DNA from: Hylemonella gracilis ATCC 19624
GTDB taxonomy: Bacteria > Pseudomonadota > Gammaproteobacteria > Burkholderiales > Burkholderiaceae_C
DNA: 64,000 nt
Direction: 5' to 3'
Assembly (NCBI RefSeq): GCF_000211835.1
Contig: NZ_AEGR01000050.1
Span: 1 to 64,000 of the forward strand
Below, piece by piece: positions 1 through 64,000 of this stretch (its first letter is position 1; every line of letters starts with the position of its first letter). The translations under genes and the position numbers were made by a program. A model generated the notes under the pieces. That model ran no database searches. It was not told where the DNA came from and saw only the letters and a list, made by a program, of their open reading frames with translations.

Positions 1-578
1 CCCGGCCCCCGCCGGTGGCGGTCGCGGGCGAACACGACTACCTGACCGAAACGCACGCACAGGCCGAAGCCTTCATGCGCACGGTGGCTGGCAAGCTCTT
101 GCGCGGCGCCCGCGAGGGGCGGCTTGGCGCGGCTTTCTTCATCGACTATGGCTTTCCGGAGGTGGAGTATTACCACCCCCAGCGTCACATGGGCACGGTG
201 ATGTGCCATCGCGCGCACCAGTCCGACACCGATCCCTTGAGCGACGTGGGTCTGAAGGACATCACCGCCCATGTGAACTTCACGGGCATCGCCCTGGCCG
301 GCCAGGAGGCTGGACTGGAAGTACTGGGCTACACCTCGCAGGGGCGTTTTTTGTTCAACTGCGGCCTGGCGCGCCTGATGGCGCCCGATGAAACCGCAGC
401 CGACACGCCAGAGGCGCTGGCCCGGCGCGTGCAGGCCAGCAAGCTGGTCATGGAGCACGAGATGGGCGAGTTGTTCAAGGTCATCGGCTTCGCCACCCGG
501 GATGTGACGGGCGCCTCACCTTGGGCGGACGCGCCGGCGCTGGGGTTCACCTCTGGCGATCGCACCCACGCGCTCTGA
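1..578 (+). CDS. MidA/COG1565-family SAM-dependent methyltransferase, C-terminal part
   Basis: Only the last ~190 codons are present; the frame is open to the first base of the window, so the true start lies upstream and the GTG at 15 is not meant as a start. The segment carries features of the DUF185/MidA (NDUFAF7-like) family: an FIDYGFPEVEYYHP stretch (residues ~40-55 of the visible part), a GTVMCHRAH stretch and an HVNFTGIA motif, followed by the helical tail. NDUFAF7 in mitochondria dimethylates an arginine of complex I; the bacterial proteins are methyltransferases of mostly unproved substrate. It is followed after 24 bp by the small DUF2905 gene on the same strand. The family call is firm, the substrate is unknown. 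Confidence 0.85.
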   Translation, partial: RPPPVAVAGEHDYLTETHAQAEAFMRTVAGKLLRGAREGRLGAAFFIDYGFPEVEYYHPQRHMGTVMCHRAHQSDTDPLSDVGLKDITAHVNFTGIALAGQEAGLEVLGYTSQGRFLFNCGLARLMAPDETAADTPEALARRVQASKLVMEHEMGELFKVIGFATRDVTGASPWADAPALGFTSGDRTHAL

Positions 579-602
579 CGGAACCCGACGCAAGGACAGA
601 AC

Positions 603-797
603 ATGTGGCGCTGGTTGTTGGCTGTTTTCATCATCCTGCTGATCGTCAACGCGTTGACGCCTTGGTTCCAGCGCATCGGTTTCGGTCGCCTGCCGGGGGA
701 TTTCAACTTCACCTTGTTCGGCCGACGCTTCAGTCTGCCGTTCATGAGCACCATCCTGCTGAGCCTCGCGGCCGCGCTGATTGCCCGGTTGATCTGA
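603..797 (+). CDS. DUF2905 small membrane protein
   Basis: A 64-residue protein with a clear ribosome binding site (AAGGAC, 591-596) in front of its ATG. It has two hydrophobic segments (about residues 3-20 and 45-62) separated by a polar loop holding the GRLPGDF motif that marks DUF2905. The family is widespread, short, and has no assigned function. It lies 24 bp after the MidA-type gene and probably shares its transcript. Its 3' end faces the 3' end of cca, 91 bp away. Confidence 0.85.
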   Translation: MWRWLLAVFIILLIVNALTPWFQRIGFGRLPGDFNFTLFGRRFSLPFMSTILLSLAAALIARLI

Positions 798-888
798 GCC
801 TCTGAGAAGCCGTTGCGCGGCGCTTGTCCTGGAGTCCATGGCACTCGATGCTCGTCGGGCCGCACCCGGCTGGTCCGCTTCACGCGAT

Positions 889-2169
889 TCACGCCATCTG
901 CATCGTTGCCAGGGCCTGTTCGATGGCGCGCACACGCGCCGCATGGATGCGTCGACCCACTTCCGGTCCCTTCAAGCCCTGCGCCATGGCCTGCGTGGCG
1001 ATGTCATGGGTGGGCAGGGCGAGCGCGGCGTGCAGTGCACCTTGAAGACGTGTCGCCTGCGGATAAGGGCGATCACGCAGGCCATCGCCCGCGACACCTC
1101 GCCCGCGTGCGTCACAGGTGCAGGCCAGCAGCGCCTGGCTGAAGCGTTCGGGCTTGCGCAGGGCATCGCAGCGCTCCAGCAGGCGCAGCACGGCTTCGGC
1201 GTTGAGCTTGCCGCTGGCGTGGATGTTGCCATGTTCGCGCGCCACCACCTCGCCCAATTCGCGGCAGTCCACGGGCACACGCAAGCGTTCGGAGATGCCT
1301 TGCAAGAGCCGCGCGCTGCGCCCCTCGTGGCCAAGGTGTCTCGGCAGCACGTCAGCGGGCGTGGTGCCCTTGCCCAGGTCGTGACCCAGGCAGGCGTAGC
1401 GCACCGGCAGGGGCGCGTTCAATTCGGCGGCCAGGTCCAGCACCAGCATCAGGTGCACACCCGTGTCCACTTCGGGATGGTGCTCGGCGGGTTGGGGCAC
1501 GCCCCAGAGCCGGTCGACTTCGGGCAGCAGGCGCTTGAGCGCACCGCAGACGCGCAGCACCTCGAGCATGCGCGAGGGCCGGGCTTCCATCAGGCCGCGG
1601 CTCAGTTCCTGCCAGACGCGCTCGGGCACCAAGTGGTCGACCTCGCCGTCTTCGACCATCTCGCCCATGAGCGCCAGGGTCTCGGGTGCGACCTGAAAGT
1701 CCGTGAAACGTGCCGAGAAGCGCGCCACGCGCAGGATGCGCACCGGGTCCTCGCGGAAGGCCGGGGTGACGTGGCGCAGGATGCGCTGTTCCAGGTCGCG
1801 CCGGCCCTGGTAGGGGTCGACGACCTGCGCGGGGTCGAAACCACCGTCGGGCCGGCAATGCTCGCGTGCCACGGCCAGGGCGTTGAGGGTCAAGTCGCGC
1901 CGGGCCAGGTCTTGCTCCAGCGTCACGTCGGGCGCGGCATGCACGGCGAAGCCCTTGTAGCCGCGCGCGGTCTTGCGCTCGGTGCGCGCCAGCGCGTGCT
2001 CTTCGCGGGTCTCGGGGTGGAGGAAGACCGGGAAGTCCTTGCCCACGGGCGTGAAGCCCTGGGCGGCCATGGCCTCGGGGGTGGCACCCACCACCACCCA
2101 ATCCCGGTCCTTCACCGGTAGGCCGAGCAAGGCGTCGCGCACCGCGCCGCCCACCATGTAGATCTGCAT
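889..2169 (-). CDS. cca: Multifunctional CCA tRNA nucleotidyltransferase
   Basis: A 426-residue protein closely resembling E. coli Cca (412 residues) along its length. It adds or repairs the 3' CCA end of tRNAs, and the HD domain gives phosphatase and phosphodiesterase activities. The N-terminus shows the nucleotidyltransferase signature (GGAVRDALLG, then KDRDWVVVG), then FPVFLHPETREEHALARTERK and the RRDLTLNALA motif. An HD domain follows (DTGVHLMLVL and GHDLGKGTTP, about residues 225-270). The ATG at 2169 is where the family starts. It is transcribed alone, convergent with the DUF2905 gene. Confidence 0.97.
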   Translation of the reverse strand: MQIYMVGGAVRDALLGLPVKDRDWVVVGATPEAMAAQGFTPVGKDFPVFLHPETREEHALARTERKTARGYKGFAVHAAPDVTLEQDLARRDLTLNALAVAREHCRPDGGFDPAQVVDPYQGRRDLEQRILRHVTPAFREDPVRILRVARFSARFTDFQVAPETLALMGEMVEDGEVDHLVPERVWQELSRGLMEARPSRMLEVLRVCGALKRLLPEVDRLWGVPQPAEHHPEVDTGVHLMLVLDLAAELNAPLPVRYACLGHDLGKGTTPADVLPRHLGHEGRSARLLQGISERLRVPVDCRELGEVVAREHGNIHASGKLNAEAVLRLLERCDALRKPERFSQALLACTCDARGRGVAGDGLRDRPYPQATRLQGALHAALALPTHDIATQAMAQGLKGPEVGRRIHAARVRAIEQALATMQMA

Positions 2170-2265
2170 GGGGACAGTCTAGCCGCTTGTGTTCTGAGTC
2201 CCGTGGTGAGCCTCATCGCGGCGATGTGCGGTGGGCTGGCGCACGGCAGGCGTGGGTGGCCGTGC

Positions 2266-3105
2266 TCAGACTGCCGCGGCGAACTGGTGCAGTAGCGCGT
2301 CCGTCGCGGGGTCGGACGGGTAAAAAAGCTCGATGCTCAGCTCGGCCAGCGTGATGTCGCGTGGCGTGCCGAAGGCCGTCAGGGTCGTGAACAGCGAGAG
2401 CGGGTGGCCGCCAATCTCCATCTCGCAGGGGATCAGCAGCTCGGGCGTGCCGTCGGCCGGGCCGGACGCGTCCAACAGCGCAGCCACGTGGGGATAGGCC
2501 AGTACCTCTTGTTCCAACGCCGCCAACTGCGGGTCGCGCGACTCCTGCACCTGACGGCGCAGGGTGCGCAGCAGGTAGGCCCCCCATTCGTGGAAGTTGC
2601 GGGTCAGTGCGGCGTAGCCTTCGGCGTGCAGGCTGGCGCGAAACATGTTGACGCCCGGTTCGCGCAGCGCGGGCGGCAGCAGGGCGATCAGGCGCTGCGC
2701 CGCGCGGTTGGCGCGCACCACGTTCCAGCCGCCGTCCAGCACCACGCCGGGGTAGGGGTCGTGCGCCCGCAGCAGCTTGTCCAGCGCGGCGTGAATCTGT
2801 GGCATCTGTCCGGACGCAAGCGGTTGCTCGGTGTAGCGCGGCGCGTAGCCGGCGGTCATCAGCCAGACATTGCGCGTGCGCAGCGGCAGGGCCAGCCGCT
2901 CGGCGATCGCCAGCAGCACTTCAGCCCCCGGTCTGGCGCGCCCCGTCTCCACAAAGCTCAGGTGGCGGGGCGAGATGCCCACGTCCAGCGCCAAGTCCAT
3001 CTGGCTCAGTCGCCGTTGCTGGCGCCATTCCCGGATCAAATCGCCAATGCCGCCCACCGCGGTGGGGCGGGAGGTGGTGGCAGGTGGTGGGTTCAGGATG
3101 TTCAT
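2266..3105 (-). CDS. XRE-family transcriptional regulator with MmyB-like ligand-binding domain
   Basis: A 279-residue protein. Residues ~20-75 form a helix-turn-helix of the XRE type (LSQMDLALDVGISPRHLSFVETGR). The remaining ~200 residues match the MmyB/MLTR ligand-binding fold usually found after this HTH (DPYPGVVLDGGWNVVRANRAA is typical). Such proteins are DNA-binding regulators that often control a divergent neighbour and may bind a fatty acid or other small ligand. It is divergent from the small membrane protein at 3253, and the 147-bp space between them is the obvious operator region, although I see no clear operator repeat. Regulation of the neighbour is inference. Confidence 0.88.
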   Translation of the reverse strand: MNILNPPPATTSRPTAVGGIGDLIREWRQQRRLSQMDLALDVGISPRHLSFVETGRARPGAEVLLAIAERLALPLRTRNVWLMTAGYAPRYTEQPLASGQMPQIHAALDKLLRAHDPYPGVVLDGGWNVVRANRAAQRLIALLPPALREPGVNMFRASLHAEGYAALTRNFHEWGAYLLRTLRRQVQESRDPQLAALEQEVLAYPHVAALLDASGPADGTPELLIPCEMEIGGHPLSLFTTLTAFGTPRDITLAELSIELFYPSDPATDALLHQFAAAV

Positions 3106-3252
3106 GGGGTGGGCGATTCTTGGGGGCGTTCACGGCGCTGACCGCGTTCAGCATGCGGCATTTTGCGCGGGGCTTCCATGACCTGACAGGTAATCGACGC
3201 GCCGCAGGCCGAGATGGAGACTCACGCCGTCATTCACCCCAAGGAGTTCGCC

Positions 3253-3660
3253 ATGTCTGCTTTGACTCAAGTGCTTGCCTCGCCCCGCCTCCTGCACCTC
3301 GCCCTGCGCGGTGACGCCATCAGCGGCATGGCCATGGGCTTGCCCCTGGTGGCCCTGGCCGATCCCCTGGCCTCTTGGCTGGGCATGCCCGCTCAGCTCC
3401 TGCTGGCCAGCGGTCTGGCCCTCTTCCCGTTCGCGGCCTTGATGCTGTTGGCCGCGCGCAGCGCCCGGCCTCCGGCGGCCCTGGTCTGGCTCGTGATCCT
3501 GGGCAATGCGGCCTGGGTGGCTGGCAGCGCCTATCTTTGGTTCGTGCTGCCGCTCACCGTGCTCGGCCAGGTGTTCCTGGGGGCGCAGGCGCTGGCGGTC
3601 GTCCTGCTGACGGAGTTGGAGTACACGGGGTGGCGACGTTTGTCGCAAGCCCGCGCTTGA
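3253..3660 (+). CDS. Small four-helix membrane protein of unknown function
   Basis: A 135-residue protein starting at the ATG at 3253, chosen because AAGGAG (3241-3246) sits 6 bp upstream; an in-frame upstream start would have no such site. It shows about four hydrophobic segments (residues ~22-40, 47-67, 72-90, 95-115) with short polar turns. I do not recognise a named family. It is divergent from the XRE regulator and may be its target (inference from arrangement only). Confidence 0.7.
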   Translation: MSALTQVLASPRLLHLALRGDAISGMAMGLPLVALADPLASWLGMPAQLLLASGLALFPFAALMLLAARSARPPAALVWLVILGNAAWVAGSAYLWFVLPLTVLGQVFLGAQALAVVLLTELEYTGWRRLSQARA

Positions 3661-3697
3661 GGAGCCGAGGAAGCCCTGCGCGTGCGGGCTTCGCGGC

Positions 3698-4663
3698 TCA
3701 GCGGCGTGCCGATGGCCCGCGTGCGCGCAGCGCTTGCAAGTGGTCGGATGCGCCCAGATAAGCGGGAACGATGGCCAGTGGCGAAGCCGGCGTGATGCCC
3801 AGCGCGTCCAGGCCCGGCAGCTGGCCGGTGGCCACGTTGGAGACTTTCATCGAATCCAGGTTGTCGCGGCTCATCAGCGGTTCGCCCGGAGCGCACTCCA
3901 TCACCATCGCCTGCAGCCGGCCCAGCAAGGGCGGCAGTGCAATCACGGGGCGCGGCACACCGGCCGAACGGCCGGCCAGTTGCACCAGTTCGCGCAAGCT
4001 GTGCACCGAGGGGCCGCACAGCTCGTAGGTCTGACCCACCGTGCGCGGATCGAAGAGGCAGCGGGTCACCGCCTCGGCCACGTCCTCCACCCAGACGGGC
4101 TGGAAACGCGCCTGCGCGCCGGCGAGCGGCACCAGCGGAAAGATGCGCTGCAACTCGGCGAAGAGGTTGAGGAAGCGATCGTCCGAACCGAAGATGACGC
4201 TTGGGCGCAGCACGGTGAGTTGCAGGCCGTTGCTGTCCGCGGCTTCCCTCAGCACCGCTTCTCCCTGGCTCTTGCTGCGCAGATACCGCGAAGGCGCGGA
4301 CGCGGCGGTCTCGGGGGCGGCGCCCAGCGCGCTGATGTGGATCACCCGCCGAACGTCGCTGGCCAGGCTGGCTCGCGCCAGCGTTCGGGGCAGCTTCACG
4401 TGCGCGCGTTCGAACGCAGCGGTGCCGCCGTGCAGGATGGCCACCAGATTGACCACGGCGTCGTGGCCGGGCAGCAGACGGCGCAAGGTGGCTTCGTCGT
4501 GGACATCCCCTTCCAGCACGCTCAGGCCGGGCAGGTGTTGCACCGCGCGGGCATGCTCGGCTCGGCGCGTGAGCACCGTCACCCCGCAGCCACGCCGGAC
4601 CAGGTGTTCGCAGACATGGCGGCCGACAAAGCCCGTGCCGCCCAGCACTAGCACGCGCTTCAT
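3698..4663 (-). CDS. NAD(P)-binding SDR protein, complex I NDUFA9-like
   Basis: A 321-residue atypical short-chain dehydrogenase/reductase. The N-terminus has the Rossmann motif GGTGFVGRHV (residues 8-17). SALGA at ~112-116 and a YLRSKSQGE motif (about residues 127-135) fit the 'NAD(P)H-binding, complex I NDUFA9 subunit family' of Betaproteobacteria rather than a sugar epimerase. Reaction unknown. Its ATG overlaps the stop codon of the upstream lytic transglycosylase gene (4660-4663, ATGA), so the two are translationally coupled. Confidence 0.85.
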   Translation of the reverse strand: MKRVLVLGGTGFVGRHVCEHLVRRGCGVTVLTRRAEHARAVQHLPGLSVLEGDVHDEATLRRLLPGHDAVVNLVAILHGGTAAFERAHVKLPRTLARASLASDVRRVIHISALGAAPETAASAPSRYLRSKSQGEAVLREAADSNGLQLTVLRPSVIFGSDDRFLNLFAELQRIFPLVPLAGAQARFQPVWVEDVAEAVTRCLFDPRTVGQTYELCGPSVHSLRELVQLAGRSAGVPRPVIALPPLLGRLQAMVMECAPGEPLMSRDNLDSMKVSNVATGQLPGLDALGITPASPLAIVPAYLGASDHLQALRARGPSARR

Positions 4664-6951
4664 GGCAGCTCCTCGACAGGTTCAGGCTTGGCTACGCCCT
4701 GAGGGCCGACATACCCCAGCCGGGCCTTGAGCGACTGCGGCTGACCGCTGAGCACGGCGGCGTAGTTCACGGTGTTCGGCAACACCTTTTTCACGTAATC
4801 GCGGGTTTCGCCAAAGGGGATGTTTTCGATCCAGATGGCGGCTTCCAGCACCGGGTCGTTCACCTCGCCGCGCCAGACCCGGGCACGGCTGGGGCCGGCG
4901 TTGTAGGCGGCAGCGGCCATGGGCATGGACCCATCAAAGGCTTCCAGCACCAGCTTGAGGTAGCTGGAGCCCAAGGTTATGTTGGTGTCGCGGTCGGTGA
5001 TTTGCTTGGGTTTGTAGTTGCGCAGACCGATGCGGCGCGCCGTCCAGTGCGCGGTGGCGGGCATCACCTGCATCAAACCTGCGGCGCCGACGCTGGACTG
5101 GGCCTCCGCGATGAAGCGGCTTTCTTGACGGATCAGCCCGTAGATGAAGGCTGGCTCCAGCCCGGTCTGCACGGCGCGCTCCTGCACCTGCTCGCGATAA
5201 GGTGTCGGGAAACGCTGCGCGTAATTCATGAACGCACGCGTGCGGTCGCTGGTGTTGATGCAGCGGTCCCAGACTTGGGCCTCGCAGGCCAGCGTCGCCG
5301 CGGCCAGCAGTTCGCGGTCGGTCATGCCGCCAGGAACGTGCAGGCTGATGGTGTAGTTCCATTCCCGCACGCCTTCGTCGCGCAAGCCGATGCGGATCGC
5401 CTGCAGCGCGCGCTGCAAGCCCGGGTTATCGCGCGCGGCTTGCAATTCCTCGGTCTTGGGTACCGTTTGCTCCGTCGGCGCCGCTATGGCCTGACCCAAT
5501 TCCTCCAGCGCGAGCTGGCCGTAGAAATGGCTGGGCGAGGCGATGGATTGCAACAGGACGCGGGCGCGCTGCTCGGCGTCCGGCACTTGCAGCGCTAGCA
5601 GGGCACGTGCGCGCCAGTAAACCCAGGTGGGGTCGCGCAACTGCGCGGGGCTCAGGGCATTGATGGCGTCGTTCACTTGCTGCCAGTCATTGGCGCGCAA
5701 CGCGGCGCGCACGCGCCAGAGCAACTGGTCGCTGTGCATGCTGGCGGGGTCGCCCTGGGCGTAGTACTCCAGCGCCTTGTCGGACAGCAGGCGAGCCGAG
5801 CGCTTGCCGATCACGCCCCAAATCCAGCTGCGTTCCTCGTCGGTCAACTGGGCGCGCCAGCGCAGCTTGTTCAGTTCCTCGGCCGCGGCGTGCGGGTCGT
5901 TGGAGGCCATGCGCACGATGGCGAGCGTGACCCACTCCCGGGTTTTGGGGCGGAAGGCCGTCAGGTTCTCATCCAAGTAGCGCTTGGGGCCGGCATACAG
6001 CTGGTTCAAGCCCACGGCCCAGGCCGGATTGAGCAGGCTCACTGCTTGCTGGGCAATCTGGGGCTGATCGAATTCAAAACCGAGGCGAGCGCGCCGCCAG
6101 ACCACCATGGGGTCCATCCGCCCGTCATGCAGCAGGCGCTGGGCCGCCGCAGCACAGCCCTCGCCGGGAGTGAACAACTGGCCCAGCCAAAGCTCCGTCA
6201 CCTGCCGCACGATGGGATCGGCCACTTCGGCTGGCGTGTTGGCGCCCTCACGCGCGTAGGTGGCGTGCAGGGCATGGCAGCGCACCTCTGGATCGTCGTG
6301 CATGCGGAACTTCGCGTACTCAGCCTCGAACCGGGGCCAGTCGCGTCGCTTGCCCAGGATCAATAGCCAATCGTTGCGCAACCGGTCTTCTTGGTAGCTG
6401 CCCGCGTAACGGGTCAGGAAGGCTTCGATGTCCGCCGTCTTGGCGTCCTCGAGCCGGGAGCTCAGCTCCCAGTAGGCCGCCCAGATTTCCAGGGCATGGC
6501 CTCGCACCTGCGGCAGCAACTCGGCCATGCGGCGGCGATCCAGCTTCTTGTAGGCCATGGACATGTCGCCCATCAGCACGTCCTGACGCGATTTGTTCCA
6601 GGCCCCCGTGGGCGTTCCGGCGGGGGTGGCCAGGGCCACGGACTCTGCTTCGGCCCCTTGTTTTGCCAAGGCTGGTGAGGCCGTCGGCACCGCAGGGATG
6701 GCCGCGGCAGGTGCTGGGTTGCTTGGGGCGGGCACCGTTGGTGCTGAAAGCAGGGGGGCTGGCGTTCCCGACACTGCGGTGGGAGTCAATCCTGAGGTGC
6801 CCGTCGTCGCAGCAGGGGAAGGTGGCACCAAGAACGCGGCTGGGACGTCCGGCGCGGCCTCGCCCTGAGCTGGCGCGGCATGGCTTGAGGCCAGCAGGCA
6901 GCCGCCCAGCATCAGGCCGACGGTCAATGTCAGAATAGCTCGAAACTTCAT
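4660..6951 (-). CDS. slt: Soluble lytic murein transglycosylase (Slt70 type)
   Basis: A 763-residue exported enzyme that cleaves the MurNAc-GlcNAc bond of peptidoglycan with 1,6-anhydro product. The start taken is the ATG at 6951; a TTG two codons upstream is possible but unneeded. Residues 1-28 are a signal sequence, and an LGGC within it could make this a lipoprotein. A Pro/Ala/Thr-rich linker (~30-110) precedes the long helical superhelix typical of Slt70. The catalytic SLT domain has Glu ~610 in IRQESRF, then GAAGLMQVMPAT and AAYNAGPSR. It is longer than the usual Slt70 because of the linker. Its start is only 9 bp from the divergent folate gene, so promoter elements must overlap coding sequence. 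Confidence 0.95.
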   Translation of the reverse strand: MKFRAILTLTVGLMLGGCLLASSHAAPAQGEAAPDVPAAFLVPPSPAATTGTSGLTPTAVSGTPAPLLSAPTVPAPSNPAPAAAIPAVPTASPALAKQGAEAESVALATPAGTPTGAWNKSRQDVLMGDMSMAYKKLDRRRMAELLPQVRGHALEIWAAYWELSSRLEDAKTADIEAFLTRYAGSYQEDRLRNDWLLILGKRRDWPRFEAEYAKFRMHDDPEVRCHALHATYAREGANTPAEVADPIVRQVTELWLGQLFTPGEGCAAAAQRLLHDGRMDPMVVWRRARLGFEFDQPQIAQQAVSLLNPAWAVGLNQLYAGPKRYLDENLTAFRPKTREWVTLAIVRMASNDPHAAAEELNKLRWRAQLTDEERSWIWGVIGKRSARLLSDKALEYYAQGDPASMHSDQLLWRVRAALRANDWQQVNDAINALSPAQLRDPTWVYWRARALLALQVPDAEQRARVLLQSIASPSHFYGQLALEELGQAIAAPTEQTVPKTEELQAARDNPGLQRALQAIRIGLRDEGVREWNYTISLHVPGGMTDRELLAAATLACEAQVWDRCINTSDRTRAFMNYAQRFPTPYREQVQERAVQTGLEPAFIYGLIRQESRFIAEAQSSVGAAGLMQVMPATAHWTARRIGLRNYKPKQITDRDTNITLGSSYLKLVLEAFDGSMPMAAAAYNAGPSRARVWRGEVNDPVLEAAIWIENIPFGETRDYVKKVLPNTVNYAAVLSGQPQSLKARLGYVGPQGVAKPEPVEELP

Positions 6952-6960
6952 GCCCAAATT

Positions 6961-7593
6961 ATGACCATGACCGGGCCCCGCGATATGTCAGAAAAAACCA
7001 CAGGAATAGGGTCAGAAAAGCAGGAACTGCGCAAGCGCCTGATCGCCGAGCGCCTGAACTTGCCCGACCGCATGGGTCGGGCAGCGGCCTTGCAGCAGGT
7101 CATGCGCATCTGGCTGATTGGGCGCACTGACCGGGTGATCGGGGCTTACTGGCCGATCAAGGGTGAATTCGATCCTTTGCCAGCCCTGCACCGCTGGAAG
7201 GAAGATGGCGAACTGCTGGACCAGCCGCAGCGCCGTCGCATCGGCTTGCCGGTCATCGACAAGGTGCACAAAACGCTGACGTTCCACGCTTGGTACCCCG
7301 GCTGCCCGATGGAAGAAGACGCCTACGGCATTCCCAAGCCCAAGGACACGGAAGTCATCGTCCCGACGCTGCTGTTCGTGCCCTGTGTCGGTTATGGCCC
7401 TGGAGGGTATCGCCTGGGCTATGGCGGGGGGTTCTACGACCGCACGCTTGCCACCTTGCAGCCCAAGCCCCACACCGTGGGCCTGGGTTATGCCCCGGGT
7501 TTCGTGGACGATCTTGAACCCGAGCCCCATGATGTGCCCTTGGACGCCATCCTCAACGACAAGGGCGTGGTGTGGCCGGTGGGGATGGGTTGA
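6961..7593 (+). CDS. 5-formyltetrahydrofolate cyclo-ligase
   Basis: A protein of up to 210 residues that makes 5,10-methenyl-THF from 5-formyl-THF with ATP (MTHFS/YgfA family). The hallmark glycine-rich motif is present near residues 147-162 (GYRLGYGGGFYDRTLA), with RLNLPDRMGRAAA-type N-terminal helices. Three in-frame ATGs are available (6961, 6967, 6985) and none has a strong ribosome binding site, so the first nine residues are uncertain. It is divergent from slt. In E. coli the homologue sits next to 6S RNA; I saw no 6S-like RNA here. Confidence 0.93.
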   Translation: MTMTGPRDMSEKTTGIGSEKQELRKRLIAERLNLPDRMGRAAALQQVMRIWLIGRTDRVIGAYWPIKGEFDPLPALHRWKEDGELLDQPQRRRIGLPVIDKVHKTLTFHAWYPGCPMEEDAYGIPKPKDTEVIVPTLLFVPCVGYGPGGYRLGYGGGFYDRTLATLQPKPHTVGLGYAPGFVDDLEPEPHDVPLDAILNDKGVVWPVGMG

Positions 7594-7706
7594 ACTGCCA
7601 CATGCCAGGCTTCGGGCTCAGCCGTCTGGCCGATCCGGATCTCTGATTTTCGAGTCCGGATTCCCAAGGTCTTGGCTTTGGCTCCGTGCAGCGACTGGAT
7701 GACGTC

Positions 7707-7759
7707 GATGAGACCTGCTGGAATGAATGCCCCAGCAACTTCATGCAAAAGGTCTCATC
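7707..7759 (+). promoter_or_regulatory. Inverted repeat enclosing the psiF ribosome binding site
   Basis: Arms GATGAGACCT (7707-7716) and AGGTCTCATC (7750-7759) are perfect 10-bp complements, the second ending at the base before the psiF ATG. Inside, GCTGG (7717-7721) can pair with CCAGC (7732-7736). The AAAAGG Shine-Dalgarno (7747-7752) would be partly buried in the outer stem. This could be a translational switch or a thermosensitive leader; no known riboswitch class is recognised. Confidence 0.5.
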
Positions 7760-8089
7760 ATGAAATCATCCTCTTTGAAATGTGCATATTTGGCGCTGCA
7801 ATTCAGTCTGGCCCTGGGTCTTGCGGTGGGGCTGAGCGCCGTGTGGGCGGCTGTGCCGACGCAGTCAACGACCACAACACCTGCCGGCAACACGGCGAGA
7901 CCCGCCAAGCCCGCGACCCTCACGCAGGCTCAGCCGAGCCAGGACCCGGGGAAAAAACAAACCCAGCAGGAGCGCATGAAAAGCTGCAACGCCGAGGCCA
8001 AGGCCAAGACCTTGAAAGGTGAGGAGCGCAAGAGCTTCATGAGCCAGTGCCTGAGCAACAAGCCGGAAGTGCAAGGCGCGAAGAAATAG
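7760..8089 (+). CDS. psiF: PsiF-family periplasmic protein
   Basis: A 109-residue exported protein. The ATG at 7760 is chosen because AAAAGG lies at 7747-7752 and a good signal peptide follows (hydrophobic core residues ~9-28, cleavage near VWAA). After a Thr/Pro/Ala-rich stretch comes the PsiF motif, with QERMKSCNAEAKAKTLKGEE and then a second conserved Cys. PsiF was named as a phosphate-starvation-inducible protein in E. coli; its function is unknown. The gene is monocistronic, with the terminator at 8144-8179 behind it and a leader inverted repeat in front. Confidence 0.85.
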   Translation: MKSSSLKCAYLALQFSLALGLAVGLSAVWAAVPTQSTTTTPAGNTARPAKPATLTQAQPSQDPGKKQTQQERMKSCNAEAKAKTLKGEERKSFMSQCLSNKPEVQGAKK

Positions 8090-8143
8090 ACGGCGAGCGA
8101 GCGGACAGCTGCCCACACGGCGCAATGCTTTCAGGAAGGCATT

Positions 8144-8179
8144 AAAAAACCCCGTGCAGCTCACGCTGCACGGGGTTTT
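8144..8179. terminator. Bidirectional rho-independent terminator between psiF and the porin
   Basis: Stem ACCCCGTGCAGC (8149-8160), TCAC loop, GCTGCACGGGGT (8165-8176), with an A run on the left and a T run on the right. It works for psiF on the plus strand and the porin on the minus strand, which end on either side of it. Confidence 0.93.
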
Positions 8180-8240
8180 GTCTGAGATTGCATCAAATCG
8201 GTGCCAGGCCTTGCCCCGAGCACCGATCAGCTGGCAAGGA

Positions 8241-9338
8241 TCAGAACACCAGGATCATGCCCACGGCGAAACCGGTGGCGGAATCGCTGTCGTCGCCGAA
8301 CCACAGGGTGTCAGCATCGGTCTTGGCGCCGCCGATTTCAGCGTAACCGTAGACGTTCTTCAGAACTTCCTTGTTCACGAACAGTTCGTAGGCCGTGGTC
8401 TTCACGTCGTCAGTGGTATTCGACACACGAGACTTGTCATTGCCGATGGAGTACTGAGCACCCAAGCTCCAGCCGCCAGCCACCGTGGTGACAACGCCAG
8501 CGTTGATGCTGGAACGGGTGTCAACCTTGTGATAGTCGGCCTTCAGCTTGAATGCGCCGAAGTCGTACTGAGCACCAAAGCCCATGTAAGGGGCAGTTTC
8601 GTCAAAGTCCTTGGTCGACTTGTCGTCGTCCTTGGTCGATTGGCCTTGGAAGGCAGCGGCCAGGGTCAGCGGGCCCGCGACATAAGTCGCGCCGGCGGAC
8701 ACGACATTCTTCTTGTCTTCGTTGTCATCCGTTGCCGACTTGTAGTCGTTGGCAGCACTGTCCATCGTGTAGCCGACTTGAACGGTCAGACCGCCCATGG
8801 CCGGGGAGATGTACTGCAGCGAGTTGCTTTGACGAGACAGTTGCAGCCACTCAGAGCCAGCGAAGTAAGCCGCAGACACGCCGTTGGAGGCACCGTTGTA
8901 GTCCAGGCCGATGAAGGTCTGGAAGGGCACGCTGTCTTGCTGACCAAAACGGAATTCACCGAACCCACCCGACAGGCCGCCCCAGGCTTGGCGATTGAAA
9001 AGTTGCAGGTTGTCGTCTTTGCTGTCGCCGTCCGTACCGGTAGTTTTGCCGTTCGTCGCACCAGCGCCAGTGATACCCGCTTGGTAGTTGAAGTTGGCCT
9101 TGATGCCACTGCCCACATCCACGCTGCCCTTGATACCAAAGCGCGTGGTGGAATTGCCTTCGCTGGCACCGCCGTCGCCGCCCGAGTGCAGGCCGACGTC
9201 GTTGCCAGTGGAGTCACCCGTGACGCTCTTACCAACGCTGATGTCGAACAGGCCATAAGCCGTCACTTGGGCTTGGGCCACACCGGCAGCGCCCAAGAGG
9301 GCGGCTGCGGCTGCGGCGGAAATCAGAGCTTTTTTCAT
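8241..9338 (-). CDS. General outer-membrane porin (Omp32/Gram-negative porin type)
   Basis: A 365-residue outer-membrane beta-barrel for diffusion of small, mostly anionic solutes. The ATG at 9338 is used because AAGGAC (9347-9352) precedes it and the protein then begins MKKALISAAAAAALLG, a typical signal peptide ending AQA. The mature part starts QVTAYGLFDISVG and ends ILVF, with the C-terminal Phe needed for barrel assembly. Acidic and Asp/Thr-rich loops alternate with strands, as in the 16-stranded trimeric porins of Comamonadaceae. It is followed by the shared terminator. The 250 bp upstream, before the kup stop codon, must hold its promoter. Confidence 0.93.
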   Translation of the reverse strand: MKKALISAAAAAALLGAAGVAQAQVTAYGLFDISVGKSVTGDSTGNDVGLHSGGDGGASEGNSTTRFGIKGSVDVGSGIKANFNYQAGITGAGATNGKTTGTDGDSKDDNLQLFNRQAWGGLSGGFGEFRFGQQDSVPFQTFIGLDYNGASNGVSAAYFAGSEWLQLSRQSNSLQYISPAMGGLTVQVGYTMDSAANDYKSATDDNEDKKNVVSAGATYVAGPLTLAAAFQGQSTKDDDKSTKDFDETAPYMGFGAQYDFGAFKLKADYHKVDTRSSINAGVVTTVAGGWSLGAQYSIGNDKSRVSNTTDDVKTTAYELFVNKEVLKNVYGYAEIGGAKTDADTLWFGDDSDSATGFAVGMILVF

Positions 9339-9588
9339 GTGAAAAGTCCTTGATGGGTTGAACAAAGTCTTCGAAAGACCGTTGGGAATTATGACAGCCT
9401 AGTCACGGCCGTCTGGGGGATTTGGTACGCAAGAAGCATGCCTTTGATCTGCATCAGTTGCGCGTGAGCAACAGGGAGTTGCACGAGGTCGTGCCTGCCT
9501 GAGGCCGAGTGCGGAGGCTGTTACATCCTGTGCTTGGCACAGCGGCCTTGTGACTTGCTGTCCCACCACAGTTGGCGGTCCAGCGCGC

Positions 9589-11457
9589 TCAGATTTCGAC
9601 CTTGCTGCCCAACTCCACCACGGCGTTGTTCGGCAGGTGGAGGAAGTCGGCCGCCGCGCTCGCGTTGTGGTGCATCTGGGCAAAGAGCTTTTCGCGCCAG
9701 TCGGCCATGCCGCCCCCAAAGGTGGGCACCACGACGTCGCGCGAGAGGAAGTAACTGGTGTTCATCGCGTCCATCAGGCAGCCGCGGTTGCGCACGGGCT
9801 CCAGTGCCGCGGGCAGGTCCGGGTCATTCTTGAAGCCGTAGTTGACGATCACCTGCCAGCAGTCGTGGCCCAGGGGAGTGATCTCGATGCGCTTGTCCAG
9901 ACCGATCCAGGGCGTTTCATGGTTGCGCACGGTGACGAAGAGGTTGTTCTCGTGCAGCACCTTGTTGTGCTTGAGGTTGTGCAATAGGGCATTGGGCACC
10001 GTGCCCGCCTCGGAGGTCAGGAATACCGCCGTCCCCTCGACCCGCGCGGGCGGGCTGATGAACACCGCATCCAGAAAACTCCGCAGGTCGATGGCGTCGG
10101 CGCGTTGCTTGTCCGCGAGCAGGTGGCGCCCTTCCTTCCAGGTGAGCATCAAGGTGAAGATGGCGCCCCCTATGAGCAGGGGGAACCAGCCACCATCCGC
10201 GAGCTTGAGCATGTTGGAGCTGAAGAAAGCCAAGTCAATCACGAAGAAGCAACCAGTGGCCGAGATGCACAGCCACAACGGGTAGCGCCAACCGTAGCGA
10301 ATGACGAAGAAGGTCAAGACCGTGGTGATCAGCATGTCGAGCGTGACGGCAATGCCGTAGGCCGACGCCAGATTGCTGGACGACTTGAACAGCATCACGG
10401 CCAGCGCGATGGCGATGAACAGGCCCCAGTTGATGAAGGGCATGTAGATCTGCCCCGTCTCTTTCACGCTGGTGTGGCGGATCTGAAGGCGAGGCAGGTA
10501 GCCCAGCTGGATGACTTGCTTCGTGACACTGAATGCGCCAGAGATCAAGGCCTGTGACGCAATCACCGTGGCCATGGTGGCCAAGACCACGAGGGGCAGC
10601 AGCGCCCAATCGGGGGCCATCAGGTAGAAAGGATTCTTGACCGCTTCGGGGCGTTGCAGCAGCAGCGCACCTTGACCAAAGTAGTTGAGGGTGAGCGCGG
10701 GCATCACGATGGCGAACCAAGCCAGGCGGATGGGGCGTTTGCCGAAGTGGCCCATGTCCGCGTACAGCGCTTCGGCGCCGGTCACGCAGAGTACCACTGC
10801 CCCCAGGATGATGAAGGAAGTGCCCGGGTTGTCGCCAATGAATCGCAGGGCGTGGTGGGGGCTGAGCGCGGCCAGGATGGCCGGGTTGTCCGCAATGTGC
10901 ATCACCCCCAGCGCCGCGATGGTGACGAACCACAGCAAGGTGATCGGGCCGAAAAAGCGGCCAATGCCACCGGTCCCGTACTTCTGCACGAAAAACAGGC
11001 AGAAGAGAATGATCAAGGTGAGCGGAATCACCAAACGCTTGAAAGCGGGTGACGCCACTTCCAGGCCCTCGATGGCCGACAGCACGGAGATGGCGGGCGT
11101 GATGACACCGTCACCATAGAACAGGCACGCGCCAAAGACGCCCACCATCAGCAGCACGCGACGCAGTGCTGGCTTGTCCTTGACGGACTGAGAGGCCAGA
11201 GCCAGCATGGCGACGAGGCCACCCTCTCCCTTGTTGTCGGCACGCAAGACGAGCACCACGTATTTCAAGGAGACGATGAGGGTCAGCGTCCAGAAGAAGA
11301 TGGACAGGATGCCGTACACATTCTCTGGTGTGAACACCACATGGCCGGAGCCGAACACTTCCTTGACGGCATAGAGCACGCTGGTGCCGATGTCGCCATA
11401 GACGATGCCGATGGCGCCGAGAGTCAGTGCGGCGAGGGAGGACTTGGAGGCGCTCAT
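9589..11457 (-). CDS. kup: Low-affinity potassium uptake protein Kup
   Basis: A 622-residue inner-membrane K+/H+ symporter of the KUP/HAK/KT family, normal length. It begins with the family signature [14 protein letters not shown], then ~12 hydrophobic helices to about residue 450, and the usual hydrophilic C-terminal domain ending in [18 protein letters not shown]. It lies 48 bp downstream of gshA on the same strand. In many bacteria potassium export is controlled by glutathione, so the pairing is suggestive, but nothing in the sequence proves a functional tie. Confidence 0.96.
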
Positions 11458-11505
11458 GGTGGATGGCGCTGGGCCGTTGCGTGGTGGGGCGAGCCGTGGG
11501 CCCGG

Positions 11506-12816
11506 TCAGGCGTAGACCTCGGCCTCGGGGTCCGTGGCCTCCAGCTCATAGCTCGAGGCCAGCAGTCCCAAGCGGGCGACCACACCGTACATGTAAAAGC
11601 GGTTGGGCACCGACGCGCCAGGCTTCGCGCCGGGCTGGGGCAATTGCGTGCTCTGGTCGAAAGCCAAGGGAACGTAGCTGGCACCGGGGGCGTTCAGGTT
11701 TTCGTCTTCGCCACGCTCGGCATGGATGCGGTAGAAGCCCCCCACCACGTAGCGGTCCATCATGTAGACCACGGGCTCCGCCACCGCATCGTGCATGCGT
11801 TCGTGCGTGAGCACGCCCTCTTGGATGATCATGCTCGGGATGTCCTTCTGGGCGAGCAGCTTGGCGCGGGCGCGCTCGTTCAGGACTTGCAGGTCCTTGG
11901 TGTCGCGCACGGTCATGATGCCCTTGCCGTCCGTCCCATTGTCGGCCTTGACCACCACGAAGGGCTTTTCCTTGATGCCGTATTCCTTGTACTTGCGACG
12001 GATGCGCGTGAGCAGGGTGTCGACATTGCTGCTCAGGCATTCCAGCCCAGAGTCCGTGTTGGTGTCCGAGAACGCCACCCCTTCGCATTGCTCATGCATG
12101 GGCGTGATCAGCCAGGGATCAATGCCCAACAACTTGCCCAGGCGTTTGGCGACTTCCTCATAGCTCTTGAAGTGGCGGCTCTTGCGCCGCAGGCTCCAAC
12201 CCGCGTGCAAGGGTGGCAACAAGTATTGCTCGTGGATGTCTTCCAAAATGCCCGGTATGCCAGCGGACAAGTCATTGTTGAGCAGAATCGTGCAAGGGTC
12301 GAAGTCCTTCAGGCCCAGGCGGGTCTTGCTGCGAACCACGGGCTCCAGCGTGATGGATTCGCCGCCGGGCAAGGGGATGGTGGTGTTCTTCTTGATCGAG
12401 GGACTGATGGAGCCGATGCGCACGTTCAGCCCCGTCATGTGGAAGATGCGCTGCAGTTGTGCGATGTTGCTCAGATAAAACGTGTTGCGCCCGGCGTTCG
12501 CAGGATCGATGTTTTCCGGGATCAGCAGCAGGTTGCGCGCCTCCGGACAAATCTTCTCCACCGCGGCCATTGCGGCCTGCACGGCCAGCGGCAGCATCTC
12601 GGGCGTGAGGTGGTCCCAGCCGCCAGGGAAGAGGTTGGTGTCCACCGGTGCGAGCTTGAAACCCGCGTTGCGGATGTCGACGGAGCAATAGAACGGTGGT
12701 GTGTGCTCCATCCACTCCAGACGGAACCAGCGTTCGATGGCGGGCATCGAGTCCAGCACGCGCTGTTCGAGTTCGTTGATCGGCCCCGTGAGGGCGGTGA
12801 TGAGATGCGGAACCAT
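11506..12816 (-). CDS. gshA: Glutamate-cysteine ligase, proteobacterial type
   Basis: A 436-residue enzyme for the first step of glutathione synthesis (gamma-glutamylcysteine from Glu and Cys with ATP). It belongs to the separate proteobacterial GshA family found in Burkholderiales, not to the E. coli form. Marks are HLITALTGPINELE at the N-terminus, LLLIPENIDPANAGRN, and the ATP-binding stretch VVKADNGTDGKGIMTVRD near residue 310. The start was set at the ATG at 12816; the longer frame upstream encodes a non-conserved, arginine-rich shadow of the intergenic space. gshB is not adjacent; kup follows. Confidence 0.95.
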   Translation of the reverse strand: MVPHLITALTGPINELEQRVLDSMPAIERWFRLEWMEHTPPFYCSVDIRNAGFKLAPVDTNLFPGGWDHLTPEMLPLAVQAAMAAVEKICPEARNLLLIPENIDPANAGRNTFYLSNIAQLQRIFHMTGLNVRIGSISPSIKKNTTIPLPGGESITLEPVVRSKTRLGLKDFDPCTILLNNDLSAGIPGILEDIHEQYLLPPLHAGWSLRRKSRHFKSYEEVAKRLGKLLGIDPWLITPMHEQCEGVAFSDTNTDSGLECLSSNVDTLLTRIRRKYKEYGIKEKPFVVVKADNGTDGKGIMTVRDTKDLQVLNERARAKLLAQKDIPSMIIQEGVLTHERMHDAVAEPVVYMMDRYVVGGFYRIHAERGEDENLNAPGASYVPLAFDQSTQLPQPGAKPGASVPNRFYMYGVVARLGLLASSYELEATDPEAEVYA

Positions 12817-12884
12817 GCAAACCCTTTTTGTGTTGAGGGGCGCGGGACGAGCGCATCTTGGAAGACGCTCGGCCCGCCAGGGCC

Positions 12885-14225
12885 TTACGTCCTGATTTCC
12901 CCTTGCCCCAGCACCACCCATTTGAGCGAAGTCAGCCCAGCGAGGCCCACCGGGCCGCGGGCATGGAACTTGTCCGTGCTGATGCCGATCTCCGCGCCCA
13001 GCCCGTACTCGAAGCCGTCGGCGAAGCGTGTGCTGGCGTTGACCATCACGCTGGCCGAGTCGACCTCGCGCAAGAAGCGCTGGGCATGAACATGGTCGGT
13101 GGTCAGGATGGCGTCCGTGTGATGGCTGCCGTACCGGTTGATGTGCGCGATGGCTTCGTCCAGGCCATCGACCACCTTGACGCTGATGATCGGAGCCAGG
13201 TACTCGGTGTACCAGTCCTGCTCGCTGGCGGTTGTCACCTTGGCGTTCTGCACCGAGGCCAGGATGGACTGAGCCTCGGCATCGCAGCGCATTTCCACGC
13301 CTTTGGCGGCATAGACGGCGCCGATCCTGGGCAGAAATTCCCGCGCCACGTCACGCGCCACCAGCAGGCCTTCGCTGGCATTGCAGGGGCTGTATTTCTG
13401 GGTCTTGGCGTTGTCGGCCACCGTGACGGCCATGTCGATGTCACACGGGGCGTCAACGTAGGTGTGGCAATTGCCATCCAGGTGTTTGATCACGGGCACC
13501 TTGGCCTCGCGGCTCACGCGTTCGATCAGGCTGCGTCCGCCGCGCGGGATGATGACGTCCACATAGTCCGGCATGGCGATGAGCCGGCCCACGGCCGCGC
13601 GGTCGGTGGTGGGCACGAGCTGCACCGCGTCCGCTGGCAGTCCGGCCTCGGCCAGTGCTGCGTGCACCAGGCGAGCCAGCGCCTTGTTCGATTCGATGGC
13701 TTCCGAGCCGCCCCGCAGGATGCAGGCATTGCCGCTCTTGATCGAAAGGCTGGCGGCTTCGATCGTCACATTTGGCCGACTCTCGTAAATCATGCCGAAC
13801 ACGCCCAGCGGCACGCGCATTTGGCCCACGCGGATGCCCGAAGGCTGCTGCGTCAGGCCGGAGATTTCACCGATGATGTCGGGCATCGCGGCCAGCTGCT
13901 CACAACCCAGCGCCACGGTCTCAAGGATCTTGGGCGTGAGCTTGAGCCGGTCCACCATGGGCTCGCTCAGGCCCGATGCCTGAGCGCGTTCCAGGTCCAG
14001 CGCGTTGCTGGCCTGCAGTTCGGTGGTGTGCTCACGCAGCCGACGCGCCAGCGCGCGCAGCGCGGCGTTCTTGCTGGCCGAGTGGGCCTTGGCCATCAGC
14101 GCCGAGGCCGCCCGGGCTTGGACACCCAAGGTCTGCATCAACTCGTTCAGGTCCGGCGAGGCGGACTCGGCTCCGGCCCCGGACGCCGACTGGGCGAGCA
14201 AAGGGGCTTTTTCTGGCGCGTTCAT
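12885..14225 (-). CDS. proA: Gamma-glutamyl phosphate reductase (glutamate-5-semialdehyde dehydrogenase)
   Basis: A 446-residue enzyme of proline biosynthesis that reduces glutamyl-5-phosphate with NADPH. It shows [18 protein letters not shown], the [12 protein letters not shown] nucleotide-site stretch, and the catalytic cysteine region [13 protein letters not shown]. The first ~28 residues are Ala/Ser-rich and poorly conserved, so a later start is conceivable, but the ATG at 14225 is reasonable. It lies 22 bp after holA on the same strand. proB is not in the window. Confidence 0.96.
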
Positions 14226-14247
14226 GCCTGCATTTTACGCCGGAGGG

Positions 14248-15294
14248 CTATTGCACCGCTTGGCATACTTCCATGGCGAGCCGGTGCAGGGCTTGCCAGC
14301 CGTTCGCGGGCCAACCGGGGGCTTTGAGGCCTTTCACGATGCCATCCACCTGGTGCGCGGCGTGAAGCAAATCGTTGAGTTGCGTCTCTGACAGCCGCGG
14401 CAGGGCGCGTTCGTAGAGTTTTTCCTTGGCGCCCCAGACGCGCTGCTCGCGCAGTGCCATGGGCAGGGGGCGGCCCTGGCCGAGTGCGTCCTTGACGCGC
14501 TTGAGGCCGCGGATGTCCTCGGCGATGGCGTAATGCGCCAGCACCTCGGCTTCGCCTTCGGCCTGCAATCCATCCAACATTTTCTGTGCGCGGGCGCTCT
14601 GTCCGGCCAACACGGCTTCGGCGAGCTTGAATACGTCGTAACGCGCGACATTGAGCACGGCGGATTCGATCTGTTCGAAACTCAGGGTACCTGCCGGGTA
14701 GAGCAGCGCCAGTTTGCTGATTTCCTGATGCGCCGCCAGCAGATTGCCTTCCACCCGGTCAGCGAAGAACTGCAGGCTGTGTTGGCCCGCTTCTCCCTCC
14801 TCAACGCGCTGCCCCTGGGCCGACAGGCGTTGGGCGATCCAGGCAGGCAGGGCCCGACGCTCGACCGGGTCCACCTGGACAGTGACGCCAAAACTTTCCA
14901 ACGCGCCAAACCAAGCGCCTTTTTTGGTCTGCATGTCCAAGCGTGGCAGCAGAACCAGCGTCAGGGTGCTGTCATTGCCTTGCGCCGCTTCGGCGATCTG
15001 CTGCAGGGCCGCGCTGCCCTCCTTGCCCGGTTTGCCACTGGGCACCCGGATCTCCACCATCTGCCGCTGCGCGAACAGGCTCAGGCTGCCGCCCGCGGCC
15101 AGGACCTCGCTCCAGTCGAAGTGCGCCCCCGCCACCGTGTGCACGCTGCGCTCACTGAAGCCCTCCGCCCGTGCGGCGGCCCGGATGCTGTCCGCCGCCT
15201 CTTGCTGTAGGAGGGCCTCGTCCCCGTGCACCGTGTAGAGGCTTTTCAGACCCTTGCGCAGATGGGCCGAGAGTTGACCCGCGGCGATTTGCAT
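14248..15294 (-). CDS. holA: DNA polymerase III delta subunit
   Basis: A 348-residue clamp-loader subunit that opens the beta clamp. It matches HolA across its length: N-terminal KSLYTVHGDEALLQQEAADSIR, the FDWSEVLAAGGSLSLFAQRQMVEIR stretch near residues 60-83, and LEGNLLAA-type helices in the middle (here VEGNLLAAHQEISKLALL). In most proteobacteria it directly follows lptE; here a PagL-like gene lies between them, with only 2 bp between that gene's stop and the holA ATG. Confidence 0.95.
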   Translation of the reverse strand: MQIAAGQLSAHLRKGLKSLYTVHGDEALLQQEAADSIRAAARAEGFSERSVHTVAGAHFDWSEVLAAGGSLSLFAQRQMVEIRVPSGKPGKEGSAALQQIAEAAQGNDSTLTLVLLPRLDMQTKKGAWFGALESFGVTVQVDPVERRALPAWIAQRLSAQGQRVEEGEAGQHSLQFFADRVEGNLLAAHQEISKLALLYPAGTLSFEQIESAVLNVARYDVFKLAEAVLAGQSARAQKMLDGLQAEGEAEVLAHYAIAEDIRGLKRVKDALGQGRPLPMALREQRVWGAKEKLYERALPRLSETQLNDLLHAAHQVDGIVKGLKAPGWPANGWQALHRLAMEVCQAVQ

Positions 15295-15296
15295 GG

Positions 15297-15866
15297 TCAG
15301 AAATTCTTGATCAAACCCAGACCCACGAAGTTGTAGGCGGCGTTGACAGGCGTGATGTCACCGTTGGAGAAATGCCGCCAGTAAAGCTCCAGCGCGACAT
15401 CGTTGTCGAAACGGTAACCCAGGAACAGCTTTTCCCCAAAGGTGAAGGCGGAATCAACGCGCCCGTCGGTGCTGCGCTCCTTGATGTAGATGCCCAGTCC
15501 CAGGCCCGCGTAAAAATGCTCGAAATTCGGGATGAACAGGAACTCCTGCGCCAAACCGAAGACCAGCTGGTCTTTGTCCAAGCCCATGATCTGCGCGACA
15601 TGGACCGAGGACCTTGCGGGCAAACGGAAAAAAGTCGAGGGCTGGGCGTATTGCAGCTCAACAAGACCCATGTCTTCCTGGACTTTGAGGGTGCTTCCCA
15701 TCCGGGAGACCGCGCCTGTTCCCGTAGAGCCCGCCGCGTACAGTGCGAACTGATTTTGCTTGTCCCCGAACATGGGGTTGTACGCCTGGGCGTCGGCCCA
15801 GGCGGGGCCCAGCAAACAGGAAACCAGCCACAAGGGGGCGAGCCAGCGGTGCAACATTCTGGTCAA
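15297..15866 (-). CDS. PagL-like (acyloxyacyl hydrolase family) outer-membrane barrel protein
   Basis: A 189-residue exported protein (signal peptide residues ~1-27). The C-terminal half aligns by eye with the lipid A 3-O-deacylase PagL: FYAGLGLGIYIK, FTFGEKLFLGYRF and then WRHFSNGDIT, placing His165 and Ser167 on PagL's catalytic His126 and Ser128. PagL's third residue, Glu140, falls 12 residues after the Ser; that place is Asn179 here. The terminal Phe fits an outer-membrane barrel. The TTG at 15866 has GGAGA at the right distance; the ATG at 15857 is the alternative. It sits inside the lptE-holA pair, so it may be coupled to LPS assembly (inference). Confidence 0.7.
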   Translation of the reverse strand: MTRMLHRWLAPLWLVSCLLGPAWADAQAYNPMFGDKQNQFALYAAGSTGTGAVSRMGSTLKVQEDMGLVELQYAQPSTFFRLPARSSVHVAQIMGLDKDQLVFGLAQEFLFIPNFEHFYAGLGLGIYIKERSTDGRVDSAFTFGEKLFLGYRFDNDVALELYWRHFSNGDITPVNAAYNFVGLGLIKNF

Positions 15867-15894
15867 TTTCGGTCTCCGTGCTCAGGTGACTGTC

Positions 15895-16452
15895 TTACTC
15901 GTCGGATGATTTTTCCAGAGCCTTGGCATCCAGGGCTGCAAGTCGGCGAACGATCTGTTGCACCAGGTCAACCTGCATGCTCCGATAGAGTGCCGCTTCT
16001 TCGGCTTCTTTGGCCAGTGCCAGGGTTTCGTCGTAGCTCATCGTGCGCTGTTGAGTGAGCGTCGTATCCGGAATGACGACATGGCTTTGGGGCACGCGCA
16101 AGCGGAATTTGAGGGTCAGGGTCAGTTGGAATTCACGCGCTTGGCCCGTGGCGTTGACGCCGATGACGGTTTTCTTGCGCTGTTCGCCAAACACGTCCAG
16201 CACCACCTGCGCATCCGTGGGTTGAGCGGGTTGCGTGAGGTAGACCAACTTTCCACTGGCCGGCAGTTGGCGTTGCAGTTCCGCGCCCAAGGGCGAGTAA
16301 CGCGGCGCGCTGCTGTAGAGCGTATGGAAAGGATAGTCGACGGGGGCGCGCAGACCAAAGCCACAGGCGCTCAGGACCAAGGTTAGAGCGAGCACTCCCG
16401 CGATGACTCCAAGCCTGAGCGGCCACGAGTGGGGTGAGCGTTGGGATTTCAT
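15895..16452 (-). CDS. lptE: LPS-assembly lipoprotein LptE
   Basis: A 185-residue lipoprotein. The signal sequence ends in the lipobox LSAC (Cys30), followed by GFGLRAPVDYPFHTLY, the conserved LptE opening. LptE plugs the LptD barrel and is needed to place LPS in the outer leaflet. The acidic C-terminal tail (KSSDE) is common. Its ATG shares one base with the leuS stop (TGATG at 16450-16454), so translation is coupled to leuS. Confidence 0.93.
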   Translation of the reverse strand: MKSQRSPHSWPLRLGVIAGVLALTLVLSACGFGLRAPVDYPFHTLYSSAPRYSPLGAELQRQLPASGKLVYLTQPAQPTDAQVVLDVFGEQRKKTVIGVNATGQAREFQLTLTLKFRLRVPQSHVVIPDTTLTQQRTMSYDETLALAKEAEEAALYRSMQVDLVQQIVRRLAALDAKALEKSSDE

Positions 16453-19163
16453 CAGACCACGACGTTGACCAAGCGCCCTGGCACGACGACGACTTTCTTC
16501 GCCGGCTTGCCTTCCGCGAACTTGGCGAAGTCGGGCGAGGCCAGCGCCGCGGCTTCGATGGCGTCCTTGCTCGCATCCGCCGCCACGCGCAGCGCGCCGC
16601 GCAGCTTGCCGTTGACCTGCAGCATCAGTTCGACCTCGTCCTGGCGCAGGGCGTTGTCATCCACTTTGGGCCAGGCGGTGTCCAGCAGGCCGCCAAACTG
16701 ACCGGCATAGCCCAGCTCTTCCCACAGAACATGGGTGATGTGGGGCGTGGCCGGGTAGAGGCAGCGCAACAGGATGCTGAAACCTTCGATCAGCGCGACA
16801 TCCGCGCCCGGGCTGCCGTGCCCCTTGAAGCTTTCCAGGGCATTGAGCATCTTCATCACGCCCGAGACCACGGTGTTGTACTGCATGCGCTGGTAGTCGT
16901 AGTCCACCTGCTTGAGCGCGCTGTGCAGTTCGAAACGCAAGGCCTTGGCTTGCGGGCCGAATTCCACGTCCTTCAGCGATTGCTTGCCGGCCACGCTGGC
17001 CTCGGCGGCGCTCTTGTCCATGGCCGCGAGCTTGGCGCCGAAGGCCCAGACGCGCTTGAGGAAACGGTGACTGCCTTCGACCGCCGTGTCGTTCCACTCC
17101 AGCGTGGCCTCGGGCGGCGCGGCGAACATGGTGTACAGACGCGCCGTATCAGCGCCGTACTTCTCGATCAGATCCTGCGGGTCCACGCCGTTGTTCTTGG
17201 ACTTGGACATGGTGCCCACGCCCTCGTAATCGATGGGCGTGCCGACGGGCAGCGAGCCCACCGCGTTCTTGAGCTTGGCGCCAATGATCTTGCCGGTGCC
17301 GTCCAGCAGATGTTCGACGTCGTGCGGCCAGAAGTATTCCTTGCCGCCCTTTTCGGTGCGGCGGGAATAGATGTGGTTGAGCACCATGCCCTGCGTGAGC
17401 AGGTGGGTGAAGGGCTCGTCGATCTTGACCAGACCCAGGTCACGCATCACCTTGGTCCAGAAGCGCGCGTACAGCAGGTGCAGGATGGCGTGCTCGATGC
17501 CGCCGATGTACTGGTTCATCGGCATCCAGTAGTCGGCACCACCCGCGACCATCTGCTCGGCGTTGGCCGGGTCGCAGTAGCGCATGAAGTACCAGGAGCT
17601 GTCCACGAAGGTGTCCATGGTGTCCGTCTCGCGCTTAGCGGGCTTGCCGCAGACCGGGCACACCACGCCGGCGTGGAAGCCTTCGTGCTTGTGCAGCGGG
17701 TTGCCGGAGCCATCGGGCACGCAGTCCTGCGGCAGCACCACGGGCAGATCCCGCTCGGGCACCGGCACGGCGCCGTGTTCTTCGCAATGGATGATGGGGA
17801 TGGGCGTTCCCCAGTAGCGCTGACGGCTGATGCCCCAGTCGCGCAGGCGCCAGGTGGTTTTCTTCTCGCCCAGGCCCTTGGCGCCCAGCAGTTCGGCCAC
17901 CTTGTCGACGGCGGCCTTGTGGCCCAGGCCATCCAGCACGCCGCTGTGGACGCAGGCGCCTTTTTGCTTGTCACCGTACCACTCGGCCCAGGCGTCGGTC
18001 GAGAAGGCCTCGCCAGCGACGGCGACCACCTGCTTGATCGGGATGCCGTATTTCTTGGCGAAGGCAAAGTCACGTTCGTCGTGGGCGGGCACGCCCATGA
18101 CGGCGCCATCGCCGTAGCTCATCAGCACGTAGTTGCCGATCCAAACTTCCACCTTCTCGCCCGTGAGCGGATGCGTGACGAACAGGCCGGTGGGCAGCCC
18201 TTCCTTTTCCTTGAGCGCGAGTTCGGCTTCGGTGGTGCCGCCCTTCTTGCAGTCCTCGATGAAGGCGGCGAGCTTGGCGTTGCCCTGGGCGGCGTGCGTG
18301 GCCAGCGGGTGCTCGGGCGCGACGGCGCAGAAGGTCACGCCCATGATGGTGTCGGCGCGGGTGGTGAAGACGTACAGCTTGCCGTCCTGGATGAGCTGGC
18401 CGTCCGTGCCTTTGATCTCGTGCGGGAAGGCGAAGCGCACCCCCTCGCTCTTGCCGATCCAGTTCTCCTGCATCAGCCGCACCTTGTCGGGCCAGCCGGT
18501 CAGCGTGGCCTTGGGGTTGCCGAGCTGCACATGGTCCAGCAACTCTTCGGCGTAGTCGGTGATCTTGAGGTAGTAGCCCGGGATCTCGCGCTTCTCGACC
18601 AGCGCGCCGGTGCGCCAGCCGCGTCCGTCGATGACCTGTTCATTGGCCAGCACGGTCTGATCCACCGGGTCCCAGTTGACGACCTGGGTCTTGCGGTAGG
18701 CGATGCCTTTTTCGAGCATCTTGAGGAAGAGCCACTGGTTCCATTTGTAGTACGTGGGGTCGCAGGTGGCGACCTCGCGGCTCCAGTCGATGGCCAAGCC
18801 CATGGCCTGCATCTGCCCCTTCATATAGGCGATGTTCTCGTAGGTCCACTTCGCCGGCGGCACGCCGTTCTTGAGGGCCGCGTTCTCGGCTGGCAGGCCG
18901 AAGGCGTCCCAGCCCATGGGCATGAGCACGTTGTGGCCCTTCATGCGCAGGCTGCGCGCCAGCATGTCGTTGATGGTGTAGTTGCGCACGTGGCCCATGT
19001 GCAACTTGCCGCTGGGGTAGGGCAGCATGGAGCAGGCGTAGAACTTCGGTTTGGGCTGGCCCTTCGCGTCCAGCGCGTTTTCGGTCACGCGGTAAGCGTC
19101 CCGTGCGAGCCAGTCGATCCGGGCATCGTGTTCGACTTCGAGAGGCGAGTATTTTTCTTGCAT
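16452..19163 (-). CDS. leuS: Leucyl-tRNA synthetase
   Basis: A 903-residue class I aminoacyl-tRNA synthetase of normal length. The HIGH motif reads HMGH inside [14 protein letters not shown], the KMSKS motif reads TMSKSKN near residue 650, and a CP1 editing domain ([12 protein letters not shown]) and a zinc-ribbon-type insert (CPVCG) lie between. The C-terminal anticodon-binding region is complete. It lies 17 bp after dapB and overlaps lptE by one base, in the conserved cell-envelope and translation run. Confidence 0.98.
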
Positions 19164-19180
19164 GGTGCGGGTGAAAAGAC

Positions 19181-20023
19181 TTATTTCAGGCCGAGCACGT
19201 CGAACATGTCGTACAGGCCGTTTTGTTTGTCTGCGAGGAAGCTCACGGCGCGCAGGCTGCCCTGGGCGTAGGTGGCGCGGCTCGCGGATTTGTGGGTGAT
19301 TTCGATGCGTTCGCCCGTGCCCGCGAAGAGCACGGTGTGGTCACCCACGATGTCACCACCGCGGATGGTCGAGAAGCCGATGGTGGACGGATCGCGCTCC
19401 CCGGTATGACCGTAACGCTCGTAGACCGCGCAGTCCTTCAGATCGCGGCCAAGCGCCTCGGCGATGACCTCGCCCATCTTGAGCGCGGTGCCGCTGGGTG
19501 CATCCACCTTGTGACGGTGATGGGCCTCAATGATCTCGATGTCGTAGCCCGTGGACAAGGCCTGGGCCGCCATGGCCAGCAGCTTGAGCGTCACGTTCAC
19601 ACCCACGCTCATGTTGGGCGCGAGCACGATGGGGATATCGCGGGCCGCGGCGGAAATCTCAGCCTTCTGCGCATCGCTGAAGCCCGTGGTGCCGATGACC
19701 AGGGCCACGCCGAGTTCGCGGCAGACCGCGAGATGGGCCATCGTGCCTTCGGGGCGCGTGAAGTCGATCAGCGTCCCTGCGTCTTGCAAGCCTGCCCGCA
19801 GATCGGAGGTGATGGCCACGCCGCTGGTCTGTCCCAGAAATGCCGTGGCTTCCTGGCCCAAGGCGGCGCTCTGCGGCTGGTCCAAAGCGCCTGCCAGTTG
19901 ATGGGAGGTCGACGCCTGGACCGCTTCGATCAGCATGCGACCCATGCGGCCCGAGGCGCCGGCCACGGCGACGCGGTATCGGCGCGCGGTGGCGGGCGTG
20001 GAAGAGGTGGTGGCGAGGCTCAT
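19181..20023 (-). CDS. dapB: 4-hydroxy-tetrahydrodipicolinate reductase
   Basis: A 280-residue NAD(P)H-dependent enzyme of lysine and meso-diaminopimelate synthesis. It shows the Rossmann motif [14 protein letters not shown] (residues ~19-32), the loop GTTGFSD, and the signature [19 protein letters not shown] with its catalytic His pair and Lys. The N-terminus has ~15 extra low-complexity residues. The ATG overlaps the bamE stop (ATGA, 20020-20023). Confidence 0.97.
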
Positions 20024-20541
20024 GATTGGGGGGCGTTTTCCAGGGGCGGGTAGCTGCTGGGCAGGGGGGGCACGGGCGGGAGCGGGGCGGCCGGGGCGGG
20101 CGCGGGGAAATCCGCGAGGTCTTTTTCGTCGGCCTGCAACAGGGGCGGGCGCTTGGTGACGGGCTTGCTCAGGCTGGCTGCGAATTCGACTTCACTCGGG
20201 AATTCGGCATTGGTCTCGAAGCGCTCCAGCCGGTCATCCTGGAACAGCACGGTGAGTCGGCGTGCCTGCGGCGCCACGCCTTGCTGGTCGATGGTGAACA
20301 CATAGTCCCAGCGACTGGCGTGGAAGAGGTCGCTGACCAGGGGCGTGCCCAAGATGTCACGCACCTGGATGCGGCTCATGCCTGGGCGCAGCGCGCCGAG
20401 CTGTTCGCGGGTGATCACATTGCCCTGCACGATGGTGGGTCGGTAGGGGGCGCAAGCCGTGAGCAGCGTCACGGTGCCGGCGGCGAGTGCCAGTGCGGCG
20501 AATAAAACCGCGCGGTGAAGGTGGCGCAAGGTGTTGAGCAT
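20020..20541 (-). CDS. bamE: Outer-membrane assembly lipoprotein BamE
   Basis: A 173-residue lipoprotein of the BAM complex that inserts beta-barrel proteins. The ATG at 20541 is chosen because it gives a lipoprotein signal ending LLTAC (Cys30); the longer frame only adds non-conserved residues. The SmpA/OmlA domain follows: [12 protein letters not shown], then [18 protein letters not shown] and [10 protein letters not shown]. The C-terminal ~50 residues are Pro/Ala-rich and extend beyond E. coli BamE (113 residues). It is divergent from fur, as in many Betaproteobacteria, and overlaps dapB. Confidence 0.93.
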
Positions 20542-20606
20542 GGGGAAAAAGGCGGGCGGCCAGAAGGAATAAGCGCGATGCAGTCGGGTGTAAACCCGGA
20601 ACCGGG

Positions 20607-20634
20607 CTGACGGCAACAGCGAACGCGCTATCAT
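20607..20634 (+). promoter_or_regulatory. Candidate fur promoter
   Basis: CTGACG (20607-20612) and TATCAT (20629-20634), 16 bp apart, upstream of fur. Neither box is perfect. I found no convincing 19-bp Fur box, so autoregulation by Fur is not shown by this sequence. Confidence 0.35.
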
Positions 20635-20692
20635 CGTTCATTGTATTTTCTCTCATCCTGCCCACGAATCCCCTCAGTCCAGGAGCCTGCCC

Positions 20693-21124
20693 ATGAGCAC
20701 CATCGACGAACTCAAGAGCACCGGTCTCAAAGCGACCTTGCCCCGCCTGAAGGTGCTGGAGATTTTCCAGAAGGGCAAGCAAAGGCACATGAGCGCGGAA
20801 GATGTCTTTCGCGTGCTGCTCGACGAACATTCCGATGTCGGCCTGGCCACCGTCTACCGCGTGTTGACCCAGTTCGAACAAGCCGGAATCCTCATTCGCA
20901 GCAATTTCGAGGGTGGCAAGGCCATCTATGAATTGAACGAGGGCCACCACCACGACCATTTCATCTGCACCAAGTGCGGCAAGGTCGAGGAGTTCTTCGA
21001 CGAGCAGATCGAGAGCCGGCAAAAGGCCATCGCGAAGGACAAGGGCTGGCTGCTGCAGGAGCACACCATGTCGCTCTATGGCCTGTGTGCCGATTGCACC
21101 AAGGGTGGCGTGCCGCAGCGTTGA
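20693..21124 (+). CDS. fur: Ferric uptake regulator Fur
   Basis: A 143-residue iron-sensing repressor of normal length with AGGAG at 20681-20685. The winged helix is in residues ~10-80 ([24 protein letters not shown]), the HHHDH metal motif at 85-89, and the zinc cysteines at 92/95 and 132/135 (CTKC, CADC). In its iron-bound form it binds Fur boxes to repress iron uptake genes. It is divergent from bamE and convergent with hprK; the 46 bp to the hprK stop shows no terminator. Confidence 0.98.
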
Positions 21125-21170
21125 AGGCTCACCGGCTTCGCGGGGAGGCTACTGGCTGGCTTCCTGCCCC

Positions 21171-22115
21171 TCAGCCGCCCATGGCCTTGCGATGCCGCTC
21201 GGTGAATTCCTTGTAGGTGTCGATGCCCCGCAGTTGCAGGATGGTGTTGCGCACCGCCGCCTCCACCAGCACCGCCAAGTTGCGGCCCGCCACGACTTGG
21301 ATGATGGCCTTGCGCACCGGTATGCCCAGCACATCCTGACGCAGCGGTTCGGAAGGAATGCGTTCGTAGTCGCGCTCCATCGTTTCCTTGCGCACGAGGT
21401 GGACGATGAGCTTGAGCCGCATCCGTCGGCGCACCGCGGTCTCGCCGAAGATGGCCTTGATGTCCAGCAGACCGATGCCGCGCACCTCCAGCAGGTTGCG
21501 CAACAACTCGGGGCATCGGCCTTCGATCGTGTCCTGGTTCACTCGGTACAAATCCACCGCGTCGTCTGCCACCAGACCGTGTCCCCGCGATATCAGTTCC
21601 AGCCCCAGCTCACTCTTGCCCAAGCCAGATTCACCGGTGATCAGCACCCCCAAGCCCAGGATATCCATGAACACCCCATGCATGGAGGCGCGGTCCGCGA
21701 AGTGCCGCGACAGGTAGCTGCGCAGCATGTCGATGACATAGGCCGAGGATTCGGGCGAGGCGAACATGGGGATGTTCGCGTTCTCGCAAAAGTCAATCAG
21801 CGCCTTGGGGGCGGGCTGCCCATCCGCCAGGACGAGCACAGGCGGCTCCAGTGTCGTGATGCGCGCCACCCGGCGTGCGCAGTCTTCATGGGTGCCGCGT
21901 GTCAGGTAGGCGATTTCACGCTCACCCATCACCTGCACGCGATAAGGGTGGATGTAGTTCAGATAACCCACCAAGTCCGCGCCCGAACGCGCCGCGCGCA
22001 CGGCCACTTCGTCAAAGCGGCGTTCGGACGCGCCCAGGCCAGCCACCCATTCCCACTTGAGTCTTCCGCGGAACTCTTCAAACAGCACCTCGGCGCTGAC
22101 GACGGTGGGCCTCAT
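21171..22115 (-). CDS. hprK: HPr kinase/phosphorylase
   Basis: A 314-residue enzyme that phosphorylates or dephosphorylates Ser46 of HPr. The Walker A motif GESGLGKS is at residues 161-168, with catalytic His146 in the preceding SMHGVFM. The signature [16 protein letters not shown] follows. In Betaproteobacteria HprK works with a partial phosphotransferase system (PtsN, HPr) that regulates rather than transports. It is 60 bp after ptsN on the same strand. Confidence 0.97.
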
Positions 22116-22175
22116 GGCGCTCCTTCTTTGTGTGGGGTGAGTGTCTGACGGACGATCAGCAGGGTGGAGCCGGTG

Positions 22176-22661
22176 CTACGCAGACAGGGGGTAAGCCGAG
22201 CCCTGCGACGAGCGCCAGCCCGCGATCAATCCATGAAGCGACGCAACATCGCTGTCACCGGCGAGCCGATCGCGCAAGGCGTTGTCGCTCAGCATCTCGG
22301 CGATTTCGGAGAGGATTTCCAGGTGCTTCTGCGTGGCGGCTTCGGGTACCAGCAGCACGATGAAGAGGCCGACGGGCAGGGCATCGGGCGCATCGAAGAC
22401 GATGGGGCGAGACAGTTGCAGCACAGCGGCCAGCGGCGTCTTCAGGCCTTTGATGCGTCCGTGGGGGATGGCGACGCCATGGCCCAGCCCCGTGGACCCC
22501 AAGCGCTCCCGTGCGAACAGACTGTCGGCGACCAGCGCGCGGTTCAAGCCATGCAGGTTCTCGAACAGCAGACCGACTTCCTCGAACACCCGCTTCTTGC
22601 TGGTGGCTTCAACGTGCGTGAGCACTTGCGCGGCGGGCAGGATGGCGGCGAGGCGATTCAT
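22176..22661 (-). CDS. ptsN: Nitrogen-PTS EIIA component
   Basis: A 161-residue regulatory EIIA. The ATG at 22661 gives the usual N-terminus (MNRLAAILPAAQVL). The phosphorylatable His is residue 67 in VAIPHGRI, and the typical FIVLLVPEAATQKHLEILSEIAEML stretch follows. EIIA-Ntr takes phosphate from HPr and modulates K+ transport and sigma-54 or stringent functions in known systems. A rho-independent terminator lies between hpf and ptsN, so ptsN depends on read-through or its own promoter. Confidence 0.95.
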   Translation of the reverse strand: MNRLAAILPAAQVLTHVEATSKKRVFEEVGLLFENLHGLNRALVADSLFARERLGSTGLGHGVAIPHGRIKGLKTPLAAVLQLSRPIVFDAPDALPVGLFIVLLVPEAATQKHLEILSEIAEMLSDNALRDRLAGDSDVASLHGLIAGWRSSQGSAYPLSA

Positions 22662-22707
22662 GGGAGCGCTGATTATGCATAAGTGGGCGTGGCGCCGGAT
22701 GGGCAAG

Positions 22708-22740
22708 AAAAAGCGCCTGTATCTGCATACAGGCGCCTGA
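22708..22740 (-). terminator. Rho-independent terminator between hpf and ptsN
   Basis: Stem GCGCCTGTAT (22713-22722), CTGC loop, ATACAGGCGC (22727-22736). On the minus strand it is followed by a T run (complement of 22708-22712). It starts 41 bp after the hpf stop and ends 46 bp before the ptsN ATG. Confidence 0.85.
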
Positions 22741-22777
22741 TTTTCGGAGCACCCCGAGGGTGCCCCGGGCGATGAGC

Positions 22778-23110
22778 TCACTGCAGGAGATGCTTGGCGG
22801 CTGCGCCGTGATGGCTTTGGAGTCTGTCTTTGTGGCGGACCACCTGGCGGTCCAGCTTGTCCATCAACTCATCGACGGCCGCGTAAAGGTCCGCATGCGT
22901 GCTCTCGGCGAACAGGTCATTGCCCTTGACGTGGATGTTGCATTCGGCGCGTTGTCGCCGTTCCTTCTCCTTCTGCTTTTCCACGCTCAGGAGCACCTTG
23001 ATGTCGACAAGCTGATCGAAGTGGCGCGTGATGCGGTCGAGCTTGCTCGTGACATAGTTGCGCAGGGCCGGGGTGACATCGAGATGATGGCCGCTGATCG
23101 TCAAATTCAT
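22778..23110 (-). CDS. hpf: Ribosome hibernation-promoting factor (short form)
   Basis: A 110-residue protein of the HPF/RaiA family that binds the 30S decoding site in stationary phase. It starts [20 protein letters not shown] at the ATG at 23110, with GGAGGC upstream (23116-23121). It shows the [19 protein letters not shown] and [17 protein letters not shown] stretches and lacks the long-HPF C-terminal domain. rpoN, which often precedes this gene, is absent; the upstream neighbour is divergent corA. Confidence 0.95.
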
Positions 23111-23415
23111 GGACGCCTCCATAGTCTTTGGGAGAGAAAACGCCGTACCTGACAACCCCTTGATTCATCTTTGCACCACGGCTGGATGATCGGGGCTGCA
23201 CAGCTGCGGACGAATTCACTATGCGCCCGGTGTCACGGAAATGCAATGCCTTTTCCTGCCGCTCTATCCTGTTTTTTTATTCATGACATCGCGTGAAATT
23301 CGTCTCATTGCAGAATGCCGAAAGGGTCTTCATCGGCCGCAAAAGTGCTCTGCCCCGGCATGGTGCGGTGCGATAATCGCGCGCATTTCGTTCAACGCTT
23401 TCCCCCATAAGCGCC
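23111..23415. other. 305-bp intergenic space between divergent hpf and corA
   Basis: No gene is seen here. It holds the hpf ribosome binding site at its left end and a candidate corA promoter near 23370. A run of seven T (TTTTTTT, ~23273-23279) lies in the middle without a convincing hairpin. Confidence 0.6.
23369..23377 (+). promoter_or_regulatory. Candidate extended -10 promoter of corA
   Basis: TGCGATAAT, a TGN-extended -10 box, ends 38 bp before the corA ATG. There is no good -35 box. The same nonamer stands upstream of rfbB (34750-34758). Confidence 0.4.
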
Positions 23416-24405
23416 ATGCTCAACATCTTCACGCTCGTCAATGGCCGCTTGTTTCAGGAAGAGATTGAATCACTCGAGGAATTGTCGCGATTCCATCCCA
23501 TCTGGGTGGACTTGGAAGCCCCCACGCTCGAGGAAAAGCGCTGGGTCAAACAGTATTACGGCCTCTCGATTCCCGAAGACGCGATGGACGAGGACATCGA
23601 GGAATCGGCGCGTTTCTACGAAGAAGACAACGGGGACCTGCACATTCGCAGTGACTTCCTGATCACCGACGAGGATCAGCCCCGCTCCGTGCGCGCTGCC
23701 TTCATTCTGAATTTGGCCAACGATCAGCTCAAAAGCAAGGGCGTGCTGTTTTCCATCCACGACGAAGACTTGCCGGTCTTCCGGCTGCTGCGCATGCGCG
23801 CGCGTCGCGCGCCGGGGCTCATCGCCGATGCCCGCGAGGTGTTGCTCAAGCTTTTTGACGCCGATGTGGAGTACTGCGCGGACCGTCTTGAAGGCGTGTA
23901 CGACGAATTGGAGAAAGCCAGCAAACTGGTGCTGTCGGGCGAGGTGACCGACGAGTTGGCGGGCGAGGTGCTCGCGGCGATTGCACGGCAGGAAGACTTG
24001 AACGGGCGCATCCGTCGCAACGCGATGGACACCCGCCGCGCGGTCAGTTTCATGATGCGCAGCCGCATGCTGGGGGCCGAACAGTTCGAGGAGGCCCGGC
24101 AGATCATGCGGGACATTGACTCGCTGGACGGGCACACGGCTTTCCTGTTCGACAAGATCAACTTCCTGATGGACGCCACCGTGGGCTTCATCAATATCAA
24201 CCAGAACAAGATCATCAAGATTTTTTCCGTGGCCAGCGTGGCGTTTCTGCCACCCACCATGATCGCCAGTCTCTACGGCATGAACTTCGAGCACATGCCT
24301 GAGCTGAGCCAGCCCTGGGGCTATCCCTTTGCCCTGGGGTTGATGGTGCTGAGCGCAGTCGTTCCCATGGTCTATTTCCACAAGAAAGGGTGGTTGCGAC
24401 GATGA
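23416..24405 (+). CDS. corA: Magnesium/cobalt transport protein CorA
   Basis: A 329-residue inner-membrane Mg2+ channel. The long soluble N-terminal domain is followed by two C-terminal helices; the selectivity motif YGMN is at ~287-290 (SLYGMNFEHMPE), with a basic end (KKGWLRR). It lacks any strong ribosome binding site. Its stop codon overlaps the next ATG (ATGA, 24402-24405), coupling it to the unknown exported protein. Confidence 0.97.
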   Translation: MLNIFTLVNGRLFQEEIESLEELSRFHPIWVDLEAPTLEEKRWVKQYYGLSIPEDAMDEDIEESARFYEEDNGDLHIRSDFLITDEDQPRSVRAAFILNLANDQLKSKGVLFSIHDEDLPVFRLLRMRARRAPGLIADAREVLLKLFDADVEYCADRLEGVYDELEKASKLVLSGEVTDELAGEVLAAIARQEDLNGRIRRNAMDTRRAVSFMMRSRMLGAEQFEEARQIMRDIDSLDGHTAFLFDKINFLMDATVGFININQNKIIKIFSVASVAFLPPTMIASLYGMNFEHMPELSQPWGYPFALGLMVLSAVVPMVYFHKKGWLRR

Positions 24406-25163
24406 ACAAACATTACCTAGCGCGTGACGTTCGACGCACAGTGCTGTTGCTGTGCGTTTGTGTTTTGCCCATGGGGGCCCACGCGGCAGGTGGGCACCAT
24501 GCCGTCGATGACGCGGCGACTCTGGATTCCCGGTCCTGCGTCGCTGACGCCTGGATGGGGGACAGTCGCACGACGTTGTTGCACCTGGGCGCTTCCTGCG
24601 GCGTCGGGCCCGTGGAGCTCGGCGTGTCTGCCGAGCACGAACGGTCGCTCAACCCTGATTCGGACTTTGCCTCGCAAACCGGACTGGAACTTCAAATGAA
24701 ATGGGCCCATGCCCTGGACGAAGAAGTGGCGTTGGGGTTGTCTTATGAACTGGGGATCGATGCACGCCCGTTTCCGCCTGAGTATGCGCTGAGCTCCTTC
24801 AATGGCCTGTTCACCTGGAAGCCCGCTTCCTGGCGTGAGTACGCCGTGCACCTCAATGCTGGCACGGACATCGTGGATCAAGGTGGGAACGACGGTGGCA
24901 GCGAAGACTATTCCCGCTGGGGCGTGGCGTTGGAGTGGACGCCCCAGGCCGGGCGGCTACCTGAAATGATGACGGGCATGGGCCAGTGGTCTTTTGTCGG
25001 CGAGCGGTATCGCCGCTTCGAGGCTGATTACTTGCGCCTCGGATTTCGCATCGGCGTGGGCCGCAATGGGAACTTCGACGTCAGTCGCGAGCAAGGTTTG
25101 AATGGCACCGACGAGGGCGGGCGCTGGTTCTTCGGGGTGACCATGCCGCTGGAAATCCGCTGA
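24402..25163 (+). CDS. Unknown exported protein coupled to corA
   Basis: A 253-residue protein that I do not recognise. Residues ~1-28 form a signal peptide (VRRTVLLLCVCVLPMGAHA). The mature part alternates polar and hydrophobic residues in strand-like stretches (LGVSAEHERSL, LQMKWAHALDEEVALGLSYELGI, YAVHLNAGTDI, RWGVALEWTP), suggesting a small outer-membrane barrel. The C-terminus (FGVTMPLEIR) does not end in an aromatic residue. Two cysteines (in RSCVADAW and GASCGVG) lie in the first part of the mature chain. The ATG is inside the corA stop, so the two are co-translated; a role with corA is inference. Confidence 0.65.
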   Translation: MNKHYLARDVRRTVLLLCVCVLPMGAHAAGGHHAVDDAATLDSRSCVADAWMGDSRTTLLHLGASCGVGPVELGVSAEHERSLNPDSDFASQTGLELQMKWAHALDEEVALGLSYELGIDARPFPPEYALSSFNGLFTWKPASWREYAVHLNAGTDIVDQGGNDGGSEDYSRWGVALEWTPQAGRLPEMMTGMGQWSFVGERYRRFEADYLRLGFRIGVGRNGNFDVSREQGLNGTDEGGRWFFGVTMPLEIR

Positions 25164-25203
25164 GGTGATCGTTGCAGGGCCCAGTTGCCATTGAGGGCGG
25201 GCC

Positions 25204-25896
25204 TCAGGTCAGCAGCGCCCGGATGATGGCCGCGGAGTGGCGGCTCGCCGTTTCCTCGACGAACTTCTGGAAATCGCCGTGCGCCTCGTCGTCGGCGCGA
25301 TCCGACACCGTCCGCACGGCCGCATAGGCCAGACCATAGTCGAGACAGACCTGTGCGATGGCCGCGCCTTCCATTTCAACGGCCAGCGCATCGGGCAAGG
25401 CGTTGCGCAGCGCACGGCTTTCCGCCGCGCTGGAGACGAACCGGTCACCGCTGACCACGAGGCCGCGGTGCAGTACGGCGTTTGGAAGCGCCCGTTTCAC
25501 GGCTTCCGCGAGCCGCTCACTCCAACGAGGCTCCGTGGGAAAACGGGCCCGACCATACAGCGGTGCCTCGAAGCGTGGGAACAGCGGCGAGGCATCCATG
25601 TCGTGCTGCAGGAACTCGTCGGCCACGACCACGTCACCTCTTTGCACGCCGGGGGCCAAACCACCGGCCACGCCGGTGAAGACGATGGCGTCAACCCGAT
25701 AGCGTTCCGCCAACACGGTGGCCGTGGCCGCTGCGGCGACTTTGCCGATGCGTGCCAGCACCGCCACGACCTCGTGCCCGTGCAAGCGGCCGCGCCGAAA
25801 TTCTCGTCCCGCGATGTGGTCCGTTTCACCGTGCTCGATGCCCTCGAGCACGGCGGCGAGTTCCTCGCGCATGGCGGACACGATGGCGATGGTCAT
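25204..25896 (-). CDS. mtnN: 5'-methylthioadenosine/S-adenosylhomocysteine nucleosidase
   Basis: A 230-residue enzyme that cleaves adenine from MTA and SAH (methionine salvage and SAM by-product clearance), same length as E. coli MtnN. It shows FTGVAGGLAPGVQRGDVVVADEFLQHDMDASP, the ribose-binding Glu in VEMEGAA, and the catalytic Asp in VRTVSDRADDEA. It is convergent with the corA-coupled gene and lies 88 bp after fadD on the same strand, with two hairpins between. Confidence 0.95.
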   Translation of the reverse strand: MTIAIVSAMREELAAVLEGIEHGETDHIAGREFRRGRLHGHEVVAVLARIGKVAAAATATVLAERYRVDAIVFTGVAGGLAPGVQRGDVVVADEFLQHDMDASPLFPRFEAPLYGRARFPTEPRWSERLAEAVKRALPNAVLHRGLVVSGDRFVSSAAESRALRNALPDALAVEMEGAAIAQVCLDYGLAYAAVRTVSDRADDEAHGDFQKFVEETASRHSAAIIRALLT

Positions 25897-25935
25897 GGTG
25901 CTTTCTCGCGCTTATGGCTTCGGCCCGCTGCGCTT

Positions 25936-25994
25936 AACTTGGCGACGCCAAGTTTGCCTAAGTCGCAAAGCATGACCCTTGGAGTCATGCTTTG
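25936..25994 (-). other. Two hairpins between fadD and mtnN
   Basis: Inverted repeat 1: AACTTGGC (25936-25943) with GCCAAGTT (25947-25954), 3-bp loop. Inverted repeat 2: CAAAGCATGAC (25966-25976) with GTCATGCTTTG (25984-25994), 7-bp loop; the fadD stop codon (25985-25987) is inside its right arm. Neither has a T run on the minus strand, so they are not standard terminators. Confidence 0.5.
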
Positions 25995-27658
25995 TCTCGC
26001 AGCTCCCGCCGCAGGATCTTGCCCACCGGGGTCTTGGGCAGTTCGGTGCGGAACTCGATGACCTTCGGCCGCTTGTAGCCCGTCAGGTTCTCGCGGCAAT
26101 AGGCCTGAACCTGCTCCGGGGTCAGGGCTGGATCTCGCTTGACGATGACCAGCTTGACGGCCTCGCCGCTTTCCTCATTGGGCACACCCACGGCCGCCAC
26201 TTCCAGCACGCCGGGCATGCGTGCCACGACGTCTTCGACTTCGTTCGGGTAGACGTTGAAGCCGCTGACCAGGATCATGTCCTTTTTGCGGTCGACGATC
26301 TTTAAGTAGCCCTTCTCATCCATGACGCCGATGTCGCCGCTCTTGAACCAGCCGTCCGCGGTCATGACCTTGGCCGTTTCGTCCGGGCGCTGCCAATAGC
26401 CGGCCATCACCTGCGGACCCTTGATGGCGATCTCGCCAGCTTGGCCTTGTGGAACTTCGCGACCTTCGTCGTCGATGATCCTCATGTACGTCGACGGCAG
26501 CGGCACGCCGATGGTGCCCGTGAACTCCTTGTTGGTCACCGGGTTGCAGCTGGCCGAGGGGCTGGTTTCAGACAAACCATAGCCCTCGACGATGGGGCAG
26601 TGCGTCTGCTTGAGCCACTTGTCCGCCACCGCGCTTTGCACGGACATGCCGCCGCCCAGCGACACCTTGAGGTTGCTCCAATCCACGGTGTGGAAATCCG
26701 GGTGGTTCACCAAGCCGTTGAAGAGCGTGTTGACCGCCGGGAAGCTGTGGAAGGTGTGCTGGCTCAGTTCCTTGAGCACGGCGGGCAGGTCGCGCGGGTT
26801 CGGGATGAGGATCAGCTTGCTGCCATTGCGCAGGCTGAGCATCATGCCGACGGTGAACGCGAAGATGTGATAGAGCGGCAGAGCGCAGACGCCTGTGGGC
26901 TGTTCGCCCGCCGGCACCTTGCTCATGACCGGGGCGTTCCATAGCTCCGACTGCAGGGCGTTGGCAATGACGTTGCGGTGCAGCAGCACCGCGCCCTTGC
27001 TCACACCCGTGGTGCCGCCCGTGTACTGCAGCACAGCGACGTCGTCGAGCTTCAACTTGGGCGGTGTCAGGGTCTTGCGCGCGCCCTGGGCCAGGGCGTC
27101 GTTGAAGCGCACGGCGTTCGGCAACTCAAAGGGCGGCACCAGTTTCTTGACCTTGCGCACCACCAGGTTGACGATGTGGCCCTTGAGGCCGATCAGGTCG
27201 CCCATGGCGGCCAGCACCACGTGCTTGACGGGGGTGTTGGCGATGCACTTCTGCAGCGTGGCGGCGAAGTTCTCGATGATGACGATGGCCTTGGCGCCGC
27301 TGTCCTTGAGCTGATGCTCCAGTTCGCGCGCCGTGTACAGCGGGTTGACGTTCACCACCACGTAGCCGGCGCGCAGGATGGCGGCCACCGTCACCGGGTA
27401 TTGCGGGACGTTGGGCATCATGATGGCGACACGGTCGCCTTGCACCAGCCCCAGGCCTTGCAGATAGGCCGCGAAGGCGCGACTCAGCCGGTCGGTGTCC
27501 GCGTAGCTCAGTTCCTTGCCCAGGAAGCTGTAGGCGGGGCGGTCCGTGTACTTGCGAAAGCTCTCGTCCAGCAGGCCCACCAGCGAGTCGTAGGGCAGGG
27601 GCGGCAGGTCGTGCGGCACGCCTTCGGGGTAGCTTTTGAGCCAGATGCGTTCGCTCAT
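25985..27658 (-). CDS. fadD: Long-chain fatty acid--CoA ligase
   Basis: A 557-residue AMP-forming acyl-CoA synthetase. The ATG at 27658 has GGAGAC upstream; an earlier in-frame codon has no support. It shows the AMP-binding motif YTGGTTGVSKGA, VEGYGLSETSP, the GWFKSGDIG motif and the C-terminal lysine region PVGKILRRELRD. It activates fatty acids for beta-oxidation or lipid use. The pntB terminator lies just upstream, so it has its own promoter. An acyl-CoA-binding protein and a phasin gene lie 6-7 kb away. Confidence 0.95.
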   Translation of the reverse strand: MSERIWLKSYPEGVPHDLPPLPYDSLVGLLDESFRKYTDRPAYSFLGKELSYADTDRLSRAFAAYLQGLGLVQGDRVAIMMPNVPQYPVTVAAILRAGYVVVNVNPLYTARELEHQLKDSGAKAIVIIENFAATLQKCIANTPVKHVVLAAMGDLIGLKGHIVNLVVRKVKKLVPPFELPNAVRFNDALAQGARKTLTPPKLKLDDVAVLQYTGGTTGVSKGAVLLHRNVIANALQSELWNAPVMSKVPAGEQPTGVCALPLYHIFAFTVGMMLSLRNGSKLILIPNPRDLPAVLKELSQHTFHSFPAVNTLFNGLVNHPDFHTVDWSNLKVSLGGGMSVQSAVADKWLKQTHCPIVEGYGLSETSPSASCNPVTNKEFTGTIGVPLPSTYMRIIDDEGREVPQGQAGEIAIKGPQVMAGYWQRPDETAKVMTADGWFKSGDIGVMDEKGYLKIVDRKKDMILVSGFNVYPNEVEDVVARMPGVLEVAAVGVPNEESGEAVKLVIVKRDPALTPEQVQAYCRENLTGYKRPKVIEFRTELPKTPVGKILRRELRDKA

Positions 27659-27694
27659 GTCTTGTCTCCTGTGTTGTCGGTTCTGACGATAGCG

Positions 27695-27728
27695 AAAAAA
27701 AGACCGTGCTGGAAATTCCAGCACGGTC
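27695..27728 (-). terminator. Rho-independent terminator of pntAB
   Basis: Stem GACCGTGCTGGA (27702-27713) with TCCAGCACGGTC (27717-27728), 3-bp loop. On the minus strand it is followed by a T run (complement of 27695-27701). It lies 30 bp after the pntB stop. Confidence 0.93.
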
Positions 27729-27758
27729 GTGCTTTTTTCCGCCGCGGAATTATGCCCG

Positions 27759-29168
27759 TCAAATTTTCAGGGCGACCAGCACTTCGTCCAACATCTTCTT
27801 CGCATCCCCGAAAAGCATGCGGTTGTTTTCCTTGTAGAACAGGGGGTTATCCACGCCGGCATACCCCGAGGCCATGGAGCGCTTCATGACGATGGAGGTG
27901 CGAGCCTTCCACACTTCCAGCACCGGCATGCCGGCGATGGGGCTGGCCGGGTCGTCCTGCGCGGCGGGGTTCACGATGTCGTTGGCACCGATGACCATGG
28001 CCACATCGGTGTCGCCAAAGTCGTCGTTGATCTCGTCCATCTCCATCACGATGTCGTACGGCACCTTGGCTTCGGCCAGCAGCACGTTCATGTGCCCGGG
28101 CATGCGGCCCGCCACCGGGTGGATGGCGAAGCGCACATTGACGCCGCGTGCACGCAGGGTCTTGGTGATTTCATTCACCGTGTGCTGGGCTTGCGCCACG
28201 GCCATGCCGTAACCCGGCACGATGACCACGCTCTTGCTGCCGGCCAGCAGTTCCGCCGTCTCCGCCGCGCTGATCGGGCTGACCTCACCTTGTGGCTGTG
28301 TGCCCGCGCCCGCGGCGGCCTTGGCCGGTGCGGCACCGAACCCGCCCGCGATCACGCTGACGAAATTGCGGTTCATGGCCCGGCACATGATGTAGGACAG
28401 GATGGCCCCGGAAGAACCGACCAACGCGCCCGTGACGATCAGCAGGTCATTGCCCAGCATGAAACCCGTGGCCGCGGCAGCCCAGCCCGAGTAGCTGTTG
28501 AGCATGGACACGACCACGGGCATGTCGGCGCCGCCGATGGCCATCACCATGTGGATGCCGAACAGCAGGGCGATGGCGGTCATGATGTAGAGCGCCACCA
28601 TGCCCTCGGCCGGCGTCGCGGCATGGACGAAGTCGCGCCCAAACCAGATCACGGCCAGCAGGCCGACCAGGTTGAGCCAGTGGCGGGCGGGCAGCAACAG
28701 GGGCTTGCCGCCGATCTTGCCCGAGAGCTTGCCAAAGGCGACCAGAGAACCACTGAAGGTGACTGCGCCGATCAGGATGCCGACATAGATCTCCACCTCG
28801 TGGATCAGCTTCTCGGCGCCTTCGAAATGGATGGAGGTGTCGACATAGCTGGCATAGCCCACCAAGCAAGCCGCCAGGCCGACCAGGCTGTGCATCAGCG
28901 CGACGAGCTCGGGCATCTGGGTCATCTTCACGACCTTGGCCGCGTACAGGCCCACGCAGCCGCCTATTAGCAGCGCGCCGACGATCCACGCGATGCCTGC
29001 CGCGCTGACCTGCGGACCGAACACAGTGGCGAGCACGGCCAGCGCCATGCCCACCATGCCAAACAGATTGCCGCGGCGCGAGGTTTCCGGGTTGGACAGA
29101 CCACCCAGGCTCAGGATGAAAAGAATGGCGGCGCCCAGGTAGGCCACCGTCGCGAGACTTGAGGACAT
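27759..29168 (-). CDS. pntB: NAD(P) transhydrogenase subunit beta
   Basis: A 469-residue inner-membrane subunit of the proton-pumping transhydrogenase. About nine hydrophobic helices fill residues ~1-260. The NADP-binding domain III follows: [40 protein letters not shown], and [12 protein letters not shown]. It lies 24 bp after pntA and is followed by a strong terminator. Confidence 0.97.
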
Positions 29169-29192
29169 GATCTTCTGCTCTTTCTTGTCGTT

Positions 29193-30800
29193 TTACTTGC
29201 GGAACATCGCCAGCATGCGGCGCGTGACGGCGAAGCCGCCGAACATGTTGACCGCCGTGAGCACCAGCGCGGCGGCGGCCAGCCAACGGATCAGCCCGTC
29301 GGGCCGGCTCGCGCCTTCCGCGACCGGCGGCGCGATCTGCACCAGCGCGCCGATGGCGATGATGCTGGAGATGGCGTTGGTCACGCTCATCAGCGGCGTG
29401 TGCAAGGCGGGCGTGACGTTCCAGACCACCATGTAACCAATGAAGCAGGCCAGCACGAAGACGGTGAAATGGCCGACGAAGGCTGCCGGCGCGTAGGCAC
29501 CGATGAACCAGAAGGCCAGCGCGCCCAGCGCGAAGACGATGGCCAGGGTCTTGGCGGGCATGGGGCCGCCCGGGCCGTGGCCGTGAGCGGCGGCTTTTTT
29601 CTCGGGTGCGGCGGCAGCCGGCTTGGGCGCGGGGGCCGCAGCCTTGAGCGGGGGGGCCGGCCAGGTGATGGTGCCGTCCTTGACCACGGTCAGGCCGCGA
29701 ATGGCGTCGTCCTCCATGTTGACGTGCATGACGCCATCCTTGGCCTTGCACAGCTCCTCGGTCAGGCGGAACAGATTCGTCGCGTACAGCGACGACGACT
29801 GCTTGGCCAGGCGGCTGACCAGGTCTGTGTAGCCAATGATGGTGACGCCGTGCTTCACAACGGCCCGGCCTGGCTCGGTCAGCTCGCAATTGCCGCCTTG
29901 CTCGGCGGCCATGTCCACGATCACGCTGCCCGGCTTCATGCTCTGGACCATTTCGGCCGTGATCAGCTTGGGCGCGGGCTTGCCCGGGATCAGCGCGGTG
30001 GTGATGATGATGTCCACCTCGCGCGCTTGCTGCGCGTACATCGCGCGCTGCGCCGCTTGGAAACCTTCGCTCATGACCTTGGCGTAGCCGCCGCCGCCCG
30101 AGCCTTCCTCCTCGTAATCGACCTTGACGAATTCACCGCCCAGGGAAATGACCTGGTCGGCCACCTCGGCACGCGTGTCATTGGCGCGCACGATGGCACC
30201 CAAACCCGCTGCCGCGCCAATCGCGGCGAGGCCGGCCACGCCCGCGCCAGCGATGAAGACCTTGGCCGGCGGTACCTTGCCTGCAGCCGTGATCTGGCCG
30301 TTGAAGAAACGGCCGAAAGCGTTGGCGGCCTCGATCACGGCGCGGTAGCCAGCGACGCTGGCCTGGGAGGTCAGGGCGTCCATCTTCTGGGCCCGTGACA
30401 GGGTACGCGGCAGGCAGTCAATCGCCAGCACCGTGGCCTTGCGCGCGGCGAGCTGCTGCATCAGTTCGGGGTTCTGCGCGGGCCAGACGAAGCCGATCAA
30501 TGTCGCGCCCTCGCGCAACTGGCTGACTTCGGCCGGGGTCGGGGGGCGCACCTTGAACACCACGTCCGCCTTTGTCCACAAGGCGGTGGCATCCGCGGCG
30601 ATGTCCGCGCCCGCAGCAAGGAAGGCTTCGTCGCTGAAATTCGCCGCCGCTCCCGCGCCGGATTCCACCGTGACCGCGAAGCCCAGCTTCACGAGTTTTT
30701 CCACCACCTCGGGCGAGGTGGCCACGCGTTGTTCACCGGGGAAAATTTCCCGCGGCACGCCGATGCGCTGGGCGACCGGGGTCGTTGAGCCAGTCTGCAT
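29193..30800 (-). CDS. pntA: NAD(P) transhydrogenase subunit alpha (full-length form)
   Basis: A 535-residue subunit. It has the NAD-binding domain I (IGVPREIFPGEQRVA at the start, RTLSRAQKMDALTSQA, and IAGAGVAGLAAIGAAAGLGA), then a Pro/Ala/Lys linker (~370-410) and four C-terminal membrane helices. The soluble and membrane parts are on one chain, as in E. coli, whereas many other bacteria split them into PntAA and PntAB. PntAB makes NADPH from NADH using the proton gradient. Confidence 0.97.
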   Translation of the reverse strand: MQTGSTTPVAQRIGVPREIFPGEQRVATSPEVVEKLVKLGFAVTVESGAGAAANFSDEAFLAAGADIAADATALWTKADVVFKVRPPTPAEVSQLREGATLIGFVWPAQNPELMQQLAARKATVLAIDCLPRTLSRAQKMDALTSQASVAGYRAVIEAANAFGRFFNGQITAAGKVPPAKVFIAGAGVAGLAAIGAAAGLGAIVRANDTRAEVADQVISLGGEFVKVDYEEEGSGGGGYAKVMSEGFQAAQRAMYAQQAREVDIIITTALIPGKPAPKLITAEMVQSMKPGSVIVDMAAEQGGNCELTEPGRAVVKHGVTIIGYTDLVSRLAKQSSSLYATNLFRLTEELCKAKDGVMHVNMEDDAIRGLTVVKDGTITWPAPPLKAAAPAPKPAAAAPEKKAAAHGHGPGGPMPAKTLAIVFALGALAFWFIGAYAPAAFVGHFTVFVLACFIGYMVVWNVTPALHTPLMSVTNAISSIIAIGALVQIAPPVAEGASRPDGLIRWLAAAALVLTAVNMFGGFAVTRRMLAMFRK

Positions 30801-30975
30801 GCATATCTCCTGGGTAGTTTTGAAAACAGTCGCGCGGGGTCGCCCGGAGGCCGTTCCATGCCGGGTGGGATGCCGCTCTATTGGGCGGCAAGCTTACCCG
30901 AGAAACTCATGTCTCCTTGGAATAAGCGCTATGGCGTTCCAGGGCGTCCCAGGCCGTTTCATAGAATCCCGCCCC

Positions 30976-31464
30976 ATGGACAACCGTTGGAGCCCCAGTG
31001 TCACCGTGGCCGCCGTGATCGAGCGTGCTGGCCGTTATCTCCTGGTCGAGGAGGAGACGCCCGAGGGCTTGCGCCTGAACAATCCGGCCGGCCATCTGGA
31101 GCCGGGTGAATCACCCCTGGACGGCTGTGTGCGCGAGGCGCTGGAGGAAACCACCCACCGCTTCACGCCCACCGATTTGCTGGGTGTTTACCTTTCGCGC
31201 TTCCAGCGCCAGCGCCCGGGTGAGCCGCTGCAGGACATCACCTACCTGCGCTTCGCCTTCACCGGTGAGCTGGGTGATCAGGTGGCTGGCCGCGTGCTCG
31301 ACGCAGGCATCTTGCGCACGGTCTGGCTCAGTCCCGACGAGGTGCGTGCCAGCCAAGAGCGCCATCGCAGCCCCTTGGTGCTGCGCTGCATGGAAGACCA
31401 TCTGCGCGGACAACGTTATCCGCTGGATGTGGTTTACACCGACGTTTCCTTGTACCTTGCCTGA
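30976..31464 (+). CDS. nudJ: Nudix hydrolase, NudJ type
   Basis: A 162-residue protein resembling E. coli NudJ, which hydrolyses pyrophosphates such as HMP-PP and nucleoside triphosphates. In E. coli NudJ also lies next to mnmA, as it does here, which supports the assignment. The ATG at 30976 gives [14 protein letters not shown]. The Nudix box runs from Gly39 to Glu58 (GHLEPGE...REALEE), but the Gly that normally follows EE-x is Thr60. The C-terminus has [10 protein letters not shown]-type residues as in NudJ. It is divergent from pntA. Confidence 0.85.
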
Positions 31465-31531
31465 GACCGCCCCGACCGACTAGCTCAGCTTGCAACAAAT
31501 CCCCAGCCCGGCGGTCTACGGGAGGCCTGGG

Positions 31532-31537
31532 GATAAT
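31532..31537 (+). promoter_or_regulatory. Candidate -10 box of mnmA
   Basis: GATAAT ends only 10 bp before the mnmA ATG, so a transcript from it would be nearly leaderless. No good -35 box is seen, and transcription from nudJ is equally possible. Confidence 0.25.
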
Positions 31538-31547
31538 CCTGGTCATC

Positions 31548-32708
31548 ATGGACAAGTCGAATCGCGGTCAGCGCGTGGTTGTGGGTTTGAGCGGGGGCGT
31601 GGACTCCGCCGTCACCGCCTACCTGCTGAAAAAGCAGGGCCACGACGTTGTCGGCATCTTCATGAAGAACTGGGAAGATGACGACGACAACGAGTACTGC
31701 TCCTCCAACGTCGATTTCGTGGACGCAGCCGCCGTGGCTGACGTGATCGGCATCGAGATCGAGCACGTCAATTTCGCCGCCGAGTACAAGGACCGCGTGT
31801 TCGCCGAATTCCTGCGCGAGTACCAGGCCGGTCGCACGCCCAACCCGGACGTGCTGTGCAACGCCGAAATCAAGTTCAAGGCTTTCCTGGACCACGCCAT
31901 GCGCTTGGGGGCCGAGAAGATCGCCACCGGGCACTATGCCCGCGTGCGACTCAACGAAAAGACCGGTAAGCACGAACTGCTCAAGGGGCTGGACCCGTCC
32001 AAGGACCAGAGTTATTTCCTGCATCGCCTGAACCAGGCGCAGCTCAGCAAGACGCTGTTCCCCGTGGGCGAGTTGCACAAGACCGAGGTGCGCCGCATCG
32101 CGGCCGAGATCGGCCTGCCGAACGCCAAGAAGAAGGACTCCACCGGCATCTGCTTCATTGGGGAGCGGCCGTTCCGCGAGTTTCTCAACCGCTACATCCA
32201 GAAGGAACCCGGCCCGATCAAGGACGGCACGCCCTTGCCGGGCAGCCCGGACTACGAACGCGCCCATGGCCGCGTCATTGGCAAGCATGTGGGCCTGAGC
32301 TTCTACACCCTGGGGCAGCGTCAGGGCTTGGGCATCGGCGGCATCAAGGACAAGGGTGCCCAAAAGGGCGGGGGTGAGCACGAGCCCTGGTTCGTCGCCC
32401 GCAAGGACATGGACAAGAACCAGCTGTGGGTGGTGCAGGGCCATGATCATCCGCTGCTGCAAAGCCACGGCTTGCACGCGCTGGATGCCAGCTGGATCGC
32501 GGGCGAGCCGCCCCTGCCCGGGGACTTGCACGCCAAGGCCCGCTACCGTCAGGCCGACGCGGCCTGCACGCTGGACCACGTCGAGGACTCAGGTTTCAGT
32601 CTGCGGTTTCCCGAAGCCCAGTGGGCGGTGACTCCGGGACAAAGCGCCGTGTTGTACGACGGTGAAGTCTGCCTGGGCGGCGGCATTGTCCAGCAGGCCC
32701 ACCCCTGA
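31548..32708 (+). CDS. mnmA: tRNA-specific 2-thiouridylase
   Basis: A 386-residue enzyme that thiolates U34 of tRNA-Lys, -Glu and -Gln. The PP-loop SGGVDS is at residues 15-20, the catalytic cysteines at 104 ([11 protein letters not shown]) and 202 (STGICFIGE), and the tRNA-binding C-terminal barrel is complete. It follows nudJ by 83 bp. A pair of short palindromes starts at its stop codon. Confidence 0.97.
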
Positions 32709-32737
32709 GGGGCAGTGGCCGCTTCCCCTCAAGGGGG
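32702..32737. repeat. Paired short palindromes at the mnmA 3' end
   Basis: CCCCTGAGGGG (32702-32712, containing the mnmA stop) and CCCCTCAAGGGG (32725-32736). Similar short GC palindromes are common in intergenic spaces of Comamonadaceae; they could act as weak terminators. Confidence 0.4.
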
Positions 32738-32809
32738 TAACGCCAGCAGCGCGGCAAAGCCGGTTCTACGGCCTTTCGCGCTTTGCGTTTCTGGCGTTCC
32801 AAGCCATGC

Positions 32810-33124
32810 TCAGATTCCCCAAACCACGTCCGCGTCCGCTGCCCGGCTGTGTCGCAGCATGTCGATGAAGGGGGCGGCCCGCTGGCGCAGGCTGACGGTC
32901 TCCTCGGCCCCATCTTCCACATCCTCTGCGTGAGCTTCGACGGCTTCCTGCTCTTCACGCTGGATCGCGGCCTCCAACGCAGCGACTGCCGCTGGCATGT
33001 CGCCGGGGCGCAAGATCCCGCGCCGTTCCTCACCGTACTTGCCGATGATCTGCAGGATGCGTCGCCCCTGCGGCTCCAGCATCAGCAGGTCGGAGGCGGC
33101 GCGGGACTGGAACTTGTAGAGCAT
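32810..33124 (-). CDS. DUF1840 protein
   Basis: A 104-residue cytoplasmic protein beginning MLYKFQSRAASDLLML, the DUF1840 signature, with the family's GRRILQIIGK and RPGDMPAAVAALEAAI stretches and a C-terminal LRQRAAPFIDMLR segment. The function is unknown; the family is common in Betaproteobacteria. It is convergent with mnmA and lies 56 bp after the acyl-CoA-binding protein gene on the same strand. Confidence 0.88.
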   Translation of the reverse strand: MLYKFQSRAASDLLMLEPQGRRILQIIGKYGEERRGILRPGDMPAAVAALEAAIQREEQEAVEAHAEDVEDGAEETVSLRQRAAPFIDMLRHSRAADADVVWGI

Positions 33125-33180
33125 GGTGTGCAGTCGGTTAAGCGGCGCGCCGCCCGGGTGGGGGCGTAGCGCCGCTGGGT

Positions 33181-33435
33181 TCAGCTCAGGGAATCGATCA
33201 AATCAATGTAGTCCTGCATGGCCGCGTCGGCGCTCTTGCCCTTGTGCGCGTTCCACGAGTCCCACTTGGCGCGGGCCACCATGTCGGTGAAGCTGGGGCG
33301 CGAGCCGGTTGCGTCGCCTTCGGTCGCCTGCTTGTAGAGGGAATAGATCTTGAGCAGGGTGGCGTTGTCGGGGCGTTCGTCCAGTTCCTTGGATTTGGCG
33401 ATGGCGGCTTCAAACTGTTTTTTCAGGTCGCTCAT
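33181..33435 (-). CDS. Acyl-CoA-binding protein
   Basis: An 84-residue four-helix ACBP of normal size. It has the conserved LKIYSLYKQATEGD helix and AKWDSWNAHKG with the Lys and Trp of the acyl-CoA site. It binds long-chain acyl-CoA in the cytoplasm. Its first 26 bases overlap the end of the TetR gene, so the two are co-transcribed, consistent with lipid or PHA metabolism together with the phasin upstream. Confidence 0.95.
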   Translation of the reverse strand: MSDLKKQFEAAIAKSKELDERPDNATLLKIYSLYKQATEGDATGSRPSFTDMVARAKWDSWNAHKGKSADAAMQDYIDLIDSLS

Positions 33436-34171
33436 GGCGGGGTTCCGTGTTCAGGGGTTGTCGTTCACGAAGCAGGATGGCCTCGGGCTGGTAGGCGCGC
33501 AGCAGGTGCCGCAGCAGCGTTTGTTGCGCTGGAACCAGATAGGGTAACAGCAAAGCCAGGGACTGGGCCGCTGCGCGCAGCACCGCGTTCTGCAATTGTT
33601 CGGGTTCGAGCGCATGGCGTGGATCGAGGGCGTAGTCATGGCTAAGCCCAAGGCTCAGCAGCACGCTCTGGGTGGTGGCCAGTTGGTCGAGCTGGGCCGC
33701 GAAGTCCCGCGCCGCGTCCGGGCCTTCGGCCAGTCGACCGGGTTCGAGCGCGCCCTGCGCCTGCAGGCTGTCGAGCAGCTGGCGCAGGGCGGCAGTCTGG
33801 GCCAGCATCAGCCTACGCATGCCCTGTTCCAGGTGGCGGTTGCGCTGCAGCAGCAAGCTCAGGTCGCGGTACAGGAAGCGGCAATCCCAGATGCGTTCCG
33901 CCAAGCTGTGGGTGAAGAACCAGGCGTCTTCCACGTCGCGCGCATCCGAGGCGGCGGTCAAAAGGGGGGACAAGGCCTCCAGGTGGTGGTCGAACAGGGT
34001 ATTGACCAGGCCATCCTTGCTGGGGTGGTGGTAGTGCAAATTGCCCGCGCTGATGCCCATCTCAGCAGCGATCTGCCCGGTCGACACCTGCGGTTCGCCA
34101 TAGCGGTTGAACAGCGCCAGCGCCGTTTCCTGGATACGCTCGGCCGTGCGGCGCGGAGCTTTGCGGGTCAT
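33410..34171 (-). CDS. TetR-family transcriptional regulator
   Basis: A 253-residue regulator. The TetR helix-turn-helix is at residues ~10-60 (RIQETALALFNRYGE, then GQIAAEMGISAGNLHYHHPSKDGL). The ligand domain is long and Leu/Ala-rich (~190 residues), matching the group annotated as TetR regulators beside lipid and PHA genes in Burkholderiales. It lies 18 bp after the phasin and overlaps the acyl-CoA-binding gene by 26 bp. Control of these neighbours is inference. Confidence 0.88.
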   Translation of the reverse strand: MTRKAPRRTAERIQETALALFNRYGEPQVSTGQIAAEMGISAGNLHYHHPSKDGLVNTLFDHHLEALSPLLTAASDARDVEDAWFFTHSLAERIWDCRFLYRDLSLLLQRNRHLEQGMRRLMLAQTAALRQLLDSLQAQGALEPGRLAEGPDAARDFAAQLDQLATTQSVLLSLGLSHDYALDPRHALEPEQLQNAVLRAAAQSLALLLPYLVPAQQTLLRHLLRAYQPEAILLRERQPLNTEPRHERPEKTV

Positions 34172-34189
34172 CGCGGTGTTGGCCCGCGT

Positions 34190-34690
34190 TCAGCGGGTCT
34201 GCTTGGCGGCAGTCTTGCGGGTGGGCGTTTTGCGTGCCGCTGTCTTTGCCGCGCCCGTGGTTTTTTTCCTCGCCGCGGTCTTTGTGGCGCGCGCCGTACC
34301 GCGCCCGTCGGTGTTGGTGGCCTCAAGCTCGGCTTCCAGGCGCGCAATGCGGTCCTTCAATGCCTGCAGCTCCTGGGCGGTCGGCAGGCCCAGCCGCTGC
34401 AGGGTGCGCGCTACGCGCTCCTCGAACAGACCTTCCAGCTTGCTCCACTGCTGACCCAGGTTGTCACTCAGTTTGTCACTGAAGTTGTCGCCCAACTTCT
34501 GGTTAAAGGCGGCCTGAGCTTTTTCCGCCACCGAGCCGGCCATGGCCTGGGTGCGGCGTTGCATGGCCAAGCCCTCCTGCACCAGCGCGTCCAGCACCTG
34601 GCTGCCTTGCGCTTGAGCCCGTGCCAAGGCGTCCAGGCCGCCTTGCCAGATCTGACGGGCGGTTTCGTCGAAATCAGGGTGTTTCTGCAT
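34190..34690 (-). CDS. Phasin (PHA granule-associated protein) with basic tail
   Basis: A 166-residue protein. The ATG at 34690 has GGAGGA upstream. The N-terminal half shows the granule-associated phasin pattern (ARQIWQGGLDALARAQAQGSQ, LVQEGLAMQRRT), followed by a leucine-heptad-like helix (~95-120). The last ~45 residues are Lys/Ala/Thr-rich with PTRKTAAK-type repeats, like the histone-like tail of PhaF that binds DNA and helps granule segregation. It probably coats poly(hydroxyalkanoate) granules and may tether them to the nucleoid. No PHA synthase lies in the window. Confidence 0.82.
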   Translation of the reverse strand: MQKHPDFDETARQIWQGGLDALARAQAQGSQVLDALVQEGLAMQRRTQAMAGSVAEKAQAAFNQKLGDNFSDKLSDNLGQQWSKLEGLFEERVARTLQRLGLPTAQELQALKDRIARLEAELEATNTDGRGTARATKTAARKKTTGAAKTAARKTPTRKTAAKQTR

Positions 34691-34749
34691 GATGTCTCCT
34701 CCGCAGGTATGCACTGTAAGGTGTCGGTGAGGGGAGCACCAGAGGGTGC

Positions 34750-34758
34750 TGCGATAAT
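34750..34758 (+). promoter_or_regulatory. Candidate extended -10 promoter of the rfb block
   Basis: TGCGATAAT lies 33 bp before the chosen rfbB start. It is identical to the nonamer before corA. No -35 box is evident. Confidence 0.4.
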
Positions 34759-34791
34759 CCCTGCGATTAAAAATACCGAGGGATGGCAGGA

Positions 34792-35859
34792 ATGATTCTG
34801 GTGACAGGTGGGGCGGGTTTCATCGGCTCCAACTTCGTGCTGGACTGGCTGGGGACAGGCCATGCGCATCGCGACGAGCCGGTGCTGAATCTGGACAAGC
34901 TCACCTACGCGGGCAATCTGGAAAATCTTGCCTCGTTGCAAGGTGATGCTCGGCATGTTTTTGTGCAGGGCGACATTGGCGACAGCGCCTTGTTGACCTG
35001 CCTGCTGGCCGAGCACCGGCCGCGAGCCGTCGTCAACTTCGCCGCCGAGTCCCATGTGGACCGCTCCATCCACGGTCCCGAGGATTTCATCCAGACCAAC
35101 ATCGTTGGCACCTTCCGCCTGCTGGAGGCCGTGCGGGCTTATTGGAGTGGCCTGAACGAGCCTACCCGATCGGCCTTCCGCTTCCTGCATGTGTCCACCG
35201 ACGAGGTTTATGGTTCCTTGGCGGCACAAGACCCAGCCTTCACCGAGGCGCATAGCTACGAACCAAACAGCCCCTATTCCGCCAGCAAGGCCGCGAGTGA
35301 CCACCTGGTGCGCGCCTATCACCATACCTATGGTCTGCCGGTGCTGACCACCAACTGTTCGAACAACTACGGACCCTACCATTTCCCCGAAAAGCTGATC
35401 CCGCTGATGATCGTCAACGCCATTGACGGCAAGCCGCTGCCGGTGTATGGCGACGGCATGCAGGTACGCGACTGGCTCTACGTCAAGGACCATTGCAGCG
35501 CCGTCCGCGAGGTGCTGGTGAGTGGCCGGGTGGGCGAGACCTACAACGTGGGTGGGTGGAACGAGAAACCCAATATCGAGATCGTTAAGACCCTGTGTAC
35601 CTTGCTCGATGAGTTGCATCCACGGGGGGACGGTCAAGCTTATGCCCGACAGATTAGCTACGTGAAGGACCGGCCCGGCCACGACCGGCGCTACGCCATC
35701 GACGCGCGCAAGCTGGAACGTGAGCTGGGTTGGAAGCCTACCGAAACCTTCGAAACCGGCATCCGCAAAACGGTCGAGTGGTATCTGCAGAACCCGGATT
35801 GGGTGGCAAGGGTGCAATCCGGCGCTTACCGCGACTGGGTTCAAAAGCAGTACGCCTGA
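34792..35859 (+). CDS. rfbB: dTDP-glucose 4,6-dehydratase
   Basis: A 355-residue enzyme that converts dTDP-glucose to dTDP-4-keto-6-deoxyglucose, the shared precursor for dTDP-L-rhamnose and dTDP-3-amino sugars in this locus. The ATG at 34792 is preferred over that at 34783, as GAGGGA (34778-34783) is 8 bp upstream and the family begins [15 protein letters not shown]. The NAD motif GGAGFIG, the active-site STDE segment (HVSTDEVYG) and the YSASK catalytic pair are intact. First gene of the plus-strand block. Confidence 0.97.
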
Positions 35860-35879
35860 GCACCAAGTACGGCGCGCGC

Positions 35880-36782
35880 ATGAAGATCCTTCTTTTTGGC
35901 AAGAACGGCCAGGTCGGCTGGGAGCTGCAACGCAGCCTGGCGCCGCTGGGCGAAGTGATTGCGGTGGATCGTGTGGGCGTGGATGGTCTGTGCGGCGACC
36001 TGAGTGACCTCGACTGCCTGCAACGCACCGTGCGTGCCGTGCAGCCCCAGGTGATCGTCAACGCCGCAGCCTACACCGCGGTGGACCTTGCCGAGACCGA
36101 TGTCGCCGCCGCGTACCGCATCAATGCAGAGGCACCAGGGGTGCTGGCTCGTGCAGCCGCGCAACACGACGCGCTACTGGTGCACTACAGCACGGACTAT
36201 GTGTTTGATGGCAGCGGTGAACGGCCCTGGCGTGAGGACGATGCCCCCGCGCCCCTGAGCGTGTATGGCCGAACCAAGCTGGAAGGCGAGCAAGCCATCC
36301 GAGCCAGTAGCTGCCGACATCTGATTTTTCGCACCAGTTGGGTCTATGCCGCGCGTGGGGACAATTTCGCCAAGGCCATGCTCCGCCTCGCTGTGGAACA
36401 AGACGAGCTAAGGGCGATCAACGACCAGTTGGGCGCGCCGACCGGGGCGGATCTGCTGGCGGACGTGACGGCTCATGCAATTCGTTGGGTTGTGCTTGCG
36501 AACGACGGCAGCGCAGCTTCAGGTATCTATCACCTCGCCTCGGCGGGGGAGGCTAGCTGGTTTGACTATGCGCGATTTGTTCTGGCGCATGCGCAGCAAA
36601 AAGGCCGGGTGCTCAAGGTCGCTCCGCAGCAGGTTCGGGCCATCCCAGCCAGTGCCTACCCTGGGTCTGCGCGCAGGCCCCACAATTCGCGGTTGGATTG
36701 CACACGCCTGCGGCAGACTTTTGGTCTGGCACTGCCGCCTTGGCAAAGCGGCATGACGCGCATGCTCGACGAAATTCTCTGA
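35880..36782 (+). CDS. rfbD: dTDP-4-dehydrorhamnose reductase
   Basis: A 300-residue enzyme for the last step to dTDP-L-rhamnose. It shows the GKNGQVGWEL dinucleotide motif at the N-terminus, the STDYVFDG stretch and the catalytic YGRTK. It lies 20 bp after rfbB and 12 bp before rfbA. It needs the RfbC product; the adjacent rfbC is broken, so the intact rfbC at 50,690 must serve. Confidence 0.96.
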   Translation: MKILLFGKNGQVGWELQRSLAPLGEVIAVDRVGVDGLCGDLSDLDCLQRTVRAVQPQVIVNAAAYTAVDLAETDVAAAYRINAEAPGVLARAAAQHDALLVHYSTDYVFDGSGERPWREDDAPAPLSVYGRTKLEGEQAIRASSCRHLIFRTSWVYAARGDNFAKAMLRLAVEQDELRAINDQLGAPTGADLLADVTAHAIRWVVLANDGSAASGIYHLASAGEASWFDYARFVLAHAQQKGRVLKVAPQQVRAIPASAYPGSARRPHNSRLDCTRLRQTFGLALPPWQSGMTRMLDEIL

Positions 36783-36794
36783 GACAAGATCACC

Positions 36795-37682
36795 ATGGCA
36801 TTTCCCAAACGCAAGGGCATCATCCTCGCAGGCGGCTCCGGGACTCGGCTGCATCCGGCCACGCTGGCCATCAGCAAGCAACTGTTGCCGGTCTATGACA
36901 AGCCCATGGTTTATTACCCCTTGAGCACGCTGATGCTCGCGGGCATCGGCGACATCCTGCTCATCAGCACGCCTCAGGATACGCCGCGCTTCACGCAGTT
37001 GCTGGGTGATGGTAGCCGGTGGGGCCTGAACATCCAGTACGCCGTGCAGCCCAGCCCGGACGGGTTGGTTCAGGCGTTCATCATTGGCGAGCGGTTCGTT
37101 GGTAATCACCCCAGTGCTCTGGTGTTAGGCGACAACATCTTTCATGGACATGACTTCCAGACCTTGCTGGGCAAGGCCATGGCGCACCAGGGTGGCGCCA
37201 CCGTGTTCGCCTATCACGTCAATGATCCGGAGCGCTATGGCGTGGCGGAATTCGATGCGCAGGGCAGGGTGCTGTCGCTCGAGGAAAAACCCAAGGTGCC
37301 CAAGAGCAACTATGCGGTAACCGGCCTTTATTTCTATGATGCTCAAGTGGTGGAGTTGGCGAAGCGCGTGCGTCCCTCCGCGCGAGGCGAGCTCGAGATC
37401 ACCGACCTCAATCGCCTGTATCTCGAGCAGGGGAAGCTGAGCGTGGAACTCATGGGCCGTGGGTACGCCTGGCTGGACACGGGCACGCATGAGAGCTTGC
37501 TGGAGGCTAGTCAGTTCATCGCCACGCTGGAACAGCGCCAGGGTCTGAAGGTGGCCAGCCCCGAGGAAATTGCTTGGCGGCAGGGCTGGATCGATGACGC
37601 GCAACTGGAAAAACTGGCTCAGCCCGTGGCGAAGAATGGATACGGCCAGTACCTGTTGCGCTTGCTTAAGGATAGCGCGTGA
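36795..37682 (+). CDS. rfbA: Glucose-1-phosphate thymidylyltransferase
   Basis: A 295-residue enzyme making dTDP-glucose from dTTP and glucose-1-phosphate. The N-terminus holds [11 protein letters not shown] and the [20 protein letters not shown] region of the active site; [12 protein letters not shown] and the C-terminal tail are typical and complete. Its stop shares a base with the ATG of the rfbC pseudogene (TGATG at 37,680-37,684), preserving the old rfbBDAC operon order. Confidence 0.97.
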
Positions 37683-38028
37683 TGAGCGTCATCTCCACCG
37701 CCTCGCTCGAGGTGCCGATCCTCGGACCCAAGGACTTCGACGCCGCTCGCCGTTTTTTTTCGAGAGTTTCAATCAGTGCGCCTTCAACGAGGTCGCGGGC
37801 AGGAACCACCGTTTCGTGCCGGACAATCACAGCCGCAGCGCAAGGGGCGTGCTGTGCGATTTGCATTACCAGATCGGGCAACCACAGAGCGAACTCGTGT
37901 GCTTGGCGCGCAGCAGTGTGTTTGACGTGGCGGTGGACATCCGAGGGCCTGTGCAAGTGATGATGGTTACGTTGTCGGCCAAGGACCAGCAGAGGCTGCC
38001 GGCGGTGCAGGCAGAGGTCGTTGCTTGA
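37682..38028 (+). pseudogene. rfbC: Decayed rfbC (dTDP-4-dehydrorhamnose 3,5-epimerase)
   Basis: The start ([26 protein letters not shown]) is in one frame. At the T8 run 37,753-37,760 one T is missing relative to an open frame, and the rest (FESFNQCAFNEVAGRN, DNHSRSARGVLCDLHYQI, SVFDVAVDIR) is in the next frame. After VDIR about 55 codons are lost; the sequence resumes at PVQ...LSAKDQQ. The middle part that carries much of the active site is gone, and LRG before the catalytic His has become LCD. Both a frameshift and a deletion make sequencing error unlikely. An intact copy lies at 50,690. Confidence 0.92.
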
Positions 38029-39167
38029 TGCGCATTCTTCAATTTGGCCGTTTCTGGAATGATCAGCACGGCGGGATAGAGCGGCATGTGGCCGAACTCA
38101 GCAAAGGGCTAGCTGCGCAGGGTGTGGAGATTGTCAACTTAGTGGCGGCTACGGGCTTGGGGGGTAGCGATACTACACACGATGGCTATCGCCTCGTGCA
38201 GGTACCATCGTTTGGCGTGGCATTTCGCACCGCCATGTCCCCTGCGCTGGTGTTCAAGGCCCGGCAATTGCACCGCGAAAAGCCGTTTGACGCTTTTCAT
38301 CTGCATTTTCAGGATCCCCTGTCTCATCTGGCTTCTCTGCTGTTGCCGCGCAAGGTGCCGCGGGTCATCACCTGGCATCACGACATCGTGCGACAGAAAG
38401 CAATGCTGTCGGCATATAGGCCTTGGTTGCAGAACGAATTGCGCCGTGCCGATGCATTGGTGGCGGCCACCCAAGCGCACTTCGATACCTCGGCGCAAAT
38501 TCCGGTGGATATCCCCGCCGAACGCAAGCATGTCATTCCCTACGGGCTGGATTTCGGAAATCTGGCGTTGAATCATTCCACTGTCTTGCTGGTTGATGCA
38601 TTGCGTGTCCGTGCCGATGGACGCAAATTGATCTTTGCGCTGGGTCGCCACGTGTCCTACAAAGGCTTCGATGTACTGATCGCAGCCATGCGCCAAGTGG
38701 ATGCCTTGTTGTTGCTGGGTGGTAGCGGACCGTTGAGCGATGCGCTCAAGGCGCAGGCCCATGCGCTGGATGTGGCTGACCGAGTGGCGTTCGTCGGACG
38801 CATCCCCGAGGCTGATCTGGCAGCCTATTTCCACGCCTGCGATGTGTTTTGCTTGCCTTCCGTCACGCAGGTGGAAGCCTTTGGCCTAGTGCAACTTGAA
38901 GCCATGGCCTGTGGCAAGCCTGTGATCTGTACGTTGCTGAACAACGGGGTCAATGTTGTCAACGTAAATGGGGAAACAGGGATGGCCGTGCCACCGCAAG
39001 ACGCGGGGGCTTTGGCCATCGCGCTGAATCTGCTATTGCAAAACGACGCCGTGCGGCAACAGATGGGGCGGCAAGCTCAGGCGCGCGCGCTGGGGCTGTA
39101 TTCTCTGTCCGCGATGACGCAGCGGCACTTGCAGTTGTATCAGGATTTGCCGCACGCCAGCCGGTAA
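38028..39167 (+). CDS. GT4-family glycosyltransferase
   Basis: A 379-residue GT-B enzyme. It begins MRILQFGRFW; N-terminal GGIERHVAELSKGLAAQG fits the GT4 acceptor domain; the donor domain has FALGRHVSYKGFDVLIAAM and the EAFGLVQLEAMACGKPVI motif with the paired Glu. It is cytoplasmic or peripheral. The ATG overlaps the end of the rfbC remnant (TGATG). The last 28 bp overlap the 3' end of the next, oppositely oriented gene. The donor sugar is unknown; dTDP-L-rhamnose or a hexose are options. Confidence 0.9.
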   Translation: MRILQFGRFWNDQHGGIERHVAELSKGLAAQGVEIVNLVAATGLGGSDTTHDGYRLVQVPSFGVAFRTAMSPALVFKARQLHREKPFDAFHLHFQDPLSHLASLLLPRKVPRVITWHHDIVRQKAMLSAYRPWLQNELRRADALVAATQAHFDTSAQIPVDIPAERKHVIPYGLDFGNLALNHSTVLLVDALRVRADGRKLIFALGRHVSYKGFDVLIAAMRQVDALLLLGGSGPLSDALKAQAHALDVADRVAFVGRIPEADLAAYFHACDVFCLPSVTQVEAFGLVQLEAMACGKPVICTLLNNGVNVVNVNGETGMAVPPQDAGALAIALNLLLQNDAVRQQMGRQAQARALGLYSLSAMTQRHLQLYQDLPHASR

Positions 39168-40294
39168 GCGGCCATCGTCTCGGTAACGGTGCGTTCCCAA
39201 CTGAACTGTTTGCTGTACGCCAGTGCATTGTTTGCTAAGTCGGCGCGCACATCGGAGGCCGTCAACATCATTGACATGGCTTGCTGGAACCCGTCCACAT
39301 CCTGCGGGTCAATTAGGATGCCGCCACCGCTGCCGTTTCTTCCAACAACTTCGGGGATGGATGAAACATTGGATGCGATGACCGGCACGCCGCACCGCAT
39401 GGCTTCCAGTGGCGGCAGGCCAAAGCCTTCGTAAATAGATGGATAAACCAGCGCAGCCGCTCCGGCAATGATGGCGGCCAGTTCTGCGCGTGGCACATAG
39501 CCAAGCAGCCGTATTTCGCCCGTTTGCAGCAATGGGGCCATTTGCTGTTCCAGCATGCCGGTGCTCCAGCCTTTCATGCCTGCCAGTACCAGCGGAAAGC
39601 GATGACGCAGCGCGGATGGCAGATTCATGTAGGCGCGTAGCGCCACGCCCAGGTTTTTGCGCGGTTCCAGCGTGCCCACGGCCAGCAGGTATTGGCCGTG
39701 TGTCAGTTGGCGCGGGGTTAGGGCGGCCCGTGTTTCGTCCACTGCCATCGGTCGAAACAGATCCTCGGCACCAAGTGGCACGGTCTGGATGCGCTCTGCG
39801 GGCATGCCAAATACATCCATCAACTCACGCTTCACGAAATCTGAATCCGTCAACACCCGTGTTGCGCGACGCAGGCTGGGCTCGAAATACTGGTTCATCG
39901 CGCGTACCCGTTTCGCGGGATGCGCTTCAGGGTGGCGTATCCAGGACAGGTCATGCACCGTCAGTACGGAGGGGCCATCGAAAGGCAGCAGCAACAGATT
40001 GGGTTCGTGATACAGATCAAAGCGCTCCGCTTTGGCGTGAGCGGCAAAGCGCCGATGTTGCACTAATCGGCGCAATAGATAAGAGAAGGGCACTTGCTGG
40101 CGTACCCAAGGTAAGAGCTTTGTCGTCAGCGCAAGGGGCGCATCACGCACCTCTCTGCTCCAGAAAACGTCGTAGAAAAACTCCGATTCCCAATCCGACT
40201 GCTGCTGAAGTCCCAATGCAATGTGTCGCACATACTGACCAATGCCAGTCAGTGGGGAGAGCAGGGCGCTGGCGTTGAATGCGATCTTCCGCAT
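39140..40294 (-). CDS. GT4-family glycosyltransferase (mannosyl/rhamnosyl-type)
   Basis: A 384-residue GT-B enzyme of the kind found in mannan and D-rhamnan clusters. It shows the N-terminal LTGIGQYVRHIALGL motif, LTVHDLSWIRHPE, then AVGTLEPRKNLGVALRAY and YPSIYEGFGLPPLEAMRCGVPVIA with the EX7E motif. It lies 15 bp after the membrane GT-C gene and is reversed relative to the surrounding plus-strand block. A GDP-sugar donor is likely from its similarity to WbdA/WbpY-like proteins, but this is inference. Confidence 0.9.
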   Translation of the reverse strand: MRKIAFNASALLSPLTGIGQYVRHIALGLQQQSDWESEFFYDVFWSREVRDAPLALTTKLLPWVRQQVPFSYLLRRLVQHRRFAAHAKAERFDLYHEPNLLLLPFDGPSVLTVHDLSWIRHPEAHPAKRVRAMNQYFEPSLRRATRVLTDSDFVKRELMDVFGMPAERIQTVPLGAEDLFRPMAVDETRAALTPRQLTHGQYLLAVGTLEPRKNLGVALRAYMNLPSALRHRFPLVLAGMKGWSTGMLEQQMAPLLQTGEIRLLGYVPRAELAAIIAGAAALVYPSIYEGFGLPPLEAMRCGVPVIASNVSSIPEVVGRNGSGGGILIDPQDVDGFQQAMSMMLTASDVRADLANNALAYSKQFSWERTVTETMAAYRLACGKS

Positions 40295-40309
40295 GACTGA
40301 TCTCGCCGT

Positions 40310-42796
40310 TCAGTCCACATCTATCGACTTGACCATGACGCCGAGTTTTCTCGTGTCCTGGCTGGTGGAGATTTCTGCGGGAGAAATGGCCATGGGTGTT
40401 TCCAGACGAATATCAACCCTGCCTTTGGTGGTATCTGCGTCTTGAATATTCAACTCATAAACTTTATAGCCATCCGGGAGTTCAGAAACGCGCCATGTCG
40501 TTCGCAAAATGCCATTGACCGAAACGTTGACAGATTGCGTTTTTAGTCCGGCCAGTGAGAAGCGCAGTCGGTAGCGCCCAGGCGCCAATGGCAGATTAAG
40601 CGTGGCACCGTCACCCTCCGTCCAACGGGCATCAGGCTCCGCCCCGCTCCAACCCTCGCCGACATACCAATCGCTGTGGCCTTGCCCGCCGAAAAGAATC
40701 CGCCCATGCCGACTCAGTGTTGAGATCTCGCTGAAGTTGAGTTTGAACAGGTGGAGCGACAAGTCTTGCCCGACATTTCCCATGGGAAGAACGTCGTATT
40801 CCCCTCTGTAATGGGAAGAAAGCTTGAGCGTGAAAATTCCTTCATTTTCCGCAGCCAGTTGAGTAGGCTTGGAGATATTTGTAGAGAGGATATAAATGTT
40901 GCCGGCCAGAAAACGTTTCGGAATCGATTGAATGAAATTTCGAATTTCACCGTCTGAACCGTGAATGAAGACAGCCCGCTTCCCGTAATAGTACCGAAGC
41001 GCCGTTCTTAACGGCATGTATTGTTTGTGAGGCATGTCCAGCAGAACAAGGTCTTCATCGCCGAAGTGACGCATCAGTGGCTTGAAGCTTGCATCCAGAT
41101 GAGCCATTTCGCGTTGCCCGCCCTGTATTGCCAGCAAGTTCAGATTCCAAGCCAAACAAAACAGAAGAGAGATCCATGTCCCGATCTTGATCCAGCGCTT
41201 CGGATGGTCCAGGCCCGTCGCCATTGCAAGGGCAGCGGCAATGATGGCGATGGGCACCGCATCAGTGGACAAATAGCGACCAAAGTAATAGTAAGGAATG
41301 ATTGGATCGTCGGCCACTGTTCGTAGCACAGTTATCCAGGCCAAGGTCAGCAGGAATACTGCGCCACTCCATGCGGCGATGCGAGAGCCGCGTACGACAT
41401 AGAGCGCGGCGAGCACCAAAACCATCGGTGATATGTACAGCATCAGCGCGAACAGCGAGACATGCGAGAGCGAGTTCAGTCCCTGATGAGGTAATTGATA
41501 TTCCTGCAAGTACTCATTGGCAGCGTAGACATCCGTGAAAGCAAGCCGGTAGCCGATGACGCAGCAATACACGGTGACCAGCAAAAGCAATCCAGACGTG
41601 ATGTATCTGACAGTGACAATGCCGTGCTTTTCGGCCCACTCCCGCAGTGAGGTGCGATATTTCCAGGCTGCCCGGAAGATCGGCGCACAAGTCAACGTTG
41701 CGATAGCAAAAATGAGCGGGGAGTGATCGAGATATATCGATCCCAAATGCGGTCCCAATATGGCTCTAAAAGTATCGTAGGTGTAGGGGAAGGAATACGT
41801 CAAGCCATAGAGTAGCGACAGGCAATACGTGACCAAGACGAGCATGAAGTACAGCGCCGGCGTACGAGCTTCAGTCGCATCCCGTGCCGCGACGACGAGT
41901 GACAAGGCGATTAGGCCCAAGATGGGTAAGAACAGAAACGCCGAGATGTGTGTGAACGTCAGGCACAACCAGCAGCCCAATGAAAATAGCAAGTAATGGT
42001 TGCTGCGTTGGCCATCGTTCCGCTGCTTCCAGTAGCACAGCAGGAAGTAAAGTGTGCTCGCTAGAAGGAAGGTGACCAGACTTTCCGACAAGGGGAAGCC
42101 TGCCAGAAAAACGTGCATGGTGTTGGTGGCCAGAAGCGCGGCAGTAATGCCGCCGGCCCAAAGCCGCCTACCTGACAATTCGAAGGCAATCAGGCCAAGA
42201 ACAAGAATGTTCAGCAGGGAAAAGACCACGGCCGCATATGCCCGGTTATCCGGGCCCGCGATGGTGGAGGCTGCAGCGAGCCACAGCGAGTGAAGGGGAT
42301 AAAACTGGAATACATACTGTGATGTGTTCAGGTCCTTGATGTACACACCGGGGTCGGCGGTTCCTTCGTGTTGGTCAGGAACTGCATTCTTAAATTTCCA
42401 GAAGTTGTACTTGTCGTAGTAGGCTCGTGCTTCCACTGGCAACGCTTCACGAAGTTCGTCCTTGATTGCCAATGAGCCAGTGCGCTCAACATAAGAGGAG
42501 ATGTTGACATATAGACCTTCGTCTTGGCCGCCCCAGACATACAAGCCAGGATGAAGACGCAGGCTTAAGGCCGCCAAGCCGAGCGCGAGAACGACGCCCC
42601 AACTGGTACGGCTGGGCCAGCGTATCGATTTCACGCATGAGAAATAAAACGTGCTGGTCAGCAATGTGCCCAGCACGATCGCGGCAGCCGCATCAAAGGC
42701 ACGGAATGCCAATAGGAGCAGCATGACGATGCTGGTGCTGATGATGGCTGCGCTGACGAGGTCGAATGGAGCTATGGTGAATTTCTGGAGCTTCAT
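40310..42796 (-). CDS. GT-C-type membrane glycosyltransferase with C-terminal beta domain
   Basis: An 828-residue polytopic protein. Around a dozen hydrophobic helices fill residues ~10-560. The first large periplasmic loop holds GGQDEGLYV (~88-96), an acidic motif placed like the catalytic Asp/Glu of ArnT/PMT (GT39/GT83) proteins. Residues ~570-700 are soluble, and the last ~130 look like a beta-sandwich (GRYRLRFSLAGLKTQSVNVSVNGILR). Such enzymes use polyprenyl-phosphate sugars on the outer face of the membrane. With its GT4 partner it forms a reversed two-gene unit inside the plus block and may add a side sugar after export. Confidence 0.75.
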   Translation of the reverse strand: MKLQKFTIAPFDLVSAAIISTSIVMLLLLAFRAFDAAAAIVLGTLLTSTFYFSCVKSIRWPSRTSWGVVLALGLAALSLRLHPGLYVWGGQDEGLYVNISSYVERTGSLAIKDELREALPVEARAYYDKYNFWKFKNAVPDQHEGTADPGVYIKDLNTSQYVFQFYPLHSLWLAAASTIAGPDNRAYAAVVFSLLNILVLGLIAFELSGRRLWAGGITAALLATNTMHVFLAGFPLSESLVTFLLASTLYFLLCYWKQRNDGQRSNHYLLFSLGCWLCLTFTHISAFLFLPILGLIALSLVVAARDATEARTPALYFMLVLVTYCLSLLYGLTYSFPYTYDTFRAILGPHLGSIYLDHSPLIFAIATLTCAPIFRAAWKYRTSLREWAEKHGIVTVRYITSGLLLLVTVYCCVIGYRLAFTDVYAANEYLQEYQLPHQGLNSLSHVSLFALMLYISPMVLVLAALYVVRGSRIAAWSGAVFLLTLAWITVLRTVADDPIIPYYYFGRYLSTDAVPIAIIAAALAMATGLDHPKRWIKIGTWISLLFCLAWNLNLLAIQGGQREMAHLDASFKPLMRHFGDEDLVLLDMPHKQYMPLRTALRYYYGKRAVFIHGSDGEIRNFIQSIPKRFLAGNIYILSTNISKPTQLAAENEGIFTLKLSSHYRGEYDVLPMGNVGQDLSLHLFKLNFSEISTLSRHGRILFGGQGHSDWYVGEGWSGAEPDARWTEGDGATLNLPLAPGRYRLRFSLAGLKTQSVNVSVNGILRTTWRVSELPDGYKVYELNIQDADTTKGRVDIRLETPMAISPAEISTSQDTRKLGVMVKSIDVD

Positions 42797-42845
42797 GGAG
42801 CTTGTTTCTGGCTTGAATGTTTATGCAAACACCTACTTCAACTAT

Positions 42846-42851
42846 GATAAT
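42846..42851 (+). promoter_or_regulatory. Candidate -10 box of the 42,967 operon
   Basis: GATAAT within CTATGATAATC in the divergent 170-bp space between the GT-C gene and the methyltransferase gene. No well-spaced -35 box. This spot must hold promoters for both directions. Confidence 0.25.
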
Positions 42852-42966
42852 CTCGCTAAGTCGGTCCGGCCTCGCTTGATGAGTCATGGTCTTGGCATTA
42901 TCGGTAGATCGACACTCCATATTCGCGCGGCTTTCAACTCAAGTACCAGGTTTCATTCATCGCATC

Positions 42967-44196
42967 ATGTCGAAATCCTATGCGTGCCACGTGTGTGGCA
43001 GTTCGGTCACCCCCTTCATTTCCTTTGGCAAGCAGCCCATTGCCAACGGTTTCTTGAAGAAAGAGGATTTTGGCAAGGAGTATTTCTTTGAGATGCAGGT
43101 TTGCCATTGCCAAAAATGCAATATGGTGCAACTTGCGGAGCAGCCAGATAGAGAGCAGATGTTCAATGAGAACTATGCGTTCTTTTCAGGTACATCCACG
43201 CACATGGCGCGTCATTTTGAGCAGTTTGCGCAAACGGTTCGGACTCGTTTTTTGAGCGAGGCCAAAGATCCCTTGATCATTGAAATGGGCAGCAACGATG
43301 GCATCATGCTGCGCAATTTCAAGGGTTGGGGCTATCGCCATGTAGGTATCGAGCCCTCGGCCAACGTCGCAAAAGTTGCGCAAGATCAGGGTGTTAATAC
43401 GCTCGTGCGCTTTTTCGATGAAGACACCACCGAACTGCTTCTCAAGCAATATGGCCAGGCAGACGTTTTCTATAGTGCCAATGTGATGTGCCACATCCCT
43501 TATATCGGGCAGATTTTCAAGGGTATCAGTCGCATTCTCAAGCCGAGTGGCGTATTGGCGTTTGAAGATCCGTACCTGGGCGACGTGATCGAGAAGACTT
43601 CCTACGATCAGGTTTACGACGAACACACCTTTCTGTTTTCTGTGCTGTCAGTGCAGTATCTGGCGGGGCTTCACGGGCTTGAGATTTTTGACGTCGAGGC
43701 GCAGGAAACACATGGTGGCTCGATGCGGTATTACATCGGGCACAAAGGGCAGCACGGAATCACGGCAGCGGTCGAGAATCAAGTGCTCAAGGAAAAGGCG
43801 TTGGGGCTTGCCTCGTTGGCGACTTTCGAACAGTTTCGCAAAAATTGCGAGCAGTCCCGTGCCGATCTTGTCAAATTGCTGACTGACCTCAAGCGCCAGA
43901 ACAAGCGCGTCGTGGGCTATGCGGCCACGTCCAAGAGCACAACGGTGCTCAACTACTGCGGCATCTCTTCCGATCTGATTGAATTCATCAGCGACACGAC
44001 GCCAAACAAGCAGGGGAAATTCAGTCCAGGCCAGCACATTCCGGTGTTAGCTTACGAGAACTTCAAGAAGAATTATCCCGACTATGCGCTCCTGTTTGGC
44101 TGGAATCACAAGAAAGAGATTCTGGAAAAAGAAGGTGACTTTATGGCCAGGGGCGGCAAGTGGATTGTTTTTGTCCCGCAGGTCGGGATTGAATAA
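42967..44196 (+). CDS. NDP-sugar C-methyltransferase family protein (TylCIII/EvaC-like)
   Basis: A 409-residue protein with the three-part layout of sugar C-3 methyltransferases: an N-terminal zinc-binding segment (Cys7/Cys10 and Cys48/Cys51, CHVC and CQKC), a SAM-binding domain (IIEMGSNDGIMLRNF), and a C-terminal Rossmann-like domain (VVGYAATSKSTTVLNYCGI). The catalytic region YDEHTFLFSV replaces the HEH-type motif common in the family. The ATG at 42,967 is chosen because family members start with the zinc segment. It heads a row of two SDR genes and is likely to act on a keto-sugar nucleotide in that pathway. Confidence 0.85.
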   Translation: MSKSYACHVCGSSVTPFISFGKQPIANGFLKKEDFGKEYFFEMQVCHCQKCNMVQLAEQPDREQMFNENYAFFSGTSTHMARHFEQFAQTVRTRFLSEAKDPLIIEMGSNDGIMLRNFKGWGYRHVGIEPSANVAKVAQDQGVNTLVRFFDEDTTELLLKQYGQADVFYSANVMCHIPYIGQIFKGISRILKPSGVLAFEDPYLGDVIEKTSYDQVYDEHTFLFSVLSVQYLAGLHGLEIFDVEAQETHGGSMRYYIGHKGQHGITAAVENQVLKEKALGLASLATFEQFRKNCEQSRADLVKLLTDLKRQNKRVVGYAATSKSTTVLNYCGISSDLIEFISDTTPNKQGKFSPGQHIPVLAYENFKKNYPDYALLFGWNHKKEILEKEGDFMARGGKWIVFVPQVGIE

Positions 44197-44220
44197 GCAG
44201 GCGAATGCAGGGTTGAACTC

Positions 44221-45165
44221 ATGAAAATTGCGGTGACTGGCGCTCTAGGGCATATCGGCTCGAGCTTGATTCGGAAATTGCCGGAGATTGTTCATTGCGA
44301 GGAAATCCTGCTGCTGGACGATTTTTCGTGCCAGCGCTATTCGTCCGTATTCAATTTACCCAAGGGCTTGACGAAGTATCGCTTTGTCGAGGCGGATGTG
44401 ACGAAGTCTGATCTTGCGAAGTTGTTTGACGGCTATGACGCTGTCGTTCATTTGGCAGCCATCACCAATGCGGCGGGCAGCTTCGAGATGCGGCAGCAGG
44501 TCGAGAAGGTCAATTTCGGGGCGACCCACAACGTGGCCAAGGCGTGCAATGCTGTCGGTGCCAAGTTGATCGCTCTTTCATCCACCAGTGTTTATGGGAC
44601 TCAGAACGACTGGGTGGACGAGAACTGCACCGAAGAGGAACTGAAGCCGCAAAGCCCGTATGCTGAAACCAAGCTGCGGGAAGAAAAGCTCTTGCAGGAC
44701 ATGCGCCGGGAGAACCCGGGCTTCGGCTTTGTCACTTTCCGATTTGGAACTATTTTCGGCACATCTCCCGGGATGCGTTTTCATACCGCCGTCAACAAGT
44801 TTTGCTGGCAAGCCGTCGTGGGCGAACCGCTGACCGTCTGGACGACCGCGTATGACCAAGAGCGCCCCTACCTTGACTTGCAAGACGGCGTGCGAGCAAT
44901 CGCCCATATTCTTCGCAACGACATGTTTGACGGTGAAATCTACAACGTCCTGACTTTGAACGCGACGGTGCGGCAGATCGTCTCGGAAATCAAAAAATTT
45001 GTCCCTGCCGTGCAAGTCAAGTTTGTTGACACCCAGATCATGAATCAACTCTCCTATCGCGTTTTGAATGACAAGTTCAAGCGCCAGGGGTTCATGCCGT
45101 CCGGCGACATCACCAAGTGCGTAGGTGATACAGTGAATTTGCTGGCCGGGCTGCTGCCCGGTTGA
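44221..45165 (+). CDS. NAD-dependent sugar epimerase/dehydratase family protein (SDR)
   Basis: A 314-residue extended SDR. The NAD motif is GALGHIGSSL (residues 7-16); SSTSVYG and SPYAETK give the catalytic Ser/Thr, Tyr and Lys. It resembles UDP/dTDP-sugar epimerases but not any named one closely. It lies 24 bp after the methyltransferase and 16 bp before a second SDR gene. The pair with a C-methyltransferase suggests a branched or reduced deoxysugar, but the substrate cannot be set from sequence. Confidence 0.85.
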   Translation: MKIAVTGALGHIGSSLIRKLPEIVHCEEILLLDDFSCQRYSSVFNLPKGLTKYRFVEADVTKSDLAKLFDGYDAVVHLAAITNAAGSFEMRQQVEKVNFGATHNVAKACNAVGAKLIALSSTSVYGTQNDWVDENCTEEELKPQSPYAETKLREEKLLQDMRRENPGFGFVTFRFGTIFGTSPGMRFHTAVNKFCWQAVVGEPLTVWTTAYDQERPYLDLQDGVRAIAHILRNDMFDGEIYNVLTLNATVRQIVSEIKKFVPAVQVKFVDTQIMNQLSYRVLNDKFKRQGFMPSGDITKCVGDTVNLLAGLLPG

Positions 45166-45181
45166 TGGTTGGGGTGCTTTC

Positions 45182-46168
45182 GTGGGCATCTATGCTGGAC
45201 GAACCATCCTGGTGACCGGCGGGGCCGGGTATATCGGGTCCTTGTTGGTTGAGCGCCTGCTGGCCTTGGGTGCTCGTCCTCGCGTGATCATCCAGGACAA
45301 AGGCCTGGATCGGGTGGTGCTGGAACGCTTTGGCGCCGACCTCGAAATCATTGCAGGAGACATCCGCGATCCTTCCGCCTGGGGCGATTGGGTGCGCGAC
45401 TGCGATCTCGTGTTTCACATGGCTGCGCAGACCAGCCACTATGAGGCGAATCGAGATCCCGCAGGCGATTGGGCGCTCAACGTCGCGCCTGTTCTGCATT
45501 TGGCCGCAGCGTTGAAAAATGGCAAGGAGCCTCGCAAGACGCCTTGCCATGTCGTGCTTGCTTCCACCGTGACGGTCTATGGGCTGACGGATTACGCTGA
45601 CTTTCCGGTCAAGGAGACGCAGCGTGTGTCGCCATTGACCGTTTATGACATTCATAAATTCTCTGCCGAGAGCTTTCTTGGTTTTTTTGCGCAGATGGGC
45701 GAATTGAGTGCCGTCAGCCTGCGTCTCGCCAATGTGTATGGGCCGTCCAACGGCGTTTCGGGTCAGGACAGGGGCGTGGTGACGATGCTGGGCCGCAAGG
45801 CATTGGCGGCGGAGCCGATCACGGTCTTTGGCTCTGGCGCGTGGCTGCGTGACTATGTGCATGTCAACGACGTCGTGGACGCGTTCGTGCGCGCGGGAGA
45901 ATTGAAAATTTCCGGCGCGCGCGTATTCAACGTCTGTACTGGCATTGGCACGCCATTCATCGAAATGGTTCGCTTCCTGGTACAAGAAGCGGGGCGGATG
46001 ACGGGGCGAATGTCCGCGATAGAGCACAAGCAGATTCTGCTTTCGCCTATTGACGAGCGCACGTTCGTCGGTAGCCATGCCGAATTGAGCAAGGCCACGG
46101 ACTGGCAGCCCGAGATCGCACTGCAAGCCGGTTTGACGAACTGTCTGGAGAGGCTGAACCGTCCGTGA
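45182..46168 (+). CDS. NAD-dependent sugar epimerase/dehydratase family protein (SDR)
   Basis: A 328-residue extended SDR starting at GTG (45,182). It shows [29 protein letters not shown], and the catalytic YDIHK (YxxxK). The C-terminal half has LANVYGPSNGVSGQDRGVV and the RDYVHVNDVVDAFVRA stretch of NDP-sugar epimerases/dehydratases. Its stop overlaps the GTG of the next glycosyltransferase (GTGA, 46,165-46,168), so product formation and use may be coupled. Confidence 0.87.
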   Translation: MGIYAGRTILVTGGAGYIGSLLVERLLALGARPRVIIQDKGLDRVVLERFGADLEIIAGDIRDPSAWGDWVRDCDLVFHMAAQTSHYEANRDPAGDWALNVAPVLHLAAALKNGKEPRKTPCHVVLASTVTVYGLTDYADFPVKETQRVSPLTVYDIHKFSAESFLGFFAQMGELSAVSLRLANVYGPSNGVSGQDRGVVTMLGRKALAAEPITVFGSGAWLRDYVHVNDVVDAFVRAGELKISGARVFNVCTGIGTPFIEMVRFLVQEAGRMTGRMSAIEHKQILLSPIDERTFVGSHAELSKATDWQPEIALQAGLTNCLERLNRP

Positions 46169-47304
46169 AAAAGAAGCGCATTGTCATTCTGACCCACGAG
46201 TATTACCCCGTGCTATGTGGTGGAACCGTGTTCACCCACAAGATAGCCGCCGAGTTCGTTGCACTCGGGTATGAAGTGAGTGTCTTGACCAGCGGGATCG
46301 GCTTGAGATTTCCCCGGTCGGAAATGACCGAAGGCTTCACAGTGCGCCGCTTTTTCACGGGGCGCCGCTCGGCGATGGACGCTCGCCTGCATGAGCATCT
46401 GTTTTTCTTCTTGTTGGGGCTACCGCAGATGTTCTTCCATCTGCTGTGGCGCCGACCCTGCGTCTTGTTTCCCGTTTTTGCCTTTCCGTCGGGCTTGATG
46501 GCCGTGGTGCTGAGCAAGGTCTTGAGGGTGCCGAGCTTTGTTTTTGTCGATGCCGCAGATACGCCAGGTGTTGATTCCGAAATGAAGGGCTTGGTGAAGT
46601 ACCTGGGCTTTTTGCTGCGTTTCGTCTCCCGGTATTCCATGGGGGTTGTGATCCTCGATGGCCTGCAGGATCTGGCCACGCCGTACATGCGAAACCAGAA
46701 CGTCACGGTCATTCCTAACGGCACGCCGCTCAAGCTTAGGCACGCGCCTTTGCAAGCCGGCGAGGTCGTGCAGTTTCTGTCCATAGGCCGGCTGGTGCTG
46801 CGCAAAGGGTTCAGCGACATCATTGAAGCACTGGCGATCCTCAAGGCCGAGCGATCGGATTTCCATCTGACCATCGTCGGGTACGGCAAGAAGAAGGATG
46901 AGATCGAAACCCTGTTGGATGCGCGCGGCCTGAACGGAATGGTCACGATGGTAGGACGTGTGGAATATGCGGAGCTTGAGCGCTATTACCTGGCAAGCCA
47001 CGCCTATTTGTTCTATGGCAACCGCGAGGGGTCATCGTTGGCGATGATCGAAGCGGTGTCTTACGGTCTGCCCGTGCTGGCCAGTGATCATCCTGGCAAC
47101 AGAGCCTATGTCAAAGACGGTTACAACGGCTTTCTGGTGAGTTATGGTGACCCCCTGGCGCTTGCCGCCAGGATGCGGCATCTGCTTGAAAAGCGCGAAG
47201 CCATCAGGGAGCTCGGTGCTCACAGCGTGGCGATGGCGGAAACCTTTTCCTGGAAAAGCATCGCGGCCCGATACCTTGAATTTTTCGGCTTGGGTAAACC
47301 ATGA
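46165..47304 (+). CDS. GT4-family glycosyltransferase
   Basis: A 379-residue GT-B enzyme starting at GTG. N-terminal ILTHEYYPVLCGGTVFTHKIA is typical for GT4. A hydrophobic hairpin (FFFLLGLPQMFFHLL, ~80-94) may dock it to the membrane. The donor domain has SIGRLVLRKGFSDIIEAL and NREGSSLAMIEAVSYGLPVLAS, where the EX7E motif is reduced to E-x-S-S-L-A-M-I-E. It overlaps both neighbours by 4 bp, so four genes from 45,182 to 49,185 are tightly linked. Confidence 0.88.
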   Translation: MKKKRIVILTHEYYPVLCGGTVFTHKIAAEFVALGYEVSVLTSGIGLRFPRSEMTEGFTVRRFFTGRRSAMDARLHEHLFFFLLGLPQMFFHLLWRRPCVLFPVFAFPSGLMAVVLSKVLRVPSFVFVDAADTPGVDSEMKGLVKYLGFLLRFVSRYSMGVVILDGLQDLATPYMRNQNVTVIPNGTPLKLRHAPLQAGEVVQFLSIGRLVLRKGFSDIIEALAILKAERSDFHLTIVGYGKKKDEIETLLDARGLNGMVTMVGRVEYAELERYYLASHAYLFYGNREGSSLAMIEAVSYGLPVLASDHPGNRAYVKDGYNGFLVSYGDPLALAARMRHLLEKREAIRELGAHSVAMAETFSWKSIAARYLEFFGLGKP

Positions 47305-48242
47305 AGCGCGCGCTGAAAATCGTTGGCTACCTGTTGACAGTGGCCTGCATTGTTTTTCTGGGCCGGCAGTTCGTGAACGGATTTCATGCATTGCCACCGC
47401 TTGAATGGAATGCCCGCTTGGTCCTCATCGCCTGCTTCGTCGTAGGTTTGGGCGTTTTGACGCAGTTTTTTGGAGCAGTCATCTTGAAAGTGCTGCTCAT
47501 CGGCGGGCAAGTCAATTTGCAGCTGCGTGATGCCTTTGTCTTATACGGACGCTCCTCGATTGCAAAGTACCTGCCCGGCAACATATTCCACTATGTCGGT
47601 CGGATTGTTTTGGGCAAAGCCTATGGGATTGCGCCACAAGCCATGGCGGTTTGCTCAATTCTGGAGGTTTTGCTAGCGATTGCCGCGGCGGCGCTCGTCA
47701 CAGCGCCTGGTGTGTTTCTCGATTGGCAGTTGCTTGCCGCGCTCGGTCTCGATTTCTCTCCGAAGTGGCTCGCACTGGGACTGGCATGTGCGATCTCGAT
47801 CATTTTGGCCGGCATATTGCACCCCCGAACACGATCTTGGATGGGAGCCCAGCACGCGTACCTGTCTCCTAAGCGTCTGGCTTTTGCATTTGTGTTGAAT
47901 GTGGCCGACTACATAATGCTTGGGATCAGTCTTTACCTTCTGCAATTTCTGTTTGTTTCGGAGGGTGCTTTTCTGAGCTGGGCAAGCTTGACCTGGGGCT
48001 TCGCATTGGCATGGGCCATCGGTTTTGTCATGCCGGGCGCCCCCGGAGGAGTCGGGGTTCGCGAATTTATAGCCTTCGCTCTTTTCGCTCCCTCGATTGG
48101 TGGTGCGTCTGCGGCATCTCTTTTCTTGGGGCTTCGGATTCTGAATATCGCAGGGGAACTCGTAACTTTTGCGATTGCCACGGGGACGGCAATGCTTCAA
48201 CGTAAAGAAAAGAGAACACATGACAGCACAAATCCTGTCTAA
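47301..48242 (+). CDS. Lysylphosphatidylglycerol synthase TM region/UPF0104-family membrane protein
   Basis: A 313-residue polytopic protein with about eight hydrophobic helices. It carries the family's GRSSIAKYLPGNIFHYVGR and GFVMPGAPGGVGVREF motifs. The family includes AglD, MprF N-domains and proteins often lying in glycan clusters; a role in moving or protecting lipid-linked sugars has been suggested, not proved. The ATG overlaps the preceding stop (ATGA), and its own end overlaps the next gene by 23 bp. The link with the glycosyltransferase upstream is by position only. Confidence 0.85.
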   Translation: MKRALKIVGYLLTVACIVFLGRQFVNGFHALPPLEWNARLVLIACFVVGLGVLTQFFGAVILKVLLIGGQVNLQLRDAFVLYGRSSIAKYLPGNIFHYVGRIVLGKAYGIAPQAMAVCSILEVLLAIAAAALVTAPGVFLDWQLLAALGLDFSPKWLALGLACAISIILAGILHPRTRSWMGAQHAYLSPKRLAFAFVLNVADYIMLGISLYLLQFLFVSEGAFLSWASLTWGFALAWAIGFVMPGAPGGVGVREFIAFALFAPSIGGASAASLFLGLRILNIAGELVTFAIATGTAMLQRKEKRTHDSTNPV

Positions 48243-49185
48243 CTGTCCCACTTGCGGCGGTTCGCTGAGTCCATTTCTTGATCGCGTAGTGGACCGCTTG
48301 CGCCCCGGAGCAAGGCTGAATTTCTCATACCTGAAATGTGGCGCGTGCGGGCATGTCTGTCTGTTTCCCTTTCCTGATTCAGACGAGATTGCTTCGTTCT
48401 ATCCGCAGTCTTTCTGGCGAACCAGCGAGAGCGCGGAGCGGCCGTCATTGCTCAAGCGGTTCGAGCATTGGTATCGCAACCGCCTGATGATGCGAGATTT
48501 CTCTTTGATCCGGAGCCGCATCAGACCCGGGATCAGCTTGCTTGATGTCGGATGTTCGACGGGCGATTTTCTGATGATTTGTCAAAATGCCGGGGCCAAG
48601 GTGAAGGGCATCGAGTTCAGTCCCAGCGCAGTTGAATATTGCGTCAAGGAGCGCAAGCTCGATGTTGCTCAAGGCGATCTGGTGACCCATGATTTCGGGG
48701 ACGAGCGATTTGACCTTATCACCTACAACGGCGTGCTGGAGCACGTTCCCAACCCCTTCGCGCATCTTCGTACTTGCAAGAGATTGCTGAACCCCGGTGG
48801 CTTGGTCATTGTCCAGGGCCTGCCCAATCTCGACTCGCTGGGCTTCAGGCTCAAGCGCCAAGCATGGATAGGATTGGACTACCCGCGGCATCTTCACCAG
48901 TTTTCGATTCAGTCGGTCAGGAATCTGAGCAAACGCGCCGGCTACGAGATCGTTTCCATCAGTACGAAGTCTCCCCGTTTCAACCCGCCGTCGCTGATTG
49001 CGTCATTCTTCCCATCCCTGCATCGCCACAAGTTTGATGAATATGAGGCGCGGACGGGCGTGAATCCCAAATTCAGGAAAGGGGTGCTCCTGCTCCTGAT
49101 GGAAGCCATTCGTCCCCTGGATTGGCTGCTCGCGCAGCTCCGATATGGCGAGCACATCAACATGACATTGCGCCCCATTCACTGA
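48220..49185 (+). CDS. Class I SAM-dependent methyltransferase with zinc ribbon
   Basis: A 321-residue protein. A four-cysteine zinc ribbon is at Cys9/12 and Cys40/43. SAM motif I is LLDVGCSTGDFL (~107-118), with FDLITYNGVLEHVPNP as motif post-I region. The C-terminus has DYPRHLHQFSIQSVRNL, often seen in O-antigen cluster methyltransferases. The ATG at 48,220 is chosen since the zinc ribbon follows at once. Target unknown: sugar O-methylation or methylation of a sugar nucleotide are both possible. Confidence 0.85.
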   Translation: MTAQILSNCPTCGGSLSPFLDRVVDRLRPGARLNFSYLKCGACGHVCLFPFPDSDEIASFYPQSFWRTSESAERPSLLKRFEHWYRNRLMMRDFSLIRSRIRPGISLLDVGCSTGDFLMICQNAGAKVKGIEFSPSAVEYCVKERKLDVAQGDLVTHDFGDERFDLITYNGVLEHVPNPFAHLRTCKRLLNPGGLVIVQGLPNLDSLGFRLKRQAWIGLDYPRHLHQFSIQSVRNLSKRAGYEIVSISTKSPRFNPPSLIASFFPSLHRHKFDEYEARTGVNPKFRKGVLLLLMEAIRPLDWLLAQLRYGEHINMTLRPIH

Positions 49186-49200
49186 CGAGAAAGACACTCA

Positions 49201-49581
49201 ATGGCTACCGTATTGACATTGCCGACCAGTCGGGGAGACAGCCGCGGTTTCTTGACCGTGCTGGAAAAGCAGCTTCCCTTCGCTATCAAACGAATTTTTT
49301 ACATTTACGGTGTCCCTTCGGAAGATGTCGTGCGTGGTGGTCACCGCCATGTCAATAACTTTCAGGCGGCGATTTGCGTAAAGGGCTCTTGCACTTTCCG
49401 GCTTAATCGCCGCAAAGGGGAATGGGAAGACGTCGTTCTTTCGCGGCCTGACCAAGTGCTGCTGGTTCCGCCCGAAGACTGGCACGAGATGCTCCATTTT
49501 TCGAGCGATTGCGTCTTGCTCGTGCTGGCTTCCGAAAACTACTCCGAAGATGACTATATCCATGAGTCCTATGACGATTGA
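49201..49581 (+). CDS. dTDP-4-keto-6-deoxyglucose 3,4-ketoisomerase (FdtA/QdtA family)
   Basis: A 126-residue cupin of the WxcM-like family, near-normal length. The two active-site histidines are His48 and His50 in RGGHRHVNN, matching FdtA His49/His51. It makes the 3-keto sugar for dTDP-3-amino-3,6-dideoxyhexoses. Whether the product is galacto (Fuc3N, FdtA) or gluco (Qui3N, QdtA) cannot be read safely. The next gene overlaps it by ~20 bp. Confidence 0.87.
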   Translation: MATVLTLPTSRGDSRGFLTVLEKQLPFAIKRIFYIYGVPSEDVVRGGHRHVNNFQAAICVKGSCTFRLNRRKGEWEDVVLSRPDQVLLVPPEDWHEMLHFSSDCVLLVLASENYSEDDYIHESYDD

Positions 49582-50680
49582 TTACGAAAATTTGAAGAAG
49601 GCAAATGAGCCTTTCTTCAAGGAGTACATGGCGGCTTTTCAGGCCACGGCCGAATCGGGCTGGTATGTCCTGGGCAAGCAGGTTGCGCAGTTCGAAGCCG
49701 ATTTCGCGCAGAGGTGCAATCGAAAATTCGGCATCGGTCTCGCATCGGGGCTCGATGCCTTGTACCTTGGGCTCCTCAGTCTTGATTTGCCACAGGGCAG
49801 CGAGGTCATTGTTCCCGCCAACACCTATATCGCCACGATTCTGGCGATCATCAACGCCGGGCACAAGCCGGTGCTGGTGGAGCCCGATCCTCGCACCTAC
49901 AACATCGATCCCAAGCGCATCCTGGAGGCGCTGACCAAAAAAACCAGGGCCATCATGCTTGTACATTTGTACGGCAAGGTCTGTGACATGGACCCGATCC
50001 TGTCTATCGCCAAGGACGCCAAGCTGGCCGTGCTCGAAGACGTGGCTCAGGCACATGATGCGCGCTACAAGGGGCGCCCGGCGGGCAGCTTTGGCGAGGC
50101 CGGCGCCTTCAGTTTTTATCCCACCAAGAACCTCGGTGCTTTGGGTGACGCTGGTGCGTTGCTGGTGGATGATGAAGCCTTAGCCAACAAAGTCAGGGCG
50201 CTGCGCAACTACGGATCCTTCAAGAAGTACGTCAATATCTATCGTGGCGTCAACTCGCGCCTTGATGAAGTACAGGCGGCTTTCCTGAATATCAAGCTCG
50301 CGCATCTTTCCGCAATCACGCTGCATAAACGCGCCTTGGCGGACATTTACGACGCGCATTTGAGCGGCGGCTTCATCAAACCTGTTCGCCACCCTGATTT
50401 CGAGGATGTTTTCCACATCTACAACATACGTCATCCCAAGCGAGATGCACTGAAGGCGTACCTTCAGGAGAACGGCATTGGCACGGAGATTCACTATCCG
50501 ATTGCCCCGCACAAGCAGGAGGCCATGAAAGGCATTCTGGATTCGTATGACGGAAAACTTCCTATCACGGAAGAAATCCACGCGACCACCTTGAGCTTAC
50601 CTATCTCTTTTGCGCACACGACCAAGGAGGTTGAGCGGGTGGTCGAGGTATTGAATGATTGGGCGAAAACAAAGGCATGA
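49562..50680 (+). CDS. DegT/DnrJ/EryC1/StrS aminotransferase (FdtB/QdtB type)
   Basis: A ~372-residue PLP enzyme that puts an amino group on the 3-keto sugar made by the neighbour. It shows GLASGLDALYLGLLSL, VPANTYIATILAIINAG, LEDVAQAHDA with the PLP Asp, and the Schiff-base Lys in SFYPTKNLGALGDAG. Three in-frame ATGs (49,550, 49,562, 49,571) are possible; all overlap the upstream gene. No N-acyltransferase is found next to it. Confidence 0.9.
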   Translation: MSPMTIDYENLKKANEPFFKEYMAAFQATAESGWYVLGKQVAQFEADFAQRCNRKFGIGLASGLDALYLGLLSLDLPQGSEVIVPANTYIATILAIINAGHKPVLVEPDPRTYNIDPKRILEALTKKTRAIMLVHLYGKVCDMDPILSIAKDAKLAVLEDVAQAHDARYKGRPAGSFGEAGAFSFYPTKNLGALGDAGALLVDDEALANKVRALRNYGSFKKYVNIYRGVNSRLDEVQAAFLNIKLAHLSAITLHKRALADIYDAHLSGGFIKPVRHPDFEDVFHIYNIRHPKRDALKAYLQENGIGTEIHYPIAPHKQEAMKGILDSYDGKLPITEEIHATTLSLPISFAHTTKEVERVVEVLNDWAKTKA

Positions 50681-50689
50681 TCACAAATC

Positions 50690-51238
50690 ATGAAAGCAAA
50701 TCCGACGGCCTTGCCCGGCGTATTGATCCTGGAACCCCAAGTCTTTGGTGACTCGCGCGGATTTTTCTTCGAGAGCTTCAACCAGAAGGTATTTGTCGAA
50801 ATTACCGGAGCGAACTTCAATTTCGTGCAAGACGGCCACAGCAAGAGTGGCAAGGGCGTGCTGCGCGGTCTGCATTACCAGATCCAGCAGACGCAAGGCA
50901 AGATTGTCCGCGTGACGCGTGGCAGCGTGTTCGATGTGGCCGTGGACATCCGCAAGAGTTCAGCTAACTTTGGGAAATGGGTGGGCGTGGAACTGAGCGA
51001 GGAAAACCGGCGCCAGCTTTGGATACCGCCCGGCTTTGCACATGGCTTTGCCGTCACGAGCGAAAGCGCAGATGTACTTTACAAGATGACGGAAAATTAT
51101 GCCCCGCAGCACGAACGCTGCATCCTCTGGAACGATCCAGCCATCGGTATCCGATGGCCCGTGCAGGGGTTGGAGGTCCAGCTTTCGGCCAAGGATCAGC
51201 AAGGGGTGCCGCTGGCGCTAGCAACAACCTTCGACTGA
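50690..51238 (+). CDS. rfbC: dTDP-4-dehydrorhamnose 3,5-epimerase (intact copy)
   Basis: A 182-residue cupin epimerase of full length. It shows the ILEPQVFGDSRGFFFESFNQ opening, catalytic His62 in GVLRGLHYQ, VDIRKSSANFGKW and the LWIPPGFAHGFAV region. It completes the rhamnose pathway for the rfbB, rfbD and rfbA genes 13 kb upstream, whose own rfbC is decayed. It is the last intact gene of the plus-strand block. Confidence 0.96.
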   Translation: MKANPTALPGVLILEPQVFGDSRGFFFESFNQKVFVEITGANFNFVQDGHSKSGKGVLRGLHYQIQQTQGKIVRVTRGSVFDVAVDIRKSSANFGKWVGVELSEENRRQLWIPPGFAHGFAVTSESADVLYKMTENYAPQHERCILWNDPAIGIRWPVQGLEVQLSAKDQQGVPLALATTFD

Positions 51239-51247
51239 ACGGCGCGC

Positions 51248-51412
51248 ATGTCCGAACGGGTTGATGTTGTTGTCGCTGGTCTGGCTGCCGCGCGTGCTTT
51301 GGCCCGGGCAGGGTGTGAAGTACTGGTGTTAGAGACTGAATCCGCCATCGGCACGCAGACCAGTACGTGCACCACCACCAGTTCGAAACCCCGCAGCATG
51401 CCTGCCGTGTGA
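51248..51412 (+). pseudogene. N-terminal remnant of an FAD-dependent oxidoreductase
   Basis: Codons 1-38 (MSERVDVVVAGLAAARALAR, then AGCEVLVLETESAIGTQTS) match the first residues of NAD(P)/FAD-dependent oxidoreductases of the L-2-hydroxyglutarate oxidase group. The dinucleotide motif GAGVVGLA has been shortened, so it could not bind FAD. Homology stops near 51,363, where an IS3-type transposase tail begins in another frame. It is 9 bp after rfbC. Confidence 0.75.
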
Positions 51413-51549
51413 TCGCAGACTGGATCGGCTTTTACAACCACCGGCGCCCTCACCAGGCGCTGGGCATGAAGACCCCCACTGAGGCCTATGCTTTAGCAGC
51501 CCGACCTCTGCAGAAACCGCTGGGTCAATACATGGCAGGGCAGATTTAA
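51364..51549 (+). mobile_element. Truncated IS3-family transposase (OrfB C-terminus)
   Basis: About 61 codons in frame with 51,367, encoding FETPQHACRVIADWIGFYNH, RRPHQALGMKTPTEAYAL and the natural stop. This is the last part of the IS3-family rve integrase domain, after the catalytic Glu. No left end or terminal repeats are visible. The transposase stop (51,547-51,549) abuts the stop of the convergent GT2 gene at 51,550. Confidence 0.85.
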
Positions 51550-52518
51550 CTAACGAGTTTCGGTCTTTTCGGGCCACTGTGCGGCCAGCTCCATGCGCCG
51601 TAGCCGATACTGCACATCTTCCAGCAGCTTGCGATTGACACCAAGTAAATCCGCCAAAAAGGCCGCAATCACGGTGTAGAAGCCTGCGCCGATCAGAATG
51701 GATGCCAATATCAGCGACTGAATGTGTCCGTCAGAACCCTGCGTGAACCAGGCGACCAAGAAACGCAGACCTAGCAAGGCACCTAGAAAAATTAAAATCA
51801 GCCCGATCGACATGAAGAATCGGAAAGGGCGATAAATCACAAACACCCGAACGATGGTCGTGACAGACTTCTTGATGTAGGACGAAATGCTTTTGAGCAG
51901 CTTGGATGGGCGCAATTCGCCATTCACGCGAACCGGCACGGATTCGATGCGCATGTTTTTCTGCCCGGCCTGAATGATGGTTTCCAGTGTGTAGGTATAG
52001 GTATTGAAGACGTTCAGTCGCAACGCGGCATCACGGCTGATGGCGCGAAAGCCGCTGGGTGCATCATTGACGGTCGTACCGCTGACCATGCGTACCACCA
52101 GACTGCCAAGCCGTTGCAGCAGTTTCTTGATCGGTGAAAAATGCTCGATGTCGCGGATGGGCCGAGCACCGATCACCAGGTCGGCGCGATGCTCGATGAT
52201 GGGTTTCACCAGATCGGGAATGCACTTTGCGTCATATTGGTTGTCCGCATCCGTGTTGACAATGACGTCGGCCCCCGCTTTCAGACAGGCATCCAGCCCG
52301 GCCATGAATCCTTTGGCCAGGCCCTGATTCTTGTTGAAGCTGACGACATGGTCCACGCCATGCGATTTGGCCACCTGAACTGTGCCATCGGTGCTTCCAT
52401 CGTCAATGACGAGCCATTCCACGGAGTCGAATCCTTGGACTTTCCGCGGTAAATCTGCCAGCGTGATGCCCAAGGTGGCTTCTTCATTGAAGCATGGGAT
52501 TTGAATGATGAGTTTCAT
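51550..52518 (-). CDS. GT2-family membrane glycosyltransferase (DPM1/GtrB-like)
   Basis: A 322-residue GT-A enzyme. Its parts are IIQIPCFNEEATLGITL, LVIDDGSTDGTVQVA, the DxD at VNTDADNQYD, and a C-terminal pair of hydrophobic helices (~225-250 and 262-290). This layout is that of polyprenyl-phosphate sugar synthases, which could supply a lipid-linked donor to the GT-C enzyme at 40,310. The ATG at 52,518 shares a base with the rmd stop (TGATG). It is the last gene of the minus-strand block. Confidence 0.9.
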   Translation of the reverse strand: MKLIIQIPCFNEEATLGITLADLPRKVQGFDSVEWLVIDDGSTDGTVQVAKSHGVDHVVSFNKNQGLAKGFMAGLDACLKAGADVIVNTDADNQYDAKCIPDLVKPIIEHRADLVIGARPIRDIEHFSPIKKLLQRLGSLVVRMVSGTTVNDAPSGFRAISRDAALRLNVFNTYTYTLETIIQAGQKNMRIESVPVRVNGELRPSKLLKSISSYIKKSVTTIVRVFVIYRPFRFFMSIGLILIFLGALLGLRFLVAWFTQGSDGHIQSLILASILIGAGFYTVIAAFLADLLGVNRKLLEDVQYRLRRMELAAQWPEKTETR

Positions 52519-53387
52519 CAAAATCCTTGATTGGAAGAGAGCATCCAGGTCAAAGTATCCGACAAAGACACTTGCTGCTGCGTGACGCCACGGTCTGCGA
52601 GCAGTTTGCGAAGCTTGGCAGGGTTGCCGCAAAGCCGATGCACTTCATTGGCGCGTACGAATGCTGGATTGACCTTGACTTCCAGTTTGTGCGCGCTCAA
52701 TCGTGAAAGTGTTTCAATGACATGCTGCAGAGTATAGGTCTGACCGGAGCACACGTTGTAGGTCTGTCCAACTTCACCATGTTGTAGCAGCTGCAAATAG
52801 GCATCGCATACCATCCGCACGTCGTTGTACTCCCGCTCCACATGCAGATTGCCAAGTTCGATGAATGGTGATTTGTTCGCAAAGTGGCCCACAATTTTGG
52901 GGATGACGAAACTCTTGTCCTGTCCGGGTCCGGTGTAATTGAAGGGGCGCGCGATGACAATGGGCAGTTTGTCCGCGTAAGTTCGTGCCATGTACTCCAT
53001 CGCCAGCTTGCTCATGGCGTAGTGGTTGACCGGCGCGGGGAACTGGTCTTCGACAAGGGGCGACGCTTCGGCGTTGCCGTACACATTGGCGCTGCTTGCC
53101 AGCAGTACCTGACATGGAGGCGAGGGCAGTTTGGCCAAGGCGGCCAGCAAATTCATGGTGCCGATGGTGTTGACGGCATAAAACGTCTGCTCATCCTGGT
53201 GGATGATAAAGCTGATGGCGGCCAGGTGCACCACTACATCGGGCCCGGCGGCCAATACTTCATGTTCAACGGCTTCGCGTTCGCCCAGCTGGGCACGCAG
53301 CGCCACGACCTCGTGCCCCGCAGCTTGGGCATGGCGGGTGAAGTGCCGTCCCGTGAAGCCGCCGGCACCGGTGAGCAAGATTTTCAC
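52518..53387 (-). CDS. rmd: GDP-6-deoxy-D-mannose reductase
   Basis: A 289-residue SDR that reduces GDP-4-keto-6-deoxymannose to GDP-D-rhamnose. It shows LLTGAGGFTGRHF, LLASSANVYGN and the catalytic YAMSKLAME. Assignment as Rmd rather than another SDR rests on its place next to gmd and on the similarity of the RPFNYTGPGQDKSFVIPKIV stretch to Rmd proteins. No GDP-fucose synthase-like gene competes for the same intermediate. Confidence 0.9.
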   Translation of the reverse strand: MKILLTGAGGFTGRHFTRHAQAAGHEVVALRAQLGEREAVEHEVLAAGPDVVVHLAAISFIIHQDEQTFYAVNTIGTMNLLAALAKLPSPPCQVLLASSANVYGNAEASPLVEDQFPAPVNHYAMSKLAMEYMARTYADKLPIVIARPFNYTGPGQDKSFVIPKIVGHFANKSPFIELGNLHVEREYNDVRMVCDAYLQLLQHGEVGQTYNVCSGQTYTLQHVIETLSRLSAHKLEVKVNPAFVRANEVHRLCGNPAKLRKLLADRGVTQQQVSLSDTLTWMLSSNQGF

Positions 53388-53417
53388 GGGAGTTTGCCTT
53401 ACGCTTTCTTGGCGATC

Positions 53418-54464
<1,047 letters not shown>

Positions 54465-55703
54465 TTAGACAATTTCGATCTCGGGGAACGGGAAAATGAA
54501 TTTGCCGCCACTCGCCAGATATTCCTTCTCGCGGCGCAAAATGCCATCCTTGAAGTGCCAGGGCAGGACGAGGAAGTAATCCGGGTTCATGGCGCGGGCA
54601 TCGGCTTCCGACACGATGGGGATGTGTGTTCCGGGCGTCACTCGGCCATATTTCTCCGGGTTTACTTCCGCGATGGCCGGAATGTCCTTGGCTGTCAAAC
54701 CGCAAAACTGCAGCACCACATTGCCCTTGGTGGAGGCGCCATAACCCAGCACTTTCTTACCGTCAGCCACCAGCGCTCGAATCAGTCGCACCAAGTCCTC
54801 ACGGTGGCGGAAAACCCGCTCTTCGAATTCCCGGTAGGGTTTGGGTGTGTGGATACCCATGCGGTCTTCCTGCTCCAGCAGCCATTGCACCACGGCGTGA
54901 TTGACCTTGCGCGACGTATTGCCCACCTTGGTGGCAGTCACGGCGAAGCTGCCGCCATTGATGTTGTTCATGATGACGTCCACGACCTTCAGGCCGGCGG
55001 AGGTCAAAATCTTCTGCACGACGCCTAGTGAGTAATATTCCAGGTGTTCGTGGCAAATGGTGTCGTAGGAGTTGAGGCGCAGCATCGACGGCATGTAGCT
55101 CTGCTCGAAATGCCAGACACCATCATCTGCCAAGCACTGCTCGATCTGCCGCGCAAAGGCGATCGGGTCTTCCAAGTCGTAGAACATCGCGATCGATGTG
55201 ATGATCTTGGCCGGCTTGTTCATGGCGGACTTGTAAGCCGCTGCCGAGAAAAAATCCGGCACCAGTTTTATATCTGCCGGGTAATACTGGGCGAACTTCT
55301 TGCCCGTCGGATCGATGCCGATGCGCTGAAGATCCTTGCGCTCATAAGCCTTGAGCGTGGTGCAGTCATTGCTGCCGATATCTAGCACCGCATCGCCAGT
55401 AGTCAGTGGTACCAAGCGCTCCAGATAGCGCACCTTGCTCGTCAGGTGATCCACCATGGACTGGTTCAGGCCCGAGCGATAACCATAGTTTTCGCCATAC
55501 ATTTCCGACGATTCGTAGCTGTGCTTGAGTTGCAGCAAGCCGCTGTCAGGCGACCACACCAGTTCCAGCGGACCGTTGGTGACAGGCTCGGACGCGCTGC
55601 GGGGGAAAACCCCGGTCAGAGCCTGATGCCCAAGATTCAGCACGGAAACCAGATTGCTGCTCTTGCCGACCCGACATTGGGTGATTTCATGATAGTTCAG
55701 CAT
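54465..55703 (-). CDS. C-methyltransferase-family protein lacking most zinc cysteines
   Basis: A 412-residue member of the same three-part family as the protein at 42,967. SAM motif I is VLDIGSNDCTTLKAY, the ICHEHLEYYSL segment carries the HEH-type catalytic motif, and the C-terminal domain has VLGYGASTKGNVVLQFCGL. In the N-terminal zinc segment Cys10 remains, but the second Cys is Gly13 and the second CxxC pair reads Ser51-Pro-Asp-Ser54. It is placed before gmd, so it may act on a GDP-keto sugar or on the glycan, as a methyl cap or branch. Confidence 0.87.
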   Translation of the reverse strand: MLNYHEITQCRVGKSSNLVSVLNLGHQALTGVFPRSASEPVTNGPLELVWSPDSGLLQLKHSYESSEMYGENYGYRSGLNQSMVDHLTSKVRYLERLVPLTTGDAVLDIGSNDCTTLKAYERKDLQRIGIDPTGKKFAQYYPADIKLVPDFFSAAAYKSAMNKPAKIITSIAMFYDLEDPIAFARQIEQCLADDGVWHFEQSYMPSMLRLNSYDTICHEHLEYYSLGVVQKILTSAGLKVVDVIMNNINGGSFAVTATKVGNTSRKVNHAVVQWLLEQEDRMGIHTPKPYREFEERVFRHREDLVRLIRALVADGKKVLGYGASTKGNVVLQFCGLTAKDIPAIAEVNPEKYGRVTPGTHIPIVSEADARAMNPDYFLVLPWHFKDGILRREKEYLASGGKFIFPFPEIEIV

Positions 55704-55736
55704 GTTTGCCTTTTTAATCAATATGAGTAGAGTTCG

Positions 55737-56660
55737 TCACGCAATGCGACTCAACATTTGGTCAAGCCGTTCAAAGTCCTTTTGAGGCGCATGCCGGTTT
55801 TGCAGGTCCCGCCGGACGGTATTTGCCCAATCCGGCTCGACTTCGGTTTTGATGACGCGGCGGAGATGTCGCGCCTCCATCGATTCGGCACCGAAAATCG
55901 ATTCGATGATATCAAGCAGACCGTCGATCTGAATGCCTAGACGGGAGAGCATGCCGTCTTTTGAGAAACTGTCGTTGCCGCCACGCCTGTTCAGCAGAAC
56001 TTCGTGGAGATAGGCAAGCCTGAATGGCTCGTCCATCAGCGACCATAAACGCCCTATGTGCGCCCAGTTGGAACCGTTGAACGACGGCGTAAGCCTACCT
56101 TGAAACCAACGTTGGCGTTTGATTACCAGTCCACCCATGAACGATAGGAATGCCTCGGACGTGCGTGCGGCCTCGAGATATGCGCTTCTTTCATCGCCAT
56201 TCTGAAGATCGAAGACTTTGTTTGTTTTGATCGACAGAACGGGCCAGTCTTTGAGCACCGTCATATCGACGGTGCATTCGTTGTGCCGACTCAGGACGAG
56301 ATCGGGTTGCCAGCGTCTCAGCGTGTTCAAGACCTTTTCAATGGCTCCCGGCAGCATCACGTCATCGCCGGAGAAAAGCCAGCAATAGGGCGTGCTTGCA
56401 AGTTCGACGCAGCGTGCCATGTCTGCGTCAATGCCGCCTTTTTTCAAGGCGCGCACATACCGGAAGTTCGGGTAGTGCCTGGCATAGCTGCGCGCGACGT
56501 GTGGTGTGTTGTCCGTTGATCCGCCATCAAACACAAGCACTTCGATCTTTTCAGCAAGTGTTTGATCGAGAATGCTATCCAGCGTCTGCGGCAGAAAGGC
56601 CCCGAAGTTATGCACGGGGATGGCGATGGACAGCAGCCGGTCCTCAGATGCGGCGCTCAT
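55737..56660 (-). CDS. GT2-family glycosyltransferase
   Basis: A 307-residue GT-A enzyme of the abequosyltransferase RfbV kind. N-terminal SIAIPVHNFGAFLPQTLDSIL, VLVFDGGSTDNTPHVA, and the metal-binding WLFSGDDVMLPGAI (DD in place of DxD) are clear. No membrane helices. Its ATG overlaps the stop of the giant fusion gene (ATGA, 56,657-56,660). It resembles the GT2 domain at the end of that protein in the LLGDDD/LFSGDD region. Confidence 0.9.
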   Translation of the reverse strand: MSAASEDRLLSIAIPVHNFGAFLPQTLDSILDQTLAEKIEVLVFDGGSTDNTPHVARSYARHYPNFRYVRALKKGGIDADMARCVELASTPYCWLFSGDDVMLPGAIEKVLNTLRRWQPDLVLSRHNECTVDMTVLKDWPVLSIKTNKVFDLQNGDERSAYLEAARTSEAFLSFMGGLVIKRQRWFQGRLTPSFNGSNWAHIGRLWSLMDEPFRLAYLHEVLLNRRGGNDSFSKDGMLSRLGIQIDGLLDIIESIFGAESMEARHLRRVIKTEVEPDWANTVRRDLQNRHAPQKDFERLDQMLSRIA

Positions 56661-59600
56661 TGCATTGCAGCTTTCAGGATATCCATGGAGGTTTTGGCCA
56701 AGGGATGGTTCTGCCCCTGCGCCTTGGCATAAATCGTTTCCAGTTGCGGATAGAGTGTCCGGAACTCGTTCAGATGTCGCGAGCGACGGATGAAACGTGT
56801 CACGTCAAAAGATGCGAAAGAGGAAAGATCGTATTCCGACTCGAAGAGGATTTTGAAGAAACCCGGAACCATCTGCAGCGTGTGCCGCCGCCAGCGATCA
56901 GCCTGCTCTTGCGCAACCCCTTTTAGCTCAGCCAGGTCGTACACCTCGGGAAGTCGTTCCAAGATCCACAAGGGCGCGTACTTGCCCCAGGAGACGTTCA
57001 TATTGATCGTTATCTGGGGCTCGTTGATCCAGTATCCCGGCAGATCCATCATGTACGACAAGATGTACTTCGACGATGGCACGCAGGTCTGCAGGTTCGA
57101 GAACGGCGCTCCACTGGTGTCCTGATTGAAGATCTTCTGAGCATGTTTCCGCTTCACAACGAAGGTGTAGATCGCCGTGTAGAAGTTCTCATTGAATGCG
57201 GAGATGTCTTGCACCTTGCCCGGTCCTGATGCATCGCCTTGCGAGATCTTGAGGGCCGCTGCGAAATAGCGATCCAGCTTGTCAATTGATGGAGGAACCG
57301 GCTCGGGGGTGTAAGCGTAATTGACGTTGATGAGATCCGGCGCATCTTTCTCGATGACACCAAGCACACGTTCCAGCGCACCCTGATGTAGAAGATCGTC
57401 GTCACCTAAAAGCCAAACATAAGCGCCACGCGCATGGGCAACTGTCTGCGGCAGATTGCCGAGCATCCCGATGTTGGCAGTGTTCCGATAGTAGAAGAAA
57501 TTCTTGTGGGTAAAGAACCGGGCCGCAATCTCTGGAGTCTTGTCCTCAGAACAGTTATCGCAAACGATGATCTCAATTTTGTCTCGGACCGCCTGCGAGA
57601 CGCGCATCAAATTTTCCAGATTAACGGCAAGCCAGTCCGCGCGGTTGTATGTGGTAATACAGATTGATATTGTCGGCTGGGCGGGAAGTTCATAACTCGC
57701 AATGGGCGGTGTTTGCAGTCGTGAATTCGAATTCGGTTTCAGATTCGCGGCCCGGATGCAGGCCGAAATCTCGGCCGCGTATTCATCCCATGTCTTGAAG
57801 TGGCAGTCGAGAATTTCGTCCTTGAGTTGTTTCGCGCGATCTGGGTCGTTTGCCAAGCGCACAATCGCATTGCTCATGTCTTCGACACTTCGCACGTCAA
57901 TAGTTTCGCAGCCGCCATGTGCGGCCAGTTCGCCCATCTGACCGCTTGCCGAGCAGATGCACGGGACGTCGAACCACAGGCTTTCAACGATAGGCATGCC
58001 GAATCCTTCTTCGAAAGAAGGAAAGACAGTGAAATCGGCCTGCTCGAATTGTTCCTTCAGGAGCGCATCGGTTGCCTTCTTGATCCAAGTGATGCTCTTG
58101 CTGTTGCCGATGAGCGCGGTGATTTTTCCTGGCAAATCCTTGTCGAACGATTCGTCGCCGCCCACAATTGTCAGCCGCAGCTTGCGAGTCGACTTCTTTT
58201 CCGCTTCAAAAAAAGCACGAATCAGTGTCTCGTGGTTCTTGCGTGGTTCGACTGTTCCGACGGCGAGGATATTGCAAGGCTTGTCAGCATCGAAAGCTGT
58301 TTCCCTCGTTGTTGCCCGCGCCTCTGGAAACTCGAATGGAAGGGCGACCGTCTTGACGCGTGTTTCGATCGACAAGCCGCGACAGGCGCTTGTGCCGAGA
58401 TAGTCGATGAAGTCTCTGGCGCTCGTGCCAGATATTGGAAGGATGAAATCCATCCTGTCCAGCAGTTCCATGTAGTCCATGTGGGCGCTGGCAAAGTGGG
58501 GCGGATAGAGGGCTGAAAGCTTGTAGGGGATAGCGTCGTAAAAAACGGCGGCACAGCGGACAGCTCTTTCCTTGAAGAAAGTGAGCACTCGTTCTTGAAT
58601 TTCGAGCGGCCGATTGAGTGGTAACTCCACCATCAGATAGGCGGCTTCCGCCTCAATTTGTGTGCTGGCGAACGACTGGCCCCAACTGTCCGGCTCGGGA
58701 CCATTCCAGTGCGCTAGGTAGTCCAAATCTTTCCTGGAGGCCAAGACAATGGAATTACTGTGCTCGTCCCATTTGATCGGCACCAGCCTGTGCCCTTGTT
58801 TCATTAGATGCTTGGCGAGCTGGCGAGTGACCCGCTGGATGCCGGTATTGCTGCTGGCCGCCAAGGTGGCGTCAACCCAGTAGTAGATGGGCCCTTCGGC
58901 GGGTTTGCCAAACTGCAGTTTGTCCATGTCAGCGCACAGGCCACCGGCATACTCGAACCATGACTTCACTGGGCGCCGCATGATTTCGTCTATCTTTGCG
59001 CGATAGAGACTCTCATCTTCGATCAGTGCAGTGATCGCGGACAGGAGTGCATCAACACTCTGGGTATCGGCGGCCACGCATCCGCCATTGGCATGGAGCT
59101 CGGCCATGGAACTGAAGTTGGCGCAAATGCAAGGCTTGATGTTCCAGAGACTTTCCACGATGGGCAGGCCGAAGCCTTCTTCCAGCGACGGAAATACCGT
59201 GAAATCACTATTCACATAAAACTGTTTGATGTCCTCGTCGCTGGCGCCATAGTGAAGTTCGATGTTCGGGTTTTGCGAGGTCTCTCGCTCTATGATTTTC
59301 CTGTAGTTTTCGCGAACCATGCCAACGATCTTCAACTTCCACCGAGTGTCTTGATGACTGGCGCAATATCTGTTGAATGCCTTGATCAGCGTGATTTGGT
59401 TTTTGCGCTCGTCAATGGTTCCAACGCAAACAATGCTTCGGTCGTTGTCGGAATCGCGGTCAATCCGCCGCGGTGTGTCCATCTCCTCTGCCAGCACGGC
59501 AACTGATATGGCAGGCATGTCGGCGTCATCAATCTTGTCGTAACGCTTGTAATAATCGATCAGATGTTCAGCTGAATAGCGCGAGATGGGCCAAATGACG

Positions 59601-61249
59601 TCTGCGAGCGCAATCGTTGACGTGTAGTCTGCGTGGTTCCGCGCGTTCTCGCCTGCGTCTTCGGTGAGAAAAGGGATGATGTCGTAATAGATCACACCGA
59701 CCCGCATGCTGAAGTCCCGGGCAAGCTTGATCAGTCTTGATGTCGGGGGATTGGCGTGATGCGTGTGATAGGTGACCTCCGGTATGATTAGCCAATGCTT
59801 GCGTGGATGGTCTTGCAAGGCCGTCAGCATGCCCTCGAATACCGCCGGATCATGAAGCCGGTCATTTCCAAAGCTGCCGAACCCCGCTTGTTTGAGAAAG
59901 TTCTGCCGCTCGCTGGCATCCAGCGGCGCCAAGCGGAGGGTTGTGGGATCGAGCTTGATCAGAACAACCATCTCGCCATTGCTTTCCAGCATCGGCGCGA
60001 GCTTGTGGCACACGCGCTGGACGCCGGTGATCCTGTCAAACGAGGCTGTGTGCTCGACATAAAGCAAAACGACTCGTTGGTTATCACGTACGATGTCTTT
60101 GCCCAGTATGCCGTCAGCCAAAGGAGATAAAGCGCTTGTCCGCGTCGCGGACGGATTTGAGATATGCACAAATCGGCGCCGGACAAGCGCCACCTGCATT
60201 TTTTGCTTGATGGCCGGAAATCGATTCAGAACCCGCAGCGCCATTGCTTTGAGAAACCGGTTTCTTGCAATGAGCGGATGCAAAAAGAATATCGGCTTCA
60301 TCGCCGCCAACTTCAGCGTGTGCTTCCAATCGGCGAATGCTTTTTGTGCGGGGCGGGTGAGTTTCTTCAGCAGCGCCTTCGAGCGGGATTTCAGACCCTG
60401 TTCGCGCAAGCGGCGGATTTGCAAAGCGCCCCAGCGCATTGGCGCTGTGATGCGCCAAGAGCGGCTTTTGAGCATGGATTCAATTTCAGCGCGAACCTGC
60501 TGGGCTTCAGCACGAGCCTGCTGGGCTTCGGCTCGAGCCTGCTGGGCTTCGGCATGCGCCTGCTTTTCGGCCGCGCGCACAAAGCCGTCCAGCACATTTG
60601 GTGGGTAGCGCAGCTTGTCAAGCAAGTGCGAATGCTCTTGAGCCACATAGAAACGATTGAGACCATCCGCGTAGGCAAATACGTAATTGGCAGTCAATAC
60701 CAGTGATTCCCATTGCTGGTGGTCTTCGACTGTCGAATTGGGTGCGATGGCCTCAATAACCAATATCCAAGGGCGGAATCGTTGGAAGTCCATCCCTTCC
60801 AGCACGGTTTTTTCAAAGCCTTCCACGTCAATTTTCAGAAAGTGGATGTTGCCAGTCGCGTGTTCCGTGCAAATGTCGGTCAAGGTGCGCACGGGAACTT
60901 TGTGCAAGACGCCGTTGTGCCCCGTGGCTTGGTGCTTGGCGATGACTTGCGGATCCAGGGTCGCCCAGCCACGTACATCGCCCTCCCACAACTCCAACTC
61001 GCCAGGAGCATTCCCAGCGGCGCAGCGCAGATTGATGTCCCGGGGGCGTTCCCGGGCCAAGTCGGTCCAGTGCGATGCCAGTGGCTCGATATTGACGCCA
61101 TGCCAGCCGCGCTCGTAAAACGCCTTGGTGATGGAGTCTTCGTGCGGGTCGTTGGCGCCAGCATCAATGTAAAAGCCCTGTGCCACGCCCTTCAGGGCGC
61201 GCCAGAGTACGACGTCTTCGAGGTTCTGTGCGAAGGAAACAAAAGTCAT
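56657..61249 (-). CDS. 1530-residue fusion: FkbM methyltransferase, heptad repeat, two GT4 domains, GT2 domain
   Basis: The start is the ATG at 61,249 (family-like SFAQNLEDVVLWRAL follows); a GTG 14 codons earlier is possible. Residues ~1-215 are an FkbM-type SAM methyltransferase (FYIDAGANDP at 26, FLKIDVEGFE at 137). Residues 233-256 are AEAQQAR heptads, then a basic helical linker to ~385. GT4 domain one (~390-775) has CVGTIDERKNQ and EEGFGLPIVE; GT4 domain two (~790-1170) has AVGTVEPRKNH and EEGFGMPIVE. The GT2 domain (~1192-1530) has ITTYNRADW and GDDDL (1282-1286). No membrane helix is seen. The gene lies between wzt and a GT2 gene and probably builds and possibly caps the chain. Roles of single domains are inference. 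Confidence 0.9.
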   Translation of the reverse strand: MTFVSFAQNLEDVVLWRALKGVAQGFYIDAGANDPHEDSITKAFYERGWHGVNIEPLASHWTDLARERPRDINLRCAAGNAPGELELWEGDVRGWATLDPQVIAKHQATGHNGVLHKVPVRTLTDICTEHATGNIHFLKIDVEGFEKTVLEGMDFQRFRPWILVIEAIAPNSTVEDHQQWESLVLTANYVFAYADGLNRFYVAQEHSHLLDKLRYPPNVLDGFVRAAEKQAHAEAQQARAEAQQARAEAQQVRAEIESMLKSRSWRITAPMRWGALQIRRLREQGLKSRSKALLKKLTRPAQKAFADWKHTLKLAAMKPIFFLHPLIARNRFLKAMALRVLNRFPAIKQKMQVALVRRRFVHISNPSATRTSALSPLADGILGKDIVRDNQRVVLLYVEHTASFDRITGVQRVCHKLAPMLESNGEMVVLIKLDPTTLRLAPLDASERQNFLKQAGFGSFGNDRLHDPAVFEGMLTALQDHPRKHWLIIPEVTYHTHHANPPTSRLIKLARDFSMRVGVIYYDIIPFLTEDAGENARNHADYTSTIALADVIWPISRYSAEHLIDYYKRYDKIDDADMPAISVAVLAEEMDTPRRIDRDSDNDRSIVCVGTIDERKNQITLIKAFNRYCASHQDTRWKLKIVGMVRENYRKIIERETSQNPNIELHYGASDEDIKQFYVNSDFTVFPSLEEGFGLPIVESLWNIKPCICANFSSMAELHANGGCVAADTQSVDALLSAITALIEDESLYRAKIDEIMRRPVKSWFEYAGGLCADMDKLQFGKPAEGPIYYWVDATLAASSNTGIQRVTRQLAKHLMKQGHRLVPIKWDEHSNSIVLASRKDLDYLAHWNGPEPDSWGQSFASTQIEAEAAYLMVELPLNRPLEIQERVLTFFKERAVRCAAVFYDAIPYKLSALYPPHFASAHMDYMELLDRMDFILPISGTSARDFIDYLGTSACRGLSIETRVKTVALPFEFPEARATTRETAFDADKPCNILAVGTVEPRKNHETLIRAFFEAEKKSTRKLRLTIVGGDESFDKDLPGKITALIGNSKSITWIKKATDALLKEQFEQADFTVFPSFEEGFGMPIVESLWFDVPCICSASGQMGELAAHGGCETIDVRSVEDMSNAIVRLANDPDRAKQLKDEILDCHFKTWDEYAAEISACIRAANLKPNSNSRLQTPPIASYELPAQPTISICITTYNRADWLAVNLENLMRVSQAVRDKIEIIVCDNCSEDKTPEIAARFFTHKNFFYYRNTANIGMLGNLPQTVAHARGAYVWLLGDDDLLHQGALERVLGVIEKDAPDLINVNYAYTPEPVPPSIDKLDRYFAAALKISQGDASGPGKVQDISAFNENFYTAIYTFVVKRKHAQKIFNQDTSGAPFSNLQTCVPSSKYILSYMMDLPGYWINEPQITINMNVSWGKYAPLWILERLPEVYDLAELKGVAQEQADRWRRHTLQMVPGFFKILFESEYDLSSFASFDVTRFIRRSRHLNEFRTLYPQLETIYAKAQGQNHPLAKTSMDILKAAMQ
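60492..60575 (-). repeat. 21-bp tandem repeat coding for AEAQQAR heptads
   Basis: Three near-identical 21-bp units (60,492-60,512, 60,513-60,533, 60,534-60,554) plus a degenerate fourth. Each codes one seven-residue coiled-coil heptad of the fusion protein. Unit length is a multiple of three, so copy-number change keeps the frame. Confidence 0.9.
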
Positions 61250-61361
61250 GGAGAGCGGGAGATGGAGTCTGCGAGCCGAACTGTTTAACACTCAATTGCG
61301 TTGATCATGCAAATCGCTGTGTGCAGGGGATGCAATTTCAGGGGCAAGGGCATTCACTATT

Positions 61362-62588
61362 TCAGATCTGCGGAGTCACTTCTATTTTCGTATCCAGCCA
61401 TGCACACCCTGCGAAATGCGACTTGTCGATGTTGACTACATTGAAAATCAGGGCCAGGTCCCGCCATTCATAATTGTTGACGAGATGAGTTTCCGTGCTG
61501 ACTAGCGCGGTTTGTATCGAATAGGTTCCCGGGCCAAGGTTGGCCGGAAACTGGATGTCAAACAAATGCGTTTGCCCTGCGCGCACGTTGAGCAAAGGCT
61601 GCTTTGTCAGATCTGTATTGGTCCCGTAGATCGTTTGCCCCAGCCGGTCTTTGATGCTGTAGCCCAGAATCAGGCGGGGAATGTCCTGTTTGACCTGGAC
61701 TGTAATACGCAGACGTACTGGCTGGCCCACGCCCACGAATTCGAGTGGCTGCCCTTCAATGTTGGTGATCTGGACTTGCGTGACCACGGCTTCACCGGTC
61801 CCGGAGGTGGTTTCCGCTTTGCCATCGCTCCGTTGAATCTGTTGCACACGTTGGCTCTGATGAGCTGCCAGCATCGCGTTGTAGTAATCCATCACTTCTT
61901 CTGGCTTGCTTTCCATCGCGATACCGCCTTTGTTGAGCAGGATGGCGCGGTCGCACACGCTCTGAATGGCCTGTTTGTCGTGACTCACCAGCAGGAGGGT
62001 CGTGCCTTGCTTGCGAAACTCGCGGATGCGGTCGAAGCTCTTGTGCTGAAAGAAGGCGTCACCAACTGAGAGGGCTTCGTCGACGATCAGGATGTCGGGC
62101 CGTATGGCGGTTGCTACGGCAAAGGCCAGCCGTACCTGCATGCCGCTGCTGTAAACGCGCACAGGCTGATCCATATAGTCGCCGACTTCGGCGAAGGCTT
62201 CGATATCCGGCATCAGGCGCTGGAGTCCTTCTGCGCCATAGCCCAGCAACTGCCCTGCCATGATGGCGTTTTGCCGCCCGGTGAAGTCCGGGTGGAAGCC
62301 CATGCCAAGTTCTAGTAGTGCGGCTACACGGCCCGTCATCCGCACGCTGCCAGTGGTGGGCTGGGTGGTGCCGGCGAGCATCTTGAGCAGCGTGCTTTTG
62401 CCTGCGCCGTTGATGCCGATGATGCCCACGGCTTCGCCAGGTTGGACGTTGAAGCTAACGTCTTGCAGCACCCAATGCAATTGGTGGCGTGGTTTGTCGC
62501 GCGGGTCCAGCCATTCGGCCGCGCGATGCCAGCGGCGCGTGTACTGTTTATATGCCTTGCCAAGGCGGGTCACGGTGATGTAGCCCAT
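61362..62588 (-). CDS. wzt: ABC transporter ATPase for polysaccharide export, with C-terminal binding domain
   Basis: A 408-residue protein. The ATG at 62,588 shares one base with the wzm stop (TAATG); longer frames upstream are shadows of wzm. Walker A GINGAGKS is at 58-65, the signature YSSGMQ at 146-151, Walker B ILIVDE at 166-171, His203 in VSHD. Residues ~265-408 form a beta-rich extension (LEFVGVGQPVRLRITVQV, LLNVRAGQTHLFDIQFP) of the Wzt C-terminal kind that in E. coli O9a binds the capped glycan end. This suggests that export depends on recognition of a terminal modification. Confidence 0.94.
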   Translation of the reverse strand: MGYITVTRLGKAYKQYTRRWHRAAEWLDPRDKPRHQLHWVLQDVSFNVQPGEAVGIIGINGAGKSTLLKMLAGTTQPTTGSVRMTGRVAALLELGMGFHPDFTGRQNAIMAGQLLGYGAEGLQRLMPDIEAFAEVGDYMDQPVRVYSSGMQVRLAFAVATAIRPDILIVDEALSVGDAFFQHKSFDRIREFRKQGTTLLLVSHDKQAIQSVCDRAILLNKGGIAMESKPEEVMDYYNAMLAAHQSQRVQQIQRSDGKAETTSGTGEAVVTQVQITNIEGQPLEFVGVGQPVRLRITVQVKQDIPRLILGYSIKDRLGQTIYGTNTDLTKQPLLNVRAGQTHLFDIQFPANLGPGTYSIQTALVSTETHLVNNYEWRDLALIFNVVNIDKSHFAGCAWLDTKIEVTPQI

Positions 62589-63379
62589 TACAGTTCGTCC
62601 GTCATTTCGCCCGCGCGCTTGCGATAGAGCTGCAAGCCAAGAACGCAAAAGAAAAAGGCCGCAAACGCGGGCCACCAGAGACTGGGCCAGTGAGGCCACT
62701 GGCCGGTGACCAGAATGCACTGGAAGGCGGCCATGACCGGTGTCAGCGGGTTGAGGTTCAGCCAGGGCTGGGCCCAGGCGGGCAGGATGCTGAGGGGGTA
62801 GACGATGGGGGTGAGCCAAAACCAGAAGGTCAGCATCAAGCCAAATAAATGGCCGACGTCGCGAAAGAAAACATTTAGCACGCCCAGTGTGACGCCCAGA
62901 CCGATGGCGAAAACGACGAGCAAGGCCAGCAATGGAAAGAGTGCCAGGCTGGGCCAACCTGGGAAGTTACCTGTAAGTAGCAAAAAGAGGGCGAACAGGC
63001 CAAAGACAATTGCGAAATTGACGCTGGCGTTGAGGACGACAATGACGGGTAGGGCAAGGCGCGGGAAACTCACTTTCTTGAGCATGTTCGCGTGCTCAAT
63101 AAAAGTGATAAGTCCACGACTTGCGATTTCGGTGAACAGACCCCAGGTGAGGAGGCCCGCACACAGATAGATGCTGTACCCGAAAGTGTTTTCTATCCCG
63201 GGTAGCTTGGCGCGCATGACATTAGCGAATATGACGGTATAAACCGTGATCATTGCCAGAGGATTGATGATGACCCAGCTCATCCCCAATACGGAATGCC
63301 GGTACTTGAGCTGAAACTCACGCTGGACGCTGCCGAGGATGAAGCCGCGATATCCCCATAGGATTCGAAATAATGTCAT
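62588..63379 (-). CDS. wzm: ABC transporter permease for polysaccharide export
   Basis: A 263-residue inner-membrane protein of the ABC-2 type with six helices. It shows LGMSWVIINPLAMITVYTVIF, LLTWGLFTEIASRG, NMLKKVSFPRLALPV and the FFRDVGHLFGLML region, as in Wzm/KpsM-type exporters. With Wzt it moves undecaprenyl-PP-linked glycan to the periplasm. It lies 23 bp after manC. Confidence 0.94.
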   Translation of the reverse strand: MTLFRILWGYRGFILGSVQREFQLKYRHSVLGMSWVIINPLAMITVYTVIFANVMRAKLPGIENTFGYSIYLCAGLLTWGLFTEIASRGLITFIEHANMLKKVSFPRLALPVIVVLNASVNFAIVFGLFALFLLLTGNFPGWPSLALFPLLALLVVFAIGLGVTLGVLNVFFRDVGHLFGLMLTFWFWLTPIVYPLSILPAWAQPWLNLNPLTPVMAAFQCILVTGQWPHWPSLWWPAFAAFFFCVLGLQLYRKRAGEMTDEL

Positions 63380-63402
63380 GAAAACGGAAAGAGGCGAACG
63401 AA

Positions 63403-64000
63403 CTATTTCCCGGCAGGCAGTTCCGTGCGACCGTACTTATCCGCGAGGCGGACGATGTCGTCCTCCCCCAGATAGCTGCCGCACTGGACTTCAATCAATA
63501 CCAACTCGTCGTCACCAATGTTGGTGAGGCGATGTTTCTCCTTGAGTGGGATGTATCGGTATTGGCCGGGCACGGTGAGGTGTTCCAAGTCGCCGATTTG
63601 CACGATGGCCGTTCCTTGCACCACCACCCAGTGTTCCGCGCGTTGGTGGTGGTATTGCAGGCTGAGCGACTGGCCGGAGCGAACCGTGATCCGTTTGACC
63701 TTGTAGCCCGTTTCTTCTTTGAGCGTGGCATAGGTACCCCATGGGCGATGCACGATGGCGGGAAGTTGCGTACAGCTTTGCTGGCGGGCTTTGAGTGCGT
63801 CCACCACAGACTTGACCTTCTGCGCTGCGTCTTTGTGAGTGACCAGCAGGGCATCGGGTGTGTCTACGATAACCAGATCGCGAATGCCGACTGTCGCGAC
63901 GATTTTGGGGCCATGGCTTTCCACGTGCACATGGGTGCCGCTGGTGTCCACGCCTATGTATTCTGTGCCACGAGCGCAGTTCAAGGTGTTGCCACTAGGG
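63403..64000 (-). CDS. manC: Mannose-1-phosphate guanylyltransferase / mannose-6-phosphate isomerase, C-terminal part
   Basis: Only the last ~199 codons are inside the window; the frame is open to base 64,000. The visible part holds the end of the guanylyltransferase domain (VGIRDLVIVDTPDALLVTHKD) and the whole type II phosphomannose isomerase cupin (RPWGTYATLKEETGYKVKRI, LQYHHQRAEHWVVV, GEDDIVRLADKYGR). It supplies GDP-mannose for gmd/rmd and for mannosyl transfer. It precedes wzm by 23 bp in the minus-strand operon. Confidence 0.96.
   Translation of the reverse strand, partial: PSGNTLNCARGTEYIGVDTSGTHVHVESHGPKIVATVGIRDLVIVDTPDALLVTHKDAAQKVKSVVDALKARQQSCTQLPAIVHRPWGTYATLKEETGYKVKRITVRSGQSLSLQYHHQRAEHWVVVQGTAIVQIGDLEHLTVPGQYRYIPLKEKHRLTNIGDDELVLIEVQCGSYLGEDDIVRLADKYGRTELPAGK

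What the first reader, a model, noticed from the sequence alone, without database searches (positions are those of the whole stretch)
56657..61249. Single 1530-residue chain joining FkbM methyltransferase, heptads, two GT4 and one GT2 domain next to wzm/wzt
In the E. coli O9a system chain extension (WbdA) and methyl capping with a coiled-coil length ruler (WbdD) are two proteins, and Wzt's C-terminal domain reads the cap. Here a methyltransferase of another family, a short coiled coil and three transferase domains are on one chain beside a Wzt with a C-terminal domain. A working hypothesis is that it is a self-contained polymerase and terminator. This is inference; FkbM domains in glycan clusters have mixed roles.
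Basis: partly seen in the sequence, partly recalled or inferred. Interest (0 to 1): 0.8.

Follow-up and report, generated by a model that had tools for sequence, protein, structure and literature searches.

The report
One-chain O-antigen polymerase with built-in ruler
One very large bacterial protein appears to both build a surface sugar chain and stop it at a set length by adding a methyl cap, using a helical rod as a ruler; single-chain machines of this kind are known in Klebsiella, but this one seems to use a different family of capping enzyme that recurs in many bacteria.

Summary
The ORF is real: window 56657-61249 (-), 1530 aa, FkbM methyltransferase / 40-residue coil / GT4 / GT4 / GT2, directly downstream of wzm and a wzt with Wzt_C. 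Best reading: a single-chain O-polysaccharide polymerase-terminator. (1) A 62-aa stretch over the coil end matches E. coli O9 WbdD (42%), while the catalytic domains are unrelated. (2) Of 80 loci chosen by FkbM similarity alone, 60 have wzt with Wzt_C just upstream, usually in the O9 gene order. (3) Coil lengths (36-298 aa, 76 proteins) follow the coiled-coil period of 3.5 residues. (4) Some Wzt residues that bind a 3-O-methyl cap in Aquifex are kept more often in FkbM cassettes than elsewhere. Two other genomes carry the same five-part protein with coils of 167 and 271 aa. Against: five Acetobacteraceae-type fusions of FkbM with three GT4 lie in genomes without Wzt_C. Single-chain polymerase-terminators are known (Klebsiella O12, O7), so this is a new variant. 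No biochemistry was possible; the methyl cap and its site are inferred.

The parts
56657..61249 (-). whole fusion protein, 1530 aa plus stop: FkbM-coil-GT4-GT4-GT2
60581..61249 (-). FkbM methyltransferase domain (residues 1-223); proposed capping (terminator) enzyme
   Evidence: Pfam PF05050 29-190; 30-row alignment with invariant D29, G31, K139, D141, E143, G144; AlphaFold2 block pLDDT 86-98 from residue 11 to 220 except 72 at 31-40
60461..60580 (-). coiled-coil spacer, residues 224-263 (40 aa); proposed length ruler
   Evidence: a/d pattern, predicted helix 226-261, length 5 mod 7
60485..60564 (-). 21-bp tandem array (3.8 copies) coding the heptads
60434..60466 (-). SxSW(R/K)xTxP(L/I/V/M)R motif (residues 262-272) at the end of the coil
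   Evidence: invariant S264, W265, T268, R272 in 30 rows; E. coli O9 WbdD has the first part, SRSWRMT
60221..60466 (-). post-coil segment (residues 262-343), homologous to WbdD 592-674; by analogy the membrane/polymerase docking part
   Evidence: predicted helices 263-283, 287-315, 331-343
58880..60052 (-). first GT4 unit (residues 400-790)
   Evidence: EEGFGLPIVE letters at 690-699
57740..58879 (-). second GT4 unit (residues 791-1170)
   Evidence: EEGFGMPIVE letters at 1080-1089
56660..57682 (-). GT2 unit with conserved C-terminal extension (residues 1190-1530)
   Evidence: GDDD letters at 1282-1285, identical in L111
61362..62588 (-). wzt: ABC ATPase with C-terminal carbohydrate-binding domain
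   Evidence: match to A. aeolicus Wzt 8dku_A over residues 6-402, E 4.4e-79
61395..61811 (-). Wzt_C (cap-reading) domain
   Evidence: PF14524 E 1.8e-39; pocket residues
62588..63379 (-). wzm: ABC-2 permease
63403..63999 (-). manC-type mannose-1-P guanylyltransferase / mannose-6-P isomerase (3' part; continues past the window)
   Evidence: as L054:13404-14960
55737..56660 (-). separate GT2 glycosyltransferase
54465..55721 (-). sugar C-methyltransferase (Methyltransf_13/14)
   Evidence: 78% identical in the syntenic L111
53418..54452 (-). gmd, GDP-mannose 4,6-dehydratase
   Evidence: TIGR01472 above cut-off
52518..53387 (-). SDR, probable GDP-4-keto-6-deoxymannose reductase (GDP-D-rhamnose; inferred)
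   Evidence: syntenic in L111 at 47%

Best explanation
The protein is a single-chain polymerase-terminator for an ABC-exported O polysaccharide. The C-terminal GT4, GT4 and GT2 units extend a lipid-linked chain at the membrane. The post-coil segment (residues 262-343), homologous to the membrane/WbdA-docking end of WbdD, holds the base of the coil at the membrane. The coil (40 residues) holds the FkbM methyltransferase away from the polymerase. Only a chain long enough to reach that far is O-methylated at its non-reducing end, which stops growth. The Wzt C-terminal domain then binds the methyl cap and Wzm/Wzt exports the chain. With manC, gmd and an SDR nearby the polymer is likely rich in D-mannose/D-rhamnose, and the cap is likely an O-methyl (perhaps 3-O-methyl) D-rhamnose or D-mannose. 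Shown here: the domains, homology of the post-coil end to WbdD, cassette order, coil register, conservation of part of the cap-pocket residues. Inferred: every enzymatic step, cap chemistry and site, and the ruler action.
For: (1) blastp: residues 238-299 match E. coli HS (O9) WbdD 568-629, 42%, E 1e-9; with the coil removed 39 aa at 44%, E 1.9e-7; with SEG masking 30 aa at 50%, E 2.8e-4. A profile of 74 post-coil segments of FkbM proteins finds WbdD 592-674 (domain i-E 3.8e-7 among 1357 sequences); reversed WbdD is not reported at E <= 0.01. (2) 60 of 80 loci have Wzt_C on the same strand within 2.5 kb upstream of FkbM (55 of the 70 with more than 3 kb of upstream sequence); usual order wzm-wzt-FkbM/coil-GT4s; E. 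coli HS O9 has guanylyltransferase-rfbK-wzm-wzt-methyltransferase (WbdD)-wbdA. (3) Post-coil motif versus adjacent Wzt_C over 114 FkbM proteins: 62 of 76 with the motif, 12 of 38 without, Fisher 2.5e-7; in separately fetched loci with at least 3 kb upstream 10 of 10 versus 2 of 17. (4) 76 coil lengths: 38 are 5 mod 7, 17 are 2 (one +4 step), 11 are 6 (two +4 steps), 10 in the other four classes; the best period from 2.2 to 14.95 is 3.5 (R 0.63); of 2000 jittered sets none reaches the observed R(3.5) at 80% or 70% clustering (55, 42 clusters) and 3 do at 60% (28 clusters). Of 23 coils with internal duplications the best shift is a multiple of 7 in 20 and 4 mod 7 in 3. (5) Cap-pocket positions in 73 FkbM-cassette Wzts versus 40 other Wzt_C: Asn313 73 vs 29, Arg304 73 vs 23, Trp362 65 vs 21 (Trp or Tyr 73 vs 22), His355 64 vs 11; at 60% clusters (26 vs 34) p is 2.5e-4 to 1.4e-3 except Trp alone 0.056.
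Against: 20 of 80 loci lack an adjacent Wzt_C, 15 of them with more than 3 kb upstream. For 19 of these 20 I searched the 18 genomes they lie in: 13 of 18 show no Wzt_C (several are MAGs and may be incomplete), among them the FkbM-GT4-GT4-GT4 fusions of L102, L113, L115/L134 and L130. L050, L051, L076, L101 and L178 have Wzm and a Wzt without the C-domain in the locus. Not all pocket residues are kept: the window has Ser, Gln, Val, Glu, Ala where A. aeolicus has L300, T346, H350, M353, V380, and at 50% clustering only the aromatic residue at 362 still differs (p 0.039). Arg at 362 also occurs beside ordinary methyltransferases (L201, L203, L205, L207, L216), so the aromatic residue is not a strict methyl signature. 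At 55% clustering (12 clusters) the coil-period signal is lost (304 of 2000 null sets reach it). FkbM without coil also stands beside Wzt_C at times (L143, G301, G336). The motif is missing, by my pattern, in some coil-bearing FkbM proteins next to Wzt_C (for example L061, L099, L108, L117). The GT-half structure model failed (mean pLDDT 39.6). I know of no polysaccharide structure for any FkbM cassette seen here.
Confidence: 0.75

Rival explanations
1. The FkbM domain methylates residues inside every repeat, as a decoration, and termination is done by another protein or by competition with export; the coil only tethers the domains.
For: FkbM enzymes generally have mixed roles (general knowledge); fusions exist in genomes where no Wzt_C was found; FkbM without coil also occurs beside Wzt_C now and then (L143; G301 and G336).
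Against: An ordinary decorating enzyme needs no register-quantised spacer, no WbdD-like base and no place just after wzt in 60 of 80 loci.
Confidence: 0.12
2. The FkbM domain is a catalytically idle scaffold or sugar-recognition domain that positions the polymerase; capping is done by a separate methyltransferase of the cluster.
For: Two C-methyltransferases lie in the window (42886-44196, 54465-55721).
Against: SAM-site letters (D29, G31, K139, D141, V142, E143, G144) are invariant in 30 rows; in E. coli HS and in 10 of 12 other motif-bearing genes next to wzt the N-terminal slot shows a modifying-enzyme match (that of L204 is below the Pfam cut-off); a relative of the 54465 C-methyltransferase at E < 1e-60 occurs in only 1 of 80 loci (L111).
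Confidence: 0.06
3. The system makes a capsule or another lipid-linked glycan and not LPS O antigen; the mechanism is otherwise the same.
For: I did not find the acceptor; the cluster lies near a PF02397 transferase and the genome shows one PF00953 protein, which may be MraY (the guess is mine).
Against: One Wzy_C/WaaL-type protein is present elsewhere in the genome, and Wzm/Wzt with Wzt_C is the O-antigen type (established knowledge).
Confidence: 0.2

Closest known systems
WbdD/WbdA, E. coli O9/O9a (PMC3482155 passages; E. coli HS locus)
   Same: Gene order wzm-wzt-terminator-polymerase; homologous end of coil with SxSWRxT and post-coil segment; GT4 units match WbdA (best pieces E 2e-13 to 1e-8).
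   Different: WbdD has a class I methyltransferase plus kinase, the window FkbM and no kinase match; WbdA is a separate protein; here a GT2 is added. The record names the HS gene only as class I methyltransferase; I take it as WbdD by place, its 708 aa and its domains.
K. pneumoniae O7 ORF6 (PMC11231755: abstract, passages, Discussion part 1)
   Same: One chain: methyltransferase end, coil, then two polymerase GT units.
   Different: O7 has another methyltransferase plus a kinase and a CBM, and two GT2; the window has FkbM and GT4-GT4-GT2.
K. pneumoniae O12 WbbB (as described in PMC11231755)
   Same: Polymerase and terminator on one chain with a coiled-coil ruler.
   Different: Cap is beta-Kdo added by a glycosyltransferase; GT families differ.
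A. aeolicus Wzm/Wzt (PMC9445017: abstract and passages)
   Same: Wzt alignable over window residues 6-402, E 4e-79; it binds a 3-O-methyl-D-Man/Rha cap; Asn313, Arg304, Trp362, His355, Ala348 and Tyr233 kept in the window.
   Different: Five other pocket residues differ; CBD identity 30%; the capping enzyme of A. aeolicus was not examined here.
Mann, Kimber, Whitfield 2019 census of chain-termination chemistry (seen only as reference 23 of PMC11231755)
   Same: By its title a census of terminators and CBM transporters; it may already list FkbM-type terminators.
   Different: Not held, not read; overlap unknown.

Membership tests
Coiled-coil glycan terminators (WbdD type) | N-terminal modifying enzyme | tested here: met
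   FkbM domain; SAM-site letters invariant; activity not tested
Coiled-coil glycan terminators (WbdD type) | Coiled coil following it | tested here: met
   a/d periodicity; period 3.5; no dedicated coil predictor was available
Coiled-coil glycan terminators (WbdD type) | C-terminal membrane/polymerase docking segment | tested here: met
   sequence homology to WbdD 592-674; docking itself not tested
Coiled-coil glycan terminators (WbdD type) | Terminates chains; coil length sets chain length | not testable with these tools
   needs mutants and chain analysis
WbdD proper (class I methyltransferase, kinase in O9) | Same catalytic domain family | tested here: not met
   FkbM profile does not hit WbdD; WbdD is Methyltransf_11/25/31 plus kinase
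Single-chain polymerase-terminator (WbbB, O7 ORF6) | Polymerase GT units and capping enzyme on one chain, separated by a coil | tested here: met
   architecture; polymerase and capping activity not tested
FkbM methyltransferase family | PF05050 / TIGR01444 above curated cut-off | tested here: met
   98.3 vs 22.7 bits; 53.1 vs 37.7
Cap-dependent Wzm/Wzt exporter | Wzt with C-terminal carbohydrate-binding domain | tested here: met
   PF14524
Cap-dependent Wzm/Wzt exporter | Cap-binding pocket of the A. aeolicus type | tested here: inconclusive
   Asn, Arg, Trp, His, Ala, Tyr kept; five others changed

The most novel reading that the evidence does not exclude
FkbM-coil proteins are a whole class of methyl-cap terminators, in most loci a separate gene between wzt and a multi-GT4 polymerase, and fused to the polymerase repeatedly. 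Coiled-coil terminators share one interchangeable ruler base (coil end plus SxSWRxT segment) onto which FkbM, other methyltransferases (with or without kinase) or perhaps a sulfotransferase are swapped, and the ruler grows and shrinks in whole heptads, or heptads plus 4 residues, through tandem duplication. The window protein (40), L163 (167) and L111 (271) are a natural ruler-length series on the same polymerase.
Probability: 0.6. Interest if true: 0.78.

Novelty: new variant of a known kind. Interest (0 to 1): 0.62.

Why it matters
It ties a group of glycan-cluster methyltransferases without an assigned role to a definite job, chain capping and export licensing, and gives a sequence hallmark (the SxSWRxT segment at the end of the coil) by which terminators with other capping chemistry can be recognised. 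The register-quantised coil lengths are evolutionary evidence that the spacer works as one continuous rod, and three homologous fusions with coils of 40, 167 and 271 residues make the ruler model testable on natural proteins.

Tried and rejected
Look-up of the whole chain in genome contigs confirmed no relative, so I searched with an FkbM alignment instead. Idea that aromatic versus Arg at Wzt position 362 tells methyl from other caps: rejected as a rule, since Arg362 Wzts also stand beside methyltransferases. Structure of the GT half: model too poor to use. Foldseek of the FkbM-coil model against PDB gives weak matches, in the rows shown nearly all methyltransferases, none at E <= 0.001. The profile of A2 against PDB sequences gave no methyltransferase, only what look like chance and helical matches. 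A3 was a poor alignment and was not used. Paper searches for FkbM with Wzt/Wzm/coiled-coil/chain termination: searches returned none, two papers that I did not open; the library lacks most subscription papers, so this is no proof of absence.
Full report
OBSERVATION. The frame 56657-61249 (-) codes 1530 aa. Pfam gives FkbM 29-190, GT4 600-751 and 993-1135, GT2 1195-1313. The gene follows wzm (62588-63379) and wzt with Wzt_C (61362-62588); manC lies before wzm, and a GT2, a C-methyltransferase, gmd, an SDR and another GT2 follow. G687, listed as of the same order, has a contig of the same length as that of Massilia phyllostachyos (L098; L171), so the window's genome is most likely of the Burkholderiales.

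RELATIVES. In 60 of 80 a wzt with Wzt_C lies on the same strand within 2.5 kb upstream of FkbM; of the 70 with more than 3 kb upstream, 55 do. The usual layout is wzm, wzt, a stand-alone FkbM-coil protein, then a protein with two or three GT4 units. This is the layout of E. coli HS O9: wzm, wzt, methyltransferase (WbdD), wbdA. FkbM and GT units are on one chain in 14 of the 80. On an FkbM tree of 101 rows, 18 of them fused, fused and split forms need at least 10 changes (quick tree, long branches, some frames cut by contig ends, so a rough figure).

SAME FIVE-PART PROTEIN ELSEWHERE. L111 (Nitrosospira MAG) and L163 (G467, unnamed, same order) have FkbM-coil-GT4-GT4-GT2 with 38% identity over about 1300 aa. 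L111 also keeps wzm, wzt, C-methyltransferase (78%), gmd (74%) and SDR (47%) in order; the separate GT2 at 55737 is not found there. Their coils are 271 and 167 residues against 40 in the window. Their FkbM domains do not group with that of the window on the tree (L163 is a long branch), so the capping module and the polymerase have probably been recombined. In a sample of 379 genomes of the order, 19 (own included) have a match at E <= 1e-30.

CONTROLS. Nine less similar FkbM loci: 1 of 9 has Wzt_C nearby (L143; L139 has almost no upstream sequence). Over 114 FkbM proteins, those with the post-coil motif have Wzt_C adjacent in 62 of 76, those without in 12 of 38; in the loci fetched separately, with at least 3 kb upstream, 10 of 10 and 2 of 17. 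Among the PF05050 hits listed for 369 class genomes (the list was cut), I saw by eye five within about 3 kb of a Wzt_C hit: G000, G394, G386, and, with open frames of 288 and 344 aa, G301 and G336.

LINK TO WbdD. E. coli HS WbdD carries SRSWRMT at 592, just after its coil, without the following P-L-R. Residues 238-299 of the window protein match WbdD 568-629 at 42% (E 1e-9); without the coil 39 aa remain at 44% (E 1.9e-7); with low-complexity masking 30 aa at 50% (E 2.8e-4). A profile from 74 FkbM post-coil segments scores WbdD 592-674 at i-E 3.8e-7 in 1357 sequences and does not report reversed WbdD. The FkbM profile does not hit WbdD. [quoted passage not shown]

THE COIL. Upstream of the motif, I/L/M/V/F residues peak at 3, 6, 10, 13, 17, 20, 24, 27, 31, 34, the 3-4 spacing of a coiled coil. 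Lengths between the end of FkbM and the motif in 76 proteins run from 36 to 298; modulo 7: 38 in class 5, 17 in class 2, 11 in class 6, and 2, 3, 3, 2 in classes 0, 1, 3, 4. Classes 2 and 6 are one and two steps of +4, the size of coiled-coil stutters (recalled). The strongest period between 2.2 and 14.95 is 3.5 (R 0.63). With one protein per cluster, R(3.5) is 0.56, 0.51 and 0.47 at 80, 70 and 60% (55, 42, 28 clusters), reached by 0, 0 and 3 of 2000 jittered sets; at 70 and 60% the best period is 3.55 slightly more often than 3.5; at 55% (12 clusters) 304 of 2000 reach the observed value. Of 23 coils with an internal duplication the best shift is a multiple of 7 in 20 and 4 mod 7 in 3. The window coil is itself 3.8 copies of a 21-bp unit.

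CAP READING. The window Wzt aligns with A. aeolicus Wzt nearly end to end, whose domain binds 3-O-methyl-D-mannose (PMC9445017, passages). I mapped the published contact residues (chain number = paper number + 1). FkbM-cassette Wzts, n = 73, against 40 other Wzt_C: N313 73 vs 29, R304 73 vs 23, H355 64 vs 11, W362 65 (plus 8 Tyr) vs 21 (plus 1 Tyr, 1 Phe). Differences stay at 60% clustering for N, R, aromatic 362 and H (Trp alone p 0.056); at 50% only aromatic 362 is left (p 0.039). The window differs at five other pocket positions.

A WIDER PATTERN. In 12 of those 40 other loci, in each the gene next to wzt, the same end-of-coil motif stands behind other N-terminal parts: Methyltransf_24 (L184, L202, L206, L209), Methyltransf_11/23/25 (L186, L188, L192, L194, L203), a sulfotransferase match just below the Pfam cut-off (L204), none recognised (L208; L193, where the motif is at residue 40). 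Seven of the twelve also carry GT domains (L184, L188, L192, L193, L194, L204, L206). In the other 28 loci the strict motif was not found.

AGAINST. Fusions of FkbM with three GT4 in L102, L113, L115, L130, L134 lie in genomes where no Wzt_C was found; 13 of 18 genomes searched behind 19 of the 20 loci without adjacent Wzt_C have none, though 14 of 18 have some Wzm-like permease. So a cap need not always be read by Wzt_C, or FkbM has another role there.

STRUCTURE. AlphaFold2 of residues 1-400 (30 rows): FkbM mostly above 86 pLDDT, long helix 226-261 at 74-95, then helices 263-283 and 287-315. The GT half failed.

VERDICT. A real fusion; a single-chain polymerase-terminator with an FkbM cap is the best reading (0.75). 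The format is known from Klebsiella O12 and O7; the FkbM cap, its spread, the shared ruler base and the register-quantised coil are what is new to me, with the proviso that the 2019 census could not be read.

Noticed in passing
L184, L186, L188, L192, L193, L194, L202, L203, L204, L206, L208, L209: The gene next to wzt carries the SxSW(R/K)xTxPLR end-of-coil motif with capping domains other than FkbM, in L204 a weak sulfotransferase match.
   Followed up: partly
L102, L113, L115, L130, L134: FkbM-coil-GT4-GT4-GT4 fusions in Acetobacteraceae-like genomes in which no Wzt_C was found; L113 has gmd and an SDR next to it; exporter unknown.
   Followed up: partly
L173:8278-10041: Sulfotransferase domain (Sulfotransfer_2) in front of an FkbM domain on one chain, short tail, followed by a three-GT4 protein.
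   Followed up: no
L181 (Rhodovastum atsumiense plasmid), 6348-11590: GT4-GT4-GT2 protein and FkbM protein as two genes in reverse order on a plasmid, no wzm/wzt among the genes listed in the stretch.
   Followed up: no
L182 (Azospirillum brasilense p5), L183 (Peteryoungia plasmid): Complete wzm-wzt-FkbM/coil-polyGT4 cassettes on plasmids.
   Followed up: no
window 42886-44196 and 54465-55721: Two sugar C-methyltransferases of the same Pfam make-up in one window.
   Followed up: no
window 40310-42796: 828-aa frame without any Pfam match at 1e-5.
   Followed up: no
Wzt_C position 362 in L201, L203, L204, L205, L207, L208, L210-L213, L216, L219: Arg in place of the methyl-stacking Trp in 12 of 40 other Wzt_C; neighbours vary (methyltransferases, weak sulfotransferase match, GT2 proteins), so its meaning is open.
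   Followed up: partly
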